From NCBI RefSeq assembly GCF_007747215.1, contig NZ_CP036273.1, forward strand, positions 6,928,322 to 6,992,321: 64,000 bases of DNA, in the 5' to 3' direction. A model generated the notes under the pieces. It did not search any database, was not told the DNA's origin, and worked only from the letters and a program-made list of their open reading frames with translations. Position numbers and translations under genes: made by a program. The stretch is from Urbifossiella limnaea (GTDB lineage Bacteria > Planctomycetota > Planctomycetia > Gemmatales > Gemmataceae). Shown here in pieces: positions 1-64,000 of the stretch (within the stretch, counting starts at the first letter, position 1; each line of letters opens with the position of its first letter).

Positions 1-775
1 CGGTGTGCGGCTGCGCGACCGGGCGACCGGCCGCGAATCGGTGGTCCGCGCGCGTCGCTACGCCGTCGCGGCGGGGGCGATCCACTCGCCGGCGCTGCTG
101 CTTCGCTCGGGGATGACGGGCGAGCACGTCGGCCGGCACTACATGCCGCACCTGTCGCCGATCACCGTCGGCCTGTTCCGCACGCCCACCGAGGCCGAGG
201 ACACGTTCGTAAAGCAGGTCGGCTTCACCGACTTCTACTTCGGCACCCGCAAGACGCCGCACAAGATGGGACTCGTGTCGTCGCTGCCGGTCCCCGGGCC
301 GCACATGACGGCGAAGATGACGCCGCGGTTCCTGCCGCGCAAGCTCGTCCACTTCCTGCGCCGGCGGATGCTGCCGATGGCCGGGATCGTCGAGGACCTG
401 CCCGACCCGGCCAACCGCGTGACGCTCGGCGCCGACGGCCGGCCGCGGCTGCGGCACCGCTTCGGCGCCTACGACCTGTACCGCGGCAAGCGGCTCGGGC
501 GCGAGATGGCCCGCATCCTGAAGCAGGCCGGGGCGGTCGTCGCGGTGCGGAAGCTGTTCGCGTCCGACGAGCACGTCGCCCACCAGTGCGGCACGCTGCG
601 GTTCGGCGCCGACCCGGCCCACGCCGTGCTCGACCGCGACTGCCGCGTGTTCGGCCACCCGAACGTGTTCGTCGTGGACGGCAGCTTCATGCCCACGTCG
701 CTCGGCGTCGGCCCGGCGCTGACGATCGTCGCCAACGCGCTCCGCGTCGCCGGCGTCGCGGCGGCCGAACTGTGA
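1..775 (+). CDS. GMC-family oxidoreductase, C-terminal part (5' end outside window)
   Basis: The reading frame is open from the first bases, so only the last 257 or so residues are seen. The end carries the GMC C-terminal signature: NVFVVDGSFMPTSLGVGPA followed by a TIVANALR helix. In this family that segment closes the FAD site and holds the catalytic region (established for GMC alcohol and glucose oxidases). Nearer the start, an RRYAVAAGAIHSPALLLRSG stretch matches the GMC motif 'GA..SP.LLL.SG'. A flavin-dependent alcohol dehydrogenase or oxidase is therefore likely; the substrate cannot be told. Its stop overlaps the GTG start of the phosphatidylserine decarboxylase gene (GTGA), so the two are probably translationally coupled and act in the same lipid-related operon. 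The Met at position 5 is internal and not a start. Confidence 0.85.
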   Translation, partial: GVRLRDRATGRESVVRARRYAVAAGAIHSPALLLRSGMTGEHVGRHYMPHLSPITVGLFRTPTEAEDTFVKQVGFTDFYFGTRKTPHKMGLVSSLPVPGPHMTAKMTPRFLPRKLVHFLRRRMLPMAGIVEDLPDPANRVTLGADGRPRLRHRFGAYDLYRGKRLGREMARILKQAGAVVAVRKLFASDEHVAHQCGTLRFGADPAHAVLDRDCRVFGHPNVFVVDGSFMPTSLGVGPALTIVANALRVAGVAAAEL

Positions 776-1671
776 CCCCGGAGGCCGCGTTGAACCCGTC
801 GCGCCGAGCGATCCGCCGCGAGCAGCGTCGCCAGGCGTGGGCCATCCACGGCGGGCCGGTCGGCTTCGGCGTGGCGCTGCTGGGCGTGGCGCTGGCCCGG
901 CTGCCGCTGCCGTCGCGCCGGCTCCGCGAGCGGCTGTACCGCACGGCGTTCGGCAAGAAGTACCCGCCGGGGCTGAACGAGGCCGAGATGGACCGGCCGC
1001 TGGCCGAGTACCCGACGCTCAACGCCCTGTTCACCCGCGGCGTCCGCCCCGAGTGCCGCCCGATCCCCGCCGGCACGCCGCAATTCCTGTCCCCGTGCGA
1101 CGGCACCGTGCAGGACGTGGGCCGCGTCGAGAAGGGGCGCATCCTCACGCTCAAGCGGATCGAGTACACGCTGGAGTCGCTCCTGCCCGGCACCGACACC
1201 GCGGCGTTCGAGGGCGGGCACTTCGCGGTCGTGTTCCTGTCGCCGATCGACTGCCACCGCGTGTTCGCCCCGCAGGACGGCGCGCTGCACGAGGCGACGC
1301 ACGTCCCCGGCGCGCGGCTGCTCGTTCACCCGCCGTTCCAGCGGCCCGAGTTCCCGGTCTACACGCTCAACGAGCGCGTGATCTTCCGCTTCACGACGCC
1401 GCTCGGCCCGTGCGTGATGGCCATGGTGGCCGGCTGGGGCGTCGGGAACGTCACGCTCCCCGCGGCGCCCGACTTCCGCCCGCGGGCGCGGCGCGTCACC
1501 GCGACGGCGTGGTCGCCGCCGCTGCCGGTGCGCCGCGGCGAGTGGGTGGCGACGTTCGAACTCGGCTCGACCGTGGTGGTGGTCGTGCCGCCGGCCGACG
1601 GCGTGACGTGTGCGGTGTCCCCGAACGACAAGGTCCGGTATGGCGAGCCTCTGTTTACCTACCCCGGCTGA
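772..1671 (+). CDS. psd: Phosphatidylserine decarboxylase
   Basis: 299 residues. It should decarboxylate phosphatidylserine to phosphatidylethanolamine at the inner membrane, using a pyruvoyl group made by self-cleavage. The self-cleavage motif is present near the C-terminus (FELGSTVVVVV; cleavage between Gly and Ser in LGST). The Asp and His of the processing triad are in SPCDGTV and SPIDCHRVFAP. An N-terminal hydrophobic stretch (VGFGVALLGVALARLPLP) fits membrane attachment. I chose the GTG at 772 because it overlaps the upstream stop and no Met occurs before the conserved core. The 3' end overlaps the next gene by 32 bp. The neighbours (GMC oxidoreductase, aminotransferase, Mpo1-like protein) suggest a dedicated lipid pathway rather than a housekeeping locus, but that is inference. 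Confidence 0.92.
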   Translation: MTPEAALNPSRRAIRREQRRQAWAIHGGPVGFGVALLGVALARLPLPSRRLRERLYRTAFGKKYPPGLNEAEMDRPLAEYPTLNALFTRGVRPECRPIPAGTPQFLSPCDGTVQDVGRVEKGRILTLKRIEYTLESLLPGTDTAAFEGGHFAVVFLSPIDCHRVFAPQDGALHEATHVPGARLLVHPPFQRPEFPVYTLNERVIFRFTTPLGPCVMAMVAGWGVGNVTLPAAPDFRPRARRVTATAWSPPLPVRRGEWVATFELGSTVVVVVPPADGVTCAVSPNDKVRYGEPLFTYPG

Positions 1672-3199
1672 GGCCGCGGCGGGGCCGGGCGGCGCGGACG
1701 TCGTCGTGCCCGTCACGCCGCGGCCGACCGACGCGCAGCTCGACCGGGCACGCGCGGCGGACTTCGTCGCCGTCGTGAGCAGCTACCGCGCGCACCTGGA
1801 CGACCAGGCCGCGGTCGCGGCCGAGCGGGACGTTCTCGACCGCCTGAAGGGGACGGCGGCGCGGGTGGTCGTGTTCCGCCCGGGCGTCGTACTCGGCTCC
1901 GCGGCGCTCCGACGGTTCGGCGCGTGCTACCCGCTGGTGCCGCGGCGACTGCGGGCCGGGTTCGTCAGCGAGGCCGAACTCTCCGCGGCGATCGAGCGCG
2001 AGCGGGCCGACGGCCCGCCCGGGCGGCGGCGGGCGGTCTCGGTCCTCGGCCCGAACCGGCCCTGGCGCGACGTGCTGGCCGAACACGCCCCGCGGGGAGT
2101 GCTGTCGGCGTGCGTCACGGCCGCGTGCCGGCTCCTGTCGTGGTTGCTGCTCGGGCAACTGGTCGCGCTCGCGCTGCGGCGCCGCAGCTTCGACACGCTC
2201 CGGCCGCGGTCGCTGCACGAGCTGCGGGCGCTGTGCCACCCGGCGAACGCGCGGCACGTCAAGGTCGTGGGCTACAACCACGGCGTCAACCACTTCGGCC
2301 ACCACTACCCGGCGCGCACGGTCGTCAGCACGGTGCGCCTGAACCGCGTCCGCAAGAGCGCCGCCGACCGCATCCGGGCCGACGCCGGCGCCACCGTCCG
2401 CCAGGCGCTCGACGCGCTCGCCGCCACCGACCAGACGCTCTACGTCGTGCCGAACTTCTCCTACGTCTGCCTCGGCACCGCGTACTACGTGCCGATCCAC
2501 GGCTCGGCCGCGGACTTCTCCTGCCTCGCCGAGACGATTACGAAGGTGCTCCTGTACGACCCCGCCGCGGACCGCCTCGTCGCGGCGGCGAGCGACGAGC
2601 CGGCGTTCGGCGAGCACGTCTACAACCTCCGCTCCGGCGCCGTGCTGCTACGGCTCGAGGTGCGGGTGAAGCCGCGCTCGCGGTACTTCATGAACCGCGA
2701 GGAGCTGACGACGCCGGACGCCGCGACGATCCTGGCCGCACTCACCGACCCGAAGCCGACGAACGTCGAGGTCCGCAAGCCCAACGCGGCCGGGGAGACG
2801 GCCACGGTCGCGCGCTTCTACTCCGACGCGGGCGGGGCGCAGGCGCCGGTGCTGGAACTGCCGCGAGACGCGATCGGCCGGCTGTGGGACCGGCTGGAGG
2901 AGAACCCGGTCACGGCGTACCTGATGCACACCCTCACGCGGAAGCTCGCGTGGCACGTCGAGCTGTTCTTCACGGCCGACGAGTTCGCCCGGTTCTGGGC
3001 CGACCACCGGGCGCTGCCGCTGAAGAAGATTCAGCTGCGGTTCATCCGCCGCGACGGGTTCCCGCACTCGCCGTTCCGCGACCACGACTGCGTCTCGGCC
3101 GACATGTTCATGCTCCGCCGCAGCCGCGCCGCGTTCGAGGAGTACCTGGCGCGCGCGTTCGCGGTCGTCCGTTCCAACCCCGGCAAGCACAGCACATGA
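1640..3199 (+). CDS. Two-part protein: epimerase-like tail plus FAD-linked oxidase-like domain
   Basis: 519 residues. Residues about 30-110 look like the late half of an NDP-sugar epimerase/SDR fold (DFVAVVSSYRAH, then RVVVFRPGVVLGSAALRRFG). The first Rossmann beta-alpha-beta with its GxxGxxG is missing. A hydrophobic segment lies around residue 160-175 (LLSWLLLGQLVALAL). From about residue 200 the pattern resembles a PCMH-type FAD domain of the aldonolactone oxidase group (VVSTVRLNRVRK, AGATVRQALDALAATDQTL, then YYVPIHGSAADF where 'HGS' sits in the FAD loop). The domain calls are by eye. It starts inside psd (32-bp overlap) and its stop overlaps the ATG of the aminotransferase gene. A redox role in the same lipid pathway is an inference. 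Confidence 0.6.
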   Translation: MASLCLPTPAEAAAGPGGADVVVPVTPRPTDAQLDRARAADFVAVVSSYRAHLDDQAAVAAERDVLDRLKGTAARVVVFRPGVVLGSAALRRFGACYPLVPRRLRAGFVSEAELSAAIERERADGPPGRRRAVSVLGPNRPWRDVLAEHAPRGVLSACVTAACRLLSWLLLGQLVALALRRRSFDTLRPRSLHELRALCHPANARHVKVVGYNHGVNHFGHHYPARTVVSTVRLNRVRKSAADRIRADAGATVRQALDALAATDQTLYVVPNFSYVCLGTAYYVPIHGSAADFSCLAETITKVLLYDPAADRLVAAASDEPAFGEHVYNLRSGAVLLRLEVRVKPRSRYFMNREELTTPDAATILAALTDPKPTNVEVRKPNAAGETATVARFYSDAGGAQAPVLELPRDAIGRLWDRLEENPVTAYLMHTLTRKLAWHVELFFTADEFARFWADHRALPLKKIQLRFIRRDGFPHSPFRDHDCVSADMFMLRRSRAAFEEYLARAFAVVRSNPGKHST

Positions 3200-5244
3200 C
3201 CCCCCCCCCGCCGCTCGCCGACACCCTCGACCAGATGCTCCGCGGGCAGCTGCCGAACCTGCTGCGCCTGTACCTGAACCCGTTCGTGGCGCAGACGTGC
3301 CTGTGCCTCGGCCGCTACGCCGAGACGACGTGGGCGCCGCCCGCCGACGGCCGCGGCCACCAGACGTTCCTGGCGAACTCGTTCGACGAGGCGCTGAGCG
3401 GCGCCATCAAGCTCGCCCGCTACGACGGCAGCGGCACCCGCCCCGCGACCGGCCTGGTGATCGACCCCGCCGGCCGCCTCGGCCCGTTCGCGTCGGCCCC
3501 GGCGGCGGGCGGCGGCACGGCCGTGTTCGTCCCCGGGCTCGTGACGGACGAGTCGCCGGTCGGGTTCGTCGTGCTCGTCCCGAAGCCCGACGGTAGCCTC
3601 GGCGAATTGACCGCGCTGGCCCGGCGGGCCATCAAGGCCCACGCCCCGCTCGTCATCACCTGCGTGAATCGTGACAGCCTCGCCGCCGTGCGCCGCTCCG
3701 CGCCGGGCGGGCTCCGCGACGTGCCGCCGGACGTGGTTGTCTTCGACGAGTCGTTCGTGAACCGCGCCGTGCCGTTCGCCGCGTTCACCGCGCGGAAGTC
3801 GCTGTACGACCACTGGAACCGGCGCGGTAAGGCGACGTTCCACTCCACGACGTACCAGCCGAACACGGTCTCGACGCTCCACTTCCTCAACTGCCTGAAG
3901 GCCGCCGACCCGGCGTTCTGGGCGGCGGTCGAGCCGGAGTTGGCGCAGCTGCGCGACGACCTGAAAGCACGCGGCCGCGCGTTCCGCCGGCTGTACAGCC
4001 CGTCGCTCGGGAAGACGATCCGCGCCGCCGGCTTCGACGTGCCCGGCGTCCGCGCCGCCGGTGACTTCGTCCACGTAGGCGGGCGGCGGGTGTTCGACGC
4101 CGTGAGCGGCGTGGCGTGCAGCATCCGCGGCCACAACCCCCCGGGCTACACGGCCGAGCTGGCGGCGCTGCCGGGCGCCGACGCGGGCGCCGCCGAACTC
4201 GCCGAGCGGCTGCGCGCGAAGACGGGGCTGGGTCACGTCCTGCCGGCGGTCAGCGGCGCGTCGGCGATCGAGAACGCGCTGAAGCTCGCGCTCGTGGCGC
4301 AACACCCGCGGCGGCACGTCCTGGCGCTGAAGTCGGGCTACGGCGGCAAGACACTGCTGGCGCTCGCCGGCACCTGGGGCGTGAAGTACAAGGAGCGCAT
4401 CGACCCGCTCTACCCGGACGTGCTCTACGCCGACCCGTTCGCCCCCGACGCGGTCCCGCAGCTCGAACGGCTGCTGGCGGAGCACCCGGTCGCCGTCGTG
4501 CAGACGGAACTGGTGCAGGCCGTCGGCGGCGTCCGCCCGGTGCCCGAGGCGGTGCTGCGGTTCCTGGCCGACAGCCGCGCGCGGTTCGGCCACCTGCTGC
4601 TGATCGACGAGGTGCAGACCGGCATGTTCCGCACTGGCCCGTTCACCCGGTCCGCGGCGCTCGGCCTGGCGCCGGACCTCCTCGTGCTCGGCAAGGGCAC
4701 GTCGGACATGATGGTGCCGGTCGCGCTAACCCTGTGCTCGGACGCGGTCGCGCGGGCGGGCGGCGACCTGCCCGCCGAGTTCCGCCGGCGCTACGGCTGC
4801 GACGCCGGCTACCGCACGGTACTGAACGTCCTACGCCGGGCCGACGAGCTGCGATTCGCCGAGCGCGCGAGCGAATCCGGCGAGCTGTTCGCCCGGCTGC
4901 TTCGCGACGGGCTCGCCGGCTGCCCGGGGGTGCGCGACGTGCGGGCGTTCGGCCTCCTCGTCGGCGTCGAACTCGACGCGCGGCGCGGCCTGCGGCGGTG
5001 GATGCGTAAGCAGCTGTACTCGCTCTACCTGCTGGCGATGCTGCGGCACCCACGATTCCCGGTACTGGCCGGGTTCTGCCAGTACGAGCCGAACGTGCTG
5101 AAATTGACGCCGTCGCTGACCGCGGCCCCGGACGACCTGCGGGCGGCGGCGGCGACGGTAGTAGAGGTGCTGCGGCGGCCGTTCCCGCGCGTGCTGGCGG
5201 GGGCGCTCGGCACCCTGGCGACCGCGACCCTGCGGAGGCGATGA
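3196..5244 (+). CDS. Double-length class III aminotransferase-like protein
   Basis: 682 residues, against about 430 for normal class III PLP aminotransferases. The C-terminal half is a good match: HVLPAVSGASAIENALKLA binds PLP phosphate, LLLIDEVQTG has the pyridine-binding Asp (D471), and LLVLGKGTSDMM has the Schiff-base lysine (K500). The N-terminal 250 residues look like a decayed second copy of the late PLP core: VVFDESFVN (D184, E185) is followed by FTARKSLYDHWNRRGK and then FHSTTYQPNTVSTLHFLN, which matches the 'hgsTf..NP' segment that follows the lysine in this family. The copy has no clear N-terminal glycine-rich PLP site. The ATG overlaps the upstream stop and the stop overlaps the next ATG, so it is in the operon core. 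Substrate unknown; an amine headgroup or sphingoid-like step is possible. Confidence 0.75.
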   Translation: MTPPPPLADTLDQMLRGQLPNLLRLYLNPFVAQTCLCLGRYAETTWAPPADGRGHQTFLANSFDEALSGAIKLARYDGSGTRPATGLVIDPAGRLGPFASAPAAGGGTAVFVPGLVTDESPVGFVVLVPKPDGSLGELTALARRAIKAHAPLVITCVNRDSLAAVRRSAPGGLRDVPPDVVVFDESFVNRAVPFAAFTARKSLYDHWNRRGKATFHSTTYQPNTVSTLHFLNCLKAADPAFWAAVEPELAQLRDDLKARGRAFRRLYSPSLGKTIRAAGFDVPGVRAAGDFVHVGGRRVFDAVSGVACSIRGHNPPGYTAELAALPGADAGAAELAERLRAKTGLGHVLPAVSGASAIENALKLALVAQHPRRHVLALKSGYGGKTLLALAGTWGVKYKERIDPLYPDVLYADPFAPDAVPQLERLLAEHPVAVVQTELVQAVGGVRPVPEAVLRFLADSRARFGHLLLIDEVQTGMFRTGPFTRSAALGLAPDLLVLGKGTSDMMVPVALTLCSDAVARAGGDLPAEFRRRYGCDAGYRTVLNVLRRADELRFAERASESGELFARLLRDGLAGCPGVRDVRAFGLLVGVELDARRGLRRWMRKQLYSLYLLAMLRHPRFPVLAGFCQYEPNVLKLTPSLTAAPDDLRAAAATVVEVLRRPFPRVLAGALGTLATATLRRR

Positions 5245-5771
5245 CCTTGAGCACCACGGCCGACCCCGCCGACCCGCCGCTGAGCCTGGCGCGCGTGGAC
5301 TTCGCCGACCTGTATGCCCGGCACCTGTGCCGGCACTCGCAGTTTGGCATCAACGTGAACCACCTCGCCGCCCTGTTCGGCGTGTGGTTCGGCGTTTACG
5401 CGATGCTGTACTGGTTGGTGCCCGTGGTGTGGGTGCCGGTCGGGCTGGCGGCCGCGTACTGGCTGGCGGTCGTGCCGAACCTGCCGGCCCGGGTGAGCGC
5501 GGCGCTGGCGGCCTACCTCGCGGGGTTCGTCGCCGCGGTCGTGTACGCGCCGCCGCTGCCGGCGTGGGCCGTGTGGGTGTACCCGCTGCTGGTCCCGCTG
5601 TGCTACAAGCTCCAGGCGTGGGGCCACAAGGTGTTCACGACCGCCGCCGACATGACCGACTTCAACCGCCGCTACCCCAAGGGGCGGCCGCTGTTCTGGG
5701 TGCTGCTCTTCTACGAGGTGCCGTTCCTGCTGAACTACCTGCTGCTCGACCGCCGGCGGTGGGCGGCGTGA
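5241..5771 (+). CDS. Polytopic membrane protein, Mpo1/DUF962-like
   Basis: 176 residues with about four hydrophobic segments (LAALFGVWFGVYAMLYWLVP; VVWVPVGLAAAYWLAVV; VSAALAAYLAGFVAAVVYA; FWVLLFYEVPFLLNYLLL). A histidine-bearing start (RHLCRHSQFGINVNHL) and KLQAWGHKVFT before the last helix recall the DUF962/Mpo1 family. Yeast Mpo1 is an iron dioxygenase that shortens 2-hydroxy fatty acids (established). The match is by motif layout, not strong identity. The ATG overlaps the stop of the aminotransferase gene, and it is the last gene of this operon, meeting the convergent methyltransferase 22 bp away. A fatty-chain oxidation or membrane lipid role is inferred from family and context. Confidence 0.6.
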   Translation: MTLSTTADPADPPLSLARVDFADLYARHLCRHSQFGINVNHLAALFGVWFGVYAMLYWLVPVVWVPVGLAAAYWLAVVPNLPARVSAALAAYLAGFVAAVVYAPPLPAWAVWVYPLLVPLCYKLQAWGHKVFTTAADMTDFNRRYPKGRPLFWVLLFYEVPFLLNYLLLDRRRWAA

Positions 5772-5793
5772 TGCCGCCCCCGCCGACTGGCGC

Positions 5794-6612
5794 TCACCCT
5801 TCGGCCTTCTCGGCGAGGGCGATCACGACGTTGTGGTGGTCGGACATCGGGAACACGAGCTTGTTCAGCAGCCACCGGGTAAGGCGGCCGGCCTTGTGGA
5901 GCCCGGCCGCCTCGATGAACGGGGTGAGCCAGCCGCCGCGGTAGGCGAACTCCATGAACCGGTCGAAGTCGGGGAACTCGACCTTCGGCTCGAACACCTC
6001 GCACGCCCGCACGGCGAAGCCGTTCGCCTCCAGCGTGCGCACCACCTCGTCGCGGCCGGCCGGGTTGCACACCACCTCGTCGGCGCTCGCCGCCGCCGTG
6101 CCGCCGAGCCACCGCACCAGCTTCGCGTCGGCCTTCTGCTGCAGCGCCGGGAAGCCGGCCATCGTGCCGCCGACGAACGACCAGCAGCCGCCGTCGTCGA
6201 GCCGGGCATGAATCAGCGGGGCCAGCACGTTCATCGGCACGAAGCCGGTGACGAAGTGCGTGCAGACGAGGTCGAAGGACTGGCCCGGGAAGTGGGCGTC
6301 GAGGTGGGCGGCCGAGTCCACGGCGGCGGTGAGGCCGGGCACCCGGGCGCGCGCCCGGTCGATCATCTTCTCCGACACGTCCACGCCGAACGGCGCGACG
6401 CGGTCGCCGAGCGCGGCGGCGACGCGGCTGAGGAACAGGCCGGTGCCGATGCCCAGGTCGAGGACGCGGAACGGGTCGGCGTCGTCGGGCGCCCACGCCC
6501 GCAACTGGGCCATCGCCCGGTCGAGCGAGCCGCCGGTCACGCCCTGGGGGTCGAAGTCGTAGTACTCGGCGACGACCTCGTCGTACTGCCGTCGGATGGC
6601 TGTGGTGTTCAC
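5794..6612 (-). CDS. Class I SAM-dependent methyltransferase
   Basis: 272 residues. The SAM-binding motif I is clear (FRVLDLGIGTGLFLSRVA), followed by an acidic strand end (PFGVDVSEKMIDRAR) and a motif-IV-like segment (SFDLVCTHFVTGF). The C-terminal third is unlike small-molecule methyltransferases I recognise and probably holds the substrate site. It is transcribed toward the lipid operon and ends 22 bp from it. It is divergent from the phosphonate set, with 176 bp between the two starts. Product unknown; a lipid or amine methylation would fit the left-hand neighbours. Confidence 0.8.
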   Translation of the reverse strand: MNTTAIRRQYDEVVAEYYDFDPQGVTGGSLDRAMAQLRAWAPDDADPFRVLDLGIGTGLFLSRVAAALGDRVAPFGVDVSEKMIDRARARVPGLTAAVDSAAHLDAHFPGQSFDLVCTHFVTGFVPMNVLAPLIHARLDDGGCWSFVGGTMAGFPALQQKADAKLVRWLGGTAAASADEVVCNPAGRDEVVRTLEANGFAVRACEVFEPKVEFPDFDRFMEFAYRGGWLTPFIEAAGLHKAGRLTRWLLNKLVFPMSDHHNVVIALAEKAEG

Positions 6613-6788
6613 GTCGTGGCTCTCTGGTCGGGACAGCGGGTCGCCGCACCGGGCGGCGTGTAGCTACTCAATGAGCCCCGGGTGGCGTTCGCGGGAAGGG
6701 AGTGTGAAGACTCTCGGAAGACGCGTCCGCGGCGCGGGCATTCCCTAAACCGTCGGGGGGAACCCGCACCCGCGAGGAACCGACCGCG

Positions 6789-8072
6789 ATGGGCGAGCCG
6801 GTCCGCCAGTCCGACCGACCCGCGGCGCGGGCCGCGGCCGCGTGGTGCGTCGCGGCCGCGTTCGGGACGTACTTCTGCGTCTACGCCGTCCGCAAGCCGT
6901 TCACCGCCGGCGCGTTCGCCGACGACCCCTTCTGGGGCGCCGGCTACAAGTCGGCCCTCGTCGTCGCCCAGGTGCTCGGGTACACGGCGTCCAAGTTCCT
7001 CGGCATCAAGGTGGTGTCCGAAGTGTCGCCGGCGCGGCGGGCCGGGCTGATCCTCGCCCTCGTCGGCGTGGCCGAGCTGGCGCTATTTCTGTTCGCGGTT
7101 ACGCCGGCGCCGTGGAACGTGGCGTGGCTGTTCGTCAACGGCCTGCCGCTGGGCATGATCTTCGGGCTGGTCCTCGGCGTGCTCGAGGGCCGCCGGCAGT
7201 CGGAGGCGCTGGCGGCCGGGCTGTGCGCCAGCTTCGTCGTGGCCGACGGGGCGGCGAAGTCGGCGGGGGCGTACCTGCTGAAGGCGGGCGTGAGCGAGGC
7301 GTGGATGCCGGCCGCCGCGGGGCTGCTGTTCGCGCCGGCGTTGCTGCTGTTCGTGGGGATGCTCGCCCGCGTGCCGCCGCCCGCGCAGTCCGACGTGGCC
7401 CTGCGCAGCGAGCGCGCCCCGATGACCGCCGCCGACCGCCGCGCGTTCGGCCGCCGCTACGCGGCCGGGCTGCTGCTCCTCGGCGGGGCGTACCTGTTGG
7501 TGACGGTGCTACGGAGCGTGCGGGCCGACTTCGCGCCCGAGGTGTGGGCCGGACTCGGGGTGACGGGGCAGCCGGGGGTGTTCACGTACTCCGAGATGGC
7601 GGTCGCGGCGTGCGTGCTGGTGCTGAGCGGCGCCGCGGTGCTGATCCGCGACAACCGCCGGGCCTTCACCTACGCGATGGGCACGGCCGCGGCCGGGGCG
7701 GTGCTGCTGGCGGCGGCGCTGGTCGGGCTGCGGGCGGGCGTCCTGTCGCCGCTCGCGTTCATGGTCCTCCACGGCGTCGGGCTGTACCTGCCCTACATCG
7801 CCGTCCACACCACCGTGTTCGAGCGGCTCATCGCCATGACCCGCGACCGCGGCACGGTCGGCTACCTGATGACGCTCGTGGACGCCTTCGGGTACCTCGG
7901 CTACGTCGCGGTGCTGCTCGCGCGCTCGGCCGGCGGCGGCGGGCCGGACTTTCTGGCGTTCTTCGTGCCGCTGTCGTGGGTGATCGCCGCCGCGACGCTG
8001 GCGCTGCTCCTTCCCGCGTGGTACTACTTCCTGTCGCACCCGGCCGCCCGGCCGGCCGCGGGGGAGGCGTGA
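6789..8072 (+). CDS. MFS-type transporter of the DUF5690 kind, phosphonate-associated
   Basis: 427 residues with about 12 hydrophobic segments. The start (AFGTYFCVYAVRKPFTAGAF) resembles the first helix of organophosphate:phosphate antiporter-type MFS proteins, which share a 'Y..RKPF' element. It is the first gene of a run that continues with an alcohol dehydrogenase, an HD protein, an FAD oxidoreductase and a phosphonatase-like HAD protein. DUF5690 proteins are known from such sets, so uptake of an aminoethylphosphonate-like compound is likely. The stop overlaps the next ATG (TGATG). Only a weak ribosome site (GCGAGGAACC) precedes the ATG. Confidence 0.8.
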   Translation: MGEPVRQSDRPAARAAAAWCVAAAFGTYFCVYAVRKPFTAGAFADDPFWGAGYKSALVVAQVLGYTASKFLGIKVVSEVSPARRAGLILALVGVAELALFLFAVTPAPWNVAWLFVNGLPLGMIFGLVLGVLEGRRQSEALAAGLCASFVVADGAAKSAGAYLLKAGVSEAWMPAAAGLLFAPALLLFVGMLARVPPPAQSDVALRSERAPMTAADRRAFGRRYAAGLLLLGGAYLLVTVLRSVRADFAPEVWAGLGVTGQPGVFTYSEMAVAACVLVLSGAAVLIRDNRRAFTYAMGTAAAGAVLLAAALVGLRAGVLSPLAFMVLHGVGLYLPYIAVHTTVFERLIAMTRDRGTVGYLMTLVDAFGYLGYVAVLLARSAGGGGPDFLAFFVPLSWVIAAATLALLLPAWYYFLSHPAARPAAGEA

Positions 8073-9142
8073 TGGCGAGCGTCGTTCTGTTCCACGGTGC
8101 GGGCCGGCCGCTCGAACTCGTGACCGAACCGACGCCCGAGCCGCGGGCCGGCGAGTTGCTGGTCCGCGTGTCGTGCTGCACCCTGTGCCGCAGCGACCTG
8201 CACACCCACGCCGGCCGGCGGACCGAACCCACGCCCGCCGTGCTCGGGCACGAGGTCGTCGGCCGCATCGGAGCGTTCGGGCCGGGGGCGACGCCGACCG
8301 ATTACCGCGGCACGCCGGCGACGGTGGGCACGCGGGTGACGTGGGCCGTGGCCGTCGGCTGCGGGGCGTGCTTCTTCTGCGCCGACGGGCTGCCGCAGAA
8401 GTGCGAGACGCCATTCAAGTACGGCCACCGCCGCGCCGAACCGGGCCGCCCCGCCGGCGGGCTGGCCGAGTTCGTGCTGCTCGTCCCAGGCACGGCGTGG
8501 TTCGTCGTGCCGGACGCGATTCCGGACCGCGTCGCGGCGCCGGCGAACTGCGCGACCGCGACCGCTGCTGCGGTGTTGCGGGCCGCCGGCTCGGTCGCGG
8601 GGCGGACGGTGCTGGTGTTCGGCGCCGGCGTTCTCGGCGTGACGGCGTGCGCCCTGGCCCGCGCCGCGGGCGCCGCCGCGGTCGTCGCCGCCGACCCGCA
8701 CCCGGCGAACCGCAACCGCGCGGCGTTGTTCGGGGCCACGCACGCGGTCGCGCCCGGCGAGGACACTCGCGCCGCGGTCCTCGCCGCGACCGCCGGCCGC
8801 GGCGCCGACGTGGTGCTCGAACTCGCTGGCACGGCCGACGCGGTCGCCGCGGCGCTGGCGCTGGCGCGCGTGGGCGGCACGGTGATCCTCGCCGGAACCG
8901 TGGCCCCGGTCGGGGCGGTGCCGCTGAACCCGGAGGCGGTCGTGCGGCGGATGCTCACGGTGCGTGGCGTCCACAACTACCACCCCGCCGACCTCGCCGC
9001 GGCGCTCGACTTCCTCGCCGGGCCGGGGGCGGCGTACCCGTTCGCGGAGCTGGTCGGCGCCGCGTACCCGCTGGCCGACGCCGAGCAGGCCTTTGCCGAC
9101 GCCCACGCCCGGCCCGGGGTGCGGACCGCGGTCGTGCCGTGA
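8072..9142 (+). CDS. Zinc-dependent alcohol dehydrogenase, phosphonate catabolism type
   Basis: 356 residues of the medium-chain dehydrogenase family. Catalytic zinc ligands are visible (CTLCRSDLHTHAG and LGHEVVGRIG), as is the structural zinc lobe with cysteines in CGACFFCADGLPQKC. The NAD(P) Rossmann motif is VLVFGAGVLGVTACALARAAG near residue 180. The gene lies between the DUF5690 transporter and the HD-domain gene, as described for the 'putative phosphonate catabolism associated alcohol dehydrogenase' family (TIGR03366). It presumably oxidises an alcohol or aldehyde intermediate; the exact substrate is not known to me. It is translationally coupled to the transporter. A 195-bp gap follows, so the downstream genes may have their own promoter. 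Confidence 0.85.
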   Translation: MASVVLFHGAGRPLELVTEPTPEPRAGELLVRVSCCTLCRSDLHTHAGRRTEPTPAVLGHEVVGRIGAFGPGATPTDYRGTPATVGTRVTWAVAVGCGACFFCADGLPQKCETPFKYGHRRAEPGRPAGGLAEFVLLVPGTAWFVVPDAIPDRVAAPANCATATAAAVLRAAGSVAGRTVLVFGAGVLGVTACALARAAGAAAVVAADPHPANRNRAALFGATHAVAPGEDTRAAVLAATAGRGADVVLELAGTADAVAAALALARVGGTVILAGTVAPVGAVPLNPEAVVRRMLTVRGVHNYHPADLAAALDFLAGPGAAYPFAELVGAAYPLADAEQAFADAHARPGVRTAVVP

Positions 9143-9188
9143 GCGGAACGGCGTCGCTCGGGCGAGGTTCATTGTGTGTACGGCTCCC

Positions 9189-9215
9189 CCCCGGGGGGTC
9201 GTGACACGCATTGAG
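9189..9215 (+). repeat. 27-bp sequence repeated at 13091-13117
   Basis: This stretch matches 13091-13117 at 25 of 27 positions (it starts with four C and six G and ends CACGCATTGAG). Both copies are followed by a short AT-rich tract (CACAAATGAATAT here, ACACAAAATAATG there). It sits 120 bp upstream of the HD-domain gene, so a regulatory role is possible. The other copy abuts the end of an IS element, so a mobile-DNA trace is also possible. Confidence 0.6.
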
Positions 9216-9337
9216 CCCGTGCCACAAATGAATATTGGAGCGATGCTGCGGCGAGCCGCCGACGTAAACCGTCTGGTGGATCGTGGTTGAATCGCCGCCC
9301 CGATATTCGCTGCGTATCCTGACCGCCGGAGGCTCCT

Positions 9338-9889
9338 GTGCCGCTCGTCGACGCCGTGTTCCGCCTGTTCGCCGAGCGCGGGAGCGGGCTGTACTTCGGT
9401 GAGGCGGTGACCGAAACCGAGCACGCCCTCCAGACGGCGCACCTCGCCGAAGCCGCGGACGCCGCCCCGCCGCTCGTCGCCGCCGCGCTGCTGCACGACG
9501 TGGGGCACCTCCTTCACACCCTCGGCGAGGACGTGGCCGAGCGCGGCATCGACGGCCGGCACGAAGACATCGGCGCGGCGTGGCTCGCCAAGCACTTCGG
9601 CCCCGCCGTCGCCGACCCGGTCCGCCTCCACGTCGCCGCCAAGCGCTACCTGTGCGCCGCCGAGTCCGATTACCTCGGCGGCCTCTCCCCGGCGTCGCGG
9701 CGGAGTCTGGAACTCCAGGGGGGGCCGTTCACGTCGGACGAGCAGGCCGCGTTCCGCGCCGAGCCGCACTGGCAGGCGGCGCTGGCGCTGCGGCGGTGGG
9801 ACGACGCCGCGAAGGTGCCGGGGCTCGCGGTCCCGGGCGTCGAGCACTACCGGCCACACCTGGAAGCGGCGCTGAAGGGGACGGCATGA
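9338..9889 (+). CDS. HD-domain protein, PhnZ-like phosphonate oxygenase candidate
   Basis: 183 residues, close to PhnZ in size. The metal-binding pattern is visible: H35 (ALQTAHLAE), H53 and D54 (LLHDVGH), H75 (GRHEDIG), H98 (RLHVAAKRYL), and a late acidic pair (RRWDDAAK). This agrees with the two-iron HD oxygenases of the PhnZ type, which split hydroxylated aminoethylphosphonate into glycine and phosphate (established for PhnZ). TIGR03276-type HD proteins of phosphonate loci share it. A GTG start is chosen because CCGGAGG lies 8 bases upstream. The stop overlaps the ATG of the FAD oxidoreductase gene. No PhnY-like hydroxylase is in the window, so the substrate may differ from that of PhnZ. 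Confidence 0.8.
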   Translation: MPLVDAVFRLFAERGSGLYFGEAVTETEHALQTAHLAEAADAAPPLVAAALLHDVGHLLHTLGEDVAERGIDGRHEDIGAAWLAKHFGPAVADPVRLHVAAKRYLCAAESDYLGGLSPASRRSLELQGGPFTSDEQAAFRAEPHWQAALALRRWDDAAKVPGLAVPGVEHYRPHLEAALKGTA

Positions 9890-11028
9890 GCGCGGGGTAC
9901 GACGCGGTGGTGGTCGGGGCCGGGGTGCTGGGGCTGGCCCACGCCTACCACCTGGCCCGCCGCGGGCTGCGGGTCGCGGTGGTCGAGCGGCACCCGGCCG
10001 CGCGCGGGGCTTCGGTGCGGAACTTCGGCATGCTGTGGCCCGTCGGCCAGCCGGCCGGCGAGCGGTACGAGTTGGCCCGCCGCAGCCTTGACGTGTGGCG
10101 CGACGTGCTCCCCGACGCCGGCCTGTGGCACGACCCCTGCGGCTCGCTCCACGTCGCCCGCCACGCCGACGAGGAGCAGGTGCTCCGCGAGTTCGCGGCC
10201 GTCGGCGACCGGCCGTGCGAGGTGCTAAACGCCGCGGAGGTCGTGCGCCGCTTCCCCGCCGTCCGCACGGACGGCCTCCGCGCCGGGCTGTTCAGCTCGA
10301 CGGAGACGTGCGTGGACCCGCGACAGGTGATCGCCGAACTTCCGGCGTACCTGGCGCGGCGGCACGGCGTCGCGTTCCACTTCGGCACCACGGTCCTCGG
10401 CTACGAAGCCGGCCGTGTCGCCACCACAGGCGGGAGCGTCGCCGCGAATCGACTGGTGATCTGCACCGGCGAAGACTTCCGCGACCTGGCGCCGCAGGCG
10501 TTCGCGGAGTCGGGCCTGGTTCGCTGCAAGCTCCAGATGATGCGCTCGGCGCCGCGGCGCGAGCGGCTCGGCACCATGCTCGCCGGTGGGCTGACGCTGC
10601 GGCACTACGGCGGCTTCGCGGCGTGCCCGACGCTCCCGGCCGTGGCCGCGCGGTTCGACGCCGAGCTGCCGGAGTACGGGCGGCACGGCATTCACGTCAT
10701 GGCGTCGCAGAACGAGGCCGGCGAGGTCGTGATCGGCGACTCGCACCACTACGGCGACGCCGTCAGCCCGTTCGACGACCCGCGGGTGGACGACCTGATC
10801 CTCGACTACCTCCGCGGCTTCCTGAACCTGCCGGGCCTGACGATCGCGGCCCGCTGGCACGGGGTGTACGCCAAGCACCCGACGGCGGCGTGGGTGGCGG
10901 CCCGGCCGGCGCCGGGCGTGCTCGCGGTGACGGGCGTCGGCGGGGCCGGCATGACGCTGTCGTTCGGCCTCGCCGAGCGGACGGTGACCGAATTCCTGGG
11001 GGACTCGGGAATGACGAATGACGAATGA
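9886..11028 (+). CDS. FAD-dependent amine oxidoreductase of phosphonate loci (TIGR03364 type)
   Basis: 380 residues. It begins with the FAD dinucleotide motif (AVVVGAGVLGLAHAYHLARRG) and ends with a DAO-type C-terminal segment (AVTGVGGAGMTLSFGLAERT). The fold is that of D-amino-acid/sarcosine oxidases. Members of this family next to phnX-type genes are thought to oxidise 2-aminoethylphosphonate or its N-methyl forms to phosphonoacetaldehyde. That would explain why no phnW transaminase is seen here. The last residues (MTNDE) are read from a heptanucleotide repeat that forms one arm of a large hairpin (11007-11080), so the native C-terminus may have been altered by the repeat. Confidence 0.82.
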   Translation: MSAGYDAVVVGAGVLGLAHAYHLARRGLRVAVVERHPAARGASVRNFGMLWPVGQPAGERYELARRSLDVWRDVLPDAGLWHDPCGSLHVARHADEEQVLREFAAVGDRPCEVLNAAEVVRRFPAVRTDGLRAGLFSSTETCVDPRQVIAELPAYLARRHGVAFHFGTTVLGYEAGRVATTGGSVAANRLVICTGEDFRDLAPQAFAESGLVRCKLQMMRSAPRRERLGTMLAGGLTLRHYGGFAACPTLPAVAARFDAELPEYGRHGIHVMASQNEAGEVVIGDSHHYGDAVSPFDDPRVDDLILDYLRGFLNLPGLTIAARWHGVYAKHPTAAWVAARPAPGVLAVTGVGGAGMTLSFGLAERTVTEFLGDSGMTNDE

Positions 11029-11080
11029 CGAAGGGGTCCGATCGGGTTCGTCATTCGTCATTCGTCATTCGTCATTCCCC
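11007..11080. repeat. Hairpin of 7-bp repeats between oxidoreductase and phosphonatase-like genes
   Basis: Left arm 11007-11032 holds three tandem AATGACG units. The right arm 11047-11080 holds four TTCGTCA units, the reverse complement. The arms pair over 26 bp around a 14-base loop. The left arm overlaps the last codons and the stop of the FAD gene. The right arm ends 14 bases before the GTG of the phosphatase gene. It could slow or stop transcription within the operon. Confidence 0.85.
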
Positions 11081-11094
11081 GAACGGAGGCAGAC

Positions 11095-11778
11095 GTGATC
11101 GAGCTGGTCGTGTTCGACATGGCGGGGACGACGGTGTTCGACGGCGACGCGGTGAACGCCTCGTTCCGCGCCGCACTGGCGGTGCACGGCGTCACGGCCG
11201 ACCCGGCGGTGATCGACCGCGTCATGGGCTACCACAAGCCCGAGGCCATCCGCGTGATCCTGGAGACGGTCGGCCGGCCGGCGGGGCCGGCGGAGGTGGA
11301 CGCGGTGCATACCGCCTTCGTGGCGCGGATGTGCGACTACTACGCCACCGACCCCGCGGTGCGCGAGATCCCCGGCGCGGCGGCGGCGTTCGCGCGGCTC
11401 CGCGCCGCGGGCGTGAAGGTGGCGCTCGACACCGGCTTCGGCCGCCGCATCGCCGACGCCGTGCTGGCGCGCCTCGGCTGGACCGTGCCCGGCACGGTGG
11501 ACGCGACAATCACCAGCGACGAGGTGGAGCGCGGCCGGCCGCACCCGGACATGATCCGCGCGCTGATGGCGCGGCTGGGCGTGACCGACCCGACGGCGGT
11601 GGCGAAGGTCGGCGACACCGCGGTGGACCTGGAGGAGGGGACGAACACCGGCTGCGGGCTCGTGGTGGGCGTGACGACGGGGGCGTACACCCGCGAGCAA
11701 CTGGCGGCGCGGCCGCACACGCACCTGCTGGCGTCCGTCGCCGACGTGCCGGCGCTGGTGCTCGGCGGGCGGCACTGA
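11095..11778 (+). CDS. Phosphonatase-like HAD hydrolase (PhnX-like)
   Basis: 227 residues. The nucleophile motif is FDMAGTTVFDG, with D8 as nucleophile and Ala at the position where most HAD enzymes have a second Asp. This DxA signature is typical of phosphonoacetaldehyde hydrolase. K48 in MGYHKPEAI sits where phosphonatases have the Schiff-base lysine. KVGDTAVDLEEGTNTG gives the acidic motif. It should split phosphonoacetaldehyde or a close relative into an aldehyde and phosphate. It belongs to the TIGR03351-type 'phosphonatase-like' group rather than to classical PhnX. The GTG start has GGAGG 7 bases upstream. It is the last gene of the set; an IS element follows within 100 bp. Confidence 0.85.
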   Translation: MIELVVFDMAGTTVFDGDAVNASFRAALAVHGVTADPAVIDRVMGYHKPEAIRVILETVGRPAGPAEVDAVHTAFVARMCDYYATDPAVREIPGAAAAFARLRAAGVKVALDTGFGRRIADAVLARLGWTVPGTVDATITSDEVERGRPHPDMIRALMARLGVTDPTAVAKVGDTAVDLEEGTNTGCGLVVGVTTGAYTREQLAARPHTHLLASVADVPALVLGGRH

Positions 11779-11904
11779 CCCGCCGGCTGAGCGGGGTGGG
11801 TGCGTGGGGTTGGTTTTCATCGTGCGGGGTTCGCCCCCTCACCCCGCGTGCTCCGCCGCGCCCCTCTCCCCCGAGGGGCTGGCGGCCCGACACTTATATT
11901 CGAC

Positions 11905-12987
11905 CTACTCGGGGTACAGGTACAACCGGCGGAGCCGGAGGCGGTCGTACAAGGCGTGGGCGACGGCGTGCCGGAGCCACTGCAACCCGACCTGGACGAT
12001 GCTCAGCCGCCGCCGTTGGTGTGGGTCGACCGCCCGCCTCCGTCCGGCCTTCGTCGCCGCGCCCCCCCGGCTCACCGCCAGCACCACCGCGAGCGCCAGC
12101 AGGACCAGCAGCCGGGCCGCGTGGGCCGGGCGGTCCACCCGGCTGGCCCCCCACCCCAGCGCCCCGCCCTTGTCGTCCCGGAACGACTCCTCCACCCACA
12201 TCCGCTTCGCGTACGCCCGGGCGTGCCGGAGGCTCCCCGGCTCGTCCGCCAGCAGCACCCACGGCTCCTTCATCCCCCGCTCCCACGTCGCCACCACCCC
12301 GGCCCCCCGCCACCCGGCCTTGCGGAACGCCGCCGCCGCCCCGACCCACCGGGTCCCGACCCGGGGGGCCAACTCCCGGGCCGCCCGCTCGGTCCCGTCC
12401 GGGAACCGGATCACCGTCTGGCCCAGCAGCCGGAGGACGTAGTGCCACCCGCTCTCGGTGCAGAAGTCGACCAGGGTCGGCCAGGCCAGCCCGCGGTCGG
12501 CCAGCAGGACCACCCGGCACGGGCGCGGCAGGCACCCCCGGACCTGGCGGAGCAGCCCGCGGACCAGGAGGGGCATCGGCCGGGGCGCGGCGCCGGTCCG
12601 GTACACCTCCGCGGCCAGGGGGAGCGCCCGCCCGGCGTGGGCGACCCGGACGCACATGGCCCGGAGGTCGTTGGCCCGGGGGGTCTCGTCGAGGACCAGC
12701 AGGACCGTCCGCCCGGCCCAGTGGGCCAGCAGCGCCCGGCCCAGGTCCCGTTGGGCCACCCGGGGCCGGAGCCGGGGGTTGGCGAGCGCCCGCTCGAACC
12801 GCCGGCGGGTGCTCGCCGGTGCGGCGTTGGTCGGGAGCCGGGGGGCGACCCAGCCGGCCCGGCAGTCGCCGGCCAGGGCGACGGCGAGGCTGAGGTCGGC
12901 CAGGGTGTTGGCCTGGTGCCCGTGCAACCCGGGCAGGAGGTCACGGACGGTCCCCCTCCAGTCGTGTACGATGGACGACGCACTCAT
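11905..12987 (-). CDS. IS4-family-like DDE transposase
   Basis: 360 residues, almost the full length of the element. The DDE residues are visible: LLVLDETPR (first Asp), VVLLADRGLAW (second Asp) and RMWVEESFRDDKGGALGWG (Glu in the E-x3-R-D-x-K form). It would cut and rejoin the element's ends. The reading frame is intact. The start ATG lies inside the left arm of a nested palindrome (12981-13051), so the start codon may be hidden in mRNA read from outside the element. Confidence 0.88.
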   Translation of the reverse strand: MSASSIVHDWRGTVRDLLPGLHGHQANTLADLSLAVALAGDCRAGWVAPRLPTNAAPASTRRRFERALANPRLRPRVAQRDLGRALLAHWAGRTVLLVLDETPRANDLRAMCVRVAHAGRALPLAAEVYRTGAAPRPMPLLVRGLLRQVRGCLPRPCRVVLLADRGLAWPTLVDFCTESGWHYVLRLLGQTVIRFPDGTERAARELAPRVGTRWVGAAAAFRKAGWRGAGVVATWERGMKEPWVLLADEPGSLRHARAYAKRMWVEESFRDDKGGALGWGASRVDRPAHAARLLVLLALAVVLAVSRGGAATKAGRRRAVDPHQRRRLSIVQVGLQWLRHAVAHALYDRLRLRRLYLYPE

Positions 12988-13051
12988 GGGCTCCTCCCGT
13001 AACGGCGTGTGACAACGTCACGTTACGGCAGAATCCCGGGGCCCATGAGTG
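12981..13051. repeat. Nested palindrome over the transposase start
   Basis: Outer arms CACTCATGGGC (12981-12991) and GCCCATGAGTG (13041-13051) are perfect complements. Inside them CCGTAACG and CGTTACGG form a second pair. The transposase start codon (complement of 12985-12987) is within the outer arm. A transcript entering from outside could fold and hide the start, as known for IS10-type elements. Confidence 0.75.
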
Positions 13052-13090
13052 TCTCACCTGGGACGCGCCGAATAACTGTCGGGTCGCCAG

Positions 13091-13117
13091 CCCCGGGGGG
13101 TCGAGGCACGCATTGAG
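13091..13117 (+). repeat. Second copy of the 27-bp repeat (with 9189-9215)
   Basis: It matches 9189-9215 at 25 of 27 positions. Its first four bases overlap the end of the IS. It is followed by an AT-rich tract and then the 3' end of the helix-hairpin-helix gene. Confidence 0.6.
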
Positions 13118-13148
13118 TCAAATACACAAAATAATGCTAGATAGTCTT

Positions 13149-13391
13149 TCAGGCCGCAAGTTGTTCTGCGGCCAGGCCCGCGATGGTGTCGGCCAGACTT
13201 CGACCGATGCCGGGGAGCCGCGCGAGCGCCTTCGGGCCGGCGGCGGCGACCAGCTCGGCCACCGGGTTCGGGAGCGCCAGCACGGCCATCGCCGCCTGCC
13301 GAAACGCCCGGACGCGATAAAGGTTGTCACCGGCGCGGGCCAGGTCGGCGGCGCGGGTGCGGAGCTCGCGGGCGATTTCGGCGTTGGTCAC
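13149..13391 (-). CDS. Small helix-hairpin-helix protein (polymerase X N-terminal type)
   Basis: 80 residues starting at GTG, with GGAGG 7 bases upstream. The sequence resembles the 8-kDa N-terminal domain of family X polymerases (NAEIARELRTRAADLARAG, then YRVRAFRQAAMAVLALP, then a hairpin motif LARLPGIGRSLADTIAGLA). In PolX that domain binds the 5' phosphate at gaps (established). Here no polymerase or PHP domain follows, because a stop comes right after the hairpin motif. A stand-alone DNA-binding protein is possible, as is the remnant of a polX gene cut by rearrangement near the IS. Longer upstream starts give a low-quality N-terminus and were not used. Confidence 0.7.
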   Translation of the reverse strand: MTNAEIARELRTRAADLARAGDNLYRVRAFRQAAMAVLALPNPVAELVAAAGPKALARLPGIGRSLADTIAGLAAEQLAA

Positions 13392-13545
13392 GGCGCGGCC
13401 TCCGGGTGGTGGAAGGAATACCACCATAGTATACGCACGGACACAAGCTCGGTAGCGGAACGTGACCGCGGCGCAGCCGCGGGCTACGATACCGAGGCCG
13501 CCCCCACCGAGGCGGCGACCGCGGCCGAACCCGGCCGCACCACGC

Positions 13546-14016
13546 ATGGCACACGACCGCGTTCCACACGGTTTCGACGTTCCGGGGTGGGCATCCCCGG
13601 AGGAGGTCACGCTCCGGGACATCGTGCGGCTTCTGGGTCTGATGCCCGGGGTCGCAGTGGAGAGGGTCCATGGCCGCTCTCAGGACTGCACGTGGCTGGA
13701 CTTGACCGTCCGCTCCCCGTGGTCGCTCGTCCGGCTGGCGAACCTGACCAGCGCGGCGAACGTGGGGCTCCAGGTGGGCTACAACTGGTACCGGCACGGA
13801 AAGCACGAGTTCGGGCCGGACGACCTGGGGCTCGTCGTCTACCGCCTGGAAGTGCCGGGCGCCCGCGAACCGGGGCCGGACAGCGAGCCGGGACCGGACG
13901 GCTCCACCACGCTGCAAATCGTCGGCATCTGTCTGGTCGATTATTTGCGCGAGAAGGAACTGTTGGTGGACGCGGAGGCCGAGCGGCTGAACGATGCGTT
14001 CAACAACCGCGGGTAG
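13546..14016 (+). CDS. Hypothetical protein
   Basis: 156 residues if started at ATG 13546. An in-frame ATG at 13462 would add 28 residues rich in Pro and Arg that look non-coding. Well-formed mixed composition is seen (VTLRDIVRLLGLMPGVAVER, VGLQVGYNWYRHGKHEFG, IVGICLVDYLREKELLVD). I see no known domain, signal peptide or membrane segment. It stands alone between a divergent small HHH gene and the sigma-WD40 gene. Function unknown. Confidence 0.6.
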   Translation: MAHDRVPHGFDVPGWASPEEVTLRDIVRLLGLMPGVAVERVHGRSQDCTWLDLTVRSPWSLVRLANLTSAANVGLQVGYNWYRHGKHEFGPDDLGLVVYRLEVPGAREPGPDSEPGPDGSTTLQIVGICLVDYLREKELLVDAEAERLNDAFNNRG

Positions 14017-14082
14017 GCCGGCCGCCGCCCGGGGTTCGGATTTCGCGCGACTCGCCCGCCCCCGGCCGGACAGTGTACCCCC

Positions 14083-16104
14083 ATGACCGACCCCGCCGTG
14101 CTCCTCCGGCAGGCCGCCGCCGAGCCGGCGGCCGACGCCGACCTCCTCCGCCGGTTCGCCGCCACCCGCGACGCCGCGGCGTTCGCCGAACTCGTCCGCC
14201 GGCACGGGCCGGTCGTGCTCGCCGCCTGCCGCCGCGGCGTCCGCCACCACCACGACGCCGACGACGCCTTCCAGGCCGTCTTCCTCGTGCTGGCGCGCCG
14301 GGCCGGCTCGCTCCGCAACCCGGCGCTGCTCGGCAACTGGCTGTACCGCGTCGCCGTCGGCGTCGCCCGCAACGCCCGCCGCGCCGCGGCCCGGCGGCGG
14401 GCCCGGGAGGTACAAGCCGTGAACGTCCCCGAGCCCGCCGCCCCCGCCGACGCCCCGAGCGACCTCGGCCCCGTGCTCGACGAGGAACTGGACAAGCTGC
14501 CGGCGTGGTACCGCGACGCCGTCGTCCTGTGCGACCTGCGCGGGCTGTCGCGGGCCGACGCCGCGGCGCGGCTCGGCGTGCCGCCCGGCACGCTGGCGAG
14601 CCGGCTCGACGGCGGGCGGAAGCGGCTCGCGGCCCGGCTCGCGCGGCGCGGCGTGGCGCCGGCGGTGGCAGCCGGTTTGATCGGCGGGCGGGCGGCGGCG
14701 GTTCCCGAATCCTTGCTCTTGAAAACGTGCGGGCTGGTCGCCGACTGGGCCGCCGGCGGCGTGGTGCCGGCGGCGGTGCGGCGGCTCGCCCGCGGAGGGT
14801 CGGCGATGAAGACCGTGTTGCTCGGCGGCGCCGTCGCCCTCACGCTGGCCGCCGGGGTCGCCCTGGCTGCCGGGGTCGCGCAGCCGCCGGACGCTCCGCC
14901 GGCGCCCCCCGCGGTGGCGCAGCCGGACGCGCCCCCGAGGCCGGCCGTCGCCGAGCAGCCGGCGCCGCCGAAGTTCGCCGCCCCGCGGTTGCAGCGGACG
15001 CAGGAGGTGCCGCTGAAGTCGGTGGCCGGCGCGGCGTGGAGTCCGGACGGCACGTGGCTCGCGCTCACCGGTTCGGCGGCCGCGGACTCGGGGGAGAACA
15101 CGCTGGTCGTGCTCGCCCCGGCCGACCCGCAGATGAGGCCGTGGGTGGGGCCGCTCCCGCCGCAGACGCAGCTGGTCGGCTTCACCCCCGACGGCAAGTC
15201 GCTCCTGACCGCGACCCGCGAGACGGGCCTCATCAGCGCCGAGCACACGCTGCAGCGGTACGGCGTGGCGCGGGTCGATCTGACGACCCAGCCGACCGGC
15301 CCGCGGCAGGTCGCCGTCAAGGGCGATGCCGAGTCACGCGGGGCGGTGCCCGACGGCGGCGAGCGGCTGACGCCGACCGGCCCGCAGGACGTGCGCTTCC
15401 TGGTGCGCACGCCGACCCGGGTGACGGTGTGGCACGCCGACCCGCGGTTTGAGGCGCGGTGGCCGCTCGGCGCCTTCGACGGCACGTTCTCCGACGTGCG
15501 GCTGACGCCGGACGGGCGGCGCGTGCTGGCCCACGCGGGGCAGGGGGTGATCGAGGGGTACGACGCGGCGACGGGGAAGCAGCTGTGGGCGACGGCGCCG
15601 GCGGCGAAGCGGCCGGAGATGACGCTCCTCCGGACCGGCCTCTCGATGGAGGACTCGCTCCGCTTCCCGGGGCTCGTGGTCGGCCTGTCGGGCGACGGGC
15701 GGCGGGCGGTGCTGGCGCGCGGCCGGCAGACGCCGGTGCTGGTGCTCGACCTGGACGCGGGGAAGGCGCTGCCGCTGCCGGCGGAGCTGGAGCTGATTCT
15801 GCCGATGGCGGCGGTGGCCGTGTCGGGCGACGGCCGGCTGGCGGCGCTCGGCTACACCCCGCTGACGCCGCTGGAGGTGACGGAGCGGCCGAAGGGCGGG
15901 CCGCCGATCGCGGTCCCGACGCACGCGCCGGGTTCGCCGCGGCTGACGGTGTGGGAGACGGCGACGGGGAACGTGCTGCGGACGTGGGACGGGCGGGCCG
16001 GCGGGTTGGCGTTCCACCCGTCGCGGCCGGTGCTGGCGGTGCTGGAGGCGCACCGCGGCAACACCCGGCTGGGCCTGTGGGACTTCACCCCGGCGCCCGA
16101 GTGA
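14083..16104 (+). CDS. ECF sigma factor fused to a membrane segment and WD40-like propeller
   Basis: 673 residues. Residues 1-190 are an ECF sigma factor: region 2 is FAELVRRHGPVVLAACRRGV and DADDAFQAVFLVLARRAGSL; region 4 is LPAWYRDAVVLCDLRGLSRADAAARLG. A single hydrophobic helix follows at about 245-268 (VLLGGAVALTLAAGVALAAGVA), then a Pro/Ala linker. From about 305 on there are propeller-like repeats (GAAWSPDGTWLALTGS, LVGFTPDGKSLLTAT, VRLTPDGRRVLAHAGQ, VAVSGDGRLAALGY, GLAFHPSRPVLAVL). Such membrane-bound sigma-WD40 fusions are known from planctomycetes. The propeller is probably outside the cytoplasm, as a sensor or tether, and release might require cleavage. No separate anti-sigma gene is next to it. 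Confidence 0.88.
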   Translation: MTDPAVLLRQAAAEPAADADLLRRFAATRDAAAFAELVRRHGPVVLAACRRGVRHHHDADDAFQAVFLVLARRAGSLRNPALLGNWLYRVAVGVARNARRAAARRRAREVQAVNVPEPAAPADAPSDLGPVLDEELDKLPAWYRDAVVLCDLRGLSRADAAARLGVPPGTLASRLDGGRKRLAARLARRGVAPAVAAGLIGGRAAAVPESLLLKTCGLVADWAAGGVVPAAVRRLARGGSAMKTVLLGGAVALTLAAGVALAAGVAQPPDAPPAPPAVAQPDAPPRPAVAEQPAPPKFAAPRLQRTQEVPLKSVAGAAWSPDGTWLALTGSAAADSGENTLVVLAPADPQMRPWVGPLPPQTQLVGFTPDGKSLLTATRETGLISAEHTLQRYGVARVDLTTQPTGPRQVAVKGDAESRGAVPDGGERLTPTGPQDVRFLVRTPTRVTVWHADPRFEARWPLGAFDGTFSDVRLTPDGRRVLAHAGQGVIEGYDAATGKQLWATAPAAKRPEMTLLRTGLSMEDSLRFPGLVVGLSGDGRRAVLARGRQTPVLVLDLDAGKALPLPAELELILPMAAVAVSGDGRLAALGYTPLTPLEVTERPKGGPPIAVPTHAPGSPRLTVWETATGNVLRTWDGRAGGLAFHPSRPVLAVLEAHRGNTRLGLWDFTPAPE

Positions 16105-16131
16105 CGGCGATGGGGGCTGGGGATTGGGGCC

Positions 16132-16204
16132 GGCCGCTAGGCCGGGGCGCGAGCCCCGTCGCGTGTCCGAAGCCCGACGGGGCTCGCGCCCCGGCCTAAC
16201 GGCC
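16132..16204. terminator. Large GC-rich hairpin between sigma-WD40 and next gene
   Basis: Arms 16132-16161 and 16175-16204 are complementary over 30 bases with one mismatch, around a 13-base loop. There is no U-tract on either side. It could act as a terminator for 14083-16104 or as a REP-like element. Its placement in a 193-bp gap right after a stop favours a 3' end function. Confidence 0.6.
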
Positions 16205-16242
16205 AACCGAATTCCGCGGGCGCACCCGGCGGCGGTTCCTGG

Positions 16243-16272
16243 TTGACACCCCGGCGCGGGCCGTCTTACCAT
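16243..16272 (+). promoter_or_regulatory. Sigma-70-like promoter for the secreted protein gene
   Basis: TTGACA at 16243-16248, an 18-bp spacer, and TACCAT at 16267-16272. The start codon follows 25 bases after the -10 box. A perfect -35 in this GC-rich setting is notable. Confidence 0.6.
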
Positions 16273-16297
16273 CACGCGTGTCGCCGGAGACCACGCC

Positions 16298-17014
16298 GTG
16301 AGCCGCCGCCCGTTCGTCGCCGCCGGCCTCCTGTTCCTGACCGCCGCGGCCGTCGGCCAGCCCGACCCGGCCGACCCCGTCACCCAGGCGCTCGCGAAGG
16401 CCCAGGACGAGTACGTCGCCGCCACCGGCAAGGCGCAGGAGAAGCTGCTCGCGGCCTTCGCCGCGCAGCAGAAGGCGCTCGAGGACACCAGGAAGCTCAA
16501 GGTCGCCGACCAGATCCGCCTCCTCGACCAGGTGAAGGCCGAGCGGAAGGCGTTCGAGGCGAGCCCGGCCGCGCTCCCCGCGTCGGCGGTGATGCGGCCG
16601 GCGCTGGTCGACTACCAGGCGAAGCTGGTGGCGGCGCGGAAGAGGTGCGAGGCGGCGTTCGACAAGGCGGCCGAAGACTACCGCGACCGCAAGAACCTGG
16701 ACGCGGCCCGGGCCGTGCTGGCGCGGAAGGCCGAGTTCTTCGCCGCCGCGTCGCCGGCCGACCAGCGCGTGGAGTGGGTCGGCAAGAAGAAGGCGTTCCG
16801 CAAGAACGACAAGGGCCTGTGGTACGAGCGGAACGAGCAGGGGCTGTTCTTCGTGTTCGACGAGGCGGGCCGGACGCCGGAGGTGATCGAAATCCTCCGC
16901 GTCGGCCCGCCGCGGGTGGCGGTGCGGCTGTACGCCGACCGGGCCACGATGTCGGTGAACAAGGGCGAGTGGCTGCCGCTGGACGACGGCGCCTGGGTCG
17001 CGCCCAAGCAATGA
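16298..17014 (+). CDS. Secreted hypothetical protein with coiled-coil middle
   Basis: 238 residues from GTG 16298, preceded by a good promoter. A signal peptide is visible (RRPFVAAGLLFLTAAAVGQ, cleavage probably after the AVG-Q region). The middle is alanine- and lysine-rich and likely helical (ALAKAQDEYVAATGKAQEKL, ALEDTRKLKVADQIRLLDQV). The C-terminal 60 residues form a compact beta-rich unit (GLWYERNEQGLFFVFDEAGR, then VAVRLYADRATMSVNKGEWL). I do not recognise the family. It meets the convergent isomerase gene 9 bp away. Confidence 0.75.
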   Translation: MSRRPFVAAGLLFLTAAAVGQPDPADPVTQALAKAQDEYVAATGKAQEKLLAAFAAQQKALEDTRKLKVADQIRLLDQVKAERKAFEASPAALPASAVMRPALVDYQAKLVAARKRCEAAFDKAAEDYRDRKNLDAARAVLARKAEFFAAASPADQRVEWVGKKKAFRKNDKGLWYERNEQGLFFVFDEAGRTPEVIEILRVGPPRVAVRLYADRATMSVNKGEWLPLDDGAWVAPKQ

Positions 17015-17023
17015 CCGCCGCGC

Positions 17024-17941
17024 TCACACGTCGCACAGCCGCACCGCCTGCCGCAGCCCTTCGAGCGGGTTGCGCGTCGGGATGAACTCCTGCCCGACGT
17101 AGCCGGTGTACCCGACCGCGAGCAGCTTCCGCATGACGGCCGGGTAGTTCACCTCCTGGTTCTCGTCGAGCTCGCCGCGGCCCGGCACCCCCGCCGTGTG
17201 GACGTGGCCGATGAGGTCCTTGTTCGCCTCGATGCGGCGGAGGATGTCGCCGTGCATCAGCTGCACGTGGTACACGTCGAACAGCAGCTTCACCCGCGGC
17301 GAGCCGAGCTTCTTGAGGATGTCGGTGCAGAAGTCGAGGTCGTCGCCCTGGTAGCCGGGGTGCCCCTTCATGGGGTCGGAGCCGTCGCGGGTGTTGAGGT
17401 GTTCGAGGCACACGGTGACGCCCTTCCGCTCGGCGTGGCGGGCGAGTTCCTTGAGCCCGGCGACGCAGTTCCGCTCGGCCTCGTCCCGGGGGATGGCGCC
17501 CGAGGCGGGGTCGTCGGGGTTCCGCCACTTGTAGCCGACGAAGGTGATGACGCTGGGGACGCGGGCGTCGGCGCAGGCGTCGATCATGCGGCCGGTGCGG
17601 TCGAGGTTCTCGGCGTGGAAGCCGGTGTTGTTGAACCCGCGCATGAACGGCGCGCCCGGCATGCCGTTGGGGGCGATGGCGCAGGCGAGCCCGTGCTTGC
17701 GGAGGACGGGCCAGTGCTCGGGGCCGACGATCTCGACGGACGGCACGCCGAGGAGCTTGGCGACTTCGCAGGTGCGTTCGATGTCCCAGCGCTCGGCGCG
17801 GGCGTTGAAGCACCAGAAGACGATGGACTGCCGGATGCGGCCGTTGCGGGCGGCGGGCGGGTCGGCGGCGTCGGCGGGTGCGGCGGCGACCCCGGCGGCG
17901 GCGGCGACGGCCCCCTGGAGGACCTGTCGGCGGTCGGGCAT
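17024..17941 (-). CDS. Tat-exported hydroxypyruvate isomerase-like TIM-barrel protein
   Basis: 305 residues. The N-terminus is a Tat-type signal with two arginines and an alanine-rich hydrophobic run (PDRRQVLQGAVAAAAGVAAA). The rest is an AP-endonuclease-2/xylose-isomerase-like barrel: the first metal Glu is in VTVCLEHLNTRDG, the metal His/Asp region in LLFDVYHVQLMHGD and IGHVHTAGVPGRGELDE, and the last Glu in GYVGQEFIP. This pattern is that of hydroxypyruvate isomerase (Hyi), which interconverts hydroxypyruvate and tartronate semialdehyde. Planctomycetes encode many exported barrel proteins of this kind, so the true substrate may be another sugar derivative. Confidence 0.8.
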   Translation of the reverse strand: MPDRRQVLQGAVAAAAGVAAAPADAADPPAARNGRIRQSIVFWCFNARAERWDIERTCEVAKLLGVPSVEIVGPEHWPVLRKHGLACAIAPNGMPGAPFMRGFNNTGFHAENLDRTGRMIDACADARVPSVITFVGYKWRNPDDPASGAIPRDEAERNCVAGLKELARHAERKGVTVCLEHLNTRDGSDPMKGHPGYQGDDLDFCTDILKKLGSPRVKLLFDVYHVQLMHGDILRRIEANKDLIGHVHTAGVPGRGELDENQEVNYPAVMRKLLAVGYTGYVGQEFIPTRNPLEGLRQAVRLCDV

Positions 17942-18028
17942 GGGAGCGGCTCCGGGAGAGGGTTGGGGGGCAGTATACCAGTCGGGTGCGGGTGGCGCGC
18001 GAACCCGATATTCGGCCGGCGGCTCCTC

Positions 18029-18057
18029 TTGTCGTGGGGGGGCGTGCGGATTAGGAT
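18029..18057 (+). promoter_or_regulatory. Promoter of tRNA-Asn
   Basis: TTGTCG at 18029-18034, a 17-bp spacer, and TAGGAT at 18052-18057. The mature tRNA begins 14 bases after the -10 box. The TTGTC -35 form also occurs in three other promoters in this window. Confidence 0.6.
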
Positions 18058-18070
18058 TTCAGCGACGGAT

Positions 18071-18142
18071 TCCTCTGTAGCTCAGCGGTAGAGCAGCCGG
18101 CTGTTAACCGGCGGGTCGTAGGTTCGAATCCTACCGGAGGAG
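18071..18142 (+). tRNA. tRNA-Asn (GTT)
   Basis: The acceptor arm TCCTCTG (18071) pairs with CGGAGGA (18135-18141, one G-T pair). The anticodon stem GCCGG/CCGGC holds the loop CTGTTAA with anticodon GTT. The T arm GTAGG-TTCGAAT-CCTAC is perfect. The length is 72 bases and CCA is not encoded. Confidence 0.97.
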
Positions 18143-18176
18143 CTCACAGCACGGTTGCGAACTCGCGCCGCTCGAT

Positions 18177-18475
18177 CAGTTAACACGGACACCCCGGGGA
18201 GAGACGCCCCGGGGTGTTCGCGTTTCTCGCCCTTGTTCCGCAAGGGTTTTGGGATTACGGGACGCGAGGGAAAGTCTCAGACCGGGCGGTCGGTTGGTGG
18301 GACGAGGAGTGGGGGTGAGGGCGGTTTCGGGGTGGGAGGGGCGGAAAGTCTCGCGCTCTCTGGAGAGTCGAGAGGCGTCAGTTAACAGGTTTGAGGCTTC
18401 AGTTAACAGGCCGAGAGGGCCACTTCGGCGGATCACCTTGAAAAGTAGGTGTCTCGCGCGTGTTAACTGGCGGGT
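18177..18475. repeat. Cluster of GTTAAC-centred repeats after tRNA-Asn
   Basis: CAGTTAACA occurs at 18177, 18379 and 18400. The copies at 18373-18389 and 18394-18410 agree at 16 of 17 positions with a 21-bp period. TGTTAACTGGCGGGT at 18461-18475 matches the tRNA anticodon-arm sequence 18102-18116 at 14 of 15 positions. The rest of 18218-18700 has no gene I can support and is lower in GC than its surroundings. It may be a worn integration site next to the tRNA. Confidence 0.55.
18189..18217. terminator. Perfect hairpin downstream of tRNA-Asn
   Basis: ACACCCCGGGG (18189-18199) pairs perfectly with CCCCGGGGTGT (18207-18217) around a 7-base loop, 47 bases after the tRNA. A short T run follows (TTCGCGTTTCTC). 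It is the likely tRNA terminator. Confidence 0.8.
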
Positions 18476-18700
18476 TGGGCGGCGATGGCAAGTTCGTCCC
18501 AATAACCCCTTCCGAGCCGCCTGGCGACGCTCTGGCGCTTAACAGAATAGAGGCGCGGGCATGGTATGAGTAATTCCGACGCCACAGAGCGTCGCCCCCC
18601 TCACGGAATTCTCCCGGGGTCGGGCAATCACCAGCAGATACGAAGCGGTCGCGCGGATCCTCCATCGAGCGGTGAGCGCCGACGAATTCCCCCTGCCGGG

Positions 18701-18729
18701 TTGTCCGCCGGGCCCGTCGCTGGTACGAT
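18701..18729 (+). promoter_or_regulatory. Promoter of the sigma factor/kinase genes
   Basis: TTGTCC at 18701-18706, a 17-bp spacer, and TACGAT at 18724-18729, with 36 bp to the ATG. The box and its flanks (from CTGCCGG to CTCGCC) are nearly repeated at 26371-26424. Confidence 0.65.
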
Positions 18730-18765
18730 CGCCCGGAACTCGCCACCCCCGCCCCGGCTCGCCCG

Positions 18766-19377
18766 ATGTCCCCCGACTCCGACTCCATCCTCCTCGGCCG
18801 CCTCAAAGCCGGCGACGACCCGGCCGCGGCCGCCGCCGTCTGGGAGCGGTACTTCGACCGGCTCGCCGGGCTGGCCCGCGGCCGGCTGTCGGCCCGGGCC
18901 CGGCGGGTGGCCGACGGGGAGGACGTGGCGCTCAGCGCGTTCGACAGCTTCTTCCGCGGGGTGGCCGGCGGCCGGTTCCCCCGGCTCGAGGACCGGGACG
19001 ACCTGTGGCAGGTGCTCGTCCTGCTGACCGAGCGGAAGGCGGTCGACCGGGCCCGGCGGGCCGGCGCGGCGAAGCGGGGCGGGGGGGCGGTCCGCGGGGA
19101 CTCGGTGTTCGCCGACCCGGACGGCGGGCCCGGCGGGCTCGACCAGCTCCCCGGCGGCGACCCCGACCCGGCGTTCGCCGCCCTGTTCGCCGACGAGTGC
19201 GACCGACTGCTCCACCGGCTGGCCGACCCGGATCTGGCTCAGCTGGCCCTCCTCAAGCTCGAGGGGCTGACGAACGAGGAGGCGGCGACCCGGATCGGCC
19301 GCACCCTCCGGTCGGTCCAGCGGAAGCTGGAGACGATCCGCAAGATCTGGGAGCAGGCCGCGGCCGATGACGTGTAG
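18766..19377 (+). CDS. ECF-type RNA polymerase sigma factor
   Basis: 203 residues. Region 2 lies in VWERYFDRLAGLARGRLSAR and EDVALSAFDSFFRGVAGGRF, and region 4 in ALLKLEGLTNEEAATRIGRT with SVQRKLETIRKIW. This compact form with a long glycine/aspartate linker is the type that sits next to Ser/Thr kinases in planctomycetes (ECF-Gob-like groups). The kinase gene starts 25 bp downstream, so one operon is likely: the kinase may control this sigma factor by phosphorylation, as shown or proposed for other ECF-STK pairs. A sigma-70-like promoter (18701) precedes it. Confidence 0.9.
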   Translation: MSPDSDSILLGRLKAGDDPAAAAAVWERYFDRLAGLARGRLSARARRVADGEDVALSAFDSFFRGVAGGRFPRLEDRDDLWQVLVLLTERKAVDRARRAGAAKRGGGAVRGDSVFADPDGGPGGLDQLPGGDPDPAFAALFADECDRLLHRLADPDLAQLALLKLEGLTNEEAATRIGRTLRSVQRKLETIRKIWEQAAADDV

Positions 19378-19402
19378 CAGCCTCGGTTTGCGAGGTAAAC
19401 CA

Positions 19403-22400
19403 ATGACCCACGACGCCCCGTCGCCCGGCCGGGACACCCTCCCGGCCGCCCTGCTGGTCCTGGTCGAGCAGCTGTGCGACCGGTTCGAGGACGCCCGGCG
19501 GGCGGACAAGCCCGTCGACCTCGCGGCGCTGTTACTCGAGGCCCCCGAGGCGGCCCGGCCGGCCCTGCTCCGGGAACTCCTCCACCTCGACCTGGCCTAC
19601 CGCCCGGGGGGCGACCGCGCCGCAGCCCGGGCCGAGTACCTGGCCCGGTTCCCGGACTACCCGGCGGTTGTCGAGGACGTGTTCCGGGGCCACCGCGAGG
19701 AGACTGCCGCCTTCGCCCCGGAGGGGGAGGCTACTCGGTGGTACGTGGCGGCACCGGCCGACGCCACGCGCGACGCCGGGGCGGACGGCTCGACGAAAGC
19801 GGATCACCCGGCGGCGGCCGACCTCCCCCGCGTCCCCGGGTACGCGGTGGAGGAGGCGATCGGGCGGGGGGCGATGGGGGTGGTGTACCGGGCCCGGCAG
19901 CTCGGGCTGAACCGGGTGGTGGCGATCAAGACGACCCGCGGGCCGGCGAGCGACGACCCGAAGCTGCTGATCCGGTTCCTGGCCGAGGCCGAGGCGGCGG
20001 CGGCCGTCGACCACCCGCACGTGGCGCGGGTGTACGACTTCGGCCAGACCGGCGGCCGGCCGTTCATCGCCCTCGAGTACTGCCCCGCCGGCACCCTCGC
20101 CGACCGCCTCGCCCCGCCCCCCGAGACCGAGGGCGGGGGACGGACGGAGTGGCGGCTGAACCCGGGTGTGGCGGCCGGGCTGGTCGCGAAGATCGCCCGT
20201 GGCGTGGCGGCGGCGCACGACCTCGGGATCGTGCACCGCGACCTGAAGCCCGGTAACGTGCTGTTCGACGCGGCCGGGGAGCCCAAGGTGGCCGACTTCG
20301 GGCTGGCCAAGGTTGGGGGCGGCAGCGACCTGACCCACACCCACGCGGTGATGGGGACGCCGGCGTACATGGCCCCGGAGCAGGCGGCCGGGCGGACGAA
20401 GTTCGCCGGCCCGGCGGCCGACGTGTGGTCCCTCGGGGTCGTCCTGTACGAGTGCCTGACGGGATCTCGGCCGTTCACCGGGGCGGACACCGCGGAGGTC
20501 CTCCAGGCGGTCGCGAGCCACACCCCCCCGCCGCCCCGGGCGGTGAACCCCGCGGTCCCGCGCGACCTCGACCTGCTCGTGCGGAAGTGCCTGGAGAAGG
20601 ACGCCCGGGATCGGTACCCGACGGCGGCCGAGTTGGCCGACGACCTGGAGCGGTTCGCCCGCGGCGAGCCGGTCTCGGCCCGCCCGGTGGGGGCGGCCGA
20701 GCGGGCGTGGAAGTGGGCGCGGCGGAACCCCGGGCGGGCGGCGCTCGTCGGCCTCGTCTCGGCCCTGGGCGTGGCGATCATGGTCGGCGGGGTGGTCGCG
20801 TCGGCCGTCTTCCGCCAGCAGAGGGACGATGTCGCCGACAAGGAGAAGGAGGTTCGGACGGAACGGGACCGGGTGGTGGCGGCCGAGGCCGAGGGCCGCG
20901 AGAAACTGTACCAGGCGGTGGTGGCCGAGGCGCGGGGTACCCGGATGAGCCGGAAGATCGGCCAGCGGTGGGGCGCCCTCGACGCGGTGACCCGCGCCCG
21001 GGACGTGCTGGCCACACTCGACTTGCCGGACGCCGAGCGGGCCCGCCGCCGGCTCGACCTGCGCAACGAGGCGATCGCCGCCCTCGCCCTGCCCGACGTC
21101 CGCACCCTCCCGCAGTGGGTCACCATCCCGCCGGGGGGGCAAGGCGAACAGTACTCCTGGTCTCCCACGCCGGACGGTCGGTTCGCGGCGGTCTGTGTCA
21201 AGGGCAGGCTCAGCATTCGTCGGATCGCGGACGACCCGGAGCGGGCGGTCGAGGTCGATCACCTCGACCTCGAGGCTAGTATCGCGTTCTGGAGCGAGGA
21301 CGGCCGTTACCTGATGGTGGCCGCGTGGAAGCCGAAAGACCGGGGCGAAAATGAAAAGACGGTGGGTGTATGGATCTGGGACGGGGTCAAACTCTCCAGC
21401 GTGATCCCCCCACGGCCCACCAACTCGATTGAGATTCAGTACGGCTTTGCCCCCGACGGCACAGCCTACATCGAGGCGAACGCCGGCGTCGTCCGCACGT
21501 ACGAACTCCCGTCCGGGCGGCCGCTCGCGCAGACCAACGTCGCCGCGCAGAATTACGCGCTAACCGTCGCGCTGATCCCCTTTCACCGCACCCGACCGTT
21601 CGCTTACCTGATGGGGGACCGTCAGGTGTCCATTTTCGACTGGAAACGCGGTGAGGTGGTTGGCACCACGGCGGCGGGAATCCCGACCGCTTCCTCGCTC
21701 GTTGTCCATCCGGATGGGGATCTCCTCTACGTGTCGACGACAGGCACCGTCGTCGCCTGGTCGCTCGCCCACAACCGCGAACGCTTCCGGATGCCCCACG
21801 ATGACAACGGAATGAGGCTGCGGTTGAACCCGGCCGGCGACGTGCTGATGGGCAACGGTTGGGCGTTGCGCACCCATTACTGGGATCCCTACACCGGCCA
21901 CGAACTGTTCCGACACAACGGCTCTGGTACCTCCATGATCCTGCCGGATGACCGGATCCTCGGAATATCCGCCGCCGAAATCGGGGCCTCTCGCATCCAG
22001 ATGAAGCAGTTCAACCCAGGTCGCGAGTTCCGCACCCTGCACTATCGAGACGGATCCCCCACCAAGAGTGTCGGCAACCCATTGAGTGCTCACCCCGGAG
22101 GGCGACTGCTCGCAGTAGGTCCCTCGACCGGCACGAGTCTGTTCGATCTGGTCACCGGGAGCGAGCGGATCTCGGGCCTGTCCGGAGCGGGCGCGAGCTA
22201 CTTCAACGCGAAGGGCGAGTTGTTCGTCCCCACCACCGGGCGGTACGCGGTGTGGCCGACCTCCACGGGTGAAACCACGGCGACCCGCTTCGTCATCGGG
22301 CCCCCGTCGGCACTACCGGCGGACATCTCCACGAACAACATCGTGATGCACAGCCGGGATGGTACTGTCGTCGTCGGGTCGAACCTCGAAGGCGGCGTGG

Positions 22401-24361
22401 TCTGGCACCGCGCGACCGGGCGGGTGGTCCCGCTGCGACCGCATGCGGACTCTCGGTCCTCGGCGGTCACCCCGGACGGCAAGCTCGCGGCGACGGGGTC
22501 GCACAGCGGAACCGGCATACGCATCTGGAACACCGACACCGGCGAGTTGCTCAAGGAAGTCCTGGATGACACCGTGTGGACCACCCCACAGTTCAGCCCG
22601 GACGGCCAGTGGCTGACCGACTGGCGGGGCCGCCGCTGGCGGGTGGGGGACTGGGTCGAAGGGCCCTCGCTCCGGAGCCAGCCCGGGATGGCGAGCCGCG
22701 GATCGCACGCGTTCGACCCCACCGGCAATCTGATTGCCGTGGATGCCGGCGACGGGGTGATCGTGCTACTGGATTCGACCGGCGAGAAGGAACTGGCCCG
22801 TCTGACCGACCCGGACCAGCACGCCGTTGACTCGATGGAGTTCGCCCCCGACGGTGCCAGGCTGGTCACGCTCCCCACAAAAGGCCGCGTCCTGCACGTG
22901 TGGGACCTGCGGCTGATCCGCGAGCGGCTGAAGGAACTCGCCCTGGACTGGGACCAGTCGCCGTACCCGCCGGCCCCGCCGGTCGACCGGCTCACGCCGC
23001 TCACCGTCGAGGTGGAGTATGGCGAACTCGGCACCCTCGCGGACCGACAACAAGCCGAGTCGATCCTCAACAAACGCCCCCGCTCCACCGCCGATCCCCT
23101 TCCACCGGCCGAACGTGCCGTCAGGAACGCGCCGAAGGTGCCGGCCAACCGGTTGGTGCGCGGGCGGGCGCATGCTCGCCAGCGCAACTCCGCCGAGGCG
23201 GTGGCCGACTTCGCCGAGTACCTCAAGCTGACCGGGGCAAAGGCGAAGGAGTACGACCTGGCGGCGTGGCACCTGGTCACCGAGCCCGGGCTGTCCGTCG
23301 AGGCGTACCGACAGGCCCGGGAGTGGGCCGGGAAGGCGGTCGCCGCCCAACCGCTGAACGTCCCCTTCCTCACCTGCCTGGGGGCGGCCCAGTTCCGCGA
23401 CGGCGACCTGAAGGCGGCGGCGGCCACGCTACGGCTGGCCGCCGCCGGCGGGGTGTTCGTGGAGCGGGAGACCGCCTACGCCGGATACTTCCTGGCGATG
23501 ACCCAGATGCGGATGGCCAGGCCGGGCGATGCGGCCGCCCGGGCGGAGGCGCGGAAGTCGTTCGACACGGCCGAGACCACCTACCGCAAGCTGACCGACC
23601 GCCTTCCCGATATGAGTGACCTCCGCGTCGAGGCGGCGGTCCTGGTCGGCGGAAACGCCTTGCGGTTCGAACTGGAGATACACGACTGGTCGCAGAAGCT
23701 GAAGGCGAACCCGGCCGACGGGGCGGCCCGCGCCGGGCGGGCGCTCGCGTACCTGCGGCTCGGGAAGGACGCCGAGGCCGAGGCGGATTACGACGCGGTC
23801 ATCGCCGCCGGCGGGGCGTCGGACAACCCGTACCACAACCGCGGGCACGCGCGGGAGCACCAGCTCAAGTACGCCGGGGCGGTGGAGGACTACGAGGCCG
23901 CCCTGCAACGGACGCCCCAGGCCCGGGCGACCGACCGGGCCCACCTGCTGAACGAGATCGCCCGCGTCCGGCTGCTCGGCGGGGACGCGGTGCGGGACCC
24001 GCGTGTCGCCGTGCGGGCGGCGGCGGAGGCGAAGGAACTCGGGCGGGGCATCGAGGTGTACAAGGTGACCCTCGGCATCGCCCACGCCCGCGCCGGTGAC
24101 GCGGCCGCCGCGGTGGACGCGTTGAACGGGGTCGAGGACGACAAGGTGGCACCGCCCGCCGCGGTGCCGTTCAAGTACCTGTTCCTCGCCCTGGCCTACC
24201 ACCAACTCGGCCGGTCCGAATCCGCGGTGGCCAGTTACGACCGGGCGGTGACCGGGTGGCGGACGGTACCCGGATCGGTCCTGCCCGAGTGGCGGGATTA
24301 CTACGACCGCACCAGGGCCGAGGTGGAGAAGGCCCTCGGCCCGGCGCTCAAGGCGAAGTAG
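19403..24361 (+). CDS. Giant membrane Ser/Thr protein kinase with WD40 and TPR regions
   Basis: 1652 residues. The N-terminal 140 resemble a planctomycete kinase leader (LLLEAPEAARPALLRELLHL). The kinase domain spans about 140-420: glycine loop IGRGAMGVVYRA, catalytic lysine in VVAIKTTRG, HRDLKPGN (about 277), DFGLAK (about 298) and GTPAYMAPEQA. One transmembrane helix is at about 446-470 (ALVGLVSALGVAIMVGGVVA). Residues about 560-1180 hold irregular propeller repeats (FAPDGTAYIE, VTPDGKLAATGS, FSPDGQWLTDW, FAPDGARLVTLP) and about 1260-1640 hold TPR-like helices (RAGRALAYLRLGKDAEAEAD). I start at ATG 19403 rather than at 19367, which would overlap the sigma stop. It is coupled to the sigma gene at 18766. 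The part from about 21140 to 22900 uses more A/T third bases than its surroundings. Confidence 0.92.
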   Translation: MTHDAPSPGRDTLPAALLVLVEQLCDRFEDARRADKPVDLAALLLEAPEAARPALLRELLHLDLAYRPGGDRAAARAEYLARFPDYPAVVEDVFRGHREETAAFAPEGEATRWYVAAPADATRDAGADGSTKADHPAAADLPRVPGYAVEEAIGRGAMGVVYRARQLGLNRVVAIKTTRGPASDDPKLLIRFLAEAEAAAAVDHPHVARVYDFGQTGGRPFIALEYCPAGTLADRLAPPPETEGGGRTEWRLNPGVAAGLVAKIARGVAAAHDLGIVHRDLKPGNVLFDAAGEPKVADFGLAKVGGGSDLTHTHAVMGTPAYMAPEQAAGRTKFAGPAADVWSLGVVLYECLTGSRPFTGADTAEVLQAVASHTPPPPRAVNPAVPRDLDLLVRKCLEKDARDRYPTAAELADDLERFARGEPVSARPVGAAERAWKWARRNPGRAALVGLVSALGVAIMVGGVVASAVFRQQRDDVADKEKEVRTERDRVVAAEAEGREKLYQAVVAEARGTRMSRKIGQRWGALDAVTRARDVLATLDLPDAERARRRLDLRNEAIAALALPDVRTLPQWVTIPPGGQGEQYSWSPTPDGRFAAVCVKGRLSIRRIADDPERAVEVDHLDLEASIAFWSEDGRYLMVAAWKPKDRGENEKTVGVWIWDGVKLSSVIPPRPTNSIEIQYGFAPDGTAYIEANAGVVRTYELPSGRPLAQTNVAAQNYALTVALIPFHRTRPFAYLMGDRQVSIFDWKRGEVVGTTAAGIPTASSLVVHPDGDLLYVSTTGTVVAWSLAHNRERFRMPHDDNGMRLRLNPAGDVLMGNGWALRTHYWDPYTGHELFRHNGSGTSMILPDDRILGISAAEIGASRIQMKQFNPGREFRTLHYRDGSPTKSVGNPLSAHPGGRLLAVGPSTGTSLFDLVTGSERISGLSGAGASYFNAKGELFVPTTGRYAVWPTSTGETTATRFVIGPPSALPADISTNNIVMHSRDGTVVVGSNLEGGVVWHRATGRVVPLRPHADSRSSAVTPDGKLAATGSHSGTGIRIWNTDTGELLKEVLDDTVWTTPQFSPDGQWLTDWRGRRWRVGDWVEGPSLRSQPGMASRGSHAFDPTGNLIAVDAGDGVIVLLDSTGEKELARLTDPDQHAVDSMEFAPDGARLVTLPTKGRVLHVWDLRLIRERLKELALDWDQSPYPPAPPVDRLTPLTVEVEYGELGTLADRQQAESILNKRPRSTADPLPPAERAVRNAPKVPANRLVRGRAHARQRNSAEAVADFAEYLKLTGAKAKEYDLAAWHLVTEPGLSVEAYRQAREWAGKAVAAQPLNVPFLTCLGAAQFRDGDLKAAAATLRLAAAGGVFVERETAYAGYFLAMTQMRMARPGDAAARAEARKSFDTAETTYRKLTDRLPDMSDLRVEAAVLVGGNALRFELEIHDWSQKLKANPADGAARAGRALAYLRLGKDAEAEADYDAVIAAGGASDNPYHNRGHAREHQLKYAGAVEDYEAALQRTPQARATDRAHLLNEIARVRLLGGDAVRDPRVAVRAAAEAKELGRGIEVYKVTLGIAHARAGDAAAAVDALNGVEDDKVAPPAAVPFKYLFLALAYHQLGRSESAVASYDRAVTGWRTVPGSVLPEWRDYYDRTRAEVEKALGPALKAK

Positions 24362-24747
24362 CGAGCCGGCAGTCAGGCCGGGTGTCGGTGCCGGGCCGTT
24401 TGAGCATCGGAATGGGTTCTCCCTGCCGAGGATCGCCCACAGGTTACTCGACGACGCGAGGTGTCGCTTCGCCGGAGGGGGACGAGGAAGCCGTGAGCCC
24501 GACCGGGCCGGCCCCGTTCCCACGAGTCACAGTCCACCCGTCGTCCTGCCTTCCGCGACGAGCCACGTCGAGCGCGTTCCCAGGATTCACCCGTCACGTC
24601 CGAAAAAAATCTGGAACCCGTGTCGCTCCGGCGGCGCGTCTTGCGAGGGATCGGGTACGGGCGGCGGGGACACGACCCCGCCGGCCCGGAATCCCGCCCC
24701 GCCGGCGTGACCGCCGGCCGGGCCCCACGTCAGACGGGGCAACCGCC
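24362..24747. other. Gene-free gap before the calpain-like gene
   Basis: I see no credible gene here: short reading frames are rich in Arg, Pro and Gly. A run of seven A (CGAAAAAAATCTGGAACCCG, from 24600) followed by TGTCGCTCCGG stands out in the GC-rich sequence. It resembles the leader found before planctomycete sigma or secreted-protein genes. The promoter of 24748 is probably in this gap, but I cannot define its boxes. Confidence 0.4.
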
Positions 24748-26100
24748 ATGGCCGCCAAGACCAGCCGCAAACTCGGGTTCGAACCGCTGGAAGTCCGCGA
24801 GGTGCCCGCCGTCCTGTCCGCGTACCTGGCCGGCCAGGACCTGATCGTCCAGATGGACAACGCCGGCGGCGGGGCCGAGGTCCGCCAGGCCGGCACGACG
24901 GTCACCGTGACCGAGCCCGGGACGACCCGGTCCTGGTCCTACCCGGCGTCCTGGCTCCGCTCCCTCAACTTCTACGGGGGCGAGGGGAACGACCGGTTCG
25001 TCAACCACACCGGGATCGGGTCGGCCGCCTTCGGGTACGGGGGGAATGACGTGTTCGTCGGCGGGGGCGGGAACGACGCCCTCGACGGCGGGGAGGGGCA
25101 CGACCGGCTGAACGGCCGGGGCGGGGCGGACAACCTCTACGGCGGGAACGGGAACGACGTCCTGATCGGGATCGACGCCGGGGGGCCCGACTACCTGGAC
25201 CCGTGGGGCGGGCGGGACGTGATCTGGGCCGAGACGAACGACCAGCTCAGCCCGTACGTCGGGACCGACGACGTGGTGCAGCGGATGTCCGGGTTCGCCA
25301 ACGCGGCCGACCGGACACTCGACGGGGACCGGATCCTCGACCCGGTGGTGGCGGCCGGGCAGACGTACCGGGCGTTCGCCGGGAACCCGCTGTTCGCCGC
25401 CGCCGGCCCGCGGGTCCAGGACATGGACCAGGGCGCGCTCGGCGACTGCTGGCTGGTCTCCGGGCTCGGCACGGTCGCGAAGCACGACCCGATGGCCGTC
25501 CGGGGGCGGGTCGTGGACTTCGACGACGGCACCTACGGGGTCCGGCTCGGGAACAACTTCTACCGGGTGGACAACGACCTGCCGGTGGCGGTCGGCGGGG
25601 CCACCCCGGTGAACGCCGGGTTCGGGGCGGAGAACAGCATGTGGGTGGCGGTCGCGGAGAAGGCGTACGCCCACTTCCGCACCGCCGGGGCCAACAGCTA
25701 CGCGTCGCTGCAGGGCGGGCGGGCGGCCGAGGTGTACCAGGCGTTCGGGTCGACGAACGCGGTCACCAGCAACTTCGCCGACTACGGCTCGGCGACGGCC
25801 CTGGCGAACGAGATGTACCGGCGGTTCGCGGCGGGGGAGATGCTGTCTATCGGGACCGGGGTGGCGAAGGCCCCGGGCCTGGACGTCGGCGCGACGGTCG
25901 ACGGCCACGCGTACGTGGTGACGTCCGTGAACCGCGGGTGGGTGTGGAACTCGACCACCCGGTCCTACTCGCTGCAGGTGACCTCGATCACCCTGCGGAA
26001 CCCGTGGGGCGACGACGGCACCGCGGGGAGCGCGACGGTGACGGTCACGCCCGAGCAGCTGTTCAACCGGGCCGGCCGGTTCTACGCCGGGACGCTGTGA
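24748..26100 (+). CDS. Calpain-like cysteine protease with RTX calcium repeats
   Basis: 450 residues. The start (FEPLEVREVPAVLS) is the N-terminal motif common to large exported planctomycete proteins. RTX-type nonapeptides lie at about 75-150 (GGEGND, GGNDVFVGGGGNDALDGGEG, GGNGND) and should bind calcium. The C-terminal 230 residues are a calpain (C2) core: the nucleophile C234 in QGALGDCWLVSG, H387 in DGHAYVVTSV and N418 in LRNPWGDD. All three catalytic residues are present, so an active secreted protease is likely. The RTX-before-protease order differs from the usual C-terminal RTX. It lies after the sigma-kinase operon, and a second RTX protease (27360) is nearby. Confidence 0.9.
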   Translation: MAAKTSRKLGFEPLEVREVPAVLSAYLAGQDLIVQMDNAGGGAEVRQAGTTVTVTEPGTTRSWSYPASWLRSLNFYGGEGNDRFVNHTGIGSAAFGYGGNDVFVGGGGNDALDGGEGHDRLNGRGGADNLYGGNGNDVLIGIDAGGPDYLDPWGGRDVIWAETNDQLSPYVGTDDVVQRMSGFANAADRTLDGDRILDPVVAAGQTYRAFAGNPLFAAAGPRVQDMDQGALGDCWLVSGLGTVAKHDPMAVRGRVVDFDDGTYGVRLGNNFYRVDNDLPVAVGGATPVNAGFGAENSMWVAVAEKAYAHFRTAGANSYASLQGGRAAEVYQAFGSTNAVTSNFADYGSATALANEMYRRFAAGEMLSIGTGVAKAPGLDVGATVDGHAYVVTSVNRGWVWNSTTRSYSLQVTSITLRNPWGDDGTAGSATVTVTPEQLFNRAGRFYAGTL

Positions 26101-26570
26101 CCGGGGCGACCGGGCTACGGTCCGGGGCGGGGTCCGACGCCCCGGGCCGGAGCCCGCAGCCGAGCGGGTGCGACTGCGATTACCTCCATCCGACCCGGCC
26201 TCCGCTCGAGCGCCTTCCGGCACTCCGGGCCGGCGAACGGGTCCCGCCACCGGCCGCGGTCGTCGTTCCCCTCGGCGGCGCCGGACCGCCACCGATCCCC
26301 CGGCCGGGCCGGGCCGGGTTCGTTCCCCACAACTCCCCAGCCTTGGCTGGGGCCGCAGCCCCTCAATCTGCCTGCCGGCGGGTTGTCCGCCTGGCCCGGC
26401 GCGGGTACGATCGCCCGCGACTCGCCCCCCCGGCGGCCGCCCACCGGCGGGCGACTCGGCGGCGCCGACCCCGCGGGGAACGCCCGACCCGGTCGCCCCC
26501 AGTTCACCGCGGTCGGGGGCCGCGGGCGGCCGTGGGAGTCGTACGGTTGCTCTCACCGCGGAAAGCCGAG
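26101..26570. other. Gap holding the promoter of 26571
   Basis: There is no supported gene in this 470-bp stretch. It carries the promoter at 26383. The part 26101-26340 is GC-rich with several short inverted runs (for example CCCCGG and CCGGGG) but no repeat I can define. Frames here give Arg/Pro-rich shadows only. Confidence 0.4.
26383..26411 (+). promoter_or_regulatory. Promoter, twin of the one at 18701
   Basis: TTGTCC at 26383-26388, a 17-bp spacer, and TACGAT at 26406-26411. The box and its flanks closely match 18701-18729. The nearest gene is at 26571, 160 bp away, giving a long leader. Confidence 0.6.
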
Positions 26571-27023
26571 ATGGGAACGTTCCTGGCGATCTACGTGCGC
26601 GTCCCCGTCGCACCGCACGTGTCCCATCGTCTGGCCCGGTACGGGGAAGCGGTCGGCGAGCCGGGCTCGGACTTCTGTGGCGTCGAGCTGTCGGTGGTTC
26701 GGTACCAGACGGCGGCCCGGGGTGAGTTCGCCGACCTCGCGGCACTCTCGACCGAGCTGGACACGAACGCCTTGCTGCTGGGCTTCTGCGGCATCACGAA
26801 CTGGTTCCGGTTCGGTCACTGGCGGGCGGGTCGGCGGCTCCGCGCGTTGGAGTCCGTGGGCGGGGATTCCGGCTCCGAATGGAAGCTCGACGAGGGCGCC
26901 CCCGAGCCGTGGGAACCGGAGTCGTTCGGCGCGCTGCGGGCGGGGCGCCTGGAGCAAGACATCGATGCCCACGGGGCGGCCGAGTCGGCGGCCCGGTTCT
27001 ACCGCCTGCCGGGATGGGCGTGA
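26571..27023 (+). CDS. Hypothetical protein
   Basis: 150 residues from ATG 26571. It looks like a normal soluble protein (FLAIYVRVPVAPHVSHRLAR, DFCGVELSVVRYQTAARGEF, LLGFCGITNWFRFGHWRAGR). I recognise no domain. Its promoter twin at 26383 links it to the sigma-kinase promoter. In the same orientation, the trypsin-like RTX gene follows 336 bp later. An immunity or folding partner of a neighbouring protease is possible but unsupported. Confidence 0.65.
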   Translation: MGTFLAIYVRVPVAPHVSHRLARYGEAVGEPGSDFCGVELSVVRYQTAARGEFADLAALSTELDTNALLLGFCGITNWFRFGHWRAGRRLRALESVGGDSGSEWKLDEGAPEPWEPESFGALRAGRLEQDIDAHGAAESAARFYRLPGWA

Positions 27024-27359
27024 TTGACCGGACGCCGGATCAGCGACGGTGTTCACCGTCAAGCTACCGCCGCCGGCTTCACGTCCGCCGCCCGTCTGTC
27101 CGGGGGTCACCGCTGTGGGGATCACCAGCACTTCTTGGCGACTGTGATCCGCGCCACCCTCGCCGGCTTCCCCTCACCCTCGACCACCGCGCGTGGGACG
27201 GAGCCGAACGGGGCGGGATAACAACGGTGGGGAAATAACTGAAAATCGCCCGCGGGCGTGTCGCCGGACGCGGCCGGTCTGCGAGGGAACCCTTGTGAGG
27301 CACTCCCGGCTGCCCACACCGGGTCCGCCGGGGCGAGCGACACACCCCGAGGGCGAGCG
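27024..27359. other. Gene-free gap before the trypsin-like gene
   Basis: No supported gene. An AT-richer patch (GATAACAACGG and GGAAATAACTGAAAATCG, about 27220-27247) stands out and could hold the promoter of 27360, with a long leader. An in-frame ATG at 27258 would extend the next protein by 34 residues, but it lacks a ribosome site and gives a poor N-terminus. Confidence 0.4.
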
Positions 27360-29300
27360 ATGAACTGGCTCAAGAAACTGGCACACGGGCTCCAACCGCA
27401 CGGCCGGCGCGCCCCCACGCCGACTCCGCGCCCGGCCGCGCCCCGACTGGGCCTGGAGCGGATGGAGGACCGCCTCACCCCCGTCGCGGGGGCCGGCGCA
27501 CAACTCGCCGACGGCACCTTCCCGAACCCCGCGGCGGACGGGATCAACACCGGTGTCGTCCAGGTGTTCGCGCCGAACGGGTCGGGGTCGGGGTCGCTCC
27601 TGTGGACCGGGCGGCATATTCTCACGGCGGCGCACGTGATCGACATGGAATTCGACACGGACGGGGACGGCACCGTCGACACCGGGGACGGACGGCCCGA
27701 CGTCGGGGCGTATTCGGTCCGGTTCACGCTCGCCGACGGCACCGACCGGTGGGTGAACAACATCCCGGCCCAGAACGTCCGCGTGGTCACCAGCGCGCAG
27801 CTGTCGTCCGCGGTCACCCTCCCGAACGCGTGGTCCGGGTCATGGAACCGCGGGGCGGACATCGCCGTCATCGAACTGCCCGAGCTGGCCCCGGCGGCGG
27901 CGAGCCGCTATTCCCTGCACACCGGGGCGACGGCCGCGGGGCTGGTCGGGCAGGTGACCACGCTGTCCGGGTACGGTCGGTCGGGGAACGGAGCGGTCGG
28001 CTGGGACACGACTCCCACCGGCTCGGGTGTCCGCCGGACTGGCCAGAACGCCATCGACGTCGTGGTCGGCGAGTACCTCCGCCAGGACTTCGACAGCGGG
28101 CTCGGAATCCACGACTTCTACGGGGTCACCGGTGCCCGGACGGACACCGGCCTCGGACCGGCCGAAGCACTTATACAACCGGGGGATTCTGGCGGCCCGG
28201 CGCTGATCGGGAACCTCATCGTCGGGGTCACGAACGGGACCGCCTGGAACACGATCACGGACAGCCGGAGGACGCCCGGCACGCCGGGGGCGACCCTGAA
28301 CCGCGGCACGTTTGGTGAGACCAGCACTCACACCTGGGTCCAGCCCTACGCCCCCTGGATCGCGCAGCAGGCCGGGTTCGCCTCCTCGCGACTGGTGATC
28401 GACATGAACTCCCAGCTGGGCGGAGGCGATTCGGTGGCCGATTCGATGTTCCTGTACACCAACGGCAACACCCTGCACGTCGGGGTCAACAGCCACTCGG
28501 TGCCCGTCTCGCTGATCGGGGTCAACACCGTCGTGGTCCGCGGGTCGACCGACGCGGACACGTTCATGATCTCGGACTCCCTGCTGAAGAGTGGCGTCCG
28601 CGTCGAGATCGACGGCCGGGACGGCCTGCCCGGCGTCACCGCCCGAGACACCCTGATTTCCTGGGGGAATCTGACCTGGACGCTTTCGGACTTCAACAAG
28701 GGCCAGCTCCGGGACACCCAGACGAGCTTCGGCGGCCTGTCGTTCGAACGGGTGGAGAACCTGACCGCCGCGGGAGAAGGTGCGGATCACTTCCGCGTCC
28801 TGCCGGGGGGATTCCTGTCGGGTCGGATCGACGGTGGGTCGGGGACGAACCGGCTGGACTATTCCGCCCGGTCCGTCGGCGTGACCGTTGATCTCGCGGC
28901 CGGTACAGCCACCGGTATCAACGGCGGCATCGTCCGGATCGAAAACGTGAAGGGGAGCCAGTCGAAGGACTTCCTGTACGGCAACGGGAACGCAAACACG
29001 TTCTTCGGCGAGGGCGGAGACGATTTCATCTACGGCCGGGGCGGGAACGACTACCTGTTCGGCAACGGCGGGGCTGACTACCTCGACGGCGGGGCGGGCG
29101 ACGACTACCTGGACGGCGGCGCCGACCGGGTCCAGGACACGCTCCGGGGCGGGGGCGATCGAGACCGGGTCGTCCAGTACTACAACCCGGGCGTGTACCT
29201 CAGCCCGACCGGCGTCCCCCAGTTCTTCTGGATGAGCGAGGACGCGTGCCCGGACTTCGACCCGGTGCTCGACACGTGGGTGCCCGTGTACGTGGGGTAG
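27360..29300 (+). CDS. Secreted trypsin-like serine protease with C-terminal RTX repeats
   Basis: 646 residues. The N-terminus has the planctomycete LGLERMEDRLTPV motif, related to FEPLEVREVPA in 24748. A trypsin-fold protease domain follows at about 60-340, with the full triad: H92 in ILTAAHVID, D167 in ADIAVIEL and S277 in IQPGDSGGPAL. The C-terminal 220 residues have a beta-helical region (RIDGGSGTNRLDYSARS) and RTX nonapeptides (GEGGDDFIYGRGGNDYLFGN, GGAGDDYLDGG) that should bind calcium. It is probably exported and surface-bound or released. Together with the calpain-like gene 1.3 kb upstream it forms a pair of calcium-dependent protease genes in one orientation. Confidence 0.88.
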   Translation: MNWLKKLAHGLQPHGRRAPTPTPRPAAPRLGLERMEDRLTPVAGAGAQLADGTFPNPAADGINTGVVQVFAPNGSGSGSLLWTGRHILTAAHVIDMEFDTDGDGTVDTGDGRPDVGAYSVRFTLADGTDRWVNNIPAQNVRVVTSAQLSSAVTLPNAWSGSWNRGADIAVIELPELAPAAASRYSLHTGATAAGLVGQVTTLSGYGRSGNGAVGWDTTPTGSGVRRTGQNAIDVVVGEYLRQDFDSGLGIHDFYGVTGARTDTGLGPAEALIQPGDSGGPALIGNLIVGVTNGTAWNTITDSRRTPGTPGATLNRGTFGETSTHTWVQPYAPWIAQQAGFASSRLVIDMNSQLGGGDSVADSMFLYTNGNTLHVGVNSHSVPVSLIGVNTVVVRGSTDADTFMISDSLLKSGVRVEIDGRDGLPGVTARDTLISWGNLTWTLSDFNKGQLRDTQTSFGGLSFERVENLTAAGEGADHFRVLPGGFLSGRIDGGSGTNRLDYSARSVGVTVDLAAGTATGINGGIVRIENVKGSQSKDFLYGNGNANTFFGEGGDDFIYGRGGNDYLFGNGGADYLDGGAGDDYLDGGADRVQDTLRGGGDRDRVVQYYNPGVYLSPTGVPQFFWMSEDACPDFDPVLDTWVPVYVG

Positions 29301-29401
29301 CCGCTCCGGGGCCGGGCCGGTCGCCCGGGCGGGTCGCGACCCATCACCACGGCTGCGCGGGCCGTCGCGGTCGGTCCGGGGTTTACGAGGGGGAGGCCGA
29401 C

Positions 29402-30208
29402 GTGCCCGCCAGGACGCTCACCTACCTCGTCCGCCGTCGCCTACCGACCGACGGCGGACGTGGCCATTTCCCGGGGCCGAACGACGTGTACCTCGCCGCG
29501 TTCGACGACCGCGCGAGCGCCGAGGCCCACGCGGCGCACCTCCACCGCGACGCCGTTCTCGCGGGCGGTCCGGATCTCCTGTTCCCGGGCGACGAGACGC
29601 CGCTGGCGTCAGGACTCGCGGGGGCCACCAGCCGGCCCGAGTCCGCCCTCCGGGACTTCCTGCTCGACGGCGGCGTCGCACCACCCGACCCGGTCGAACC
29701 CGCCGACCCGGTGCCGTGTCGCTCCCCCGGCACCTCCGACCACTGGTGGGACCTGGAGCAGCGCCGCTGGGCGCGGTGGTGGGGCGGCCTCTCCCGCGGG
29801 CGGCAGCAGGAGGAGCGGCGGCGGCGGGCGGACGAGCGGGGCCGGCAGGCCTGGGACCGGTGGTGGCGGGAGGTGGTGGCCGGCGGCCGGCTGACCGCCG
29901 ACCAGCGACAGCGGGTGTGTGAGGCGTTCGACACCCTCCGCCTGTTCGAGGTGGTCGAGTCGTCGCGGGTCGCACGGCCGCCGACGGCCGGGGCCGTGTA
30001 CGCGGTCGTTCACACCCGCTGGGTGTACGCCGACACCTGGGACTTCGACTCGCACGACGTGGCCGGCGTGTTCCCCTCCCGCAAGGCGGCGGACGCGGAG
30101 TTGGCCCGCCGGCGGCGGGAGTGCGACGAGGACCGCGACGGCGGGGCGCCGCACGCGGACGACCTGACCGTGGTGGAACTGCCCCTCGACCCGGGGGACG
30201 GGCGATGA
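29402..30208 (+). CDS. Tandem-array protein 1, unknown function
   Basis: 268 residues from GTG 29402, with GGGGGAGG upstream. It shares its layout with the next genes: an N-terminal unit (LTYLVRRRL... FDDRASAEAHAAHLHRD), a middle motif SRPESALRDFLLDGGVAPPD, a Trp-rich segment (DHWWDLEQRRWARWWGG) and a C-terminal unit (AVYAVVHTRWVYADTWDF... FPSRKAADAELARRR). The two end units look like copies of each other (a beta strand, Trp/Tyr/Asp, then 'F..R.AAEAE'). No known domain is recognised. The stop overlaps the next ATG. This is the first member of an operon-like array. Confidence 0.75.
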   Translation: MPARTLTYLVRRRLPTDGGRGHFPGPNDVYLAAFDDRASAEAHAAHLHRDAVLAGGPDLLFPGDETPLASGLAGATSRPESALRDFLLDGGVAPPDPVEPADPVPCRSPGTSDHWWDLEQRRWARWWGGLSRGRQQEERRRRADERGRQAWDRWWREVVAGGRLTADQRQRVCEAFDTLRLFEVVESSRVARPPTAGAVYAVVHTRWVYADTWDFDSHDVAGVFPSRKAADAELARRRRECDEDRDGGAPHADDLTVVELPLDPGDGR

Positions 30209-31029
30209 CGCTTCCCACCCCGCAAACCGCCCCCCGCCCGCCCGCGGTGTTCGCGGTCCGGCTGAGGGTGGCAGCCGACTACAGCCGGGACACCATCCCG
30301 GTGCCGGCCGAGCAGTACTGGGCCGTGTTCGGCACCCGGGCGGAAGCCGAGGAACACGCCCGCCGACTGCACCGGGAGTTCGTCCGCGGTCCCGACCCGT
30401 TCAGCCACCCGTCCGGCCGCGACCTTTTCGGCGAGCGGTTCGAGGACCTGACCAGCCTGCCCGAGTTGGCCTTCCGCGACTGGCTGGTGGACCTGGACGT
30501 CGAGCCGCCCGAAGTCATCCAGCCGACCGACCCGGAACCGTACCGGTCGCCGGACATGACCGACCGCGAATGGAGGCAGGAGCAAGCGCGGTGGGCGAAG
30601 CGGTGGGCGGAGTGGACGCCCGAACGCCGCAAGCACGAGCGAGACAGACACACCGCGGCGCTGACCCGCGAGGCGTGGAAGCGGTGGTGGGAGCGAGTGG
30701 TGGTGGACGGCACGCTCACCCCCGACCAGCTGGCCCACGTGTGGGCGGGGTTGAACAAGGTCGAGTTCTTCGAGGTGGTGGAGGTGCCGGCGGCCGACCC
30801 CCCGCCGCCGGCCGCGACGACCGTGTACGCCGTCGTCCACGAGCACTGGGAGTACGACGACTGGGTGTACGGCGGGGCGAACGACCCGCTCGCCGCGTTC
30901 GGCACCCGTGCCGCCGCCGAGGCCGAACTGGCCCGGCGGCAGCGGGCCCTCGGGGCGGACGGCGAGTTCGACAACGGCGGCCCGAACCGCCTGGTCGTGG
31001 TGGAACTCCCTTTTCACGCGGAGGGCTGA
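30205..31029 (+). CDS. Tandem-array protein 2, unknown function
   Basis: 274 residues. It is clearly related to its neighbours: FGTRAEAEEHARRLHREF, then LTSLPELAFRDWLVDLDVEP, then a Trp-rich helix (REAWKRWWERVVVDGTLTPDQ) and the C-terminal unit TVYAVVHEHWEYDDWVYGGA with FGTRAAAEAELARRQ. The 'LP.FA.RDWL.D' motif is the best family mark. Long stretches of Arg/Trp in the middle suggest a helical binding surface. No signal peptide or membrane segment is seen, so it is probably cytoplasmic. The ATG overlaps the upstream stop. Confidence 0.75.
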   Translation: MTLPTPQTAPRPPAVFAVRLRVAADYSRDTIPVPAEQYWAVFGTRAEAEEHARRLHREFVRGPDPFSHPSGRDLFGERFEDLTSLPELAFRDWLVDLDVEPPEVIQPTDPEPYRSPDMTDREWRQEQARWAKRWAEWTPERRKHERDRHTAALTREAWKRWWERVVVDGTLTPDQLAHVWAGLNKVEFFEVVEVPAADPPPPAATTVYAVVHEHWEYDDWVYGGANDPLAAFGTRAAAEAELARRQRALGADGEFDNGGPNRLVVVELPFHAEG

Positions 31030-31032
31030 CTG

Positions 31033-31380
31033 ATGGCCAAGGCCTGGGTCCACGCCGAGTCGTCGGCCAAGCGGTGGGGCGGGGTGCCGGAGGACTACAT
31101 CGCCATCCACGAGAAGATGGACCAGACGAAGTCCGCCCACGCGGAGGTGACGCACCGGTGCGTGTTCCACTCGGCGTTCGGCATCTTCGTCATCGAGGAC
31201 ATCTTCGGGCGGACGCTCACCAACTCGGCCGGGCGGGTGGTGCACGTGCGGGACGTCGCCGAACAACACGTGCTGGAAGACCTGGGGTTCATCCCCAGCC
31301 TGAGCGACTGGCTGAAGGAGATGCCCAGCCAGCCGTGGATGGCCGGGGTGCGGAAGGTGCCGGTGAGACTCGTGGACTAA
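31033..31380 (+). CDS. DUF6915-type small protein
   Basis: 115 residues. It carries the family's pattern: MAKAWVHAESSAKRWGGVPE, DYIAIHEKMDQTKSAHAEVT, HRCVFHSAFGIFVIEDIFG, TNSAGRVVHVRDVAEQHVLE and DLGFIPSLSDWLKEMP. This family is found in many bacteria and phages without a known role; conserved His and Glu residues might bind metal. It is unrelated to the array proteins on both sides but lies in the same orientation, 3 bp after one and 18 bp before the next, so it is probably in the same transcript. Confidence 0.8.
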   Translation: MAKAWVHAESSAKRWGGVPEDYIAIHEKMDQTKSAHAEVTHRCVFHSAFGIFVIEDIFGRTLTNSAGRVVHVRDVAEQHVLEDLGFIPSLSDWLKEMPSQPWMAGVRKVPVRLVD

Positions 31381-31398
31381 CCGCCGCGGGAGGCCGTG

Positions 31399-32181
31399 AT
31401 GCCCGACCTGTTCGTCGTCCGCCGCCGGCGGTGCTATTGGGAGAAACCGTCGGAGTTGGAGGCTCCGTACGCGGTGGCCGTGTGCGAGGACCGTGCGGCG
31501 GCGGAGGCGGCCGCGTTGACCCACAGCCGGTGGTACGCCCGCACCCGGTGTCCGAAAGGCGACCCGTTCCATGTCGACTGGCCGACGTGGGACGACGCCG
31601 TCCAGGAGTTGACCCGGGTCACGACGTTGCCCGTGTTCGCGCTCCGGGACTGGCTGATCGACGCCAACTTCCCTGATTACCCGCCGCACGTGATGCCACC
31701 CGGCGACAACGTTGATGTGAGGGCGTGGTCGGACTGGTGGTACCCGTTGATCTTCGGCGGGTACGTCACCACCGCCGACGGCGACCGGGGCGACCGCGTC
31801 CACCCGTACCCGTTCACGGCCGACCAGCTGGCCCACTTCTGGGAGGCCGCGAACCTGTTCCCGTTCTTCGAGGTGGCCGGGGTGGACTGGCACCCGTCGG
31901 CGGCCAAGAGGGGGGTAATGAGCGGACCGCGTTCCGTGCCGGTGTACGTGGTGATGCTGCACCACTGGAAGTACAGCGACGGCCCGTTCGACGGTGCGAA
32001 CCGCCCGGTGACGGCCTTCCGCGACCGGGCCGCCGCCGAGCGGGAGTGCGACCGGCTGACCGCCGAGGCGAAGGCCGACATCGACCGTGCGATGCGGTCG
32101 AACGGCTGCAGCGAGTTCGAGGAGGCCAGTTGGAAGTATCTGGTTGCCGAGTTGCGGCTGCCGGTCCCGGCGGAGGGGTGA
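31399..32181 (+). CDS. Tandem-array protein 3, unknown function
   Basis: 260 residues. I start at ATG 31399 (GGGAGG 8 bases upstream); a GTG at 31396 is next to it. Family motifs: CEDRAAAEAAALTHSRWYAR, VTTLPVFALRDWLIDANFPD, FTADQLAHFWEAANLFPFFE and the C-terminal unit VPVYVVMLHHWKYSDGPFDG with FRDRAAAERECDRL. Same layout as proteins 1 and 2, with the 'W.Y.D.P..G.N.P..AF' signature well kept. Function unknown; probably cytoplasmic. Confidence 0.75.
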   Translation: MPDLFVVRRRRCYWEKPSELEAPYAVAVCEDRAAAEAAALTHSRWYARTRCPKGDPFHVDWPTWDDAVQELTRVTTLPVFALRDWLIDANFPDYPPHVMPPGDNVDVRAWSDWWYPLIFGGYVTTADGDRGDRVHPYPFTADQLAHFWEAANLFPFFEVAGVDWHPSAAKRGVMSGPRSVPVYVVMLHHWKYSDGPFDGANRPVTAFRDRAAAERECDRLTAEAKADIDRAMRSNGCSEFEEASWKYLVAELRLPVPAEG

Positions 32182-32184
32182 CCC

Positions 32185-33822
32185 GTGTCCGCATTCGTGC
32201 TGGAGCGGTTCAGCTGGCGGCGGGTCGGGCCCGCGGGCTGGGTGCGCCTGCCGGGGGAGGTCGTCGTCGACCGGTTCGACGCGGCGGAGGACGCCCACAC
32301 CGAACAGGCCCGCCGCGAGGCCGACGTGCGTGAACTCGTCGGGCACCCGTTCCGCTGCGGCACCACCCTGGCCGAGTTCACCACGCTCCCCGAGTTCGCA
32401 TTTCTGGACTGGCTCCGCGCCGCCGACCTCGACCCGCCGGACCGCGACCCGGACGGGCGAACGCCGTGGCTCGCCTGGGCCGACCTGTTCGCCGGCGGGT
32501 GGACGCCGGCGCAACTCGCCCACGTCTGGGAGGGGTGCAACCGGGTGCGGTTCTTCCGCGTCCGCGAGCGGGCCGGCGACCCGTTGCACTGCGTGCTGCG
32601 GGTGAACTGGTGGCGGGACATGAACGACACCAATTTCTTGTCAGAGTCAGAGGGCGGGACCCCCCTCGCCCTGTGGCACGACCGCCCGGCGGCCGAGCGG
32701 GACCGGACCGCCAAGCAGGCACTGGCCGCGGCCGAGACGGCGGCCGCCCAGCGGACGCTCGGCGAACCGGACCTCGCGTTCGACCCCGGCCCGCGAGCCG
32801 CGGCGGCCAACCCGTTCGGCCCCACTCCCGTGCCGCAGCCGACCGCCGAGGCCACGGCGGTGAGCCACGCGGACGTGATAGATGTCGATCGTGGCGAGCC
32901 GGAGTTGGGCGTGCCCGCCGAATCGCTCGCCGACACCGCGTTCGTCGTCGTCCGGTTCGGCTGGGAACCCTTGACGGACGAGTTCGACGCTGTGCCTGGC
33001 CTGTTCGAGCGGCCGGACGGGGTTGGCGGGGTGCCGGTGCGGGTGTTCGCCCGCCGGGAGGAGGCCGAACGGTTCCGCGACCGCGGCGAGTCGGAGTATC
33101 GTGCGTTCGCCAACCCGTACCGCTTCCGCCCGGCCGGGCTCCGCCGGGGCGGGTGGGACGCCCACGACCTGCCCGCCGCCGTGCGTGACCTCGGCATCGA
33201 CCGACCGTTCCCCGCCCCGGCGAGGCACGATTTCGTCGGTCATCGCCGGGCGTGCGCCGACTGGTGGACACACGTCGCGGGCGGGTTGACCGACGCACAG
33301 CGGGCGGGGTTGTGGGAGCTGACGTGGGAGTCCGGCCCGCTCGCCCTGTACGAGGTGCGGCAGTTGCGGGTGGGCGATGCCCGTCACCGTCCCCCACGGC
33401 GCGTACGCACCCTCTACTACGTGCGGGCGACCAACTGGATTCCGGACGGCGGCCCGGCCAACAACCCGGTGCGGTTCCTGGGCGCGTTCGCCGACCCCGC
33501 CCGGGCGGAAGCGGTACGGGATGAGGCCGAGCGGGCGTTCCGGGATTCCCCCCCGCCGGACTCGCCACCGCCGTTCCCCTGGGAGCCGGACCGCGACTGG
33601 ACCTGGTACAGCAGCCTGACGGTCTCGCAAGCGAGACAGCACCTGGTCGACCACGGGCTGATCGACGACACCGCCCTCGCGGGATTCCTCCCGGACCCTG
33701 GGTGGTGGCAGTACTCCCCCCGCCGGCCGTTCCGGACGGAGCAGGTGCGGGCACTCTGGGAGGTGTTCGACCGGGTGCGGCTGTACGAGGTGCTGGCCCT
33801 GCCGACGGAGGTGGGCGAATGA
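32185..33822 (+). CDS. Tandem-array protein 4, double length
   Basis: 545 residues from GTG 32185 (GGAGGGG upstream), twice the size of its neighbours. The first half has FTTLPEFAFLDWLRAADLDP and FAGGWTPAQLAHVWEGCNRV. The second half restarts (DTAFVVVRFGWEPLTDEFDA, FARREEAERFRDRGESEYRA, LPAAVRDLGIDRPFP, GLTDAQRAGLWELTW) and ends with a C-terminal unit (RTLYYVRATNWIPDGGPANN, FADPARAEAVRDEAERAF). It is best explained as an in-frame fusion of two array members. The linker at about 195-250 is Ala/Pro-rich. The stop overlaps the next ATG. Confidence 0.72.
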   Translation: MSAFVLERFSWRRVGPAGWVRLPGEVVVDRFDAAEDAHTEQARREADVRELVGHPFRCGTTLAEFTTLPEFAFLDWLRAADLDPPDRDPDGRTPWLAWADLFAGGWTPAQLAHVWEGCNRVRFFRVRERAGDPLHCVLRVNWWRDMNDTNFLSESEGGTPLALWHDRPAAERDRTAKQALAAAETAAAQRTLGEPDLAFDPGPRAAAANPFGPTPVPQPTAEATAVSHADVIDVDRGEPELGVPAESLADTAFVVVRFGWEPLTDEFDAVPGLFERPDGVGGVPVRVFARREEAERFRDRGESEYRAFANPYRFRPAGLRRGGWDAHDLPAAVRDLGIDRPFPAPARHDFVGHRRACADWWTHVAGGLTDAQRAGLWELTWESGPLALYEVRQLRVGDARHRPPRRVRTLYYVRATNWIPDGGPANNPVRFLGAFADPARAEAVRDEAERAFRDSPPPDSPPPFPWEPDRDWTWYSSLTVSQARQHLVDHGLIDDTALAGFLPDPGWWQYSPRRPFRTEQVRALWEVFDRVRLYEVLALPTEVGE

Positions 33823-34028
33823 CCGCGACCCCGAAACGGACCGTGTTCGTCCTGGCCCGCAGCGACTGGATTTACCATGACGGGCCGTGGGGCGGCGATT
33901 ACGCCTTCCTGCGGGGGTACCCCACCCGCGAGGAGGCCGAGGCCGCCGTCCCCGGCCAGCCGCTGGACCGGCAGTTCGGCCCGGCCGAGCAGAGCTACCA
34001 GATCGTTGAGGTGCCGCTGGAGGAATGA
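33819..34028 (+). CDS. Tandem-array protein 5, single-unit short form
   Basis: 69 residues. It consists of only one copy of the repeated unit: RTVFVLARSDWIYHDGPWGG followed by YPTREEAEAAVPGQP and ending YQIVEVPLEE. It matches the C-terminal units of the longer genes (VYVVMLHHWKYSDGPFDG; VVELPL endings). This shows that the unit can exist alone and gives its borders. The ATG overlaps the upstream stop. Confidence 0.7.
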   Translation: MTATPKRTVFVLARSDWIYHDGPWGGDYAFLRGYPTREEAEAAVPGQPLDRQFGPAEQSYQIVEVPLEE

Positions 34029-34032
34029 CGCC

Positions 34033-34689
34033 GTGCCCGACCGCTTCGACCTCGGCTGCTCGCCCGTCGTGTTCGACGCCGGGGAGCACACCCTGCTCAG
34101 CCAGTCCGGGCACCGGCTCCAGGCGCTGCTCGGCGGGACGGTCAGCCCGCGGGACCGGGACGAGAGCTACTTCGTCCGCTGCGTCCGGGCGGACGCCGAC
34201 TACGACTCGCACCAGTGCCTGGAGGCGGAGGCGTGGCGGAAGATGATCGAACGGCGGGAGTTCGAACTCCTGAACCCGCCGCCGGGGCCGGGCCGCACCT
34301 GGGTCCGCCCGGACGAACTCCTGCCGGGGATCGTCCTCACCGCCGACCCGGCGCGCCCGCTCTTGCTCACCCGCGGGGTGGGTGTCGAATACCGCGGGCA
34401 CCCGCACGACGAGTACCGGTTGGCCCGACAGTTCCCGTGGCGGCGGGCCGACCACGACGGCTGGTGGCGTCAGGTGCTGAACCTGTCGACCGGGAAGCTG
34501 GAGGAGTTCGCGCCGCCGCCCGCGCAGGGGCCGTTGTCACCGGGGTGGACATCGCCACCAACCTGTTGGAGCAGGCCCGGTCGCGGGCCGCGGCGGAGGG
34601 GCTCACCGCCCGGTTCGACGAGGGGGACGCGGAGAAAGTGCCGTACCTTGACTCGAGCTTCGACGCAGTCATCAGCATGTTCGTGGTGA
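34033..34689 (+). CDS. Hypothetical protein, C-terminus replaced at a DNA junction
   Basis: 218 residues from GTG 34033 (GAGGA just upstream). Residues 1-165 look like a genuine protein (FDLGCSPVVFDAGEHTLLSQ, SYFVRCVRADADYDSHQCLE, QFPWRRADHDGWWRQVLNLS). The last 50 or so (from about 34526) are Arg/Ser/Pro-rich and are read in the wrong frame through a methyltransferase gene that is in frame +1. So this gene has probably lost its true 3' end. Function unknown. Confidence 0.55.
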   Translation: MPDRFDLGCSPVVFDAGEHTLLSQSGHRLQALLGGTVSPRDRDESYFVRCVRADADYDSHQCLEAEAWRKMIERREFELLNPPPGPGRTWVRPDELLPGIVLTADPARPLLLTRGVGVEYRGHPHDEYRLARQFPWRRADHDGWWRQVLNLSTGKLEEFAPPPAQGPLSPGWTSPPTCWSRPGRGPRRRGSPPGSTRGTRRKCRTLTRASTQSSACSW

Positions 34690-35150
34690 TGTTCGCTCCG
34701 CGCCCGGAACTGTCGGCCGCCGAGTTGCTCCGCGTCTGTCGTCCGGGCGGCACCATCGCGCTGGCGAACTGGACACCGGGCGGGTTCGTCGGGCAGATGT
34801 TCAAGACGATCGCCGGCCACGTCCCGCCTCCTGCGGGGTTGCCGTCGCCGATCCAGTGGGGGGACGAGGCGAAGGTGCGGGAGCGGCTGGACAGCGGCGC
34901 CACCGACCTGCGAACCACACCGCAGATGATCGCGTTCGAGTTCCCGTTCGAACCGGCGGCGGTGGTGGAGTTCTGGCGGGTGTATTACGGGCCGACGAAC
35001 CGGGCGTTCGAGGCGCTGGCCGCCGAGCCGGGCCAGCAGTCTGCGCTTCGGGCCGACCTGGAGCGGCTGTGGACGAGCCATAACCAGACGACGGGCGGCA
35101 CGACGCGGGTCGAGTCGGAGTACCTGGAGGTGATCGCCACCCGCCTGTGA
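34525..35150 (+). pseudogene. 5'-truncated SAM methyltransferase
   Basis: The frame reads GAVVTGVDIATNLLEQARSR, AEKVPYLDSSFDAVISMFVV, LLRVCRPGGTIALANWTPGG and VEFWRVYYGPTNRAFEALAA, a normal class I methyltransferase from the end of motif I onward. The glycine-rich SAM loop and everything before it are missing. It joins the truncated gene 34033 at about 34525. No start codon or ribosome site serves this frame, so it is probably a dead fragment. Confidence 0.8.
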
Positions 35151-35359
35151 TCCTCACCGCCACGACCCGACCTTGGGTGCTCCGGTCCGACACGCCGAGG
35201 GCGGTAATCACGATTAACCCCACCGGCCGCCTTCCACCATTCGGTGCGACACTTCGCGCCCGTCCGGGCAATTAACACGTCCAGAGATTCCGCCAGACAG
35301 CCGCCGGCCGGTCACGCCGAAGGTCGCTGTGGGCTACACCCCGATGTGGAGGTGCCCCC

Positions 35360-35545
35360 GTGACCCCGGCCGTAGCCGTACGCCCCTTCGACCGCACCCC
35401 GCCCACTGAATTGACCGCCGCAGAGCGAGCCGCCGCCGTCGCCGCCCTGCTCGCCGCCGGCCTCCTCCGCCACCTCCACCCGGCCGCCTTCCCGCCCCCG
35501 CCCGGTGCTACGAATTCGCAGGAAAAGACAGGCGAATCGACTTGA
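35360..35545 (+). CDS. Small protein of the recombinase module
   Basis: 61 residues from GTG 35360 (GGAGG 7 bases upstream). The core LTAAERAAAVAALLAAGLLR resembles the short proteins often found just before DUF2924/serine-recombinase genes in integrated elements. It is probably helical and no function is known. It is followed by the DUF2924 gene after 71 bp. Confidence 0.55.
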   Translation: MTPAVAVRPFDRTPPTELTAAERAAAVAALLAAGLLRHLHPAAFPPPPGATNSQEKTGEST

Positions 35546-35616
35546 TGCGTCGCCCCGCGCGAGCGTTACTGTCCACGCCGGTTAACGACCCCCGAGACAC
35601 CCGCGAGGAGGACTGC

Positions 35617-36120
35617 ATGCCCGCGACGACCGACAAGCCGCCGACGCTCGCGAGGGAGCTGGCGGCGCTGGCGAGGATGACCGCGGCCGAGCTCCGCGAC
35701 CGGTACGCGGCGGTGTTCGGCGAGCCGGCCGCGTCCGGCAACCGCGCCTGGTTGGCCCGCCGCGTCGGGTGGCGCCTGCAGGCGCTGGCCGAGGGCGACC
35801 TGAGCGAACGGGCACGCGCCCGGGCCGCCGATCTGGCCCGGGACGCCGACCTCCGCCTCTCCGCCCCGAAGGAGCAGCCCGAGCCCACCAGCACGGCCAC
35901 GCCCATCCCGGCGGTCCACGACCCGCGGCTGCCGGGGGTGGGGACGGTGCTGACCCGCCGGTACAAGGGCGGCGAGGTCCGGGTGAAGATCGCCGCCGAC
36001 GGGTTCGAGTACGCCGGCGAGCGATACGGGTCGCTCAGCGCCGTCGCCAAGGCGGTGACCGGCACCCACACGAACGGGTTCCTCTTCTTCCGCCTCACCC
36101 GGACGGGGAGTGCCGCATGA
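35617..36120 (+). CDS. DUF2924 protein, partner of the serine recombinase
   Basis: 167 residues from ATG 35617 (GAGGAGGAC upstream); a TTG/ATG pair at 35542 would add 25 poor residues. Family features: RELAALARMTAAELRDRYAA, GNRAWLARRVGWRLQALAEG, then PGVGTVLTRRYKGGEVRVKI and YGSLSAVAKAVTGTHTNGFLFF. DUF2924 proteins nearly always precede a large serine recombinase in phages and integrative elements, probably as a DNA-binding helper or directionality factor (inference). The stop overlaps the recombinase ATG (ATGA), so they are coupled. Confidence 0.88.
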   Translation: MPATTDKPPTLARELAALARMTAAELRDRYAAVFGEPAASGNRAWLARRVGWRLQALAEGDLSERARARAADLARDADLRLSAPKEQPEPTSTATPIPAVHDPRLPGVGTVLTRRYKGGEVRVKIAADGFEYAGERYGSLSAVAKAVTGTHTNGFLFFRLTRTGSAA

Positions 36121-37706
36121 CCACCACGAAGCCAGGTCACCGCCCCACGGTGAAGCTCGTCCGCTGTGCCGTCTACACGCGGAAGTCCACCGAGGAGGGG
36201 CTGGAGCAGGAGTTCAACAGCCTCGACGCCCAGCGGGACGCGGGCGAGGCGTACGTCCGCAGTCAGAGCGGCGAGGGGTGGGTGGCCCTGCCGGACCGGT
36301 ACGACGACGGCGGGTTCACCGGCGGCAACACCGACCGCCCCGGGCTGCGGCGGCTGATGGCCGACGTCGAGGCGGGCCGGGTGGACTGCGTGGTCGTGTA
36401 CAAGGTGGACCGGCTCAGCCGGAGCCTCCTCGACTTCGCCCAGCTGATGCAGCGGTTCGAGCAGAAGGGCGTGTCCTTCGTCAGCGTCACGCAGCAGTTC
36501 AACACGGCGTCGAGCATGGGCCGACTGGTGCTCAACGTGCTCCTGTCCTTCGCCCAGTTCGAGCGGGAGATCGTCGGCGAGCGGACGCGGGACAAGATCG
36601 CGGCCACCCGCCGCAAGGGCATCTGGTCCGGGGGCCGGCCGGTGCTGGGCTACGACCGCGAGCCCGGCGGCCGAAGGCTCGTCATCCACGCCGCCGAGGC
36701 CGAGCGGGTCCGCGACATCTTCGGGCTCTACCTGCGGCACGGGTCGCTCCTCCCGGTGGTGAAGGAGCTCGGCCGGCGGGGGTGGGTCACCAAGCGGTGG
36801 GCGGACAAGGCCGGCCGGGTCACGGGCGGGAAGCCCTTCACCCGCACCAGCCTGTACCAACTCCTCACCAACCCGCTGTACGCCGGGCGGGTGCGGTACA
36901 AGGCCGACGTGTTCCCCGGCGAGCACCCGGCCCTCATCGACCCTGCCACCTTTGACCGGGTGCAGGAGCGGCTCTGCACGAACGGCACGCAGGGGGCCGG
37001 GCCGGGGTCGCCGGACAAGTACGGCGCCCTGCTCAAGGGCCTGCTGCGGTGCGGCCCGTGCCGGGCGGCGATGACGCCCACCTGCACGACGAAGGGCGCC
37101 CGCACCTACCGCTACTACGCCTGCGTCGCTGGGCACAAGAAGGGCGCAGCCGCCTGCCCGTCGCGGCCGGTCCCGGCCGGGCCGGTGGAGGGGTTCGTGG
37201 TGGACCGGGTGCGGGCCGCCGGCCGCGACCCCGACCTGCTTCGTCAGGTCGTCGAGCAGGTCCGCCATCAGCAGGCCGAGCGGCTCGCCGAACTCGCGGC
37301 GGAGGAGAAGGGGCTGGCGGCCGAGCTGGCCGGGCTGAAGCGGCACCTGGCGCTGGAGTCGGCCCGGTTCCGGCCCGGCGACGACAACGCTGAGGTGGTG
37401 CGGCGGCTGGCCGGCCTGCTCGACCAGCAGAGGCTCGCCGAGGACCGGCTCCGGCGGGTGAAGGAGCAGGCCCGTGAGGTCAAGGCGGCGAGCGTGTCCG
37501 AGGCCGACGCCGCGGCGGCGCTGGCGGGGTTCGACCCGGTGTGGGCGGCGCTCGCCCCCTCCGAGCGGGCGCGGGTCATCGGGCTGCTGGTCGAGAAGGT
37601 GGTGTACGACGGGGCGGCGGGGAAGGTCGCAGTGACCTTCCGGCCGAGCGGGATCACGGCCCTGGCCGGCGAGCTGGCCGACCGCCAGCAGGGGATGGTG
37701 GCATGA
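36117..37706 (+). CDS. Large serine recombinase (integrase)
   Basis: 529 residues. The resolvase domain has the nucleophile S24 in CAVYTRKSTEEGLEQEFNSL, then VVVYKVDRLSRSLLDFAQLM and SSMGRLVLNVLLSFAQFERE. The recombinase domain follows (GGRPVLGYDREPGGRRLVIH, FTRTSLYQLLTNPLYAGRVR), then a zinc ribbon (LLRCGPCRAAMTPTCTTKGA with YYACVAGHKKGAAACPS) and a coiled coil (about 380-450). Serine integrases join short attP and attB sites with a 2-bp core. It very likely moved the DNA that follows. The attachment sites cannot be seen without a comparison strain. Confidence 0.93.
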   Translation: MTTTKPGHRPTVKLVRCAVYTRKSTEEGLEQEFNSLDAQRDAGEAYVRSQSGEGWVALPDRYDDGGFTGGNTDRPGLRRLMADVEAGRVDCVVVYKVDRLSRSLLDFAQLMQRFEQKGVSFVSVTQQFNTASSMGRLVLNVLLSFAQFEREIVGERTRDKIAATRRKGIWSGGRPVLGYDREPGGRRLVIHAAEAERVRDIFGLYLRHGSLLPVVKELGRRGWVTKRWADKAGRVTGGKPFTRTSLYQLLTNPLYAGRVRYKADVFPGEHPALIDPATFDRVQERLCTNGTQGAGPGSPDKYGALLKGLLRCGPCRAAMTPTCTTKGARTYRYYACVAGHKKGAAACPSRPVPAGPVEGFVVDRVRAAGRDPDLLRQVVEQVRHQQAERLAELAAEEKGLAAELAGLKRHLALESARFRPGDDNAEVVRRLAGLLDQQRLAEDRLRRVKEQAREVKAASVSEADAAAALAGFDPVWAALAPSERARVIGLLVEKVVYDGAAGKVAVTFRPSGITALAGELADRQQGMVA

Positions 37707-38134
37707 CCGACGCGACGCTGACGATCGAGGGGACCGTCCACATCACCCGCCGGGGTCACGGCGGCCGGCCCGAACTGCGGGACGGCCCGGCACCGGCCGA
37801 ACCCCCGCCCGAGCGGGTGCCGCGGGTGGCCCGGCTGATGGCGCTGGCGATCAAGCTGGACGGGCTCGTCCGCACGGGGGTGGTGCGCGACTACGCCGCG
37901 CTGGCCCGGCTGGGGCGGGTGACGCCGGCGCGGATCACCCAGGTGATGAACCTGACACTGCTCGCCCCCGACATCCAGGAGGCACTGCTGTTCCTGCCGC
38001 CTGTGACCGCGGGGCGGGAGCCGCTGGCGCTGGCCGACCTGCAGCCGGTGGCGGCGGTGCGCGACTGGCGGGGGCAGCGAAGGGCCTGGCGTGAGCTCAC
38101 GGCCCGCCGACCAAACCGGCGGGCCGGCGAGTGA
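37703..38134 (+). CDS. HTH protein of the recombinase module
   Basis: 143 residues; the ATG overlaps the recombinase stop. A helix-turn-helix is likely in VVRDYAALARLGRVTPARIT followed by QVMNLTLLAPDIQEALLFLP. This third member is regularly found after DUF2924 and the recombinase. It probably binds DNA as a regulator or recombination directionality helper (inference). The N-terminal part (TLTIEGTVHITRRGHGGRPE) is short and basic. Confidence 0.75.
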   Translation: MTDATLTIEGTVHITRRGHGGRPELRDGPAPAEPPPERVPRVARLMALAIKLDGLVRTGVVRDYAALARLGRVTPARITQVMNLTLLAPDIQEALLFLPPVTAGREPLALADLQPVAAVRDWRGQRRAWRELTARRPNRRAGE

Positions 38135-38251
38135 GCCGGACCGATTTTTTCGATCTTCGGGTTTGCACGGGATCGTCGGGCGAGTATGCTGGTGACGCGC
38201 ATGCCCGTCCATTTCTGGACGCCCGTGCGCTCACCCCACGCGGCGCCGCCG

Positions 38252-39409
38252 ATGGCCACCTTCCGCCTCCCGCACCTGTCCGCCCCCAGCGTCCTCCGGG
38301 CCGTCGACCGCGAGCCCCTCCTCCGCTTCCTCGCCCCCTACCGCCCCTACCTCGCCGCCCGCGGCGCCGACCTTCCCGCCCCCGGCACAACGGGGCGCAT
38401 CCCCTACGAGTCGCTCGTCGCGGCCCTCATGGCCCCCGACGCCGACACGCCCGCCGACCTCGTCGAGGCCCTCTACTACGTCGACGGCATGGCCACCCCG
38501 GAGGGGATGCACGCCCTCCTCGCCGTCGCCGCCGCCGCCGGCCTCGCCCTCGACGGCGCCGACCTCACGCCGGCCGAGGTCGCCGTCCAGGTGTGGCTCG
38601 CCGCCCCCGACCGGCTCGAACGCGCCCACGCCGAGCAGCACCTCCCCAACCCCCGGTCGTTCGAGTACTTCCAGACCGACGCCTCCGCCCCGGCGGCCGC
38701 CCCCGCCCTCACGCCCGACGTCACCGCCGCGCTCGAGGGCGAGATGAACGACTGGTTCGCGGCCAACCGCCGCGGCCGCACCGCCCGGGTGTTCGCCTTC
38801 CCCCGCCCCGACGTGACGTGGTTCCTCGTCCGCCACGGCGAGCCGTTCAAGCGGGAGGAGGCGGCCGCCGCCGACGCCGAGCCCGGGAGCGTCGCCTACC
38901 GGCCCCTCCGGTACGACGTGGTCGCGTACGACCCGGCCCTCGGCGAGCTCCGGGTGAGCGCCCGGCTCAAGGGGGAGAAGGACCTGTACCGGGCGGCCTT
39001 CGGGCTCCACCTGTTCGGGCGGGCCGACTACTTCCCGGACGCGCTCAAGTACACCCTCGAGCCGCTCCGGGCGGCCGCCGACGCGGCGCTCGTGTGTGCC
39101 GACGTGCCGGGGCTGGAGTGGGTGCGGCTGCGGGAGATCCACTTCGCGTGGGGCGGGGCCCAGGCCGAGTACGAGATCGTCCGGGCGGCCGACGTGTTCG
39201 CCGCCTTCCGCGACCGCGGGCGGGCGGTCCCGGACCGGCCGAAGCTCGCCCGGGCGGTGTTCCAGGTGAAGCCGGCGGACGCCCGCCGGCCGCGGGCGGT
39301 GACGATCAAGCCGCCTAACGTCGCGCTGTACGCCCGGGACCACGAGTCCCCGGCGGTCGAGGCCTGGCTCCGGGCCCGCGGGTTCCTCGACGTGTACCCC
39401 GCCGCCTGA
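38252..39409 (+). CDS. Hypothetical protein of the element
   Basis: 385 residues from ATG 38252; ATGs at 38186 and 38201 would add 22 or 17 residues. It is a mostly helical N-terminal half (IPYESLVAALMAPDADTPAD, VEALYYVDGMATPEGMHALL) and a beta-rich C-terminal half (VAYRPLRYDVVAYDPALGEL, YEIVRAADVFAAFRDRGRAV, AVFQVKPADARRPRAVTIKP). I recognise no domain and see no membrane segment. It is the first gene after the recombinase module, followed after 18 bp by another unknown gene, so it probably belongs to the element's core functions. Confidence 0.75.
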   Translation: MATFRLPHLSAPSVLRAVDREPLLRFLAPYRPYLAARGADLPAPGTTGRIPYESLVAALMAPDADTPADLVEALYYVDGMATPEGMHALLAVAAAAGLALDGADLTPAEVAVQVWLAAPDRLERAHAEQHLPNPRSFEYFQTDASAPAAAPALTPDVTAALEGEMNDWFAANRRGRTARVFAFPRPDVTWFLVRHGEPFKREEAAAADAEPGSVAYRPLRYDVVAYDPALGELRVSARLKGEKDLYRAAFGLHLFGRADYFPDALKYTLEPLRAAADAALVCADVPGLEWVRLREIHFAWGGAQAEYEIVRAADVFAAFRDRGRAVPDRPKLARAVFQVKPADARRPRAVTIKPPNVALYARDHESPAVEAWLRARGFLDVYPAA

Positions 39410-39427
39410 CCGCCACCCCACCTCCCC

Positions 39428-40492
39428 ATGTCCGCCCCGCCCGCCGCGCCATCGCTGACTCGGTTCTGGCTCGCCCTCGACCGCCTCCCCGGCCCGGCCG
39501 CGGTCGCCGCCGAGTGGCGGAGCCACGCCGGGGGCGGGTTCGACGCCGCCCGGGCGTGCGGGCTTGTGGCCCCGGACCCCGAGCCGGCGCGGGTGGTGCC
39601 GCGCCCCGGCCGCCCCGGCGAGTGGCTGACCGTGGTCGAGCACGGGCCGGACGACCTCGTCGGCGTGACCGACGACGGGTCCGAGCCCGTCCGCCTCGCC
39701 CGCCGCCACCTGGTCGTCTACCGGCTCGACCGCGGCCGGCTGGCCGCAGCGGCGGCGGTCGCCCTTGGGCTCGACCCCGACCCCGGGCCGGTCGCGGGGG
39801 TGCCGGTCGCGACCCGGGTCGGGCTGCTCCGACCGACCGCGGGGGTGGCCTTCTCGGCCTACCTCCTGCTGGCCGTCGACCGGATGGCCTACCAGGCGGG
39901 ACTGGAGGCGGTGGCCGTGCGGGCGGACGGGCCGGTCGTGGTCCTCGCCCCGACCACCGCGTTCCACCGGATCGACGCGCGGCTCCTCCTGGGCCGGCGG
40001 GGAGGGGCGTTCGTCGCCCTCGCCGACGCCCTCCGCGTCGGGGAGGACGGGCGGCTGGGGGCGGTGCCCGCCGGCGCGCCCGAACTGGACGACCTCCGCG
40101 CCAGGCTCGCGCCCGCGGCGGGGACCGACGGCCGGGCGGCGTTCCCGACGCCGCCCGCGGCGCGGTGGGCGGACGTCCGGATTCGATTCGTGGACGGGGA
40201 CACGGTGGCGGTGACGGTCGGGGCCGTGTCCCGCACCCTCACGTACGCGCAGCTGGGGATGGCCGACGGCCGGAGCGGCCGGGCGACCGCCCAGTGGGCG
40301 CTGCTGCGCGCGTTCGCCGCGGGCGGTGGGACGCTCACCTGGGATAGCCCGACGGCGGACCGGAGGCACCAGAAGCGGCGGGAGAAGCTGGCGAAGGACC
40401 TGGCCGCATTCTTCCGCCTGACCGGCGACCCGATCGCCCTCACGGCCGACCGGCAGGGGTGGCGGACGCTCTTCCGCGTGGAGCCGGACTGA
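39428..40492 (+). CDS. Hypothetical protein with C-terminal winged-helix-like domain
   Basis: 354 residues. The last 85 look like a winged helix (RTLTYAQLGMADGRSGRATA, WALLRAFAAGGGTLTWDSPT, EKLAKDLAAFFRLTGDPIAL), a layout common in planctomycete element proteins. The first 270 residues are of mixed alpha/beta type and unknown (WLTVVEHGPDDLVGVTDDGS, FSAYLLLAVDRMAYQAGLEA). A DNA-binding role is possible. Same orientation as 38252, with 18 bp between them. Confidence 0.7.
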   Translation: MSAPPAAPSLTRFWLALDRLPGPAAVAAEWRSHAGGGFDAARACGLVAPDPEPARVVPRPGRPGEWLTVVEHGPDDLVGVTDDGSEPVRLARRHLVVYRLDRGRLAAAAAVALGLDPDPGPVAGVPVATRVGLLRPTAGVAFSAYLLLAVDRMAYQAGLEAVAVRADGPVVVLAPTTAFHRIDARLLLGRRGGAFVALADALRVGEDGRLGAVPAGAPELDDLRARLAPAAGTDGRAAFPTPPAARWADVRIRFVDGDTVAVTVGAVSRTLTYAQLGMADGRSGRATAQWALLRAFAAGGGTLTWDSPTADRRHQKRREKLAKDLAAFFRLTGDPIALTADRQGWRTLFRVEPD

Positions 40493-40750
40493 CGCCGGCG
40501 AAAAGTCGCTGGCGGAATCCGGTGGTTTCTCGAATTCGCACCGACCGGCAACGCCGTCTCCACTCGCCACTTCCGGCCGATTCGCCGTCCCGCCCGCCGA
40601 CATTTCTCCGCCCCCAGCGACTTTTCGACATCTGTGCCCGACGGGTCCGCCGGGCGTGGTAACGCGCCCGACACCGACACCTGGGCCGAGCCGCGGGCCA
40701 CCCTGCCGCCGGACCCGTCCCCGCGCTCGGCCTCCGCCCGGAGGCCTCAC

Positions 40751-41071
40751 ATGCCGCACCCTACCACCCCGGCCGGGCTCACCCCCGCCCGCCGGCGGCT
40801 CCTCGCCCTCCTCCAGCACACCAACTTCGGCCGGGTCGAGCACCTGGTCGTCCGGGGCGGCGAGCCGGTCCTCGATCCGATGCCGCGGGTCGTCGTCGAG
40901 TACAAGTTCGCGTCCGAGAACGGCCCGCGGCCGGAGACCGGTAACGCCGACGCCGCGCTCAAGCGGCAGCAGCTCGACCTGCTCGCGCTCCTGGACCGGG
41001 TCGGGGACGGGGTGATCCCGGTCCTCTCCTGCAAGCACGGTCTGCCGTTCCAGGCCGAGGTCGCCGGCTGA
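40751..41071 (+). CDS. Small conserved planctomycete protein, unknown role
   Basis: 106 residues from ATG 40751. The core (LLALLQHTNFGRVEHLVVRG, GEPVLDPMPRVVVEYKFASE, ALLDRVGDGVIPVLSCKHGL) follows a pattern I associate with short proteins next to replication genes in planctomycete elements, but I have no function for it. The 258-bp gap upstream (40493-40750) shows no gene and holds AT-richer patches (CTCGAATTCGCACC), so a promoter may be there. Confidence 0.65.
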   Translation: MPHPTTPAGLTPARRRLLALLQHTNFGRVEHLVVRGGEPVLDPMPRVVVEYKFASENGPRPETGNADAALKRQQLDLLALLDRVGDGVIPVLSCKHGLPFQAEVAG

Positions 41072-41221
41072 CGCCGGCCCTCATCACCCCACACCCCGAC
41101 GATCGACCGGCCGCGCGGCGGAGGCGACGTGGGCACCCCCCGGTGCTCCGGCCGCCCCGCGCTGCCCGCCGCCCCGCCGTGCCCACGTCGCCCGCCTCGC
41201 CGGCCGGGGAGGAGCGCACCC

Positions 41222-41761
41222 GTGCCGACCGACCCCGAGGCCGTCGTCCGCGACCCGGCCGTCCGCGCCCTGATCCGGATCCACGCCGCCCGGGTCGCCC
41301 GGGCCGTCCCGCCCCGCGTCGCCGACCGCGACGACGTGGCCCAGCACCTGACCGCCGTCCTTCTCGCGGGGCTCCCGGCCTACGACCCCGCCCGCCTGCC
41401 GCTGGTCGAGTTCGCCCGGGTGGTCGTCGGGCGCGGGGCCGCCGGCCTCGTCCGCCGCCACCGGGCCGCCCGCCGGAACCCGGCCCGGGAGGCGGCGGTC
41501 GACGTGGCCGGGGCCGCCGACCACCGCGGCCGCGGGCCGGCGGGCGCCGACCTCGCCGCGGACGTGGCCGACCTCCTCGCCGCCCTGCCGCCGCCGCTGC
41601 GGGCCGCGGCCGAGGCGGTGATGGCCGCCCGGAACATCGCCGACGCCGCCCGGACCCTCGGCGTCCACCGGACCACCCTGTCCGAGCGGCTCCGGGTCGT
41701 CCGCGCCCGGCACGCCCGGCCGGGGCTCGCCGGCTACCTGCCGGGCCACGCCGTCGGTTGA
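41222..41761 (+). CDS. Sigma-70-like protein of the element
   Basis: 179 residues from GTG 41222 (GGGAGGAG upstream). Region-2-like and region-4-like parts are seen: VADRDDVAQHLTAVLLAGLP with YDPARLPLVEFARVVVGRGA, and LPPPLRAAAEAVMAARNIAD followed by an HTH AARTLGVHRTTLSERLRVVR. It is smaller and more Ala/Arg-rich than the chromosomal ECF factors in this window. It could direct transcription of the element's genes (inference). Confidence 0.65.
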   Translation: MPTDPEAVVRDPAVRALIRIHAARVARAVPPRVADRDDVAQHLTAVLLAGLPAYDPARLPLVEFARVVVGRGAAGLVRRHRAARRNPAREAAVDVAGAADHRGRGPAGADLAADVADLLAALPPPLRAAAEAVMAARNIADAARTLGVHRTTLSERLRVVRARHARPGLAGYLPGHAVG

Positions 41762-41798
41762 CGCCCCGATCGCGTATTTACCCGTCCAGGAGGAATCC

Positions 41799-42098
41799 AT
41801 GACCCCGTACCGGTACACGTTCGACCCCGCCGTCCCCGCGGACGAGCTCGGCGACACCCTCGTGCTCGCGGTAATCGCCGCCGAGGCCCTCCACGGCGAG
41901 AGCCAGACCCGGCTCGACGCCGGCCACGCCGTGGGCGACGGCGGTCGGGTGGTGGTGATCGACGCCGGCACGGCCGTCGGCCGCGACCTGAACCGGCTGT
42001 TCGTCGGGTTCGCCACGCGCGAGTTCGGCCCGGACAGCTTCCGGGTCGAGCGGGCCGAGCCCGCCCCGGCGGCGCGGCCCGAGCCGGCCGCCGCCTGA
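41799..42098 (+). CDS. Small conserved protein before the primase
   Basis: 99 residues from ATG 41799, with a strong ribosome site (CAGGAGGAATCC). Core: LVLAVIAAEALHGESQTRLD, RVVVIDAGTAVGRDLNRLFV and GFATREFGPDSFRVERAEP. The pattern recurs in planctomycete elements beside primase genes, in my recollection; no function is known. It lies between the sigma-like gene and the primase, 75 bp before the latter. Confidence 0.7.
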   Translation: MTPYRYTFDPAVPADELGDTLVLAVIAAEALHGESQTRLDAGHAVGDGGRVVVIDAGTAVGRDLNRLFVGFATREFGPDSFRVERAEPAPAARPEPAAA

Positions 42099-42173
42099 CC
42101 CGCAATCCAGACCCGCACCCGGAACCCGCCCTCACCGGCGGGGCCGTCCGGGGTGCGCCCCGAGGAGGAGCCC

Positions 42174-42914
42174 GTGACCCCGCCGCCCGACGACCCGCAC
42201 CTCATCGCCGCCCTCGGCCGCGCCAAGACGGCCGACGAGGTGGTCGCGATCCTCGCCGCGCAGTACCGCCTCCTCTTCGCCGCCGACCAGGTGGTCGAGC
42301 TGCGGGCCGTCAAGGTCCGCCGCGGGGCCGGCCGGCCGCACACCGAGGCCGGGTTCTTCGACCCCGCCCACCGGGCCGACATGGCCCGCGCGGCCCTCGA
42401 CGTGACCCGGCACGCCAAGGCCGTGTACGCCACCCTCAACCCGGTCCGCCCCGACCTGCTCGCCCGCCGGTGCAACCGCCTCGACTGGGCCGACGACGGC
42501 GAGCTGACCAAGGACAAGGACGTGCTCGCCCGGCGGTGGCTGCTGGTCGACGCCGACCCGGTCCGCGACCCGCACGTCAGCGCCACCGCGGCCGAGAAGG
42601 CGGCGGCGTTCGACACCGCCCTGGCCGTCCGGGAGCACCTCCGCGGGCAGGGCTGGCCGGACCCGGTCCTCGCCGACTCGGGGAACGGCTACCACCTGCT
42701 GTACCGGGTCGAGCTGCCGGCGGGCGACGGCCGGGTGGGGCGGGTGCTGCAGGCGCTGGCGGCCCGGTTCGACACCGCGCACGTCAAGATCGACACGACG
42801 GTCGGCAACCCGGCGCGGGTGTGCAAGGTGTGGGGGACGGTCGCCCGGAAGGGGGACAGCACCCCCGACCGGCCGCACCGCCGGGCGGCCCTGCTGGAGG
42901 TGCCCGCGCCGTGA
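42174..42914 (+). CDS. Archaeo-eukaryotic-type primase (PrimPol-like)
   Basis: 246 residues from GTG 42174 (GAGGAGGAG upstream). The AEP motifs are visible: motif I RWLLVDADPVRD with the metal-binding D126 and D128; motif II DSGNGYHLLYRV with H174; and a late motif (VKIDTTVGNPARVCKVWGTV) with an Asp. The protein should make primers or copy short DNA for replication of the element. Its stop overlaps the GTG of the helicase gene, so the two are made together. A short protein without its own helicase domain is common where the helicase is a separate gene, as here. Confidence 0.82.
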   Translation: MTPPPDDPHLIAALGRAKTADEVVAILAAQYRLLFAADQVVELRAVKVRRGAGRPHTEAGFFDPAHRADMARAALDVTRHAKAVYATLNPVRPDLLARRCNRLDWADDGELTKDKDVLARRWLLVDADPVRDPHVSATAAEKAAAFDTALAVREHLRGQGWPDPVLADSGNGYHLLYRVELPAGDGRVGRVLQALAARFDTAHVKIDTTVGNPARVCKVWGTVARKGDSTPDRPHRRAALLEVPAP

Positions 42915-44971
42915 CCGACCCGAGCCTCGTCCCCGCCGTGCCCGCCGACCTCCTGGACGCCGTCGCCGCCGAGGCGCCGGCCCCGGCCGCCCCGCCCCCG
43001 CCGGCAGGCGCCCCGCTCGTCCCACCGTCGTCGGGAGGGACGACGTACACGTCGCGGCTGCTGGTGGACCGGTGGCTGGCCGCTCGCGGGGTCGGGTTCC
43101 GGGTCAAGCCGGAGCCGGACGCCCGCGGGCGGACGGTGTACGTCTTGAAGGAGTGCCCGTTCGACCCGAGCCACGCCGACCCGGACGCGTGCGTCATGCA
43201 GGCCCCGGACGGGCGGCTGTCGGCCCACTGCTTCCACAACGGGTGCCGGGGGCACGGGTGGCAGGCGTTCAAGGCCGCCCTCGGCCCGCCCGACCCGGGC
43301 CACTACGACCCGCCCCTCGCCGCGCGGAAGCCGGGCGGCAAGCAGCGGCGTCGGCCGGCCGCCCGGCCGCCGGCCGGCGGGCCGGCCCCGCCCGGCGCGG
43401 CCTCGCCCGACGCGACACCACCTGCCGGTGGAGCACCGCCCGAGGGCGTACCGCCCGCGGCAGAACCGCCGATCGAAGGCCCACCCACCGACCGCGGAAC
43501 TCCGGACGGGCGGCCGCCCCGCCGGGTCGTTCACATCGACCCCGCGCTCCCGGTGGCGCTGACGATGGCCGAGGTCACCGACACCCTCGTGGCCGCCCGC
43601 GACTGCTACCGCCGGGCCGGCCAGCTCGTCCGCATCGCCGGCGCCGACATCGGCCCCGTCCTGTCCGCCGCCGAGCTCGCCGGCCTCCTCAACCACCACG
43701 CCGAGGTCGTCGTCGCCGCCGCCGACGGGGAGGAGTACCGGCCCCTCCCGGCCGCCTACGCCAACACCTGGCTCAACCACCCCGGCGAGGCCGCCCGCCT
43801 CCCGCCCGTCACACTGTTCACCCTCGTCCCCGTCTACACCCCCGACTGGCGCCTCGCCCGCCCCGGGTACGACCCGGCCACCGGCATCTACTCCGCCGCC
43901 CTGCCGGTCGAGCCGCGAGCCGGCACCGCGCACCTCGACCGGCTCCTCGCCGAGTTCTGCTTCCGCGGCCCGGCCGACCGCACCAACTACGTCGGCGTCC
44001 TCGTGACCGCGCTCCTCGGCCCCCACTTCGTCGGGTCCAAGCCGGCCGTCCTGTTCACCGGCAACCAGCCCGGGCTCGGCAAGACCATCCTCGCCCAAGT
44101 GATCGCCATCCTCCGCGACGGCCGGCCGACCGAGACGGCCACGTACAACCCGAACGACGAGGAGTTCGAGAAGCGGCTCGGGGCGATCGTCCGCCGCGGG
44201 GCCACCACCATCGTGGTGGACAACGCCAAGGGCCGGGGCCGCGCCCCGCGGATCGATTCCGCGTGCCTGGAGCGGTCGATCACCGACGAGGTGCTGTCGT
44301 TCCGGCTCCTCGGGCACTCGCGTGAGATCCGGGCGGAGAACTCCCACCAGTTCTGCCTGACGGCGAACACCCCGGACGTGAGCCGGGACCTGGTGTCCCG
44401 GAGCGTGGTGGTCGGGCTGTACCACGAGGGGGACCCGGCCCGGCGGGCGTTCGACTTGCCCGACCCGGAGGGGTACGCCCTGGCCCACCGGGCCGAGTTG
44501 CTCGGCGAGCTGGCCGGGCTGGTCGAGCGGTGGCGCGCGGCCGGGTCCCCGCGGGCGGAGGCGCGGTCGCGGTTCAACAAGAAGGGGTGGGGGCCGGTGG
44601 TCGGCGGCATCCTCCGGCACGGCGGGTTTCCGGACTTTCTGGGGAACGCGGGGGCGGCGGCCGCCGAGTTGGACGACACCCGGCGGGAGTTCGCGGACCT
44701 GGTGGCGGCGCTGGCGGACCACCCGCAGGGGACGTGGACGGCGGCCGAGCTGGCGGACCTGGCCGCCCGGCTGCGGCTGTTCGGGGCGGACGCGGGGAAG
44801 GAATCGGGGCGGGCGGTGGCGACGCGGGTCGGCATCCTGGCGGGGCGGTTCGTGGGCGAGTCGTTCCCCCTGGACGACGGCCGGCGGGCGGAGTTCCAGC
44901 GGGTGCCGGACCGGAAGGGGAACCTATACCGGGTGGCCGTCCACGATCCCGAGGACGGCCGTGGCGATTGA
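42911..44971 (+). CDS. Replicative helicase-like NTPase with zinc-finger N-terminus
   Basis: 686 residues. The N-terminal part has Cys/His pairs (LKECPFDPSHADPDACVMQA, LSAHCFHNGCRGHGWQAFKA) like those of phage primase-helicases. A Pro/Ala-rich linker (about 145-195) follows. The NTPase region has Walker A AVLFTGNQPGLGKTILAQVI (K391), Walker B-like TTIVVDNAKG, and a sensor-1-like HQFCLTANTPDVSRDLVSRS, as in superfamily 3/D5-type helicases. The C-terminus (FADLVAALADHPQGTWTAAE) is a winged-helix-like tail. With the coupled primase and the iteron region at 46166 it makes a replication module. Confidence 0.8.
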   Translation: MTDPSLVPAVPADLLDAVAAEAPAPAAPPPPAGAPLVPPSSGGTTYTSRLLVDRWLAARGVGFRVKPEPDARGRTVYVLKECPFDPSHADPDACVMQAPDGRLSAHCFHNGCRGHGWQAFKAALGPPDPGHYDPPLAARKPGGKQRRRPAARPPAGGPAPPGAASPDATPPAGGAPPEGVPPAAEPPIEGPPTDRGTPDGRPPRRVVHIDPALPVALTMAEVTDTLVAARDCYRRAGQLVRIAGADIGPVLSAAELAGLLNHHAEVVVAAADGEEYRPLPAAYANTWLNHPGEAARLPPVTLFTLVPVYTPDWRLARPGYDPATGIYSAALPVEPRAGTAHLDRLLAEFCFRGPADRTNYVGVLVTALLGPHFVGSKPAVLFTGNQPGLGKTILAQVIAILRDGRPTETATYNPNDEEFEKRLGAIVRRGATTIVVDNAKGRGRAPRIDSACLERSITDEVLSFRLLGHSREIRAENSHQFCLTANTPDVSRDLVSRSVVVGLYHEGDPARRAFDLPDPEGYALAHRAELLGELAGLVERWRAAGSPRAEARSRFNKKGWGPVVGGILRHGGFPDFLGNAGAAAAELDDTRREFADLVAALADHPQGTWTAAELADLAARLRLFGADAGKESGRAVATRVGILAGRFVGESFPLDDGRRAEFQRVPDRKGNLYRVAVHDPEDGRGD

Positions 44972-44998
44972 CGACCGACGGGCAACTTGCCCCCGGCA

Positions 44999-46057
44999 TC
45001 ACGGCCGGAACTTCTCGAAGGCCGTGCCGTTGAACCGGTACGCACCGCCGTTGTGCGTCCCGAGCCACACGACGCCCCGGTTGTCCCGGTACACGGCGAA
45101 CACCTCGACCGGGGTGTCCCCGTCCTTGATGGGGTAGTGGACCTTCCGCTTCCCGTCGTACTGGAACGCGCCCGCCCGCAGCGCCGCCGTCCACAACTTG
45201 CCGGCCCCGTCTTCGACGATCGACATGCCCTCGACAATGGTCCCTTCCGCGCGCGGCTGGAGCCGGCCGATGTCGGCGACCGCCTGGAAGCCGGTGAGCG
45301 AGCGGTGCCCGCTGTAGGTGAACCAGAAGTTGCCGTTCCGGTCCTCGAGGACGGACCGGACCGGCGCCTCCACGAGGGTGCGGTCCGTGAGCCACTCGAA
45401 CGACGTCCCGTCGTACCGGCACACGCCGACGGACGTGCACCCGAACCACACGCGGCCCTTGCTGTCCCGAACGACGCAGTACACGTCGTACGGGTTGTAG
45501 ACCGCGTTCGGGAACTTCGAGCGGGGCATCCTCTCGAAGTGCTCGTCGCCGAGCTTCGTCCGCGGGAACTCCAGCCGGTGGAGCGCCCGGCCGTCGTACC
45601 GGAAGACTACCCCCGCGTCCGGCGCCCCCACGAACCACAGGTCGTCCGGCCGGAGTTTCCACCCCGCCGGGTCGGCCGTCGCCGGGGCGGACAGGGTCGA
45701 GAACGCCCGCCCGTCGAACCGGCTGATGCCCGCGTAGGTGGTGAAGTAGACGTTCCCGGCCTTGTCCTCCTGGACCCCCCGGATCTGGTTGCTGACCAGC
45801 CCGCCCGTCGTCGTGAAGTTGACCAGGGTCTTCCCGTCGTACCGGTACACGCCCCGGTCGTTGCTCCCGAACCAGTAGTCTCCGCTCTTGGCGTGGAACA
45901 CGTACATCACGCTCCGGCCCAACTCCGCGACGACTTCGCCCCTGGCGGCGGGGGCCTTCTCGGTCGCCGGCCGGTCCTGACCGGCAGCACCTGCGACGAC
46001 CGCGGCGACGAGGGCCACGGCCGCCGACGCGCGAAGTCCGTTGGTGAACAGGCCCAT
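44999..46057 (-). CDS. Exported beta-propeller protein (two-component-regulator propeller type)
   Basis: 352 residues from ATG 46057; an upstream Met adds 13 residues before the signal peptide. The signal peptide is GLRASAAVALVAAVVAGAAG. The rest consists of about seven propeller strands of the Reg_prop kind (SGDYWFGSNDRGVYRYDGKT, KAGNVYFTTYAGISRFDGRA, KGRVWFGCTSVGVCRYDGTS, NGNFWFTYSGHRS, RGVVWLGTHNGGAYRFNGTA). These are usually sensor parts of hybrid kinases; here there is no kinase domain, so a free periplasmic or surface propeller is likely. It is on the opposite strand inside the mobile region and is probably cargo. Confidence 0.8.
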   Translation of the reverse strand: MGLFTNGLRASAAVALVAAVVAGAAGQDRPATEKAPAARGEVVAELGRSVMYVFHAKSGDYWFGSNDRGVYRYDGKTLVNFTTTGGLVSNQIRGVQEDKAGNVYFTTYAGISRFDGRAFSTLSAPATADPAGWKLRPDDLWFVGAPDAGVVFRYDGRALHRLEFPRTKLGDEHFERMPRSKFPNAVYNPYDVYCVVRDSKGRVWFGCTSVGVCRYDGTSFEWLTDRTLVEAPVRSVLEDRNGNFWFTYSGHRSLTGFQAVADIGRLQPRAEGTIVEGMSIVEDGAGKLWTAALRAGAFQYDGKRKVHYPIKDGDTPVEVFAVYRDNRGVVWLGTHNGGAYRFNGTAFEKFRP

Positions 46058-46165
46058 CTCTTCCTCCACGGTCGTCGGGCCGGATACGCTTCGCACCGCC
46101 GGCGAAGGTGCGCCCTGTACGTGAGAACCGCCACCGGGGTTCTGTCCCCCGGGCCCGGCGCCACC

Positions 46166-46511
46166 TGCCGAACCTCGGGGCGGTTGCCGAACCTCTGCCG
46201 AACCTCTGAAATCAGAGGTTCGGCACCTTTAACCACCACACCCGCATGTCCTTGCGTCGTTTTGCCGAACCTGCCAAACCTCTAACGGTAAGCACCCTTC
46301 ACGCACGCGTGCGCCCGGGCGCGTGCGCGCGCCCGCGTATGTACCGACTTACCTGTTAAGGTTCGGCAGGTTCGGCAACTCGTCGCAAGATGTTGTGGGT
46401 CTGCATGTTAAGTGTGCCGAACCTCTGAAATCAGAGGTTCGGCAAGGTTCGGCAAGGTTCGGCACCGAGTCATAACTCGTTGCGAGATTGCAAGTTAAGT
46501 GTGCCGAACCT
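46166..46511. repeat. Iteron array: 13 copies of TGCCGAACCT, possible replication origin
   Basis: Plus-strand copies start at 46166, 46185, 46196, 46263, 46272 (one mismatch), 46415 and 46502. Minus-strand copies occupy 46216-46225, 46359-46368, 46368-46377, 46435-46444, 46445-46454 and 46455-46464. Two identical 30-bp palindromes (46196-46225 and 46415-46444) are made of two facing copies. An alternating purine-pyrimidine stretch (about 46300-46345) lies in the middle, with AT-richer segments beside it. Nearby replication genes favour an origin; an operator for 46663 is the alternative. Confidence 0.75.
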
Positions 46512-46662
46512 CTGAAACGCCTTGGTTTCTAGGTGTTTTCGTCAGCCGCCACCGGTCAGTTACCCGCGCGTGAACGACACACTCGAGGCCGTCCGTCGCT
46601 TTCTCGACCGACTGCGTATTTCCCGGGTACGGGATGCTCCGCACGTTGCGAGGGGGTGGCCG

Positions 46663-47913
46663 ATGGACGTGGAGATGTGGCCGGTCGGGAGGCTGAAGCC
46701 GTACCCGCAGAACCCCCGGCACAACGACGCCGGGGTGGACGCCGTCGCGGCGTCGCTCAAGGAGTTCGGGTTCCGCCAGCCGATCGTCGTGGACGAGGAC
46801 GACGTGGTGGTCGTCGGCCACACGCGACTCAAGGGGGCGTTGAAGCTCGGGCTCGCCGAGGTGCCGGTCCACGTCGCCCGCGGCCTCACCCCCGAGCAGG
46901 TCCGGGCGTACCGGATCGCCGACAACCAGACCGCGACGCTGTCCGCCTGGGACGACGGGCTGCTCGCCCAGGAACTTGCGGTGCTCCAGGCGGCCGACTT
47001 CGACCTCGGCCTCACCGGGTTCGCCGAGGACGACCTGCTGGCGCTGCTCGCCGACCCGCCCGCGGCGGCGACCGGCGACCCGGACGACGTGCCCGAGCCG
47101 CCGGCCGTGCCGGTCACCCGGCCCGGCGACCTGTGGGCCGTCGGCCGCCACCGCCTCCTCTGCGGTGACGCGACGAAGCCCGCCGACGTAGCCCGGGTGC
47201 TGGGCGGCGAGCCGGCCGACGTGCTGCTGACGGACCCGCCGTACAACGTCGCCTACGAGGGCGGCACCGCCGACCGCCTGACGATCGCCAACGACGACCT
47301 GTCCGACGACGACTTCCAGCAGTTCCTCGTCTCGGCCCTCTCGGCGGCCCGCTCGCACCTCCGCCCCGGCGGCGGGTTCTACGTGTGGCACGCCGACACC
47401 TACGGGCTGTCCGTCCGCCGGGCTGCGGCCGAGGCCGGGCTCCGCGTGCGGCAGTGCCTGGTGTGGGTGAAGCCTTCGCTCGTGCTGGGCCGGCAGGACT
47501 ACCAGTGGCGCCACGAGCCGTGCCTGTACGGGTGGGCCGACGGCGCCCCCCACACCTGGCTCGGCGGCCGCGCCCAGACGACCGTGCTCGAGTTCGACAA
47601 GCCGGCCCGGAACGCCGAGCACCCCACCATGAAGCCGGTCGCGCTGTTCGGGGCGCTGCTCGCCAACAGCTGCCCGGCCGGCGGGGTGGTCCTCGACCCC
47701 TTCGGCGGGAGCGGCACCACCCTCGTCGCCGCCGAGCAGGCCGGGCGGGCCGCGCGGCTGATCGAGGTCGACCCGCGGTACGGCGACGTGGTGCTGGCCC
47801 GGGCCGCGGCGACGTTCGGCGACGCCGTACCGGTGCGGCTGCTCGAAGGCGACGCGGAAGTGGCCTACGCCGACGTGGTGGCCCGCCGCCGGGCCGATGC
47901 GGCCGCGGCGTAG
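46663..47913 (+). CDS. ParB-domain DNA methyltransferase
   Basis: 416 residues from ATG 46663 (GAGGGGGTGG upstream). Residues 5-110 are a ParB N-terminal domain (VGRLKPYPQNPRHNDAGVDA, FGFRQPIVVDEDDVVVVGHT, RAYRIADNQTATL). The methyltransferase follows with the catalytic motif VLLTDPPYNVAYEGG (D191) before the SAM-binding motif VVLDPFGGSGTTLVAAEQAG (D345), the beta-class order for N4-cytosine or N6-adenine. Such ParB-methylases are common in phages and elements and mark the DNA as self. No matching restriction gene is adjacent. The iteron array lies directly upstream and may control it. Confidence 0.9.
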   Translation: MDVEMWPVGRLKPYPQNPRHNDAGVDAVAASLKEFGFRQPIVVDEDDVVVVGHTRLKGALKLGLAEVPVHVARGLTPEQVRAYRIADNQTATLSAWDDGLLAQELAVLQAADFDLGLTGFAEDDLLALLADPPAAATGDPDDVPEPPAVPVTRPGDLWAVGRHRLLCGDATKPADVARVLGGEPADVLLTDPPYNVAYEGGTADRLTIANDDLSDDDFQQFLVSALSAARSHLRPGGGFYVWHADTYGLSVRRAAAEAGLRVRQCLVWVKPSLVLGRQDYQWRHEPCLYGWADGAPHTWLGGRAQTTVLEFDKPARNAEHPTMKPVALFGALLANSCPAGGVVLDPFGGSGTTLVAAEQAGRAARLIEVDPRYGDVVLARAAATFGDAVPVRLLEGDAEVAYADVVARRRADAAAA

Positions 47914-47937
47914 CCGGTACGATCGGGGGGCCTGCCG

Positions 47938-48138
47938 ATGCGGCTCAGGAGGCGCGTGGGGGCGGTCGCGACGGCTCTGATAGGGACGGCCGGCTGCCCC
48001 GGCCGCGGGGTGGTGAACCGGCTCGCCGCCGACGAGGACGCCGACCCGCCACCCTGCCCCGCGTGCGGCGGGTGCCACGTGCTGGTGGTCGAGGAGGTCG
48101 TGGTCTGGGCTGCCGAACCCGTCGGCGGCCTGGTGTAG
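47938..48138 (+). CDS. Small protein with a Cys-Cys-His knuckle
   Basis: 66 residues from ATG 47938. The middle (DPPPCPACGGCHVLVVEEVV) has a CxxCxxCH metal knuckle. The N-terminus (VGAVATALIGTAGCPGRGVV) could be a weak signal or lipobox-like stretch, but this is uncertain. It lies between the methylase and the terminase-like gene. No family recognised. Confidence 0.5.
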   Translation: MRLRRRVGAVATALIGTAGCPGRGVVNRLAADEDADPPPCPACGGCHVLVVEEVVVWAAEPVGGLV

Positions 48139-48212
48139 GGGGCGGGAACCCGCCCGGACCCTGCAACAGGGCTGCAAAAGTCTGCAACTCGGGGGCGTGC
48201 GGAGGGGGTGCC

Positions 48213-48611
48213 GTGGTCGCGCAGCGGAAGAGGAACGATGACGCGGTGGTGCTGGCCCTCGCGTGCGGGGCGACGGTCGAGGCTGCCGCGAAGCAGGGCG
48301 GAGTGTCCGAGCGTACGGTCTACACCCGGCTCCGCGACCCCGAGTTCCAGAAGCGGATCAAGGAGGCCCGGACCGACCTCGTCCGGCGGTCCGCAGGCCT
48401 CCTGTCGGCCGCATCCGGCGAGGCCGTCCGCACCCTGCTGGCGCTGATGAAGGAGTCGGCCCCTCCGGCGACGCGGCTGGGGGCGGCGAAGGCGGTGCTG
48501 GAGGTCGGGCTGAAGATCCGGGAGCTGGCCGACCTGGAGGCCGAGCTGCGGGACCTGGAGGAGAAGGTCAAGGCCCTCGGCCCGCCGGACGGCGGGGGGA
48601 GGCGGTGGTGA
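48213..48611 (+). CDS. HTH protein resembling phage terminase small subunit
   Basis: 132 residues from GTG 48213 (GGAGGGGG upstream). The N-terminal HTH reads LALACGATVEAAAKQGGVSE with RTVYTRLRDPEFQKRIKEAR, followed by a helical core (SGEAVRTLLALMKESAPPAT, RLGAAKAVLEVGLKIRELAD) and a C-terminal coiled coil (LEAELRDLEEKVKAL). This layout is that of small HTH proteins annotated as terminase small subunits (phBC6A51 type). No large subunit or portal gene follows, so it may serve a satellite that redirects packaging, or may simply be a regulator. Confidence 0.6.
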   Translation: MVAQRKRNDDAVVLALACGATVEAAAKQGGVSERTVYTRLRDPEFQKRIKEARTDLVRRSAGLLSAASGEAVRTLLALMKESAPPATRLGAAKAVLEVGLKIRELADLEAELRDLEEKVKALGPPDGGGRRW

Positions 48612-48886
48612 ACATCCGCGGGCGGGTGGCGCGGCTGCGGGCCGGGCTGGCCGGGCGGGGCGGGGACGACCTGGCCCACATCGTGGTGTGGGTGCCGGCC
48701 GGGGGCGACCCGGACGGCCGGCCGCCGGGGGTGTACCGGACGGGCGGCGTCCTCGACGTGGTGTACGAGGGGGACGGGCCCGACCCGGTCCTGCGGACTC
48801 GGGTGATGGAGCAGGCAGCGCCGGCGGCACTGGAGATTGTACTCGGGCGGGAGGTCGTCGCGGCACCGACGGAGGAGCCCGCGTGA
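48608..48886 (+). CDS. Small element protein with VVYEGDGPDPV motif
   Basis: 92 residues; GTG 48608 overlaps the upstream stop (a GTG at 48605 is also possible). The segment GGVLDVVYEGDGPDPVLRTR is closely echoed in the 60-residue protein at 54936 (VTTVVYDGDGPDPVVLAGLE). The start (NIRGRVARLRAGLAGRGGDD) is basic. No known domain. It is part of a chain of overlapping short genes. Confidence 0.65.
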   Translation: MNIRGRVARLRAGLAGRGGDDLAHIVVWVPAGGDPDGRPPGVYRTGGVLDVVYEGDGPDPVLRTRVMEQAAPAALEIVLGREVVAAPTEEPA

Positions 48887-49350
48887 GCACCCACGCCCTC
48901 GGCCGCCGCCTCGCCGACCTCGCCCGCCGCCAAGCCGCGGCCGCCGCGCGGCACGCGGCTGTCAACGCCGCGGTGGACACGGAGCACGAGAAGCGGGTGG
49001 CGTTCCTGATGATGGTGCCGGAGGACCTGCGGATGGCGGTGGGGATCGCCCTGAGCGACCCCGACGGCGACGACGCCCTCCACTCGTGGGCGCTGTGGCC
49101 GTTCGCCCGGTGGGCCGTCGCGCCAGCCGGGTTCCAGTTCCCGCGGGCGCTAGTCGAGTGGCTGCTGGCCCGGCCGCACGCCTGGTTCCTCGGCCACCAC
49201 TGCGAGCGGTGCGGGCTCGGGGTGCCGCTCCTGAGCACCGACTCCCGCGACCCGAGCCCGCCGCCGTCGATCGTCGTCTTCCCGACGTGCCCGGCCTGCG
49301 GCGGGGTCACCTCCCACGCCGCCAACTGGTGGACGGAGCCGCCGCCATGA
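48883..49350 (+). CDS. Small element protein with two Cys pairs
   Basis: 155 residues from GTG 48883, overlapping the stop before it. The N-terminal half is helical (LADLARRQAAAAARHAAVNA, FLMMVPEDLRMAVGIALSDP). The C-terminal third has HHCERCGLGVPLL and FPTCPACGGVTSHAANWWT, two CxxC pairs that probably bind one zinc. Unknown function; possibly nucleic-acid binding. Confidence 0.65.
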   Translation: MSTHALGRRLADLARRQAAAAARHAAVNAAVDTEHEKRVAFLMMVPEDLRMAVGIALSDPDGDDALHSWALWPFARWAVAPAGFQFPRALVEWLLARPHAWFLGHHCERCGLGVPLLSTDSRDPSPPPSIVVFPTCPACGGVTSHAANWWTEPPP

Positions 49351-49562
49351 CGTTGCACGACCGGGTGGCCAGGCTGACCCGGCGGCTGCCGGGGCGGCGG
49401 CCGAAGGGGGTGCCGACCGACCCGGTGGCGCTGCTGGCCGGGCTGGCGGCCGGGACGGTGTCGATGGCCGACTTCGACCGGGCGGACGCCGATCAGATGA
49501 ACGCGGTGGCGTACGCGGCGGCGCTGCTGATCGCCCGGACCGGCGTGGGAGGGTCGCGATGA
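49347..49562 (+). CDS. Small element protein
   Basis: 71 residues; the ATG overlaps the stop of the preceding gene. The start (TLHDRVARLTRRLPGRRPKG) is basic and resembles the starts of its neighbours (NIRGRVARLRAGLAG at 48608 and TRGRLARLGRAVF at 49559), suggesting a shared N-terminal helix. The rest is helical (VALLAGLAAGTVSMADFDRA, MNAVAYAAALLIART). No function known. Confidence 0.6.
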   Translation: MTLHDRVARLTRRLPGRRPKGVPTDPVALLAGLAAGTVSMADFDRADADQMNAVAYAAALLIARTGVGGSR

Positions 49563-49837
49563 CCCGCGGGCGGCTGGCCCGTCTCGGCCGGGCGGTGTTC
49601 CTGCCGACGACCTGCACTGCCGCCGCGCCCGTGCGGCTGCGGTCCCCCGCCGACGTGCTGGCCCTGCTGGAGGCCGAGACCGCCCGCGTCCGCGCCGACT
49701 CTGCTGCCGACCCGGTCGCCCGGGCGCGGGCCGTCGGCACCCTCGCCCGCGTCGCGCTCAGTGCGATTGAGGCTGACCAGATGGCTGCTCGGGTGGCCGC
49801 GCTGGAGGCCGTCCTGGCCCGGAGGAGGCCCGCGTGA
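49559..49837 (+). CDS. Small element protein, helical
   Basis: 92 residues; the ATG overlaps the upstream stop and the stop overlaps the next GTG. The C-terminal 65 residues (LALLEAETARVRADSAADPV, AIEADQMAARVAALEAVLAR) form likely amphipathic helices. The basic RGRLARLGRAVF start is shared with neighbours. No function known. Confidence 0.6.
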   Translation: MTRGRLARLGRAVFLPTTCTAAAPVRLRSPADVLALLEAETARVRADSAADPVARARAVGTLARVALSAIEADQMAARVAALEAVLARRRPA

Positions 49838-50415
49838 CCGCCGACCGCCTTGCCCGCCACTACGACTTGCTCCGGCCCGAGGAGCGGCTGGCGCTGATGC
49901 TGGCGGCGAGCGGGCGCGGCGACGACGTGGAGCACGAGCGGCTCGTCGCGGCCGCGCCCCGCCTGACCGTGGCCGTGCCCGACACGTTTCCCCGGGCGAT
50001 GGCGTTCCGCGAGGTCCTCGACCGGCACCGGGCCGAGCGGCTCGAACTCGCCGCCCGGTTCTTCCAGACGAAGCGCCTCGCGGAGGACTTCGACGAGGGG
50101 CCGGGCGGGCGGATGGGGAACGTCGCCAGGGCCTACGGCTACCTCCTCCTGGCCGCCCGGGACGGGTGGGCCGCGTTCTGCGAACGGGAGATGCTGCCGT
50201 GCGGCGGGCTGGAGGTGGCGCTGGTCGGCGGGGACGTGCTCCGGATGGCCGAGGACGAGGCTGAAGGGGACGCCGTCACCGCCGAAGAGGTGGCCGGGAT
50301 GATCGCCGCCCGGGGCGGGCCGGCGGGCGCGGTGAAGGCGGCGGCGTCGGTGGCGGCGGAACTGGCGGAGGTGTTCGAGGAGAGGCTGGTGTGGTGGGAG
50401 GGCGAAGGCCGATGA
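49834..50415 (+). CDS. Element protein, helical, unknown role
   Basis: 193 residues from GTG 49834, overlapping the previous stop. It is almost all alpha-helical and acidic (YDLLRPEERLALMLAASGRG, YGYLLLAARDGWAAFCEREM, MAEDEAEGDAVTAEEVAGMI). It is the last gene of the overlapping plus-strand chain. A short reading start follows (50412, ATGACGGTGCGCGGTCGGCT) but soon runs out. The chain layout is typical of phages and satellites; the function is unknown. Confidence 0.65.
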   Translation: MTADRLARHYDLLRPEERLALMLAASGRGDDVEHERLVAAAPRLTVAVPDTFPRAMAFREVLDRHRAERLELAARFFQTKRLAEDFDEGPGGRMGNVARAYGYLLLAARDGWAAFCEREMLPCGGLEVALVGGDVLRMAEDEAEGDAVTAEEVAGMIAARGGPAGAVKAAASVAAELAEVFEERLVWWEGEGR

Positions 50416-50500
50416 CGGTGCGCGGTCGGCTAGAGCGCCGCAAGGCTGACAACCTACCGCACGCGCTTCACACCGACTCCGCCCGACTGCCGGCGTGTGC

Positions 50501-51772
50501 CTACCCTTCCACGAACGTCCGCCGTGCCCGGTCGACGACCCACAGCCCCCCGCGGATGATCGGGATGCACCCGAACTGCGCCCACTCCCACCACTGCCGC
50601 GACAGCAGCTCGTGCCACTCCACCCCGATCAGGTCTTCGACGGCCCCGTCCACACGGGCCACGGCGGTGAACAGCCCGGCTACCCCCTTCAGGGTGAGCG
50701 CGGCCCCGGCCGTCGCGGCTACCGTCCACGCCTTCGTTGCCGTCGGCCGGACCGACAGGTAGACCTCGCCGCGTAACACCGCCCCCGGCGCCACTACGTC
50801 GTAGTCGAGCCGAACCAACTCGGTGAACAGCGGGTTGTCGACGACCGTCACGACGAACGGCCACTGCCGGGCGGTCTTCGCCGCCGGCTCGACCTCGACC
50901 CGGCCGGGGGCCGGGTAGAGCCGCACCGCCGTCGCCTGCGGGTGCGACGGCTCGACCACCAAGTGGTACCGGGCCTTGTTCCCCGACAGCGGGAACACCC
51001 CGCGGTCCGCGAGGATGCCGCCCGCCTTCCCCTCGCGGTCCACGGTCACCCGGTCGGTGGTGAGGAGACGCGGCTCGAGGAACCGGAACGGCGGGGGCGC
51101 GTCGGGGTGCGACCCCTCGTCGGCCGGGACCGCCCGCATCCGCCGGACGCCGACCGGCTCCCCGTCGATCACGGCCGAGCAGTCGAGCGCGACCTCGGGG
51201 CCGGTGACCACCAGGTCGAACCGGATCTCCCCGCCGGCGGGCAACCGCCGCTCCCGCCGGCGGAGCGGGCCGGCGCGAACGGCGTCGGCCGGGCCGACCG
51301 TGATCTCGACATCCGCCAGATCGGTTGCGGGGGTGGCGTTCGTGAACACCGCCTCCACCTTCACCGCGTTGCCGTACCCGCACACCCGGCTGAGGCGCAC
51401 GTCGAGCGCTCGCTCCAGCGACGGCACGACCCGGAACGGGTGCGCCGGGAGGCGGACGACCTCGCGGTCGCGCGCCTCGCCGCCGACCGGGTTCGCCTGG
51501 AGGATCAGGTCGGCGGTGTCGGCCGGGCCGGCGGCCCGGTACTTGATGCCGACCGCCAGAGTGACCGCCTCGCCGGGGTTGAGGACGAGGTCCTGGGTGA
51601 ACAGCTCGGTGCTCACCGCCGCCCGCCCCACGGAGGTGACCCCGCCGGCCGGCAGCCGCACCGCCCGCGGCGCCGCGACCGCCAGCACGACCGTGAACCG
51701 AACCCACGCCCACTCGCCCACCGGGACCGCGTCCGGCGGCGCGACCAACTCGACCGAGATCGGGGACGACAC
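50501..51772 (-). CDS. Beta-rich protein with C-terminal hydrophobic segment, third gene of ATPase operon
   Basis: 423 residues from GTG at 51772 (GGAGGCGG upstream on the minus strand); a longer in-frame reading upstream is only a shadow of the ATPase gene. Most of it looks like repeated Ig-like or sandwich strands (ISVELVAPPDAVPVGEWAWV, AVTLAVGIKYRAAGPADTAD, GGEIRFDLVVTGPEVALDCS, VDREGKAGGILADRGVFPLS). The C-terminal 100 residues include a hydrophobic stretch (TVAATAGAALTLKGVAGLFT) and a Trp-rich end (LLSRQWWEWAQFGCIPIIRG) that might lie at or in a membrane. No signal peptide is seen. It follows the ATPase gene by 38 bp. Family unknown. Confidence 0.7.
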   Translation of the reverse strand: MSSPISVELVAPPDAVPVGEWAWVRFTVVLAVAAPRAVRLPAGGVTSVGRAAVSTELFTQDLVLNPGEAVTLAVGIKYRAAGPADTADLILQANPVGGEARDREVVRLPAHPFRVVPSLERALDVRLSRVCGYGNAVKVEAVFTNATPATDLADVEITVGPADAVRAGPLRRRERRLPAGGEIRFDLVVTGPEVALDCSAVIDGEPVGVRRMRAVPADEGSHPDAPPPFRFLEPRLLTTDRVTVDREGKAGGILADRGVFPLSGNKARYHLVVEPSHPQATAVRLYPAPGRVEVEPAAKTARQWPFVVTVVDNPLFTELVRLDYDVVAPGAVLRGEVYLSVRPTATKAWTVAATAGAALTLKGVAGLFTAVARVDGAVEDLIGVEWHELLSRQWWEWAQFGCIPIIRGGLWVVDRARRTFVEG

Positions 51773-51810
51773 GGACCGCCTCCGCTGGGGTTCCGCGCCC
51801 GCCGGGCGCG

Positions 51811-53817
51811 TCAGTCCTGGCCCGCCGGCACCGGCCCGGCCGCGCCGGCGAGGGCGTCGAGCCGCACCCGGGCGAACCGGAGCAGCTTCCCGAGGTACGT
51901 CTTGCCGACCTCGGCGCGGACCAGGGCGTCGAGCGCCGCCCGCTGCGCGGGCTCGGCGTAGCGGTCGGGCCGGTCGCACACCGCGGTCAGCGCCGCGAAC
52001 GCCGACTCCGCCTCCACCGGGCACACGTCGGCGGTGATTTGGTCGTGGTAGCGGTCGTCGACGCCGTCGAGGGGGTCCGCGATCGGAAGCGGGCGGACCA
52101 GCCACAGGAAGGTGCGGGCCTTCGTCCGGTTCGCCAGCACTTCCTTGACGAGCCCGGGCAAGCCGTTCCTGTAGGTCCGCCCCAACCGGGCGAGGTGGAC
52201 GGTGATCCCCGGAGCCGTCCCGGGGCGGGTGACGGACAGACGTACCACCGGCGTGGCGTCCAGTTTCATCGACTCGTCGTGCTGGACCTCGACGCCGGCC
52301 TCCGCCGCCACGACCGGGCCGATAACCGCGAGCAGCTGCCGGAGGGTGTCGAGGTGGTCGGTCGTGTACTGCCACTCGGTCGCGGCCGCCTCCGCCGCCT
52401 TCCGCACGTTCCGCTCGAACAGGTAGTCGATGAGCGGGTCCACCGCGACCGTCCGGACCCGCGCGTGGAACGCCGCGTCGAGCGCCAGCAGGGCGTCGCG
52501 CACGGCCTGGTTGCCGGCCGTCGCCACCACCTCGTCGGCCGTGAACGGCAGGTACGGCTCGTCCAGCTGGGCGTAGCGGTCCCGCAGGACCGGGTCGTCG
52601 CGGACCCACGCGGCGACGCGCTCGCGGTACAGCCCCTTCACCTGCTCGGGGGTCGGCAGCGAGAGGGTGAACCGCTCGTCCATGAGGATGCGGTCGCGGA
52701 ACTGCCGCTCCATGGTCGCGTGCAGCCGGGTCTTCAGCCCGAGCGTCATGGTGAACAGCACGACCACGTTCGGGAGCGTGTTGTACAGCTCGCTCAGGTG
52801 GGCGAAGAACTTGGCCCAGTCGCCCTCGGCGTCGAACAACTCGTTCCGCCCCTCGGCCTGGTCGAACGTGAGCAGCAGCACCCGCGGCGGGCACTCGCCC
52901 GGCTTCCCCTCCAGCTGCCGCGACACCTCCGGTGAGAACAGGTGGGCGAGCAGCTTCACGGCCTCGAACCGGGCGTACTCGCGGTCCGGCTGCTCCTTCG
53001 CCCCGAGGCGGCGGGCGAAGTAGTCCGGGTCGCCCCGGCCGCGGAACCAGTGGAGCACCCGCTCGCGCGTCCCGACCCCGTCCTCCGGGCGGTCGGGGAA
53101 CAGGTACAGGAGCAGCACCCGCAAGGCGAAGCGGTGCATCAGGTTCGCCCGCTCGGCGAGGAACCGGTCGCACACCGCGTTGCCGAACGCGGCGAAGTCG
53201 AAGTGCGCGAACACCGCCGGGTCGCGGGCGTCGGCCAGGGCCTTGAGCCGCTCGTGGCTCGGCCGCCGCCACCGCCCCCACGCCCGGCCGAGCCACCACC
53301 CGCCGGGCCGGGCGGCCGCCGCCTTCCACGACATCGGGTTGCTCAGCAGGTGCTCGACGGCCCGGAACCCGATCGCCCGGACCCGCTGCAGGAGGAGGTG
53401 GTCGTCGTTCGGGCCGGGGGCGGTGACCGCCTCGATCACCCAGTCGAGGAGCCGGGCCTGGAACTCGTCGATCGACCAGTGGTTCGAGCCGCCGACGAAC
53501 ACGTGCCCGAGTTCGTCCGCGGCCGCGGCCGCCTGGAAGGTGCGGAGGAGGTGTGTCTTGCCGACGCCGGCGGCGCCGGACAGGAGCACGACCTGCGACT
53601 GCTTCCGCCCGGCGCGGACGGCGGTGATGGTGTCGCGGACGTGCGCCCGCGCCTCCGCGTGCATCCCGGCCACGTCTGCCCCGGGCGCCCCGCCGGCGGC
53701 GGTGCTCACCCGCTGGTCGAACGGGGAAACGTTGGCGTCGGGGTCGGCCCGCGGCATCCGCCGCTTGAACTCGCGGAGCACCTCGAGCCGGGCCAGGCCG
53801 GGGTCGGTGGGCGACAT
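51811..53817 (-). CDS. AAA/STAND-like P-loop ATPase, second gene of operon
   Basis: 668 residues. Walker A is VVLLSGAAGVGKTHLLRTFQ (K87), and a Walker B-like strand is VLLLTFDQAEGRNELFDAEG (Asp followed by Gln rather than Glu). A sensor-like segment is NVVVLFTMTLGLKTRLHATM, followed by RFTLSLPTPEQVKGLYRERV. The order matches Orc/Cdc6- or STAND-type AAA ATPases found in anti-phage systems. The C-terminal 200 residues (VVRLSVTRPGTAPGITVHLA, RTFLWLVRPLPIADPLDGVD) look like a separate domain with no match I know. It begins 4 bp after the winged-helix gene. Confidence 0.78.
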   Translation of the reverse strand: MSPTDPGLARLEVLREFKRRMPRADPDANVSPFDQRVSTAAGGAPGADVAGMHAEARAHVRDTITAVRAGRKQSQVVLLSGAAGVGKTHLLRTFQAAAAADELGHVFVGGSNHWSIDEFQARLLDWVIEAVTAPGPNDDHLLLQRVRAIGFRAVEHLLSNPMSWKAAAARPGGWWLGRAWGRWRRPSHERLKALADARDPAVFAHFDFAAFGNAVCDRFLAERANLMHRFALRVLLLYLFPDRPEDGVGTRERVLHWFRGRGDPDYFARRLGAKEQPDREYARFEAVKLLAHLFSPEVSRQLEGKPGECPPRVLLLTFDQAEGRNELFDAEGDWAKFFAHLSELYNTLPNVVVLFTMTLGLKTRLHATMERQFRDRILMDERFTLSLPTPEQVKGLYRERVAAWVRDDPVLRDRYAQLDEPYLPFTADEVVATAGNQAVRDALLALDAAFHARVRTVAVDPLIDYLFERNVRKAAEAAATEWQYTTDHLDTLRQLLAVIGPVVAAEAGVEVQHDESMKLDATPVVRLSVTRPGTAPGITVHLARLGRTYRNGLPGLVKEVLANRTKARTFLWLVRPLPIADPLDGVDDRYHDQITADVCPVEAESAFAALTAVCDRPDRYAEPAQRAALDALVRAEVGKTYLGKLLRFARVRLDALAGAAGPVPAGQD

Positions 53818-53821
53818 GGGC

Positions 53822-54790
53822 TCAGTTCCAGCGGACGAAGTAGTACAGCCGGTCGTTCCGGTGGATGGCGAGGTGCGGCTCGCTCGCCCCGCGAACCTCG
53901 TTGAGCACGTGCAGTTGGACCGCCCGCGCCTCGCTCAGCCGCCACAACTCGTGGTGGAAATCCTCGACCGTCAGTCCCGGCAGGCGCTTCGCCGCCTCGT
54001 GGTACAGCCGCGGGAGCTCGACGAGGCGGTCGCGGAACTCGACGAACAGGCACAGGTGCTCGTAGGCGAGTTTCAGCACCGCCGGCAGATCGACGGCCGG
54101 CGCCGGGGGCGGGGTTACCGGGGCGGGAGGTGCCGCCGTGACCACCGGGGCGGGACGTGGTGTGGGGGCCGACTCGAGCTTGCTCCTGAGGATCGTGAAT
54201 AAGTCGTCGAGCGGAGCGACCCCGAGGGCGGTGACCTTCTGGGCGGCCTTCACGAGTGCGTCGAACGGCTTCTTGCCCGGGTCGGTCTCGTACCACTTCG
54301 GCGGTGGCGGCGCGGTCCGGGCGTACCCCTTCCCGCGGCGGAACAATTGCCCGGTCGCCTGCATCTCGGCGAGCAGCCCGTCGAACGCGGCCGTCGCCTC
54401 GGGGGTCGCCTTCTTGCCGCCGGGGCGCCCGAGTTGCTTATCCGTCACCACCTCGTCGGTCCCGAGGAGCCGGACCTTTTCGCGGAGCGCGTCGGCGACG
54501 ACCTCCGCCGCCGTCTTCGGCCGGGTGTGCCAGAACCGGGGTTTCCCCTTGGCCGAGGTCGCGGGGTGGGCGAAGGCGGTGCCTCCGCCCACCTCGGCGG
54601 TCACGGCCGCCTCGATGTCCGAGTCGGAGTGCCCCTTCTTCCCGCCGATCGCGACTCCCTGGGCCTTCAGCGTTTTCTTGATGTCAGCGATTGCGACCGG
54701 CTGTTGTGCGGTCTTGATGACCCGGGCCACGATCTCTGGAAAAGTGAGCGACGCCACAGCCGTCGTGGGAGTCGCGGCAGCTTCGGTCAT
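53822..54790 (-). CDS. Winged-helix protein, first gene of ATPase operon
   Basis: 322 residues from ATG 54790, with CGGAG upstream and a promoter at 54816-54843. The first 150 residues look like two winged helices (FPEIVARVIKTAQQPVAIAD with IKKTLKAQGVAIGG; and AFDGLLAEMQATGQLFRRGK). A Pro/Ala linker (about 210-235) leads to a helical C-terminal domain (LKLAYEHLCLFVEFRDRLVE, FHHELWRLSEARAVQLHVLN, EPHLAIHRNDRLYYFVRWN). It could be the DNA- or phage-sensing part or a regulator of the ATPase. I know no named family. Confidence 0.72.
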   Translation of the reverse strand: MTEAAATPTTAVASLTFPEIVARVIKTAQQPVAIADIKKTLKAQGVAIGGKKGHSDSDIEAAVTAEVGGGTAFAHPATSAKGKPRFWHTRPKTAAEVVADALREKVRLLGTDEVVTDKQLGRPGGKKATPEATAAFDGLLAEMQATGQLFRRGKGYARTAPPPPKWYETDPGKKPFDALVKAAQKVTALGVAPLDDLFTILRSKLESAPTPRPAPVVTAAPPAPVTPPPAPAVDLPAVLKLAYEHLCLFVEFRDRLVELPRLYHEAAKRLPGLTVEDFHHELWRLSEARAVQLHVLNEVRGASEPHLAIHRNDRLYYFVRWN

Positions 54791-54815
54791 GACAAACTCC
54801 GAATGTCGTGCCGCT

Positions 54816-54843
54816 AGCATAGATGAGCGACGGTCCGCGACAA
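54816..54843 (-). promoter_or_regulatory. Promoter of the three-gene ATPase operon
   Basis: On the minus strand: TTGTCG (complement of 54838-54843), a 16-bp spacer and TATGCT (complement of 54816-54821), 25 bases before the ATG at 54790. The TTGTCG -35 matches that of the tRNA promoter. Confidence 0.6.
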
Positions 54844-54935
54844 CTATTCCGACGGGGCGGCTATCGCAGGCCGTCAGGGGCCTGTCGCCGCCCGGCCGCC
54901 TCGACCTCGTCGTCGCCGTCCCGGTCGGCTGCGGC

Positions 54936-55118
54936 ATGGCCGACGACCTGCCGCCGGGCGTTCACTTCAACGCGGACGGGCGGGTAACGACAGTGGTGTA
55001 CGACGGCGATGGGCCGGACCCGGTCGTGCTTGCCGGGTTGGAGGATCGGCTTACACCCGTCGGGAAGCTGATCATCGCCGCGCGGACTTCGTCACATGGC
55101 CACTTGGGCGAGAGCTGA
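54936..55118 (+). CDS. Small protein related to the 48608 gene
   Basis: 60 residues from ATG 54936. The core VTTVVYDGDGPDPVVLAGLE repeats the LDVVYEGDGPDPVLRTRVME core of the 48608 protein. It may be a shortened copy left by duplication within the element, or a small gene of its own. It faces away from the ATPase operon and precedes the NACHT gene by 148 bp. Confidence 0.5.
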   Translation: MADDLPPGVHFNADGRVTTVVYDGDGPDPVVLAGLEDRLTPVGKLIIAARTSSHGHLGES

Positions 55119-55266
55119 TGTCGTGACTCACCCATACGTGCGACAGCTCCGCGCGGCCTCGAGTCCGCAGGGTAGATTCCTTCTCGTACCGGGCTACTAT
55201 TGCCCTGGGGCGGGTAGGCCCCCGGGCTACCGGGGCGGCGCCTCCCTTTCGCGGGGGCGCAACGAC

Positions 55267-57762
55267 ATGGGACAGGCTTCCCACCCCAGTAAGGCTCACC
55301 TCGACGCCCAGGCCATTTCACGGTTCAAGAAGGAACGTGTCCTCCTCCAACTGACCGAGGATCAGTTCCGCGACCTCGTCGTGCGGCCGCTCATGCTCCG
55401 CATGGGGCTCGAGGACGGTCGCGATCTGTGCGGACCCGACGAAGAAGGCAAGGACTGTGTCTTCTTCAAGGCCGACCCGATCCGCAAGCGGATCATGTAC
55501 GCGGTCCAGACGAAGCGCGGGCCGATCAACATGACCCGGAAGGCCACGGAGAACGTGACCGAGGCGCAGGCGCAGCTCCGCACCGCCCTCGAGACGAGCG
55601 TCAGCCTCGTCATGCCCCGCGAGAAGCGGAAACCCGACTGCGTGATCCTGTGCGCGAGCGGGAAAATCAACAAGGCCGCGCGGGAGCACATCCAGGCCGA
55701 GATCAACGACACCCGGCTGGCCTTCATGGGGGCCGACGAGGTCATCAACGGGCTGGACGAATACTACCCGGAGTACTGGTACGGCATCGAGGCCGACAAG
55801 TTCCCCTACTACCAGCGGCTCAAGGAGGAGCTCGCGCGGCAGAGCGAGACGGTGTCGATCGTCGAGCAGTCCGACGCGGGGCTGGCCGTGTGCCCGATCA
55901 CGGACGAGTCGTTCGTCCAGCTCTACCTGAACCGGATGACGACCGTTGAGAAGAAGGTCGGGCGGGACACCGAAACCGTCCCCGACCTCGAGGAGATCCC
56001 GATCTACGGCGTCCTCAAGGGGAAGCCCAAACTCGTCATGATCACCGGCGACGCCGGCAGCGGGAAGTCCACCTCGCTCCGGCGGCTGGCCTACTCGGTC
56101 GCGACCAAGGCCCTCAAGGACGAGTCGGCGTCGATGGTCCCCGTGATGATGCGGTGTACGGAGGTGGAGAAGTCGCCGCACCGGCTGATCGAGCAGGCGG
56201 CGGACGCGACCGCGCGGCTCACCCCCGACCGCGGCGCGAGCTTCAACGCGACCGACCTGGCCGCCGGGCTCGTCGCGATCCTCCTCGACGCGCTCGACGA
56301 GGTGTCCAGCGACGAGGGCCGGGCCGGGGTGATCCGGAAGGTCAAGGAGTTCCACCAGACCCACCCGACCTGTTTGGTGGTGATCACCTCCCGGCGGACG
56401 CCGTTCGTCAAGGAAACCAGCGAGCTAACCGGGTTTACCACCTACCAGATCAGCTCGTTCAGCATGGAGCAGGCCGAGCGGCTGGTCACGACGATCGTCC
56501 GGGACAAGTCGCTCCCGGCGGTGGACATGAACGAGACGCTGCGGCGGATCCGGGACGTCCACGGGGTCGAGCTCAACCCGCTTCTGGTGACCATCTTCGT
56601 CGCGATCTCGGACTACAACCGGCAGGACATCCCCGCGAACATCACCGAGCTGTTCAAGAAGTACACCGAGATGATGCTCGGCCGGTGGGACAAGCAGAAG
56701 GGGCTGGCGCAGCAGATCCACGCCCCCATCAAAGACTTCCTGCTGCGGTCGCTCGCCTACCTCATGCACACGCGGGGCGACATCTCGATCCCGGTCGCCG
56801 AGTGCCGCGCCCTGTTCGAGCGGGAGTTGGCGAGCCGGGACCACCGGGCGGACGTGGAGGTCCTGTTCCACGAGATCGTCTACCGGTCGGGCCTCTTGCG
56901 GATCGTGGGGGAGGACATCGAGTTCCGCCACATGCTGCTGCAGGAGTTCTTCGCCGGGCGGGCGATCCCGTCGGCCGAGCACCTGACCGGGCTCGTCTCC
57001 CAGCCGTGGTGGACGAAGGCGATCGTGTTCTACTTCGGCGAGAATCCGGACAAGTGCGACTCGATCAACGGTCTGCTCGGGCGCATCCCGACGGCCGACC
57101 CGGTTGGGGTGTACACCGCGGCGACCGCCGTCGGCCTGGCCACCCAGGCGTGCTACCTGTCGAAGGTGGACGACAAGCTCGTCTCGTTCCGGTGGGTCCT
57201 GCGCACGCTGGCCGAGGTCAAGGACCGGTTCATCGCGCAAGGCGGCGGCGACCCGGAGAAGCGGTTCCCCGAGTTGATGGTCTACCTCGGCTACTACCTG
57301 CACGCCCGGGACGCGGTCGCGTCCCACCTGATGGCCGACCTGGCCGCTTCCCTGTTGGAGGCAAAGCCGCAAACGGACGAGGAGCAGGCGGTCAACGAGA
57401 CGGCCCTCTTCTGGGCCCTCGTCGGGCTGATCGAGGTCGGCCAACTCCCGGCCGTGGAGGACCTCCTCAAGAAGTTCCGGCCGACCGACCGGCGGCACTT
57501 CTTGGGGATTCATATGGGCTGTTACCTCCTGGCGAACATCCGCATCACCACGGCGAGTACCAAGGACGTGGCCCGTCGGATCTGTAACAAGCTGACGACC
57601 AAGGTTCGGCCGTACGCGTACCAGATCATCAGTGACCTGAAGTCCATGCTGATCGAGGTCAGGAGGGGCAAGCTGGAGATTTTCCACGACACGCCGCCAC
57701 GGGAGCTCGCACTACCCGGCCCCGAGGTAGAGGACGAGCCGGAGGATAAAGCGCCGGGGTAG
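55267..57762 (+). CDS. NACHT NTPase with N-terminal Mrr-like nuclease domain (defence protein)
   Basis: 831 residues from ATG 55267. The N-terminal 190 resemble a PD-(D/E)xK restriction fold of the Mrr type (RMGLEDGRDLCGPDEEGKDC with D63, then IMYAVQTKRG with the QxK pair Q81/K83). The NACHT part has Walker A VMITGDAGSGKSTSLRRLAY (K267) and the hallmark VAILLDALDEVSSDEG (D341, D344, E345), followed by VVITSRRTPF and a winged-helix-like segment (ELFKKYTEMMLGRW, FRHMLLQEFFAGRAI). The C-terminal 300 residues are helical, TPR- or HEAT-like, and are the probable sensor. Bacterial NACHT proteins of this type stop phages, often by cutting DNA on sensing a phage protein (established for the group). 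It is alone, with no partner gene. Confidence 0.88.
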   Translation: MGQASHPSKAHLDAQAISRFKKERVLLQLTEDQFRDLVVRPLMLRMGLEDGRDLCGPDEEGKDCVFFKADPIRKRIMYAVQTKRGPINMTRKATENVTEAQAQLRTALETSVSLVMPREKRKPDCVILCASGKINKAAREHIQAEINDTRLAFMGADEVINGLDEYYPEYWYGIEADKFPYYQRLKEELARQSETVSIVEQSDAGLAVCPITDESFVQLYLNRMTTVEKKVGRDTETVPDLEEIPIYGVLKGKPKLVMITGDAGSGKSTSLRRLAYSVATKALKDESASMVPVMMRCTEVEKSPHRLIEQAADATARLTPDRGASFNATDLAAGLVAILLDALDEVSSDEGRAGVIRKVKEFHQTHPTCLVVITSRRTPFVKETSELTGFTTYQISSFSMEQAERLVTTIVRDKSLPAVDMNETLRRIRDVHGVELNPLLVTIFVAISDYNRQDIPANITELFKKYTEMMLGRWDKQKGLAQQIHAPIKDFLLRSLAYLMHTRGDISIPVAECRALFERELASRDHRADVEVLFHEIVYRSGLLRIVGEDIEFRHMLLQEFFAGRAIPSAEHLTGLVSQPWWTKAIVFYFGENPDKCDSINGLLGRIPTADPVGVYTAATAVGLATQACYLSKVDDKLVSFRWVLRTLAEVKDRFIAQGGGDPEKRFPELMVYLGYYLHARDAVASHLMADLAASLLEAKPQTDEEQAVNETALFWALVGLIEVGQLPAVEDLLKKFRPTDRRHFLGIHMGCYLLANIRITTASTKDVARRICNKLTTKVRPYAYQIISDLKSMLIEVRRGKLEIFHDTPPRELALPGPEVEDEPEDKAPG

Positions 57763-57878
57763 TCCCCCGCGGCGCCCGCCTGACTCGACCGCGACGTCGC
57801 ATCGGGCATTTGGCGCAGTGAGTTGGCCGAATCGGTTCATTAGACGGCTGGGTCGCCGTCCACGGGCCACCGCCCGGT
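57763..57878. other. Gap after the NACHT gene
   Basis: There is no gene or clear terminator in this short stretch. It leads into the duplicated fragment at 57879. A patch GGCGCAGTGAGTTGGCCGAA near 57812 gives no recognised signal. Confidence 0.3.
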
Positions 57879-58016
57879 CGCCCGCAGCAGCACCTCGAGG
57901 TTGTGCCGGGCGGGGCCGTGCCCCGGGTCGGCTGCCGGCACCGCCCGGGTCGCCACCGACGGAGCGACCGGCCCCGCCCCGGCCTTCACCAGCACCTGCA
58001 TCAGCGCCGCTTGTGG
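57879..58016 (-). pseudogene. Duplicated gene remnant, copy A
   Basis: It aligns with 59411-59538 over its length with a few gaps. On the minus strand it encodes a short piece (TRAVPAADPGHGPARHNLEV, LLRATGRWPV). The RHNLEVLLR end looks like the last helix of a longer planctomycete protein of TPR or glycosyltransferase kind, which is otherwise missing. No start codon of its own fits. Confidence 0.6.
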
Positions 58017-58172
58017 GGCCACCGCCCCCGGAACACTGCGACCGGCAGTTTCGCCCCCCGAAACCGTGTCATTGCCGTCACGGCGGCTCGAGTGCGGTTC
58101 CCCGGCACCATCGCTTCCGCGGTGCCCTCGTACGTCGCCCTGGTGGCGACCACGGCTGCCCGGACGCAGGTC

Positions 58173-59255
58173 TCACCTCGTCGGGACCGGGGCCGGCCGG
58201 GCCAGCCGCCACAGCCGGTGGACGGCGACCCCGACGACCGCCGACCCCGCGGCCCGGAGGCACACCGCGGGGAGCACCGCGGCCGGGAGGGCCGGTCCGG
58301 CGGTGACCCGGAGGTCGAACAGTTGCATCACGTCGGCGAAGTCCGCCCCCCGAAGGGCCTGGTCCACCGCCCACCACGCCATCCCCGCCGTCCCGATCTC
58401 GTTCGCCGCCAGCCCGGTGATCGACACCAGTGCGACCAGCAAAGCGACCGACGCCGGGGCGAGGACGACCGCCCCGGCCCGGGCCAGCGGCCGGCCGGCG
58501 TCGGCCCCGAGTTCCCCCAACGCGTCCCCCGGGTCCGCCGGCCCCACCATGGAGCGGTCGCGCAGCCGGGTGGCGAGCCGGAGCAGTCCGAGGCACGCGA
58601 CCGCCGCTGCAGCCGCCAGCGGCACCGCCCGCCAGTCGAACACCCGGATCCCCGAGTTCTGGAGTTGGCCGATGGCCATGCCCAGCAAGACGGCCACGCA
58701 TGCTGCCAGCCCGAGACGGGCGAACACGGCGAGGAGGACGACCGCCATCGTCCGCGGCATGTCGCCGACGAAAGTTCGGCGGGCGCGGCCGGCGGCCCGG
58801 CCGATCGCGTCGACCACGAACGCCCCGGCGATGAGGTGGAACCCGACCAGGAGTCCGGCGGCCGTTGGGCTGGTGTGGCGGACGGCCTGGACCGCCCCCC
58901 AGTCCCGGACGAGGTCGAGGGCGTCGGCGGCGCGGAGGAGGTGGGCCAAGGCGAACGCCGCCCAGGCTCCCGGGCCGGCGCCGGGCGGGGCGTCGAAGTG
59001 GCCGGCGCCGAGGAGGGCGTGGGCGGCCGGGAAGGCGGCCGCGTACGCTCCCAGCGCGAGGCCCACGTGGGCCGCCCGTGCGACCGGCCCGGTCCCTCGG
59101 GCGGTGGCGGCGGCCAGGTTTGCCGTCGCCAGGGCGAGGGTGATGGTAAAGCCGGCCCAGAAGAGTGGGGGAGACGGGGGGCCGACGGCCGCGGCCGCAC
59201 TCACACCGACCCACCCGGCGGATGCGACCACGAGGGTGACGCGGAATGGCGGCAT
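58173..59255 (-). CDS. Polytopic membrane protein, unknown
   Basis: 360 residues with about eight to ten hydrophobic segments (VTLVVASAGWVGVSAAAAVG, AAHVGLALGAYAAAFPAAHA, MAVVLLAVFARLGLAACVAV, VPLAAAAAVACLGLLRLATR, GAVVLAPASVALLVALVSIT, PALPAAVLPAVCLRAAGSAV). Soluble loops are short. I recognise no transporter or enzyme motif. It lies between two copies of a gene remnant (57879 and 59411), which suggests that it sits in a duplicated or rearranged patch. Confidence 0.7.
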   Translation of the reverse strand: MPPFRVTLVVASAGWVGVSAAAAVGPPSPPLFWAGFTITLALATANLAAATARGTGPVARAAHVGLALGAYAAAFPAAHALLGAGHFDAPPGAGPGAWAAFALAHLLRAADALDLVRDWGAVQAVRHTSPTAAGLLVGFHLIAGAFVVDAIGRAAGRARRTFVGDMPRTMAVVLLAVFARLGLAACVAVLLGMAIGQLQNSGIRVFDWRAVPLAAAAAVACLGLLRLATRLRDRSMVGPADPGDALGELGADAGRPLARAGAVVLAPASVALLVALVSITGLAANEIGTAGMAWWAVDQALRGADFADVMQLFDLRVTAGPALPAAVLPAVCLRAAGSAVVGVAVHRLWRLARPAPVPTR

Positions 59256-59410
59256 GGTCGGCCCGTTCGCGCTCCGGAATCGGTCTCGCCCTGCTCTTCA
59301 CCATTCGCTCCGGAGGGAGAGGTATTGGTGCTCTCGGGCGGGCAGGCCTCGCCCTCAGCCCGCGTCAACGTTATCCCCGTCGTTGGAAGCGCTTGCCCGG
59401 GGCACGACAA

Positions 59411-59538
59411 CGCCCGCAACAGCACCCCGAGGTCGTGCCGGGCCGCGCCCCGGGTCGGCCGCCGGCACCGCCCGGATCGCCGGCTCCAACTCGGCCGGCC
59501 CCGCCCCGGGCTGCACCTGTATCAGCTGAGGGTGTGGT
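59411..59538 (-). pseudogene. Duplicated gene remnant, copy B
   Basis: It matches copy A (57879-58016) in sequence and orientation. The minus-strand reading gives LIQVQPGAGPAELEPAIRAV then PAADPGRGPARPRGAVAGVV, with the RHNLEV part shifted out of frame. It follows a transposase fragment on the same strand. Confidence 0.6.
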
Positions 59539-59639
59539 GGTTCACGTGACGCCGCCGCACCGCCACTGGTACGCGGCGTGGTCGGCGCAGAGGCGCTCCA
59601 ACTCGCGGGCGGAGCCGACCCCCCTCGAGGGTGACGCAG

Positions 59640-59810
59640 AGCCACCGGCCGGATGGCGGCGTACAGTGGGGCGAGATCTACCCCATCGGCGAACGTCCAG
59701 GCGGCCCGGGCCGGGTGGTCGGGCGGGAGCATCTGGGTCGGGCGACAGGGCCAGGTGCGAACCTCGTCGCGGATTGCCGGGCGGAGGCGGGACGCGGGGG
59801 TGAACGGCAC
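59640..59810 (-). pseudogene. N-terminal fragment of a transposase
   Basis: About 57 residues on the minus strand: EVRTWPCRPTQMLPPDHPAR followed by AAWTFADGVDLAPLYAAIRP. This resembles the N-terminus of IS1182/IS5-like transposases ('DHPAR..W.f.d.lDL..ly..I'). The catalytic part is missing; the frame runs on into remnant B. It is the trace of an older insertion. Confidence 0.5.
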
Positions 59811-59857
59811 GGGAATCCGGTAGCGGCGTGGGGGGCGACCAGTTAGGCTCCGGATAG

Positions 59858-59868
59858 GTCAGAGAGGG
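59858..59868. repeat. Target-site duplication, left copy
   Basis: GTCAGAGAGGG; an identical copy is at 61366-61376. The pair borders the IS element exactly. Confidence 0.9.
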
Positions 59869-61365
59869 CAGGCCATTCACGGTGTGAGACTCACGGATTC
59901 CGGCTGACTTTCGCCTGACGGGTCTTCTTCCCCTCGTCGAGCAACCGGGCCGTGGAAACATGTGGGCTCTTGTCCTTGATCCGTCGGGTCGCCGTCCTCG
60001 TCGGCTTCCGGGGCGGCGCTTTCTTGATCCTCCCAAGGTCGACCTTGCCCGCCCACTCGCGGAGGTGGCCGGCCAACTCCGGGCTGGGCATCGGACCGAA
60101 CGCCTCCCATTCCGACGCGGGCAGGGCGATCATCATCCCCGCGTACACCATCGCCCACTCCAGCGCCAGGTAATACCCCGACACCTCCTCCTGCACCTTC
60201 TTCTCACCATGCACCGCCCGCAGGGCCGCCTTCAGTACGGCCAGCACGTTGTACGCGGCCACCGCCACGCAGAACCCGAACAGCGCGGCCCTGGGGTACC
60301 CCAGGGTGTTCACCTCACAGTTCAAGGCGACTGTCAACTCGTGGAAGGCCCCCTCGATCTTCCACCGCTTGAGGTAGATCTCGGCCACCTTCTTGGCCGG
60401 CACCTTCGCCGGCAGGTTGGTCAGGATCTCCACCTCCGCGTCCCCGTCCGCGGTCGGCGCCCGCAGCCGCACCCGCACCTGCCGCAGGCGCACCAACCGC
60501 GCCCCACCCCAGCAGACCCAGACCCGCCGCTCGCCCACCCAGCCCCGGTCCGTCGCGACCTCGGCCCCGTACCCGGCTTCGGCCTCGACGCTCAGGTTCC
60601 CGTGGCGTCGGATGACGACGTAGGCCCGCCGGGCGGCCACCTCACACAGGAACTCCGCCGTGCAGAAGTTGCGGTCCGCGACCCACACGTCCCGCTCCCG
60701 CACCAGCGGCACAATCTGGTCGATCAGCGCCCGCTCCTGGGTGTGGGCGTCCTCGCACGGGACGATGTCGGTGACCAGCATCAGGGCCGGGTCGAGCACG
60801 ACCAAACTCTGCCCGGGCAAGGGGCCGGCGGTGTGCCCCCGGGTGACGCCCAGCCGCCGCTGGGTGGCGGCCAGGTGGTTGCCGTCGAGGACCCGCACCC
60901 GGTAGCCCGGCAGCAGGCTCTTGCACCCCCCGCCCAGCGCGGTGATCAGCCCCTCGCACCGGCCCGACACGTGCGCGACCAGCCCCGCGGACACGCCCGT
61001 CTCGATGTTCCGGAGCTTGTCGTAGACGCACTTGAGGGTGACCGGGACGCGGTCCCGCAGGTGCCGGTAGGCGGCCTGGACGTGGAGGGCCTTGCCGCCG
61101 ACCACCAGGGTCATCAGATCGACCGTCGTGGAGAACAGCAACTCCCGGGTGTACCCGCGCTCGGCGGTCCGGTCGAACAGCGCGTCGAGGGCCGAGGCCG
61201 AGAGGGCGTGCTCGATGGTCGCCCGGGACATCACGCTGAGCGGGCTCTCCTCTAGGAACCGCTCGAAGACCCCACCGAACAGCATGGGCGCGCCCTCTCC
61301 CTGGCTTGGCCAAGTCCCTGCCAGCGGACGGCTTACGACCGGGATGCGTCACCGTGAATGGCCTG
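59869..61365. mobile_element. Intact IS4-family insertion sequence, 1497 bp
   Basis: The ends are perfect 16-bp inverted repeats: CAGGCCATTCACGGTG at 59869-59884 and its complement at 61350-61365. An 11-bp direct repeat (GTCAGAGAGGG) flanks both ends, the size usual for the IS4 family. One full transposase gene fills it. The perfect repeats point to a recent insertion. Confidence 0.95.
59891..61285 (-). CDS. IS4-family transposase
   Basis: 464 residues. DDE residues: YRVRVLDGNHLAATQRRLG (Asp), RDVWVADRNFCTAEFLCEVA (Asp) and VAEIYLKRWKIEGAFHELTV (Glu in the Y-x2-RWxIE-x2-F context of the IS4 group). The frame is intact and fills the element. The C-terminus is very basic (RIKKAPPRKPTRTATRRIKD). 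It is not closely similar to the other transposase of this window (11905), which is of a different IS4-like type. Confidence 0.93.
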   Translation of the reverse strand: MLFGGVFERFLEESPLSVMSRATIEHALSASALDALFDRTAERGYTRELLFSTTVDLMTLVVGGKALHVQAAYRHLRDRVPVTLKCVYDKLRNIETGVSAGLVAHVSGRCEGLITALGGGCKSLLPGYRVRVLDGNHLAATQRRLGVTRGHTAGPLPGQSLVVLDPALMLVTDIVPCEDAHTQERALIDQIVPLVRERDVWVADRNFCTAEFLCEVAARRAYVVIRRHGNLSVEAEAGYGAEVATDRGWVGERRVWVCWGGARLVRLRQVRVRLRAPTADGDAEVEILTNLPAKVPAKKVAEIYLKRWKIEGAFHELTVALNCEVNTLGYPRAALFGFCVAVAAYNVLAVLKAALRAVHGEKKVQEEVSGYYLALEWAMVYAGMMIALPASEWEAFGPMPSPELAGHLREWAGKVDLGRIKKAPPRKPTRTATRRIKDKSPHVSTARLLDEGKKTRQAKVSRNP

Positions 61366-61376
61366 GTCAGAGAGGG
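61366..61376. repeat. Target-site duplication, right copy
   Basis: GTCAGAGAGGG, identical to 59858-59868. Confidence 0.9.
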
Positions 61377-61469
61377 GCATGGCGGGGAAGAATATCCACG
61401 CCTTGCACGAGTTGTTCGGCGGTATCCAGAAACATCGAGCCATCGGCGCCGGCCGACCAGGAGACGAGC

Positions 61470-62744
61470 GTGGGATTTTTTGACTTCTTCCGCAAGCGGT
61501 CGAAGCCGATTGAGCCGCCGAGTCCCCCACTGGATGTCGAGCAATTCGTGAGGAATTGCTACGGCGGCACACTCTACACCGAGTACCGCAAGCAGACCGA
61601 TCCGTCCGTCCGGGCCGCGTTGGGGGCGAAGGTCGCCGAACAGGCGCGTGAAACTCCGAACTGGCGATGCGAAGGAGCGTGGCTCGCGCTTAACGAGGTC
61701 GATCAAGACGCCCTGTGCGAGGTCGTGCGGTCGCTGCTCGACAGCCCCGACGAGCCGATTCGCAGACGCGCGAAGGACGCGCTGCACAAGTTGACTTGTG
61801 TTGACACGCGCTCACCATTAACGGCCGAGATCTGCGACGTGCTGCAAGCGCGGATCGCACCCGAGACGGATTCGCTCCTCCGCCACTGGATGGTCGCGTT
61901 CCTGCGAGACACCCCTGACCGACTCGTCGCGTTGCTCCGCGACCCCACCTACCCTGCCGACGCCAAGCGGTTCATCCTCGCCGAGGGGTGCATCCCGGGC
62001 AGGCTGCTACTGCCGCTGGTCGATGACGAGTACGTCGGCCCGGATGTCACCGCGCACATTCTGCTGCCGCAGAATCCGCAGAATGACCGCTACACCGAGC
62101 TGCGCCCCGAACTCCTGAAGAGGGTCCTCGCGTCGCCCCGCCTGCTCCCGGCCGCGCTCGGGGCGGCGTGCGAGCGGCTGCGGAGCGACGGGCGAAACTA
62201 CCTTGGGCGCGATGAAGTCCACGCCGCGCTTATGCTCGCCGGGTTGCGGCACACGGACCCCGAGATTCGCGCCCGCACGCTCGCCGCGTTCCCCGACGAA
62301 GAGCTGTCCGACTACGCCCCCGACCTCTACGCCGTCGTCGCGCAAGCCCTGTCCGATCCGGACGAATCCGTCCGCGCTGCGGCGGCCGCGGTTCTGGACC
62401 GGAACATGGCGGCGGTCGAGCGCGAGCTGGCCACGAAGCACTACCGCCGCGCCGTCGATCACCTCGGCCGGATGAACTCCCCGCGGGCCGAGGCGCTGCT
62501 CGGCGCGCACGAAAAACTGCGGCAGCGCGTGGCCGATGAGGTCTGTGTCAAGGGCAGCCCAGACGACCGCGAGATCGCCAGACGCCTGTCGTCGCTGTCG
62601 TCGCCGGTAGAGTGCGGCATTGTTGGCGAATGGCTGTGGAAGAATGGGGGGCATGAGCGGATGGTCCGAGTCTGCAACAGCTATGGCGGGAATGTCCGCA
62701 TCCTTGAGGAATACTGGGACGGGATCGGCACGTTCCAGGGGTGA
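61470..62744 (+). CDS. HEAT-repeat-like protein
   Basis: 424 residues from GTG 61470 (CAGGAGA 6 bases upstream). The N-terminus GFFDFFRKRSKPIEPPSPPL is a short aromatic/basic leader. The rest shows helical HEAT-like units (CEVVRSLLDSPDEPIRRRAK, AALMLAGLRHTDPEIRARTL, AVVAQALSDPDESVRAAAAA). The C-terminus (ERMVRVCNSYGGNVRILEEY) is different. It is likely a protein-binding scaffold; no enzyme motif is seen. The IS insertion ends 93 bp upstream and may have separated it from its promoter. Confidence 0.75.
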   Translation: MGFFDFFRKRSKPIEPPSPPLDVEQFVRNCYGGTLYTEYRKQTDPSVRAALGAKVAEQARETPNWRCEGAWLALNEVDQDALCEVVRSLLDSPDEPIRRRAKDALHKLTCVDTRSPLTAEICDVLQARIAPETDSLLRHWMVAFLRDTPDRLVALLRDPTYPADAKRFILAEGCIPGRLLLPLVDDEYVGPDVTAHILLPQNPQNDRYTELRPELLKRVLASPRLLPAALGAACERLRSDGRNYLGRDEVHAALMLAGLRHTDPEIRARTLAAFPDEELSDYAPDLYAVVAQALSDPDESVRAAAAAVLDRNMAAVERELATKHYRRAVDHLGRMNSPRAEALLGAHEKLRQRVADEVCVKGSPDDREIARRLSSLSSPVECGIVGEWLWKNGGHERMVRVCNSYGGNVRILEEYWDGIGTFQG

Positions 62745-63015
62745 AGTGCGGCTGCCGTCCGTGCAAGTGTCCGTGTCGAGCGTCAAGTTGTCAGGGTCCT
62801 TGGGCTTAGAGGCATGTATGGTGAAGCAAAATCAGCCGCAGACAGCGGTGGGCACGACGGCGTTCCGCTACCTGGAGGATCGGTAGCCCACCGCCGCTGC
62901 CGAGGTCTTATCCCCGAGTGCGTCGGCCAACTCCGGTGCTGCACATTTGACTGAAGTAATGGTCAATACCGCTTAAACACTGGGGTAATGACGGTGAGCG
63001 ACTTCGGGGGGAGCC
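62745..63015. other. Gap between HEAT-like and WD40 genes
   Basis: No supported gene. A 22-codon frame (ATG 62818, ending TTAFRYLEDR) is too short to trust. The AT-richer stretch 62940-62990 (GCACATTTGACTGAAGTAAT and onward) probably holds the promoter of 63016; TTGACT at about 62946 is a -35 candidate without a clear -10 at normal distance. Confidence 0.35.
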
Positions 63016-63978
63016 ATGATCGAAGCGATCCGCGAATTCACGATCGAGTCAGAGATACACCGCGCGGCCTTCTCGCCGGACGGCAGGTGGCTTGCCCTGG
63101 CCACCAAGAGCGGAACCACGGAACTCTGGGAGATCCCAACCGCGACTCCCGGGCCGATACTTCATGGGCATTCCGACGATGTCTGGACGGTCTCCTTTGC
63201 TCCCGACGGCCGCACCATCGCCACGGGGGGTGGGGACGGAACTGTCCGAATCTGGAACTCGATCGATGGCAGAGAGCGAGCCCTCTTTCGGGGGCATAGT
63301 CGCGCCGTCACCGCGGCAGCGTTCATCCCGGACGGACGGCGGTTGGTCACCTCCGGCTGGGATCACCGGCTCATCGTCTGGGACGTGGCCGCCGGTTCAC
63401 CCCTGGCGAACCACGACGGCGGCGCCACTCTCGAAATCGGTGGTTTTTCGGCGGACGGGATAAGGCTCTTGATCGGCAGCGACCGCAACCAAGCCGAGTT
63501 GTGGCACTCGGACGCGGGGCGGGTGAGGGTACTGACGGGTAAGAACAGCGACAGTACGATGTCTACCGCCGTCAGCAGGCGCGCGCCGCTGGCCTTCACC
63601 GCCGAGAAGGGTGTGCGCGTGCCGCCGGGTCAGCCGGCCAACTGGTTCACCCGCGTCGGTGTGTGGGACGCCTCGGCTTGGCGGGAGTTGAGAGACTTCG
63701 AGGTCGGCGCCCGCCCGCACCGCGGCGTGTGGCACTTGGCCGCGTCCGGCGACGGACGGTTCATCCTGCTCGGCCATTCCGACGGGATCGTCAAGGTGGT
63801 GCGATCGGCCACGGGGGAGGTGGGGTTCGAGCGGTCGGTGTGCTTCGAACCCGAAGCCATGAGCTTGTCGGCCGATGATACCGTACTTGTAAGTACGGTC
63901 GGTCGGCGGGTGCAGTTATGGAAAGTGCAGGTCCCCCATTGGGAAGCGCCTCGCAAACCGTGGTGGCGGTTCTGGTAG
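63016..63978 (+). CDS. WD40-repeat protein
   Basis: 320 residues from ATG 63016 (GGGGGAG 4 bases upstream). Three typical WD40 units lead (AFSPDGRWLALATKSGTTEL, SFAPDGRTIATGGGDGTVRI, AFIPDGRRLVTSGWDHRLIV), with GH dipeptides between them (HGHSDDVW, RGHSRAVT). Weaker units follow (LAASGDGRFILLGHSDGIVK, SLSADDTVLVSTVGRRVQLW). It makes a single propeller without a kinase or sigma domain, and no signal peptide is seen. It ends at KPWWRFW. It probably works as a protein-binding platform. Confidence 0.88.
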   Translation: MIEAIREFTIESEIHRAAFSPDGRWLALATKSGTTELWEIPTATPGPILHGHSDDVWTVSFAPDGRTIATGGGDGTVRIWNSIDGRERALFRGHSRAVTAAAFIPDGRRLVTSGWDHRLIVWDVAAGSPLANHDGGATLEIGGFSADGIRLLIGSDRNQAELWHSDAGRVRVLTGKNSDSTMSTAVSRRAPLAFTAEKGVRVPPGQPANWFTRVGVWDASAWRELRDFEVGARPHRGVWHLAASGDGRFILLGHSDGIVKVVRSATGEVGFERSVCFEPEAMSLSADDTVLVSTVGRRVQLWKVQVPHWEAPRKPWWRFW

Positions 63979-64000
63979 ACGACGCAGGCTGAACCGGACC

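Follow-up and report, generated by a model that had tools for sequence, protein, structure and literature searches.

Genes A, B and C of the window (the whole stretch of 64,000 nucleotides analysed here, taken from G000, the genome of Urbifossiella limnaea, a single contig of 7.8 Mb) form a compact operon, and this trio was shown to be a conserved, co-diverging unit that has been repeatedly gained and lost, mostly among Gemmataceae. It behaves as an accessory module that moves horizontally, and is built on an ATPase whose modelled fold is that of the Orc/Cdc6-type AAA+ proteins. The best reading of A-B-C is a variant of the Orc/Cdc6-multi-wHTH conflict systems in which an Ig-like protein, C, stands in third place. 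Defence is, in our judgement, the rather probable purpose of the module, although the neighbourhoods of its other copies are ordinary ones. The features of the window are collected in Table 1.

Table 1. Features of the operon, the cassette and the surrounding element in the window
Feature	Coordinates	Strand	Description	Basis
Gene A	53822-54790	minus	322 aa	ORF, homologue alignment
Gene B	51811-53817	minus	668 aa	ORF, Pfam AAA_16, invariant motifs, AF2 model
Gene C	50501-51772	minus	423 aa, GTG start	AF2 model; no known family
Inserted cassette	50441-54860		about 4.4 kb; ends accurate to about 20 bp	comparison with L094
Host integrative element backbone	35545-50429	plus		same gene order in G023 (L091) and G012 (L092)
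Serine recombinase of element	36117-37706	plus		
686-aa gene of element	42911-44971	plus		
ParB-N6/N4 methylase of element backbone	46663-47913	plus		
Small element genes	up to 50415	plus		
NACHT ATPase	55267-57762	plus	NACHT E=6.7e-11; N-terminal Mrr_cat E=0.0027, weak	

The operon and its three proteins

A, B and C are confirmed as real genes forming one operon. All three have coding-type codon composition and lie on the minus strand at 50501-54790, with 4 nt between the stop of A and the start of B and 38 nt between B and the start of C. The trio is far beyond chance because its gene order, with intergenic distances of -4 to 188 nt, is kept in eight other Gemmataceae loci with unrelated neighbourhoods. 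The first-pass annotation was thus right in describing a compact three-gene operon, and also in placing it on the strand opposite to the genes of the element and next to a NACHT gene. As for the promoter of its own that the first-pass annotation gave the operon, a sigma-70 scan found none, such a scan being uninformative in the G+C-rich G000.

B matched Pfam AAA_16 (E=1.3e-7, with a bit score just at the cut-off), and its AAA+ part occupies residues about 15-460 of the AlphaFold2 (AF2) model (mean pLDDT 81). The Walker A lysine (in GxxGxGK[ST]H), the Walker B motif FDQxEGR, which is unusual, and the arginines R376 and R440 do not vary among ten B homologues, and with these motifs conserved B is likely to be active as an ATPase; the two arginines presumably play the roles known from AAA+ proteins in general. 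The best PDB match of the B model was the Drosophila ORC-Cdc6 complex (Z 13.4, rmsd 3.3, 240 residues), with further matches to TnsC (Z 12.0), archaeal Cdc6/Orc1 (Z 11.8), MuB (Z 11.7), and BrxC (Z 10.8, 315 residues), and the top Foldseek matches were archaeal ORC2 and CDC6. Of the AAA/STAND-like ATPase that had been proposed, the P-loop ATPase therefore stands, but the modelled fold is that of Orc/Cdc6 and not that of a classical STAND receptor. NACHT and nSTAND profiles matched B weakly and in the P-loop region only, and the PADLOC Avs2 model matched it with E=1.4e-4 over 53 residues.

Residues 488-598 of B, within a domain at about 488-600, are modelled as a helix, three strands, a helix, and a strand. 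This order is typical of the restriction-endonuclease (REase) fold. Conserved acidic or catalytic residues were not found in this part of the homologue alignment, and we infer from the model that it is a non-catalytic REase-like domain. The C-terminal end of B consists of helices only in the model, with no obvious wHTH.

A is predicted to be a multi-winged-helix DNA-binding protein. The alignment of 11 homologues gave an architecture of one to several N-terminal repeats, the number of which varies among homologues, a Pro-rich linker, and a conserved C-terminal domain that ends in YxF/YVxW. Searches of Pfam, PADLOC, NCBIfam, and PHROGs and sequence searches of the PDB returned nothing credible for A, and the winged helices named in the first-pass annotation are a prediction still. 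They are favoured by the repeats and by the alignment of A with the small partner genes of related ATPases: an A profile from which distant members had been left out matched such partner genes with E=1.6e-21 and 4e-5, the latter being the value for the small gene of G175 in a 12-protein set.

The AF2 model of C (mean pLDDT 82) contains three Ig-like beta-sandwiches, which bears out the description of C as beta-rich, and a helical C-terminal tail with two moderately hydrophobic segments at about 353-371 and 395-413. Both segments lie at the same place in full-length homologues, but their mean hydropathy (1.48 and 1.45) is not above that of the column-shuffle control, so that the membrane link suggested earlier is no more than possible. 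No family for C was found in Pfam, PADLOC, NCBIfam, or PHROGs, where it had no P-loop, nuclease, toxin, or catalytic effector match, and sequence searches of the PDB returned nothing credible. Structure matches of C (ciliary central pair, alpha-2-macroglobulin-like, and methane monooxygenase proteins; Z up to 9.6) were rejected as a guide to its functional identity, these being common Ig-type sandwiches. The tail also bears on the idea of a membrane-acting abortive infection, in which A and B would only sense and C, acting as a pore or membrane effector, would kill or halt the cell. Alone among the three genes, C lacks a DNA-related prediction, and its hydrophobic segments recur, as this idea would have it, but with a tail hydropathy of only about 1.5, a model of low confidence at residues 361-390, and no toxin family matched by C, we regard it as doubtful.

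Distribution and mobility of the cassette

A B homologue covering most of the protein was found in 10 of the 95 Gemmataceae genomes, one of them with a decayed copy (G024); matches with E about 1e-4 in family genomes, which covered the P-loop region only, were left out of this count. Apart from the decayed copy, the homologues are 40-52% identical to B. C and A evolve faster than B, the C homologues being 21-37% identical to the window copy, and the distance matrices of the three proteins are correlated (r=0.95 for B-C and r=0.87 for B-A; Mantel p=0.0002). Matches to C always lay beside B, except for fragments in G007 and G021, two genomes without a B match. Outside the family, one clear relative (G376, a small gene and an ATPase at which the contig ends) and one distant relative (G175) were found among 392 genomes across the phylum. 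Searches for B in phage, plasmid, and viral-contig collections and a single-sequence scan of genome contigs gave no match, while a profile scan of genome contigs gave seven loci, all in planctomycete MAGs matching family genomes already found. In named collections, the records that matched were planctomycete MAGs, for the most part labelled Gemmataceae or Gemmata.

The cassette survives in decayed or fragmentary form in G024 (L031, with in-frame stops), on contig C38 of G021, and on contig C9 of G007. G035 carries an ordinary trio and, on contig C480 (L032), a second, diverged one, whose B is 28-36% identical to the others and whose A has a different N-terminal part.

The trio of the window lies in a cassette inserted into an integrative element. 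The tail of this element occurs a second time in G000 (L094; contig C1, 3863000-3882900; 86-93% DNA identity in the main blocks), and there the sequences flanking the cassette (around 50435 and 54900 of the window) are about 43 bp apart, as against about 4.4 kb in the window. In G023 and G012 the element backbone lacks the cassette. Another occupied and empty pair is the interval from an MFS gene to an aminotransferase gene, which is 4516 bp long in G027, with the cassette, and 525 bp long in the congeneric G025. Furthermore, the B of G000 is 52% identical to that of a genome of another genus and 49% identical to that of its own genus-mate, whereas for a core gene, the spermidine-synthase-like one, G000 and this genus-mate share 75% identity. 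Empty sites together with a B that is closer to another genus than to a genus-mate are what one expects of a module that is accessory and moves horizontally. A third empty site, at a spermidine-synthase-like gene (G016 vs G019), is suggestive and was set aside, as the evidence for it is 43% identity at the end of a contig. Terminal inverted repeats were not seen by eye at the cassette borders, which share only an ambiguous sequence of 3-6 bp, and the IS DDE transposase gene at 59891-61285 is separate from the trio.

A small gene of the element is interrupted by the cassette. It is one of the genes for small paralogous proteins (M..RGRxxRL...) that the element carries in tandem runs, at 48605-50415 of the window and in L091 and L092. 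The slot adjoining the cassette is variable and holds the NACHT gene, which lies outside the cassette, in the window vs a 1060-aa AAA_16 ATPase gene in L094. Judging from its domain matches, the NACHT ATPase is likely to be a nuclease-NACHT defence protein. The cargo of L094 comprises a TPR protein and the 1060-aa ATPase, with a Cas3 gene (L094:621-2849) a few kb away, and beside a related element in G036 (L093:8786-16949) there are genes that, by eye, resemble AbiE-type and SIR2-type defence genes.

Defence or another function

The strongest evidence against defence is that the other copies of the operon lie outside recognisable defence islands. Their nearest genes encode DUF1501, a protein kinase, an M48 peptidase, an MFS protein, ThiF, ScpB, an aminotransferase, and a spermidine-synthase-like protein, so that the enrichment near defence genes expected from the first-pass annotation was not borne out in the copies tested. 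When 53 neighbours were searched with PADLOC, none of the first 25 of 51 families matched more than four of them, and generic kinase models headed these families; the kinase matches were rejected as evidence of defence because such models fit any Ser/Thr kinase. What speaks for the candidate new defence system is the mobile and conserved ATPase operon itself, its NACHT neighbour, and the company kept by its distant relatives, namely nuclease/HerA, methyltransferase, and DUF262 genes.

These ordinary neighbour genes, the near confinement of the trio to Gemmataceae, and the Ig-like domains of C, which are common in structural proteins, would also suit a lineage-specific cell function, such as chromosome organisation or membrane tethering in Gemmataceae. 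We consider this unlikely, since only 10 of 95 family genomes carry B, patchily within genera, and the patchiness, the broken or fragmentary copies in G024, G021, and G007, and the present/absent sites make up the pattern of an accessory gene. The patchy gain and loss, the decay in some genomes, and the contexts of the relatives favour a role in conflict over a housekeeping one. That the cassette is instead a selfish or element-maintenance module without immunity, helping the element to integrate or persist through a B like TnsC or a partition ATPase and an A serving as DNA-binding adaptor, seems quite improbable to us, for although TnsC and MuB rank high in the structural comparison with B and the window copy sits inside a serine-recombinase element, other copies lie between ordinary chromosomal genes with no recombinase or transposase recognised in their nearest flanks, two other genomes have the element backbone without the cassette, and the trio has no transposase-like partner.

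The more specific reading of A-B-C, as a mobile module directed against invaders with an Orc/Cdc6-type AAA+ ATPase at its base, is, in our opinion, about evenly poised. The first-pass annotation read the gene order as sensor, switch, and effector, an assignment of roles that is an inference. In the division of labour that we put forward tentatively, A would use its repeated winged helices to contact DNA that is invading or mobile, B would load or oligomerise on the A-bound DNA with ATP and serve as scaffold and switch, and C, recruited in place of a HerA/nuclease partner, would tether the complex to the membrane or disturb the membrane once activated. We would hesitate more to call A-B-C a previously undescribed immune system, in which an Orc/Cdc6 ring, brought onto foreign DNA by a multi-winged-helix reader, would signal to an Ig-like membrane protein or be held by it, and we think this rather unlikely; if true, the sensing of DNA would be linked to the membrane with no nuclease involved.

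Pairings of an Orc/Cdc6-type ATPase with winged-helix partners are a recurrent feature of BREX, Ssp, and capture systems, where functions for modifying, translocating, or cleaving DNA lie close by. A-B-C would extend these systems to Gemmataceae, and a stable relative in which such functions have given way to an Ig-like, possibly membrane-bound protein would set the core that senses and loads apart from its output. With three genes it is small enough for testing what the core does alone.

Comparison with known systems

No named system fits A-B-C, as had been stated from the outset: searches of the three proteins against PADLOC, Pfam, NCBIfam, and PHROGs gave no defence family and only P-loop matches, for B. 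The literature search found neither a described system of this composition nor a dedicated survey of defence in Gemmataceae. The BrxC/DUF499 ATPases of BREX share with B the ATPase core of the Orc/Cdc6 clade, but BrxC is about twice as long as B and has wHTH and coiled-coil parts (PMC12839542), and the A-B-C operon is without PglZ and without a methyltransferase, neither family being matched by A, B, or C and no BREX model of PADLOC matching them. STAND/Avs proteins resemble B in the P-loop region, but B has no fused effector and no C-terminal sensor repeats. TnsC and MuB share the AAA+ fold and, by analogy, the DNA-loading logic; unlike them, A-B-C has no transposase or TniQ-type partner, no transposase having been recognised in the trio or next to its homologous operons, and several copies lie between ordinary chromosomal genes.

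The A-B pair was shown by profile comparison to be distantly related to pairs that stand beside a gene for a nuclease-HerA/FtsK translocase. In G175 (L045:2630-10295), a distant A-like gene and a B-like ATPase gene are followed, in the same order, by a PD-(D/E)XK + HerA fusion (PADLOC mad8, E=3.5e-30). The G175 ATPase led to plasmid pPSE7367.01 of Pseudanabaena sp. PCC 7367 (L088), with a small gene, an ATPase, and PD-(D/E)XK + FtsK, and to further relatives in which the ATPase is fused to an exonuclease domain and lies beside methyltransferase or DUF262/DUF1524 genes. In a twelve-protein set, a B profile built without these relatives matched their ATPases with E values of 4e-16 to 4e-6 and the non-ATPases with 0.1 or worse; B is distant from the ATPases of the HerA-type loci, with 21% identity. 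The G175 operon is also adjoined by an AAA gene matching PADLOC IetA (E=8.7e-18).

Orc/CDC6-HerA/FtsK capture systems combine an Orc/CDC6 ATPase, an inactive REase, a wHTH protein, HerA/FtsK, and a nuclease; they lie in mobile neighbourhoods, a counter-invader role has been proposed for them, and their ATPase carries the inactive REase domain between the ATPase core and a C-terminal wHTH (Rakesh, Aravind and Krishnan 2024, PMC10853773). A-B-C resembles them in its Orc/Cdc6-type ATPase, one domain of which is probably REase-like and non-catalytic, in its fast-evolving small partner gene, predicted to be of the multi-wHTH type, and in its mobile neighbourhoods. It differs in that B has no obvious C-terminal wHTH and in that neither HerA/FtsK nor an active nuclease is present: C matched no P-loop family, there is no fourth operon gene, the next gene being the NACHT gene, and no nuclease family was matched by A, B, or C. 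Since HerA/FtsK and the nuclease define the capture class, we do not file A-B-C as a member. The trios of G175 and pPSE7367.01 nevertheless share with A-B-C the order of small gene, ATPase gene, and third gene; their ATPases are distant homologues of B, and the small gene of G175 is a distant homologue of A, whereas the third gene encodes a nuclease and DNA translocase in both and the Ig-like C in A-B-C.
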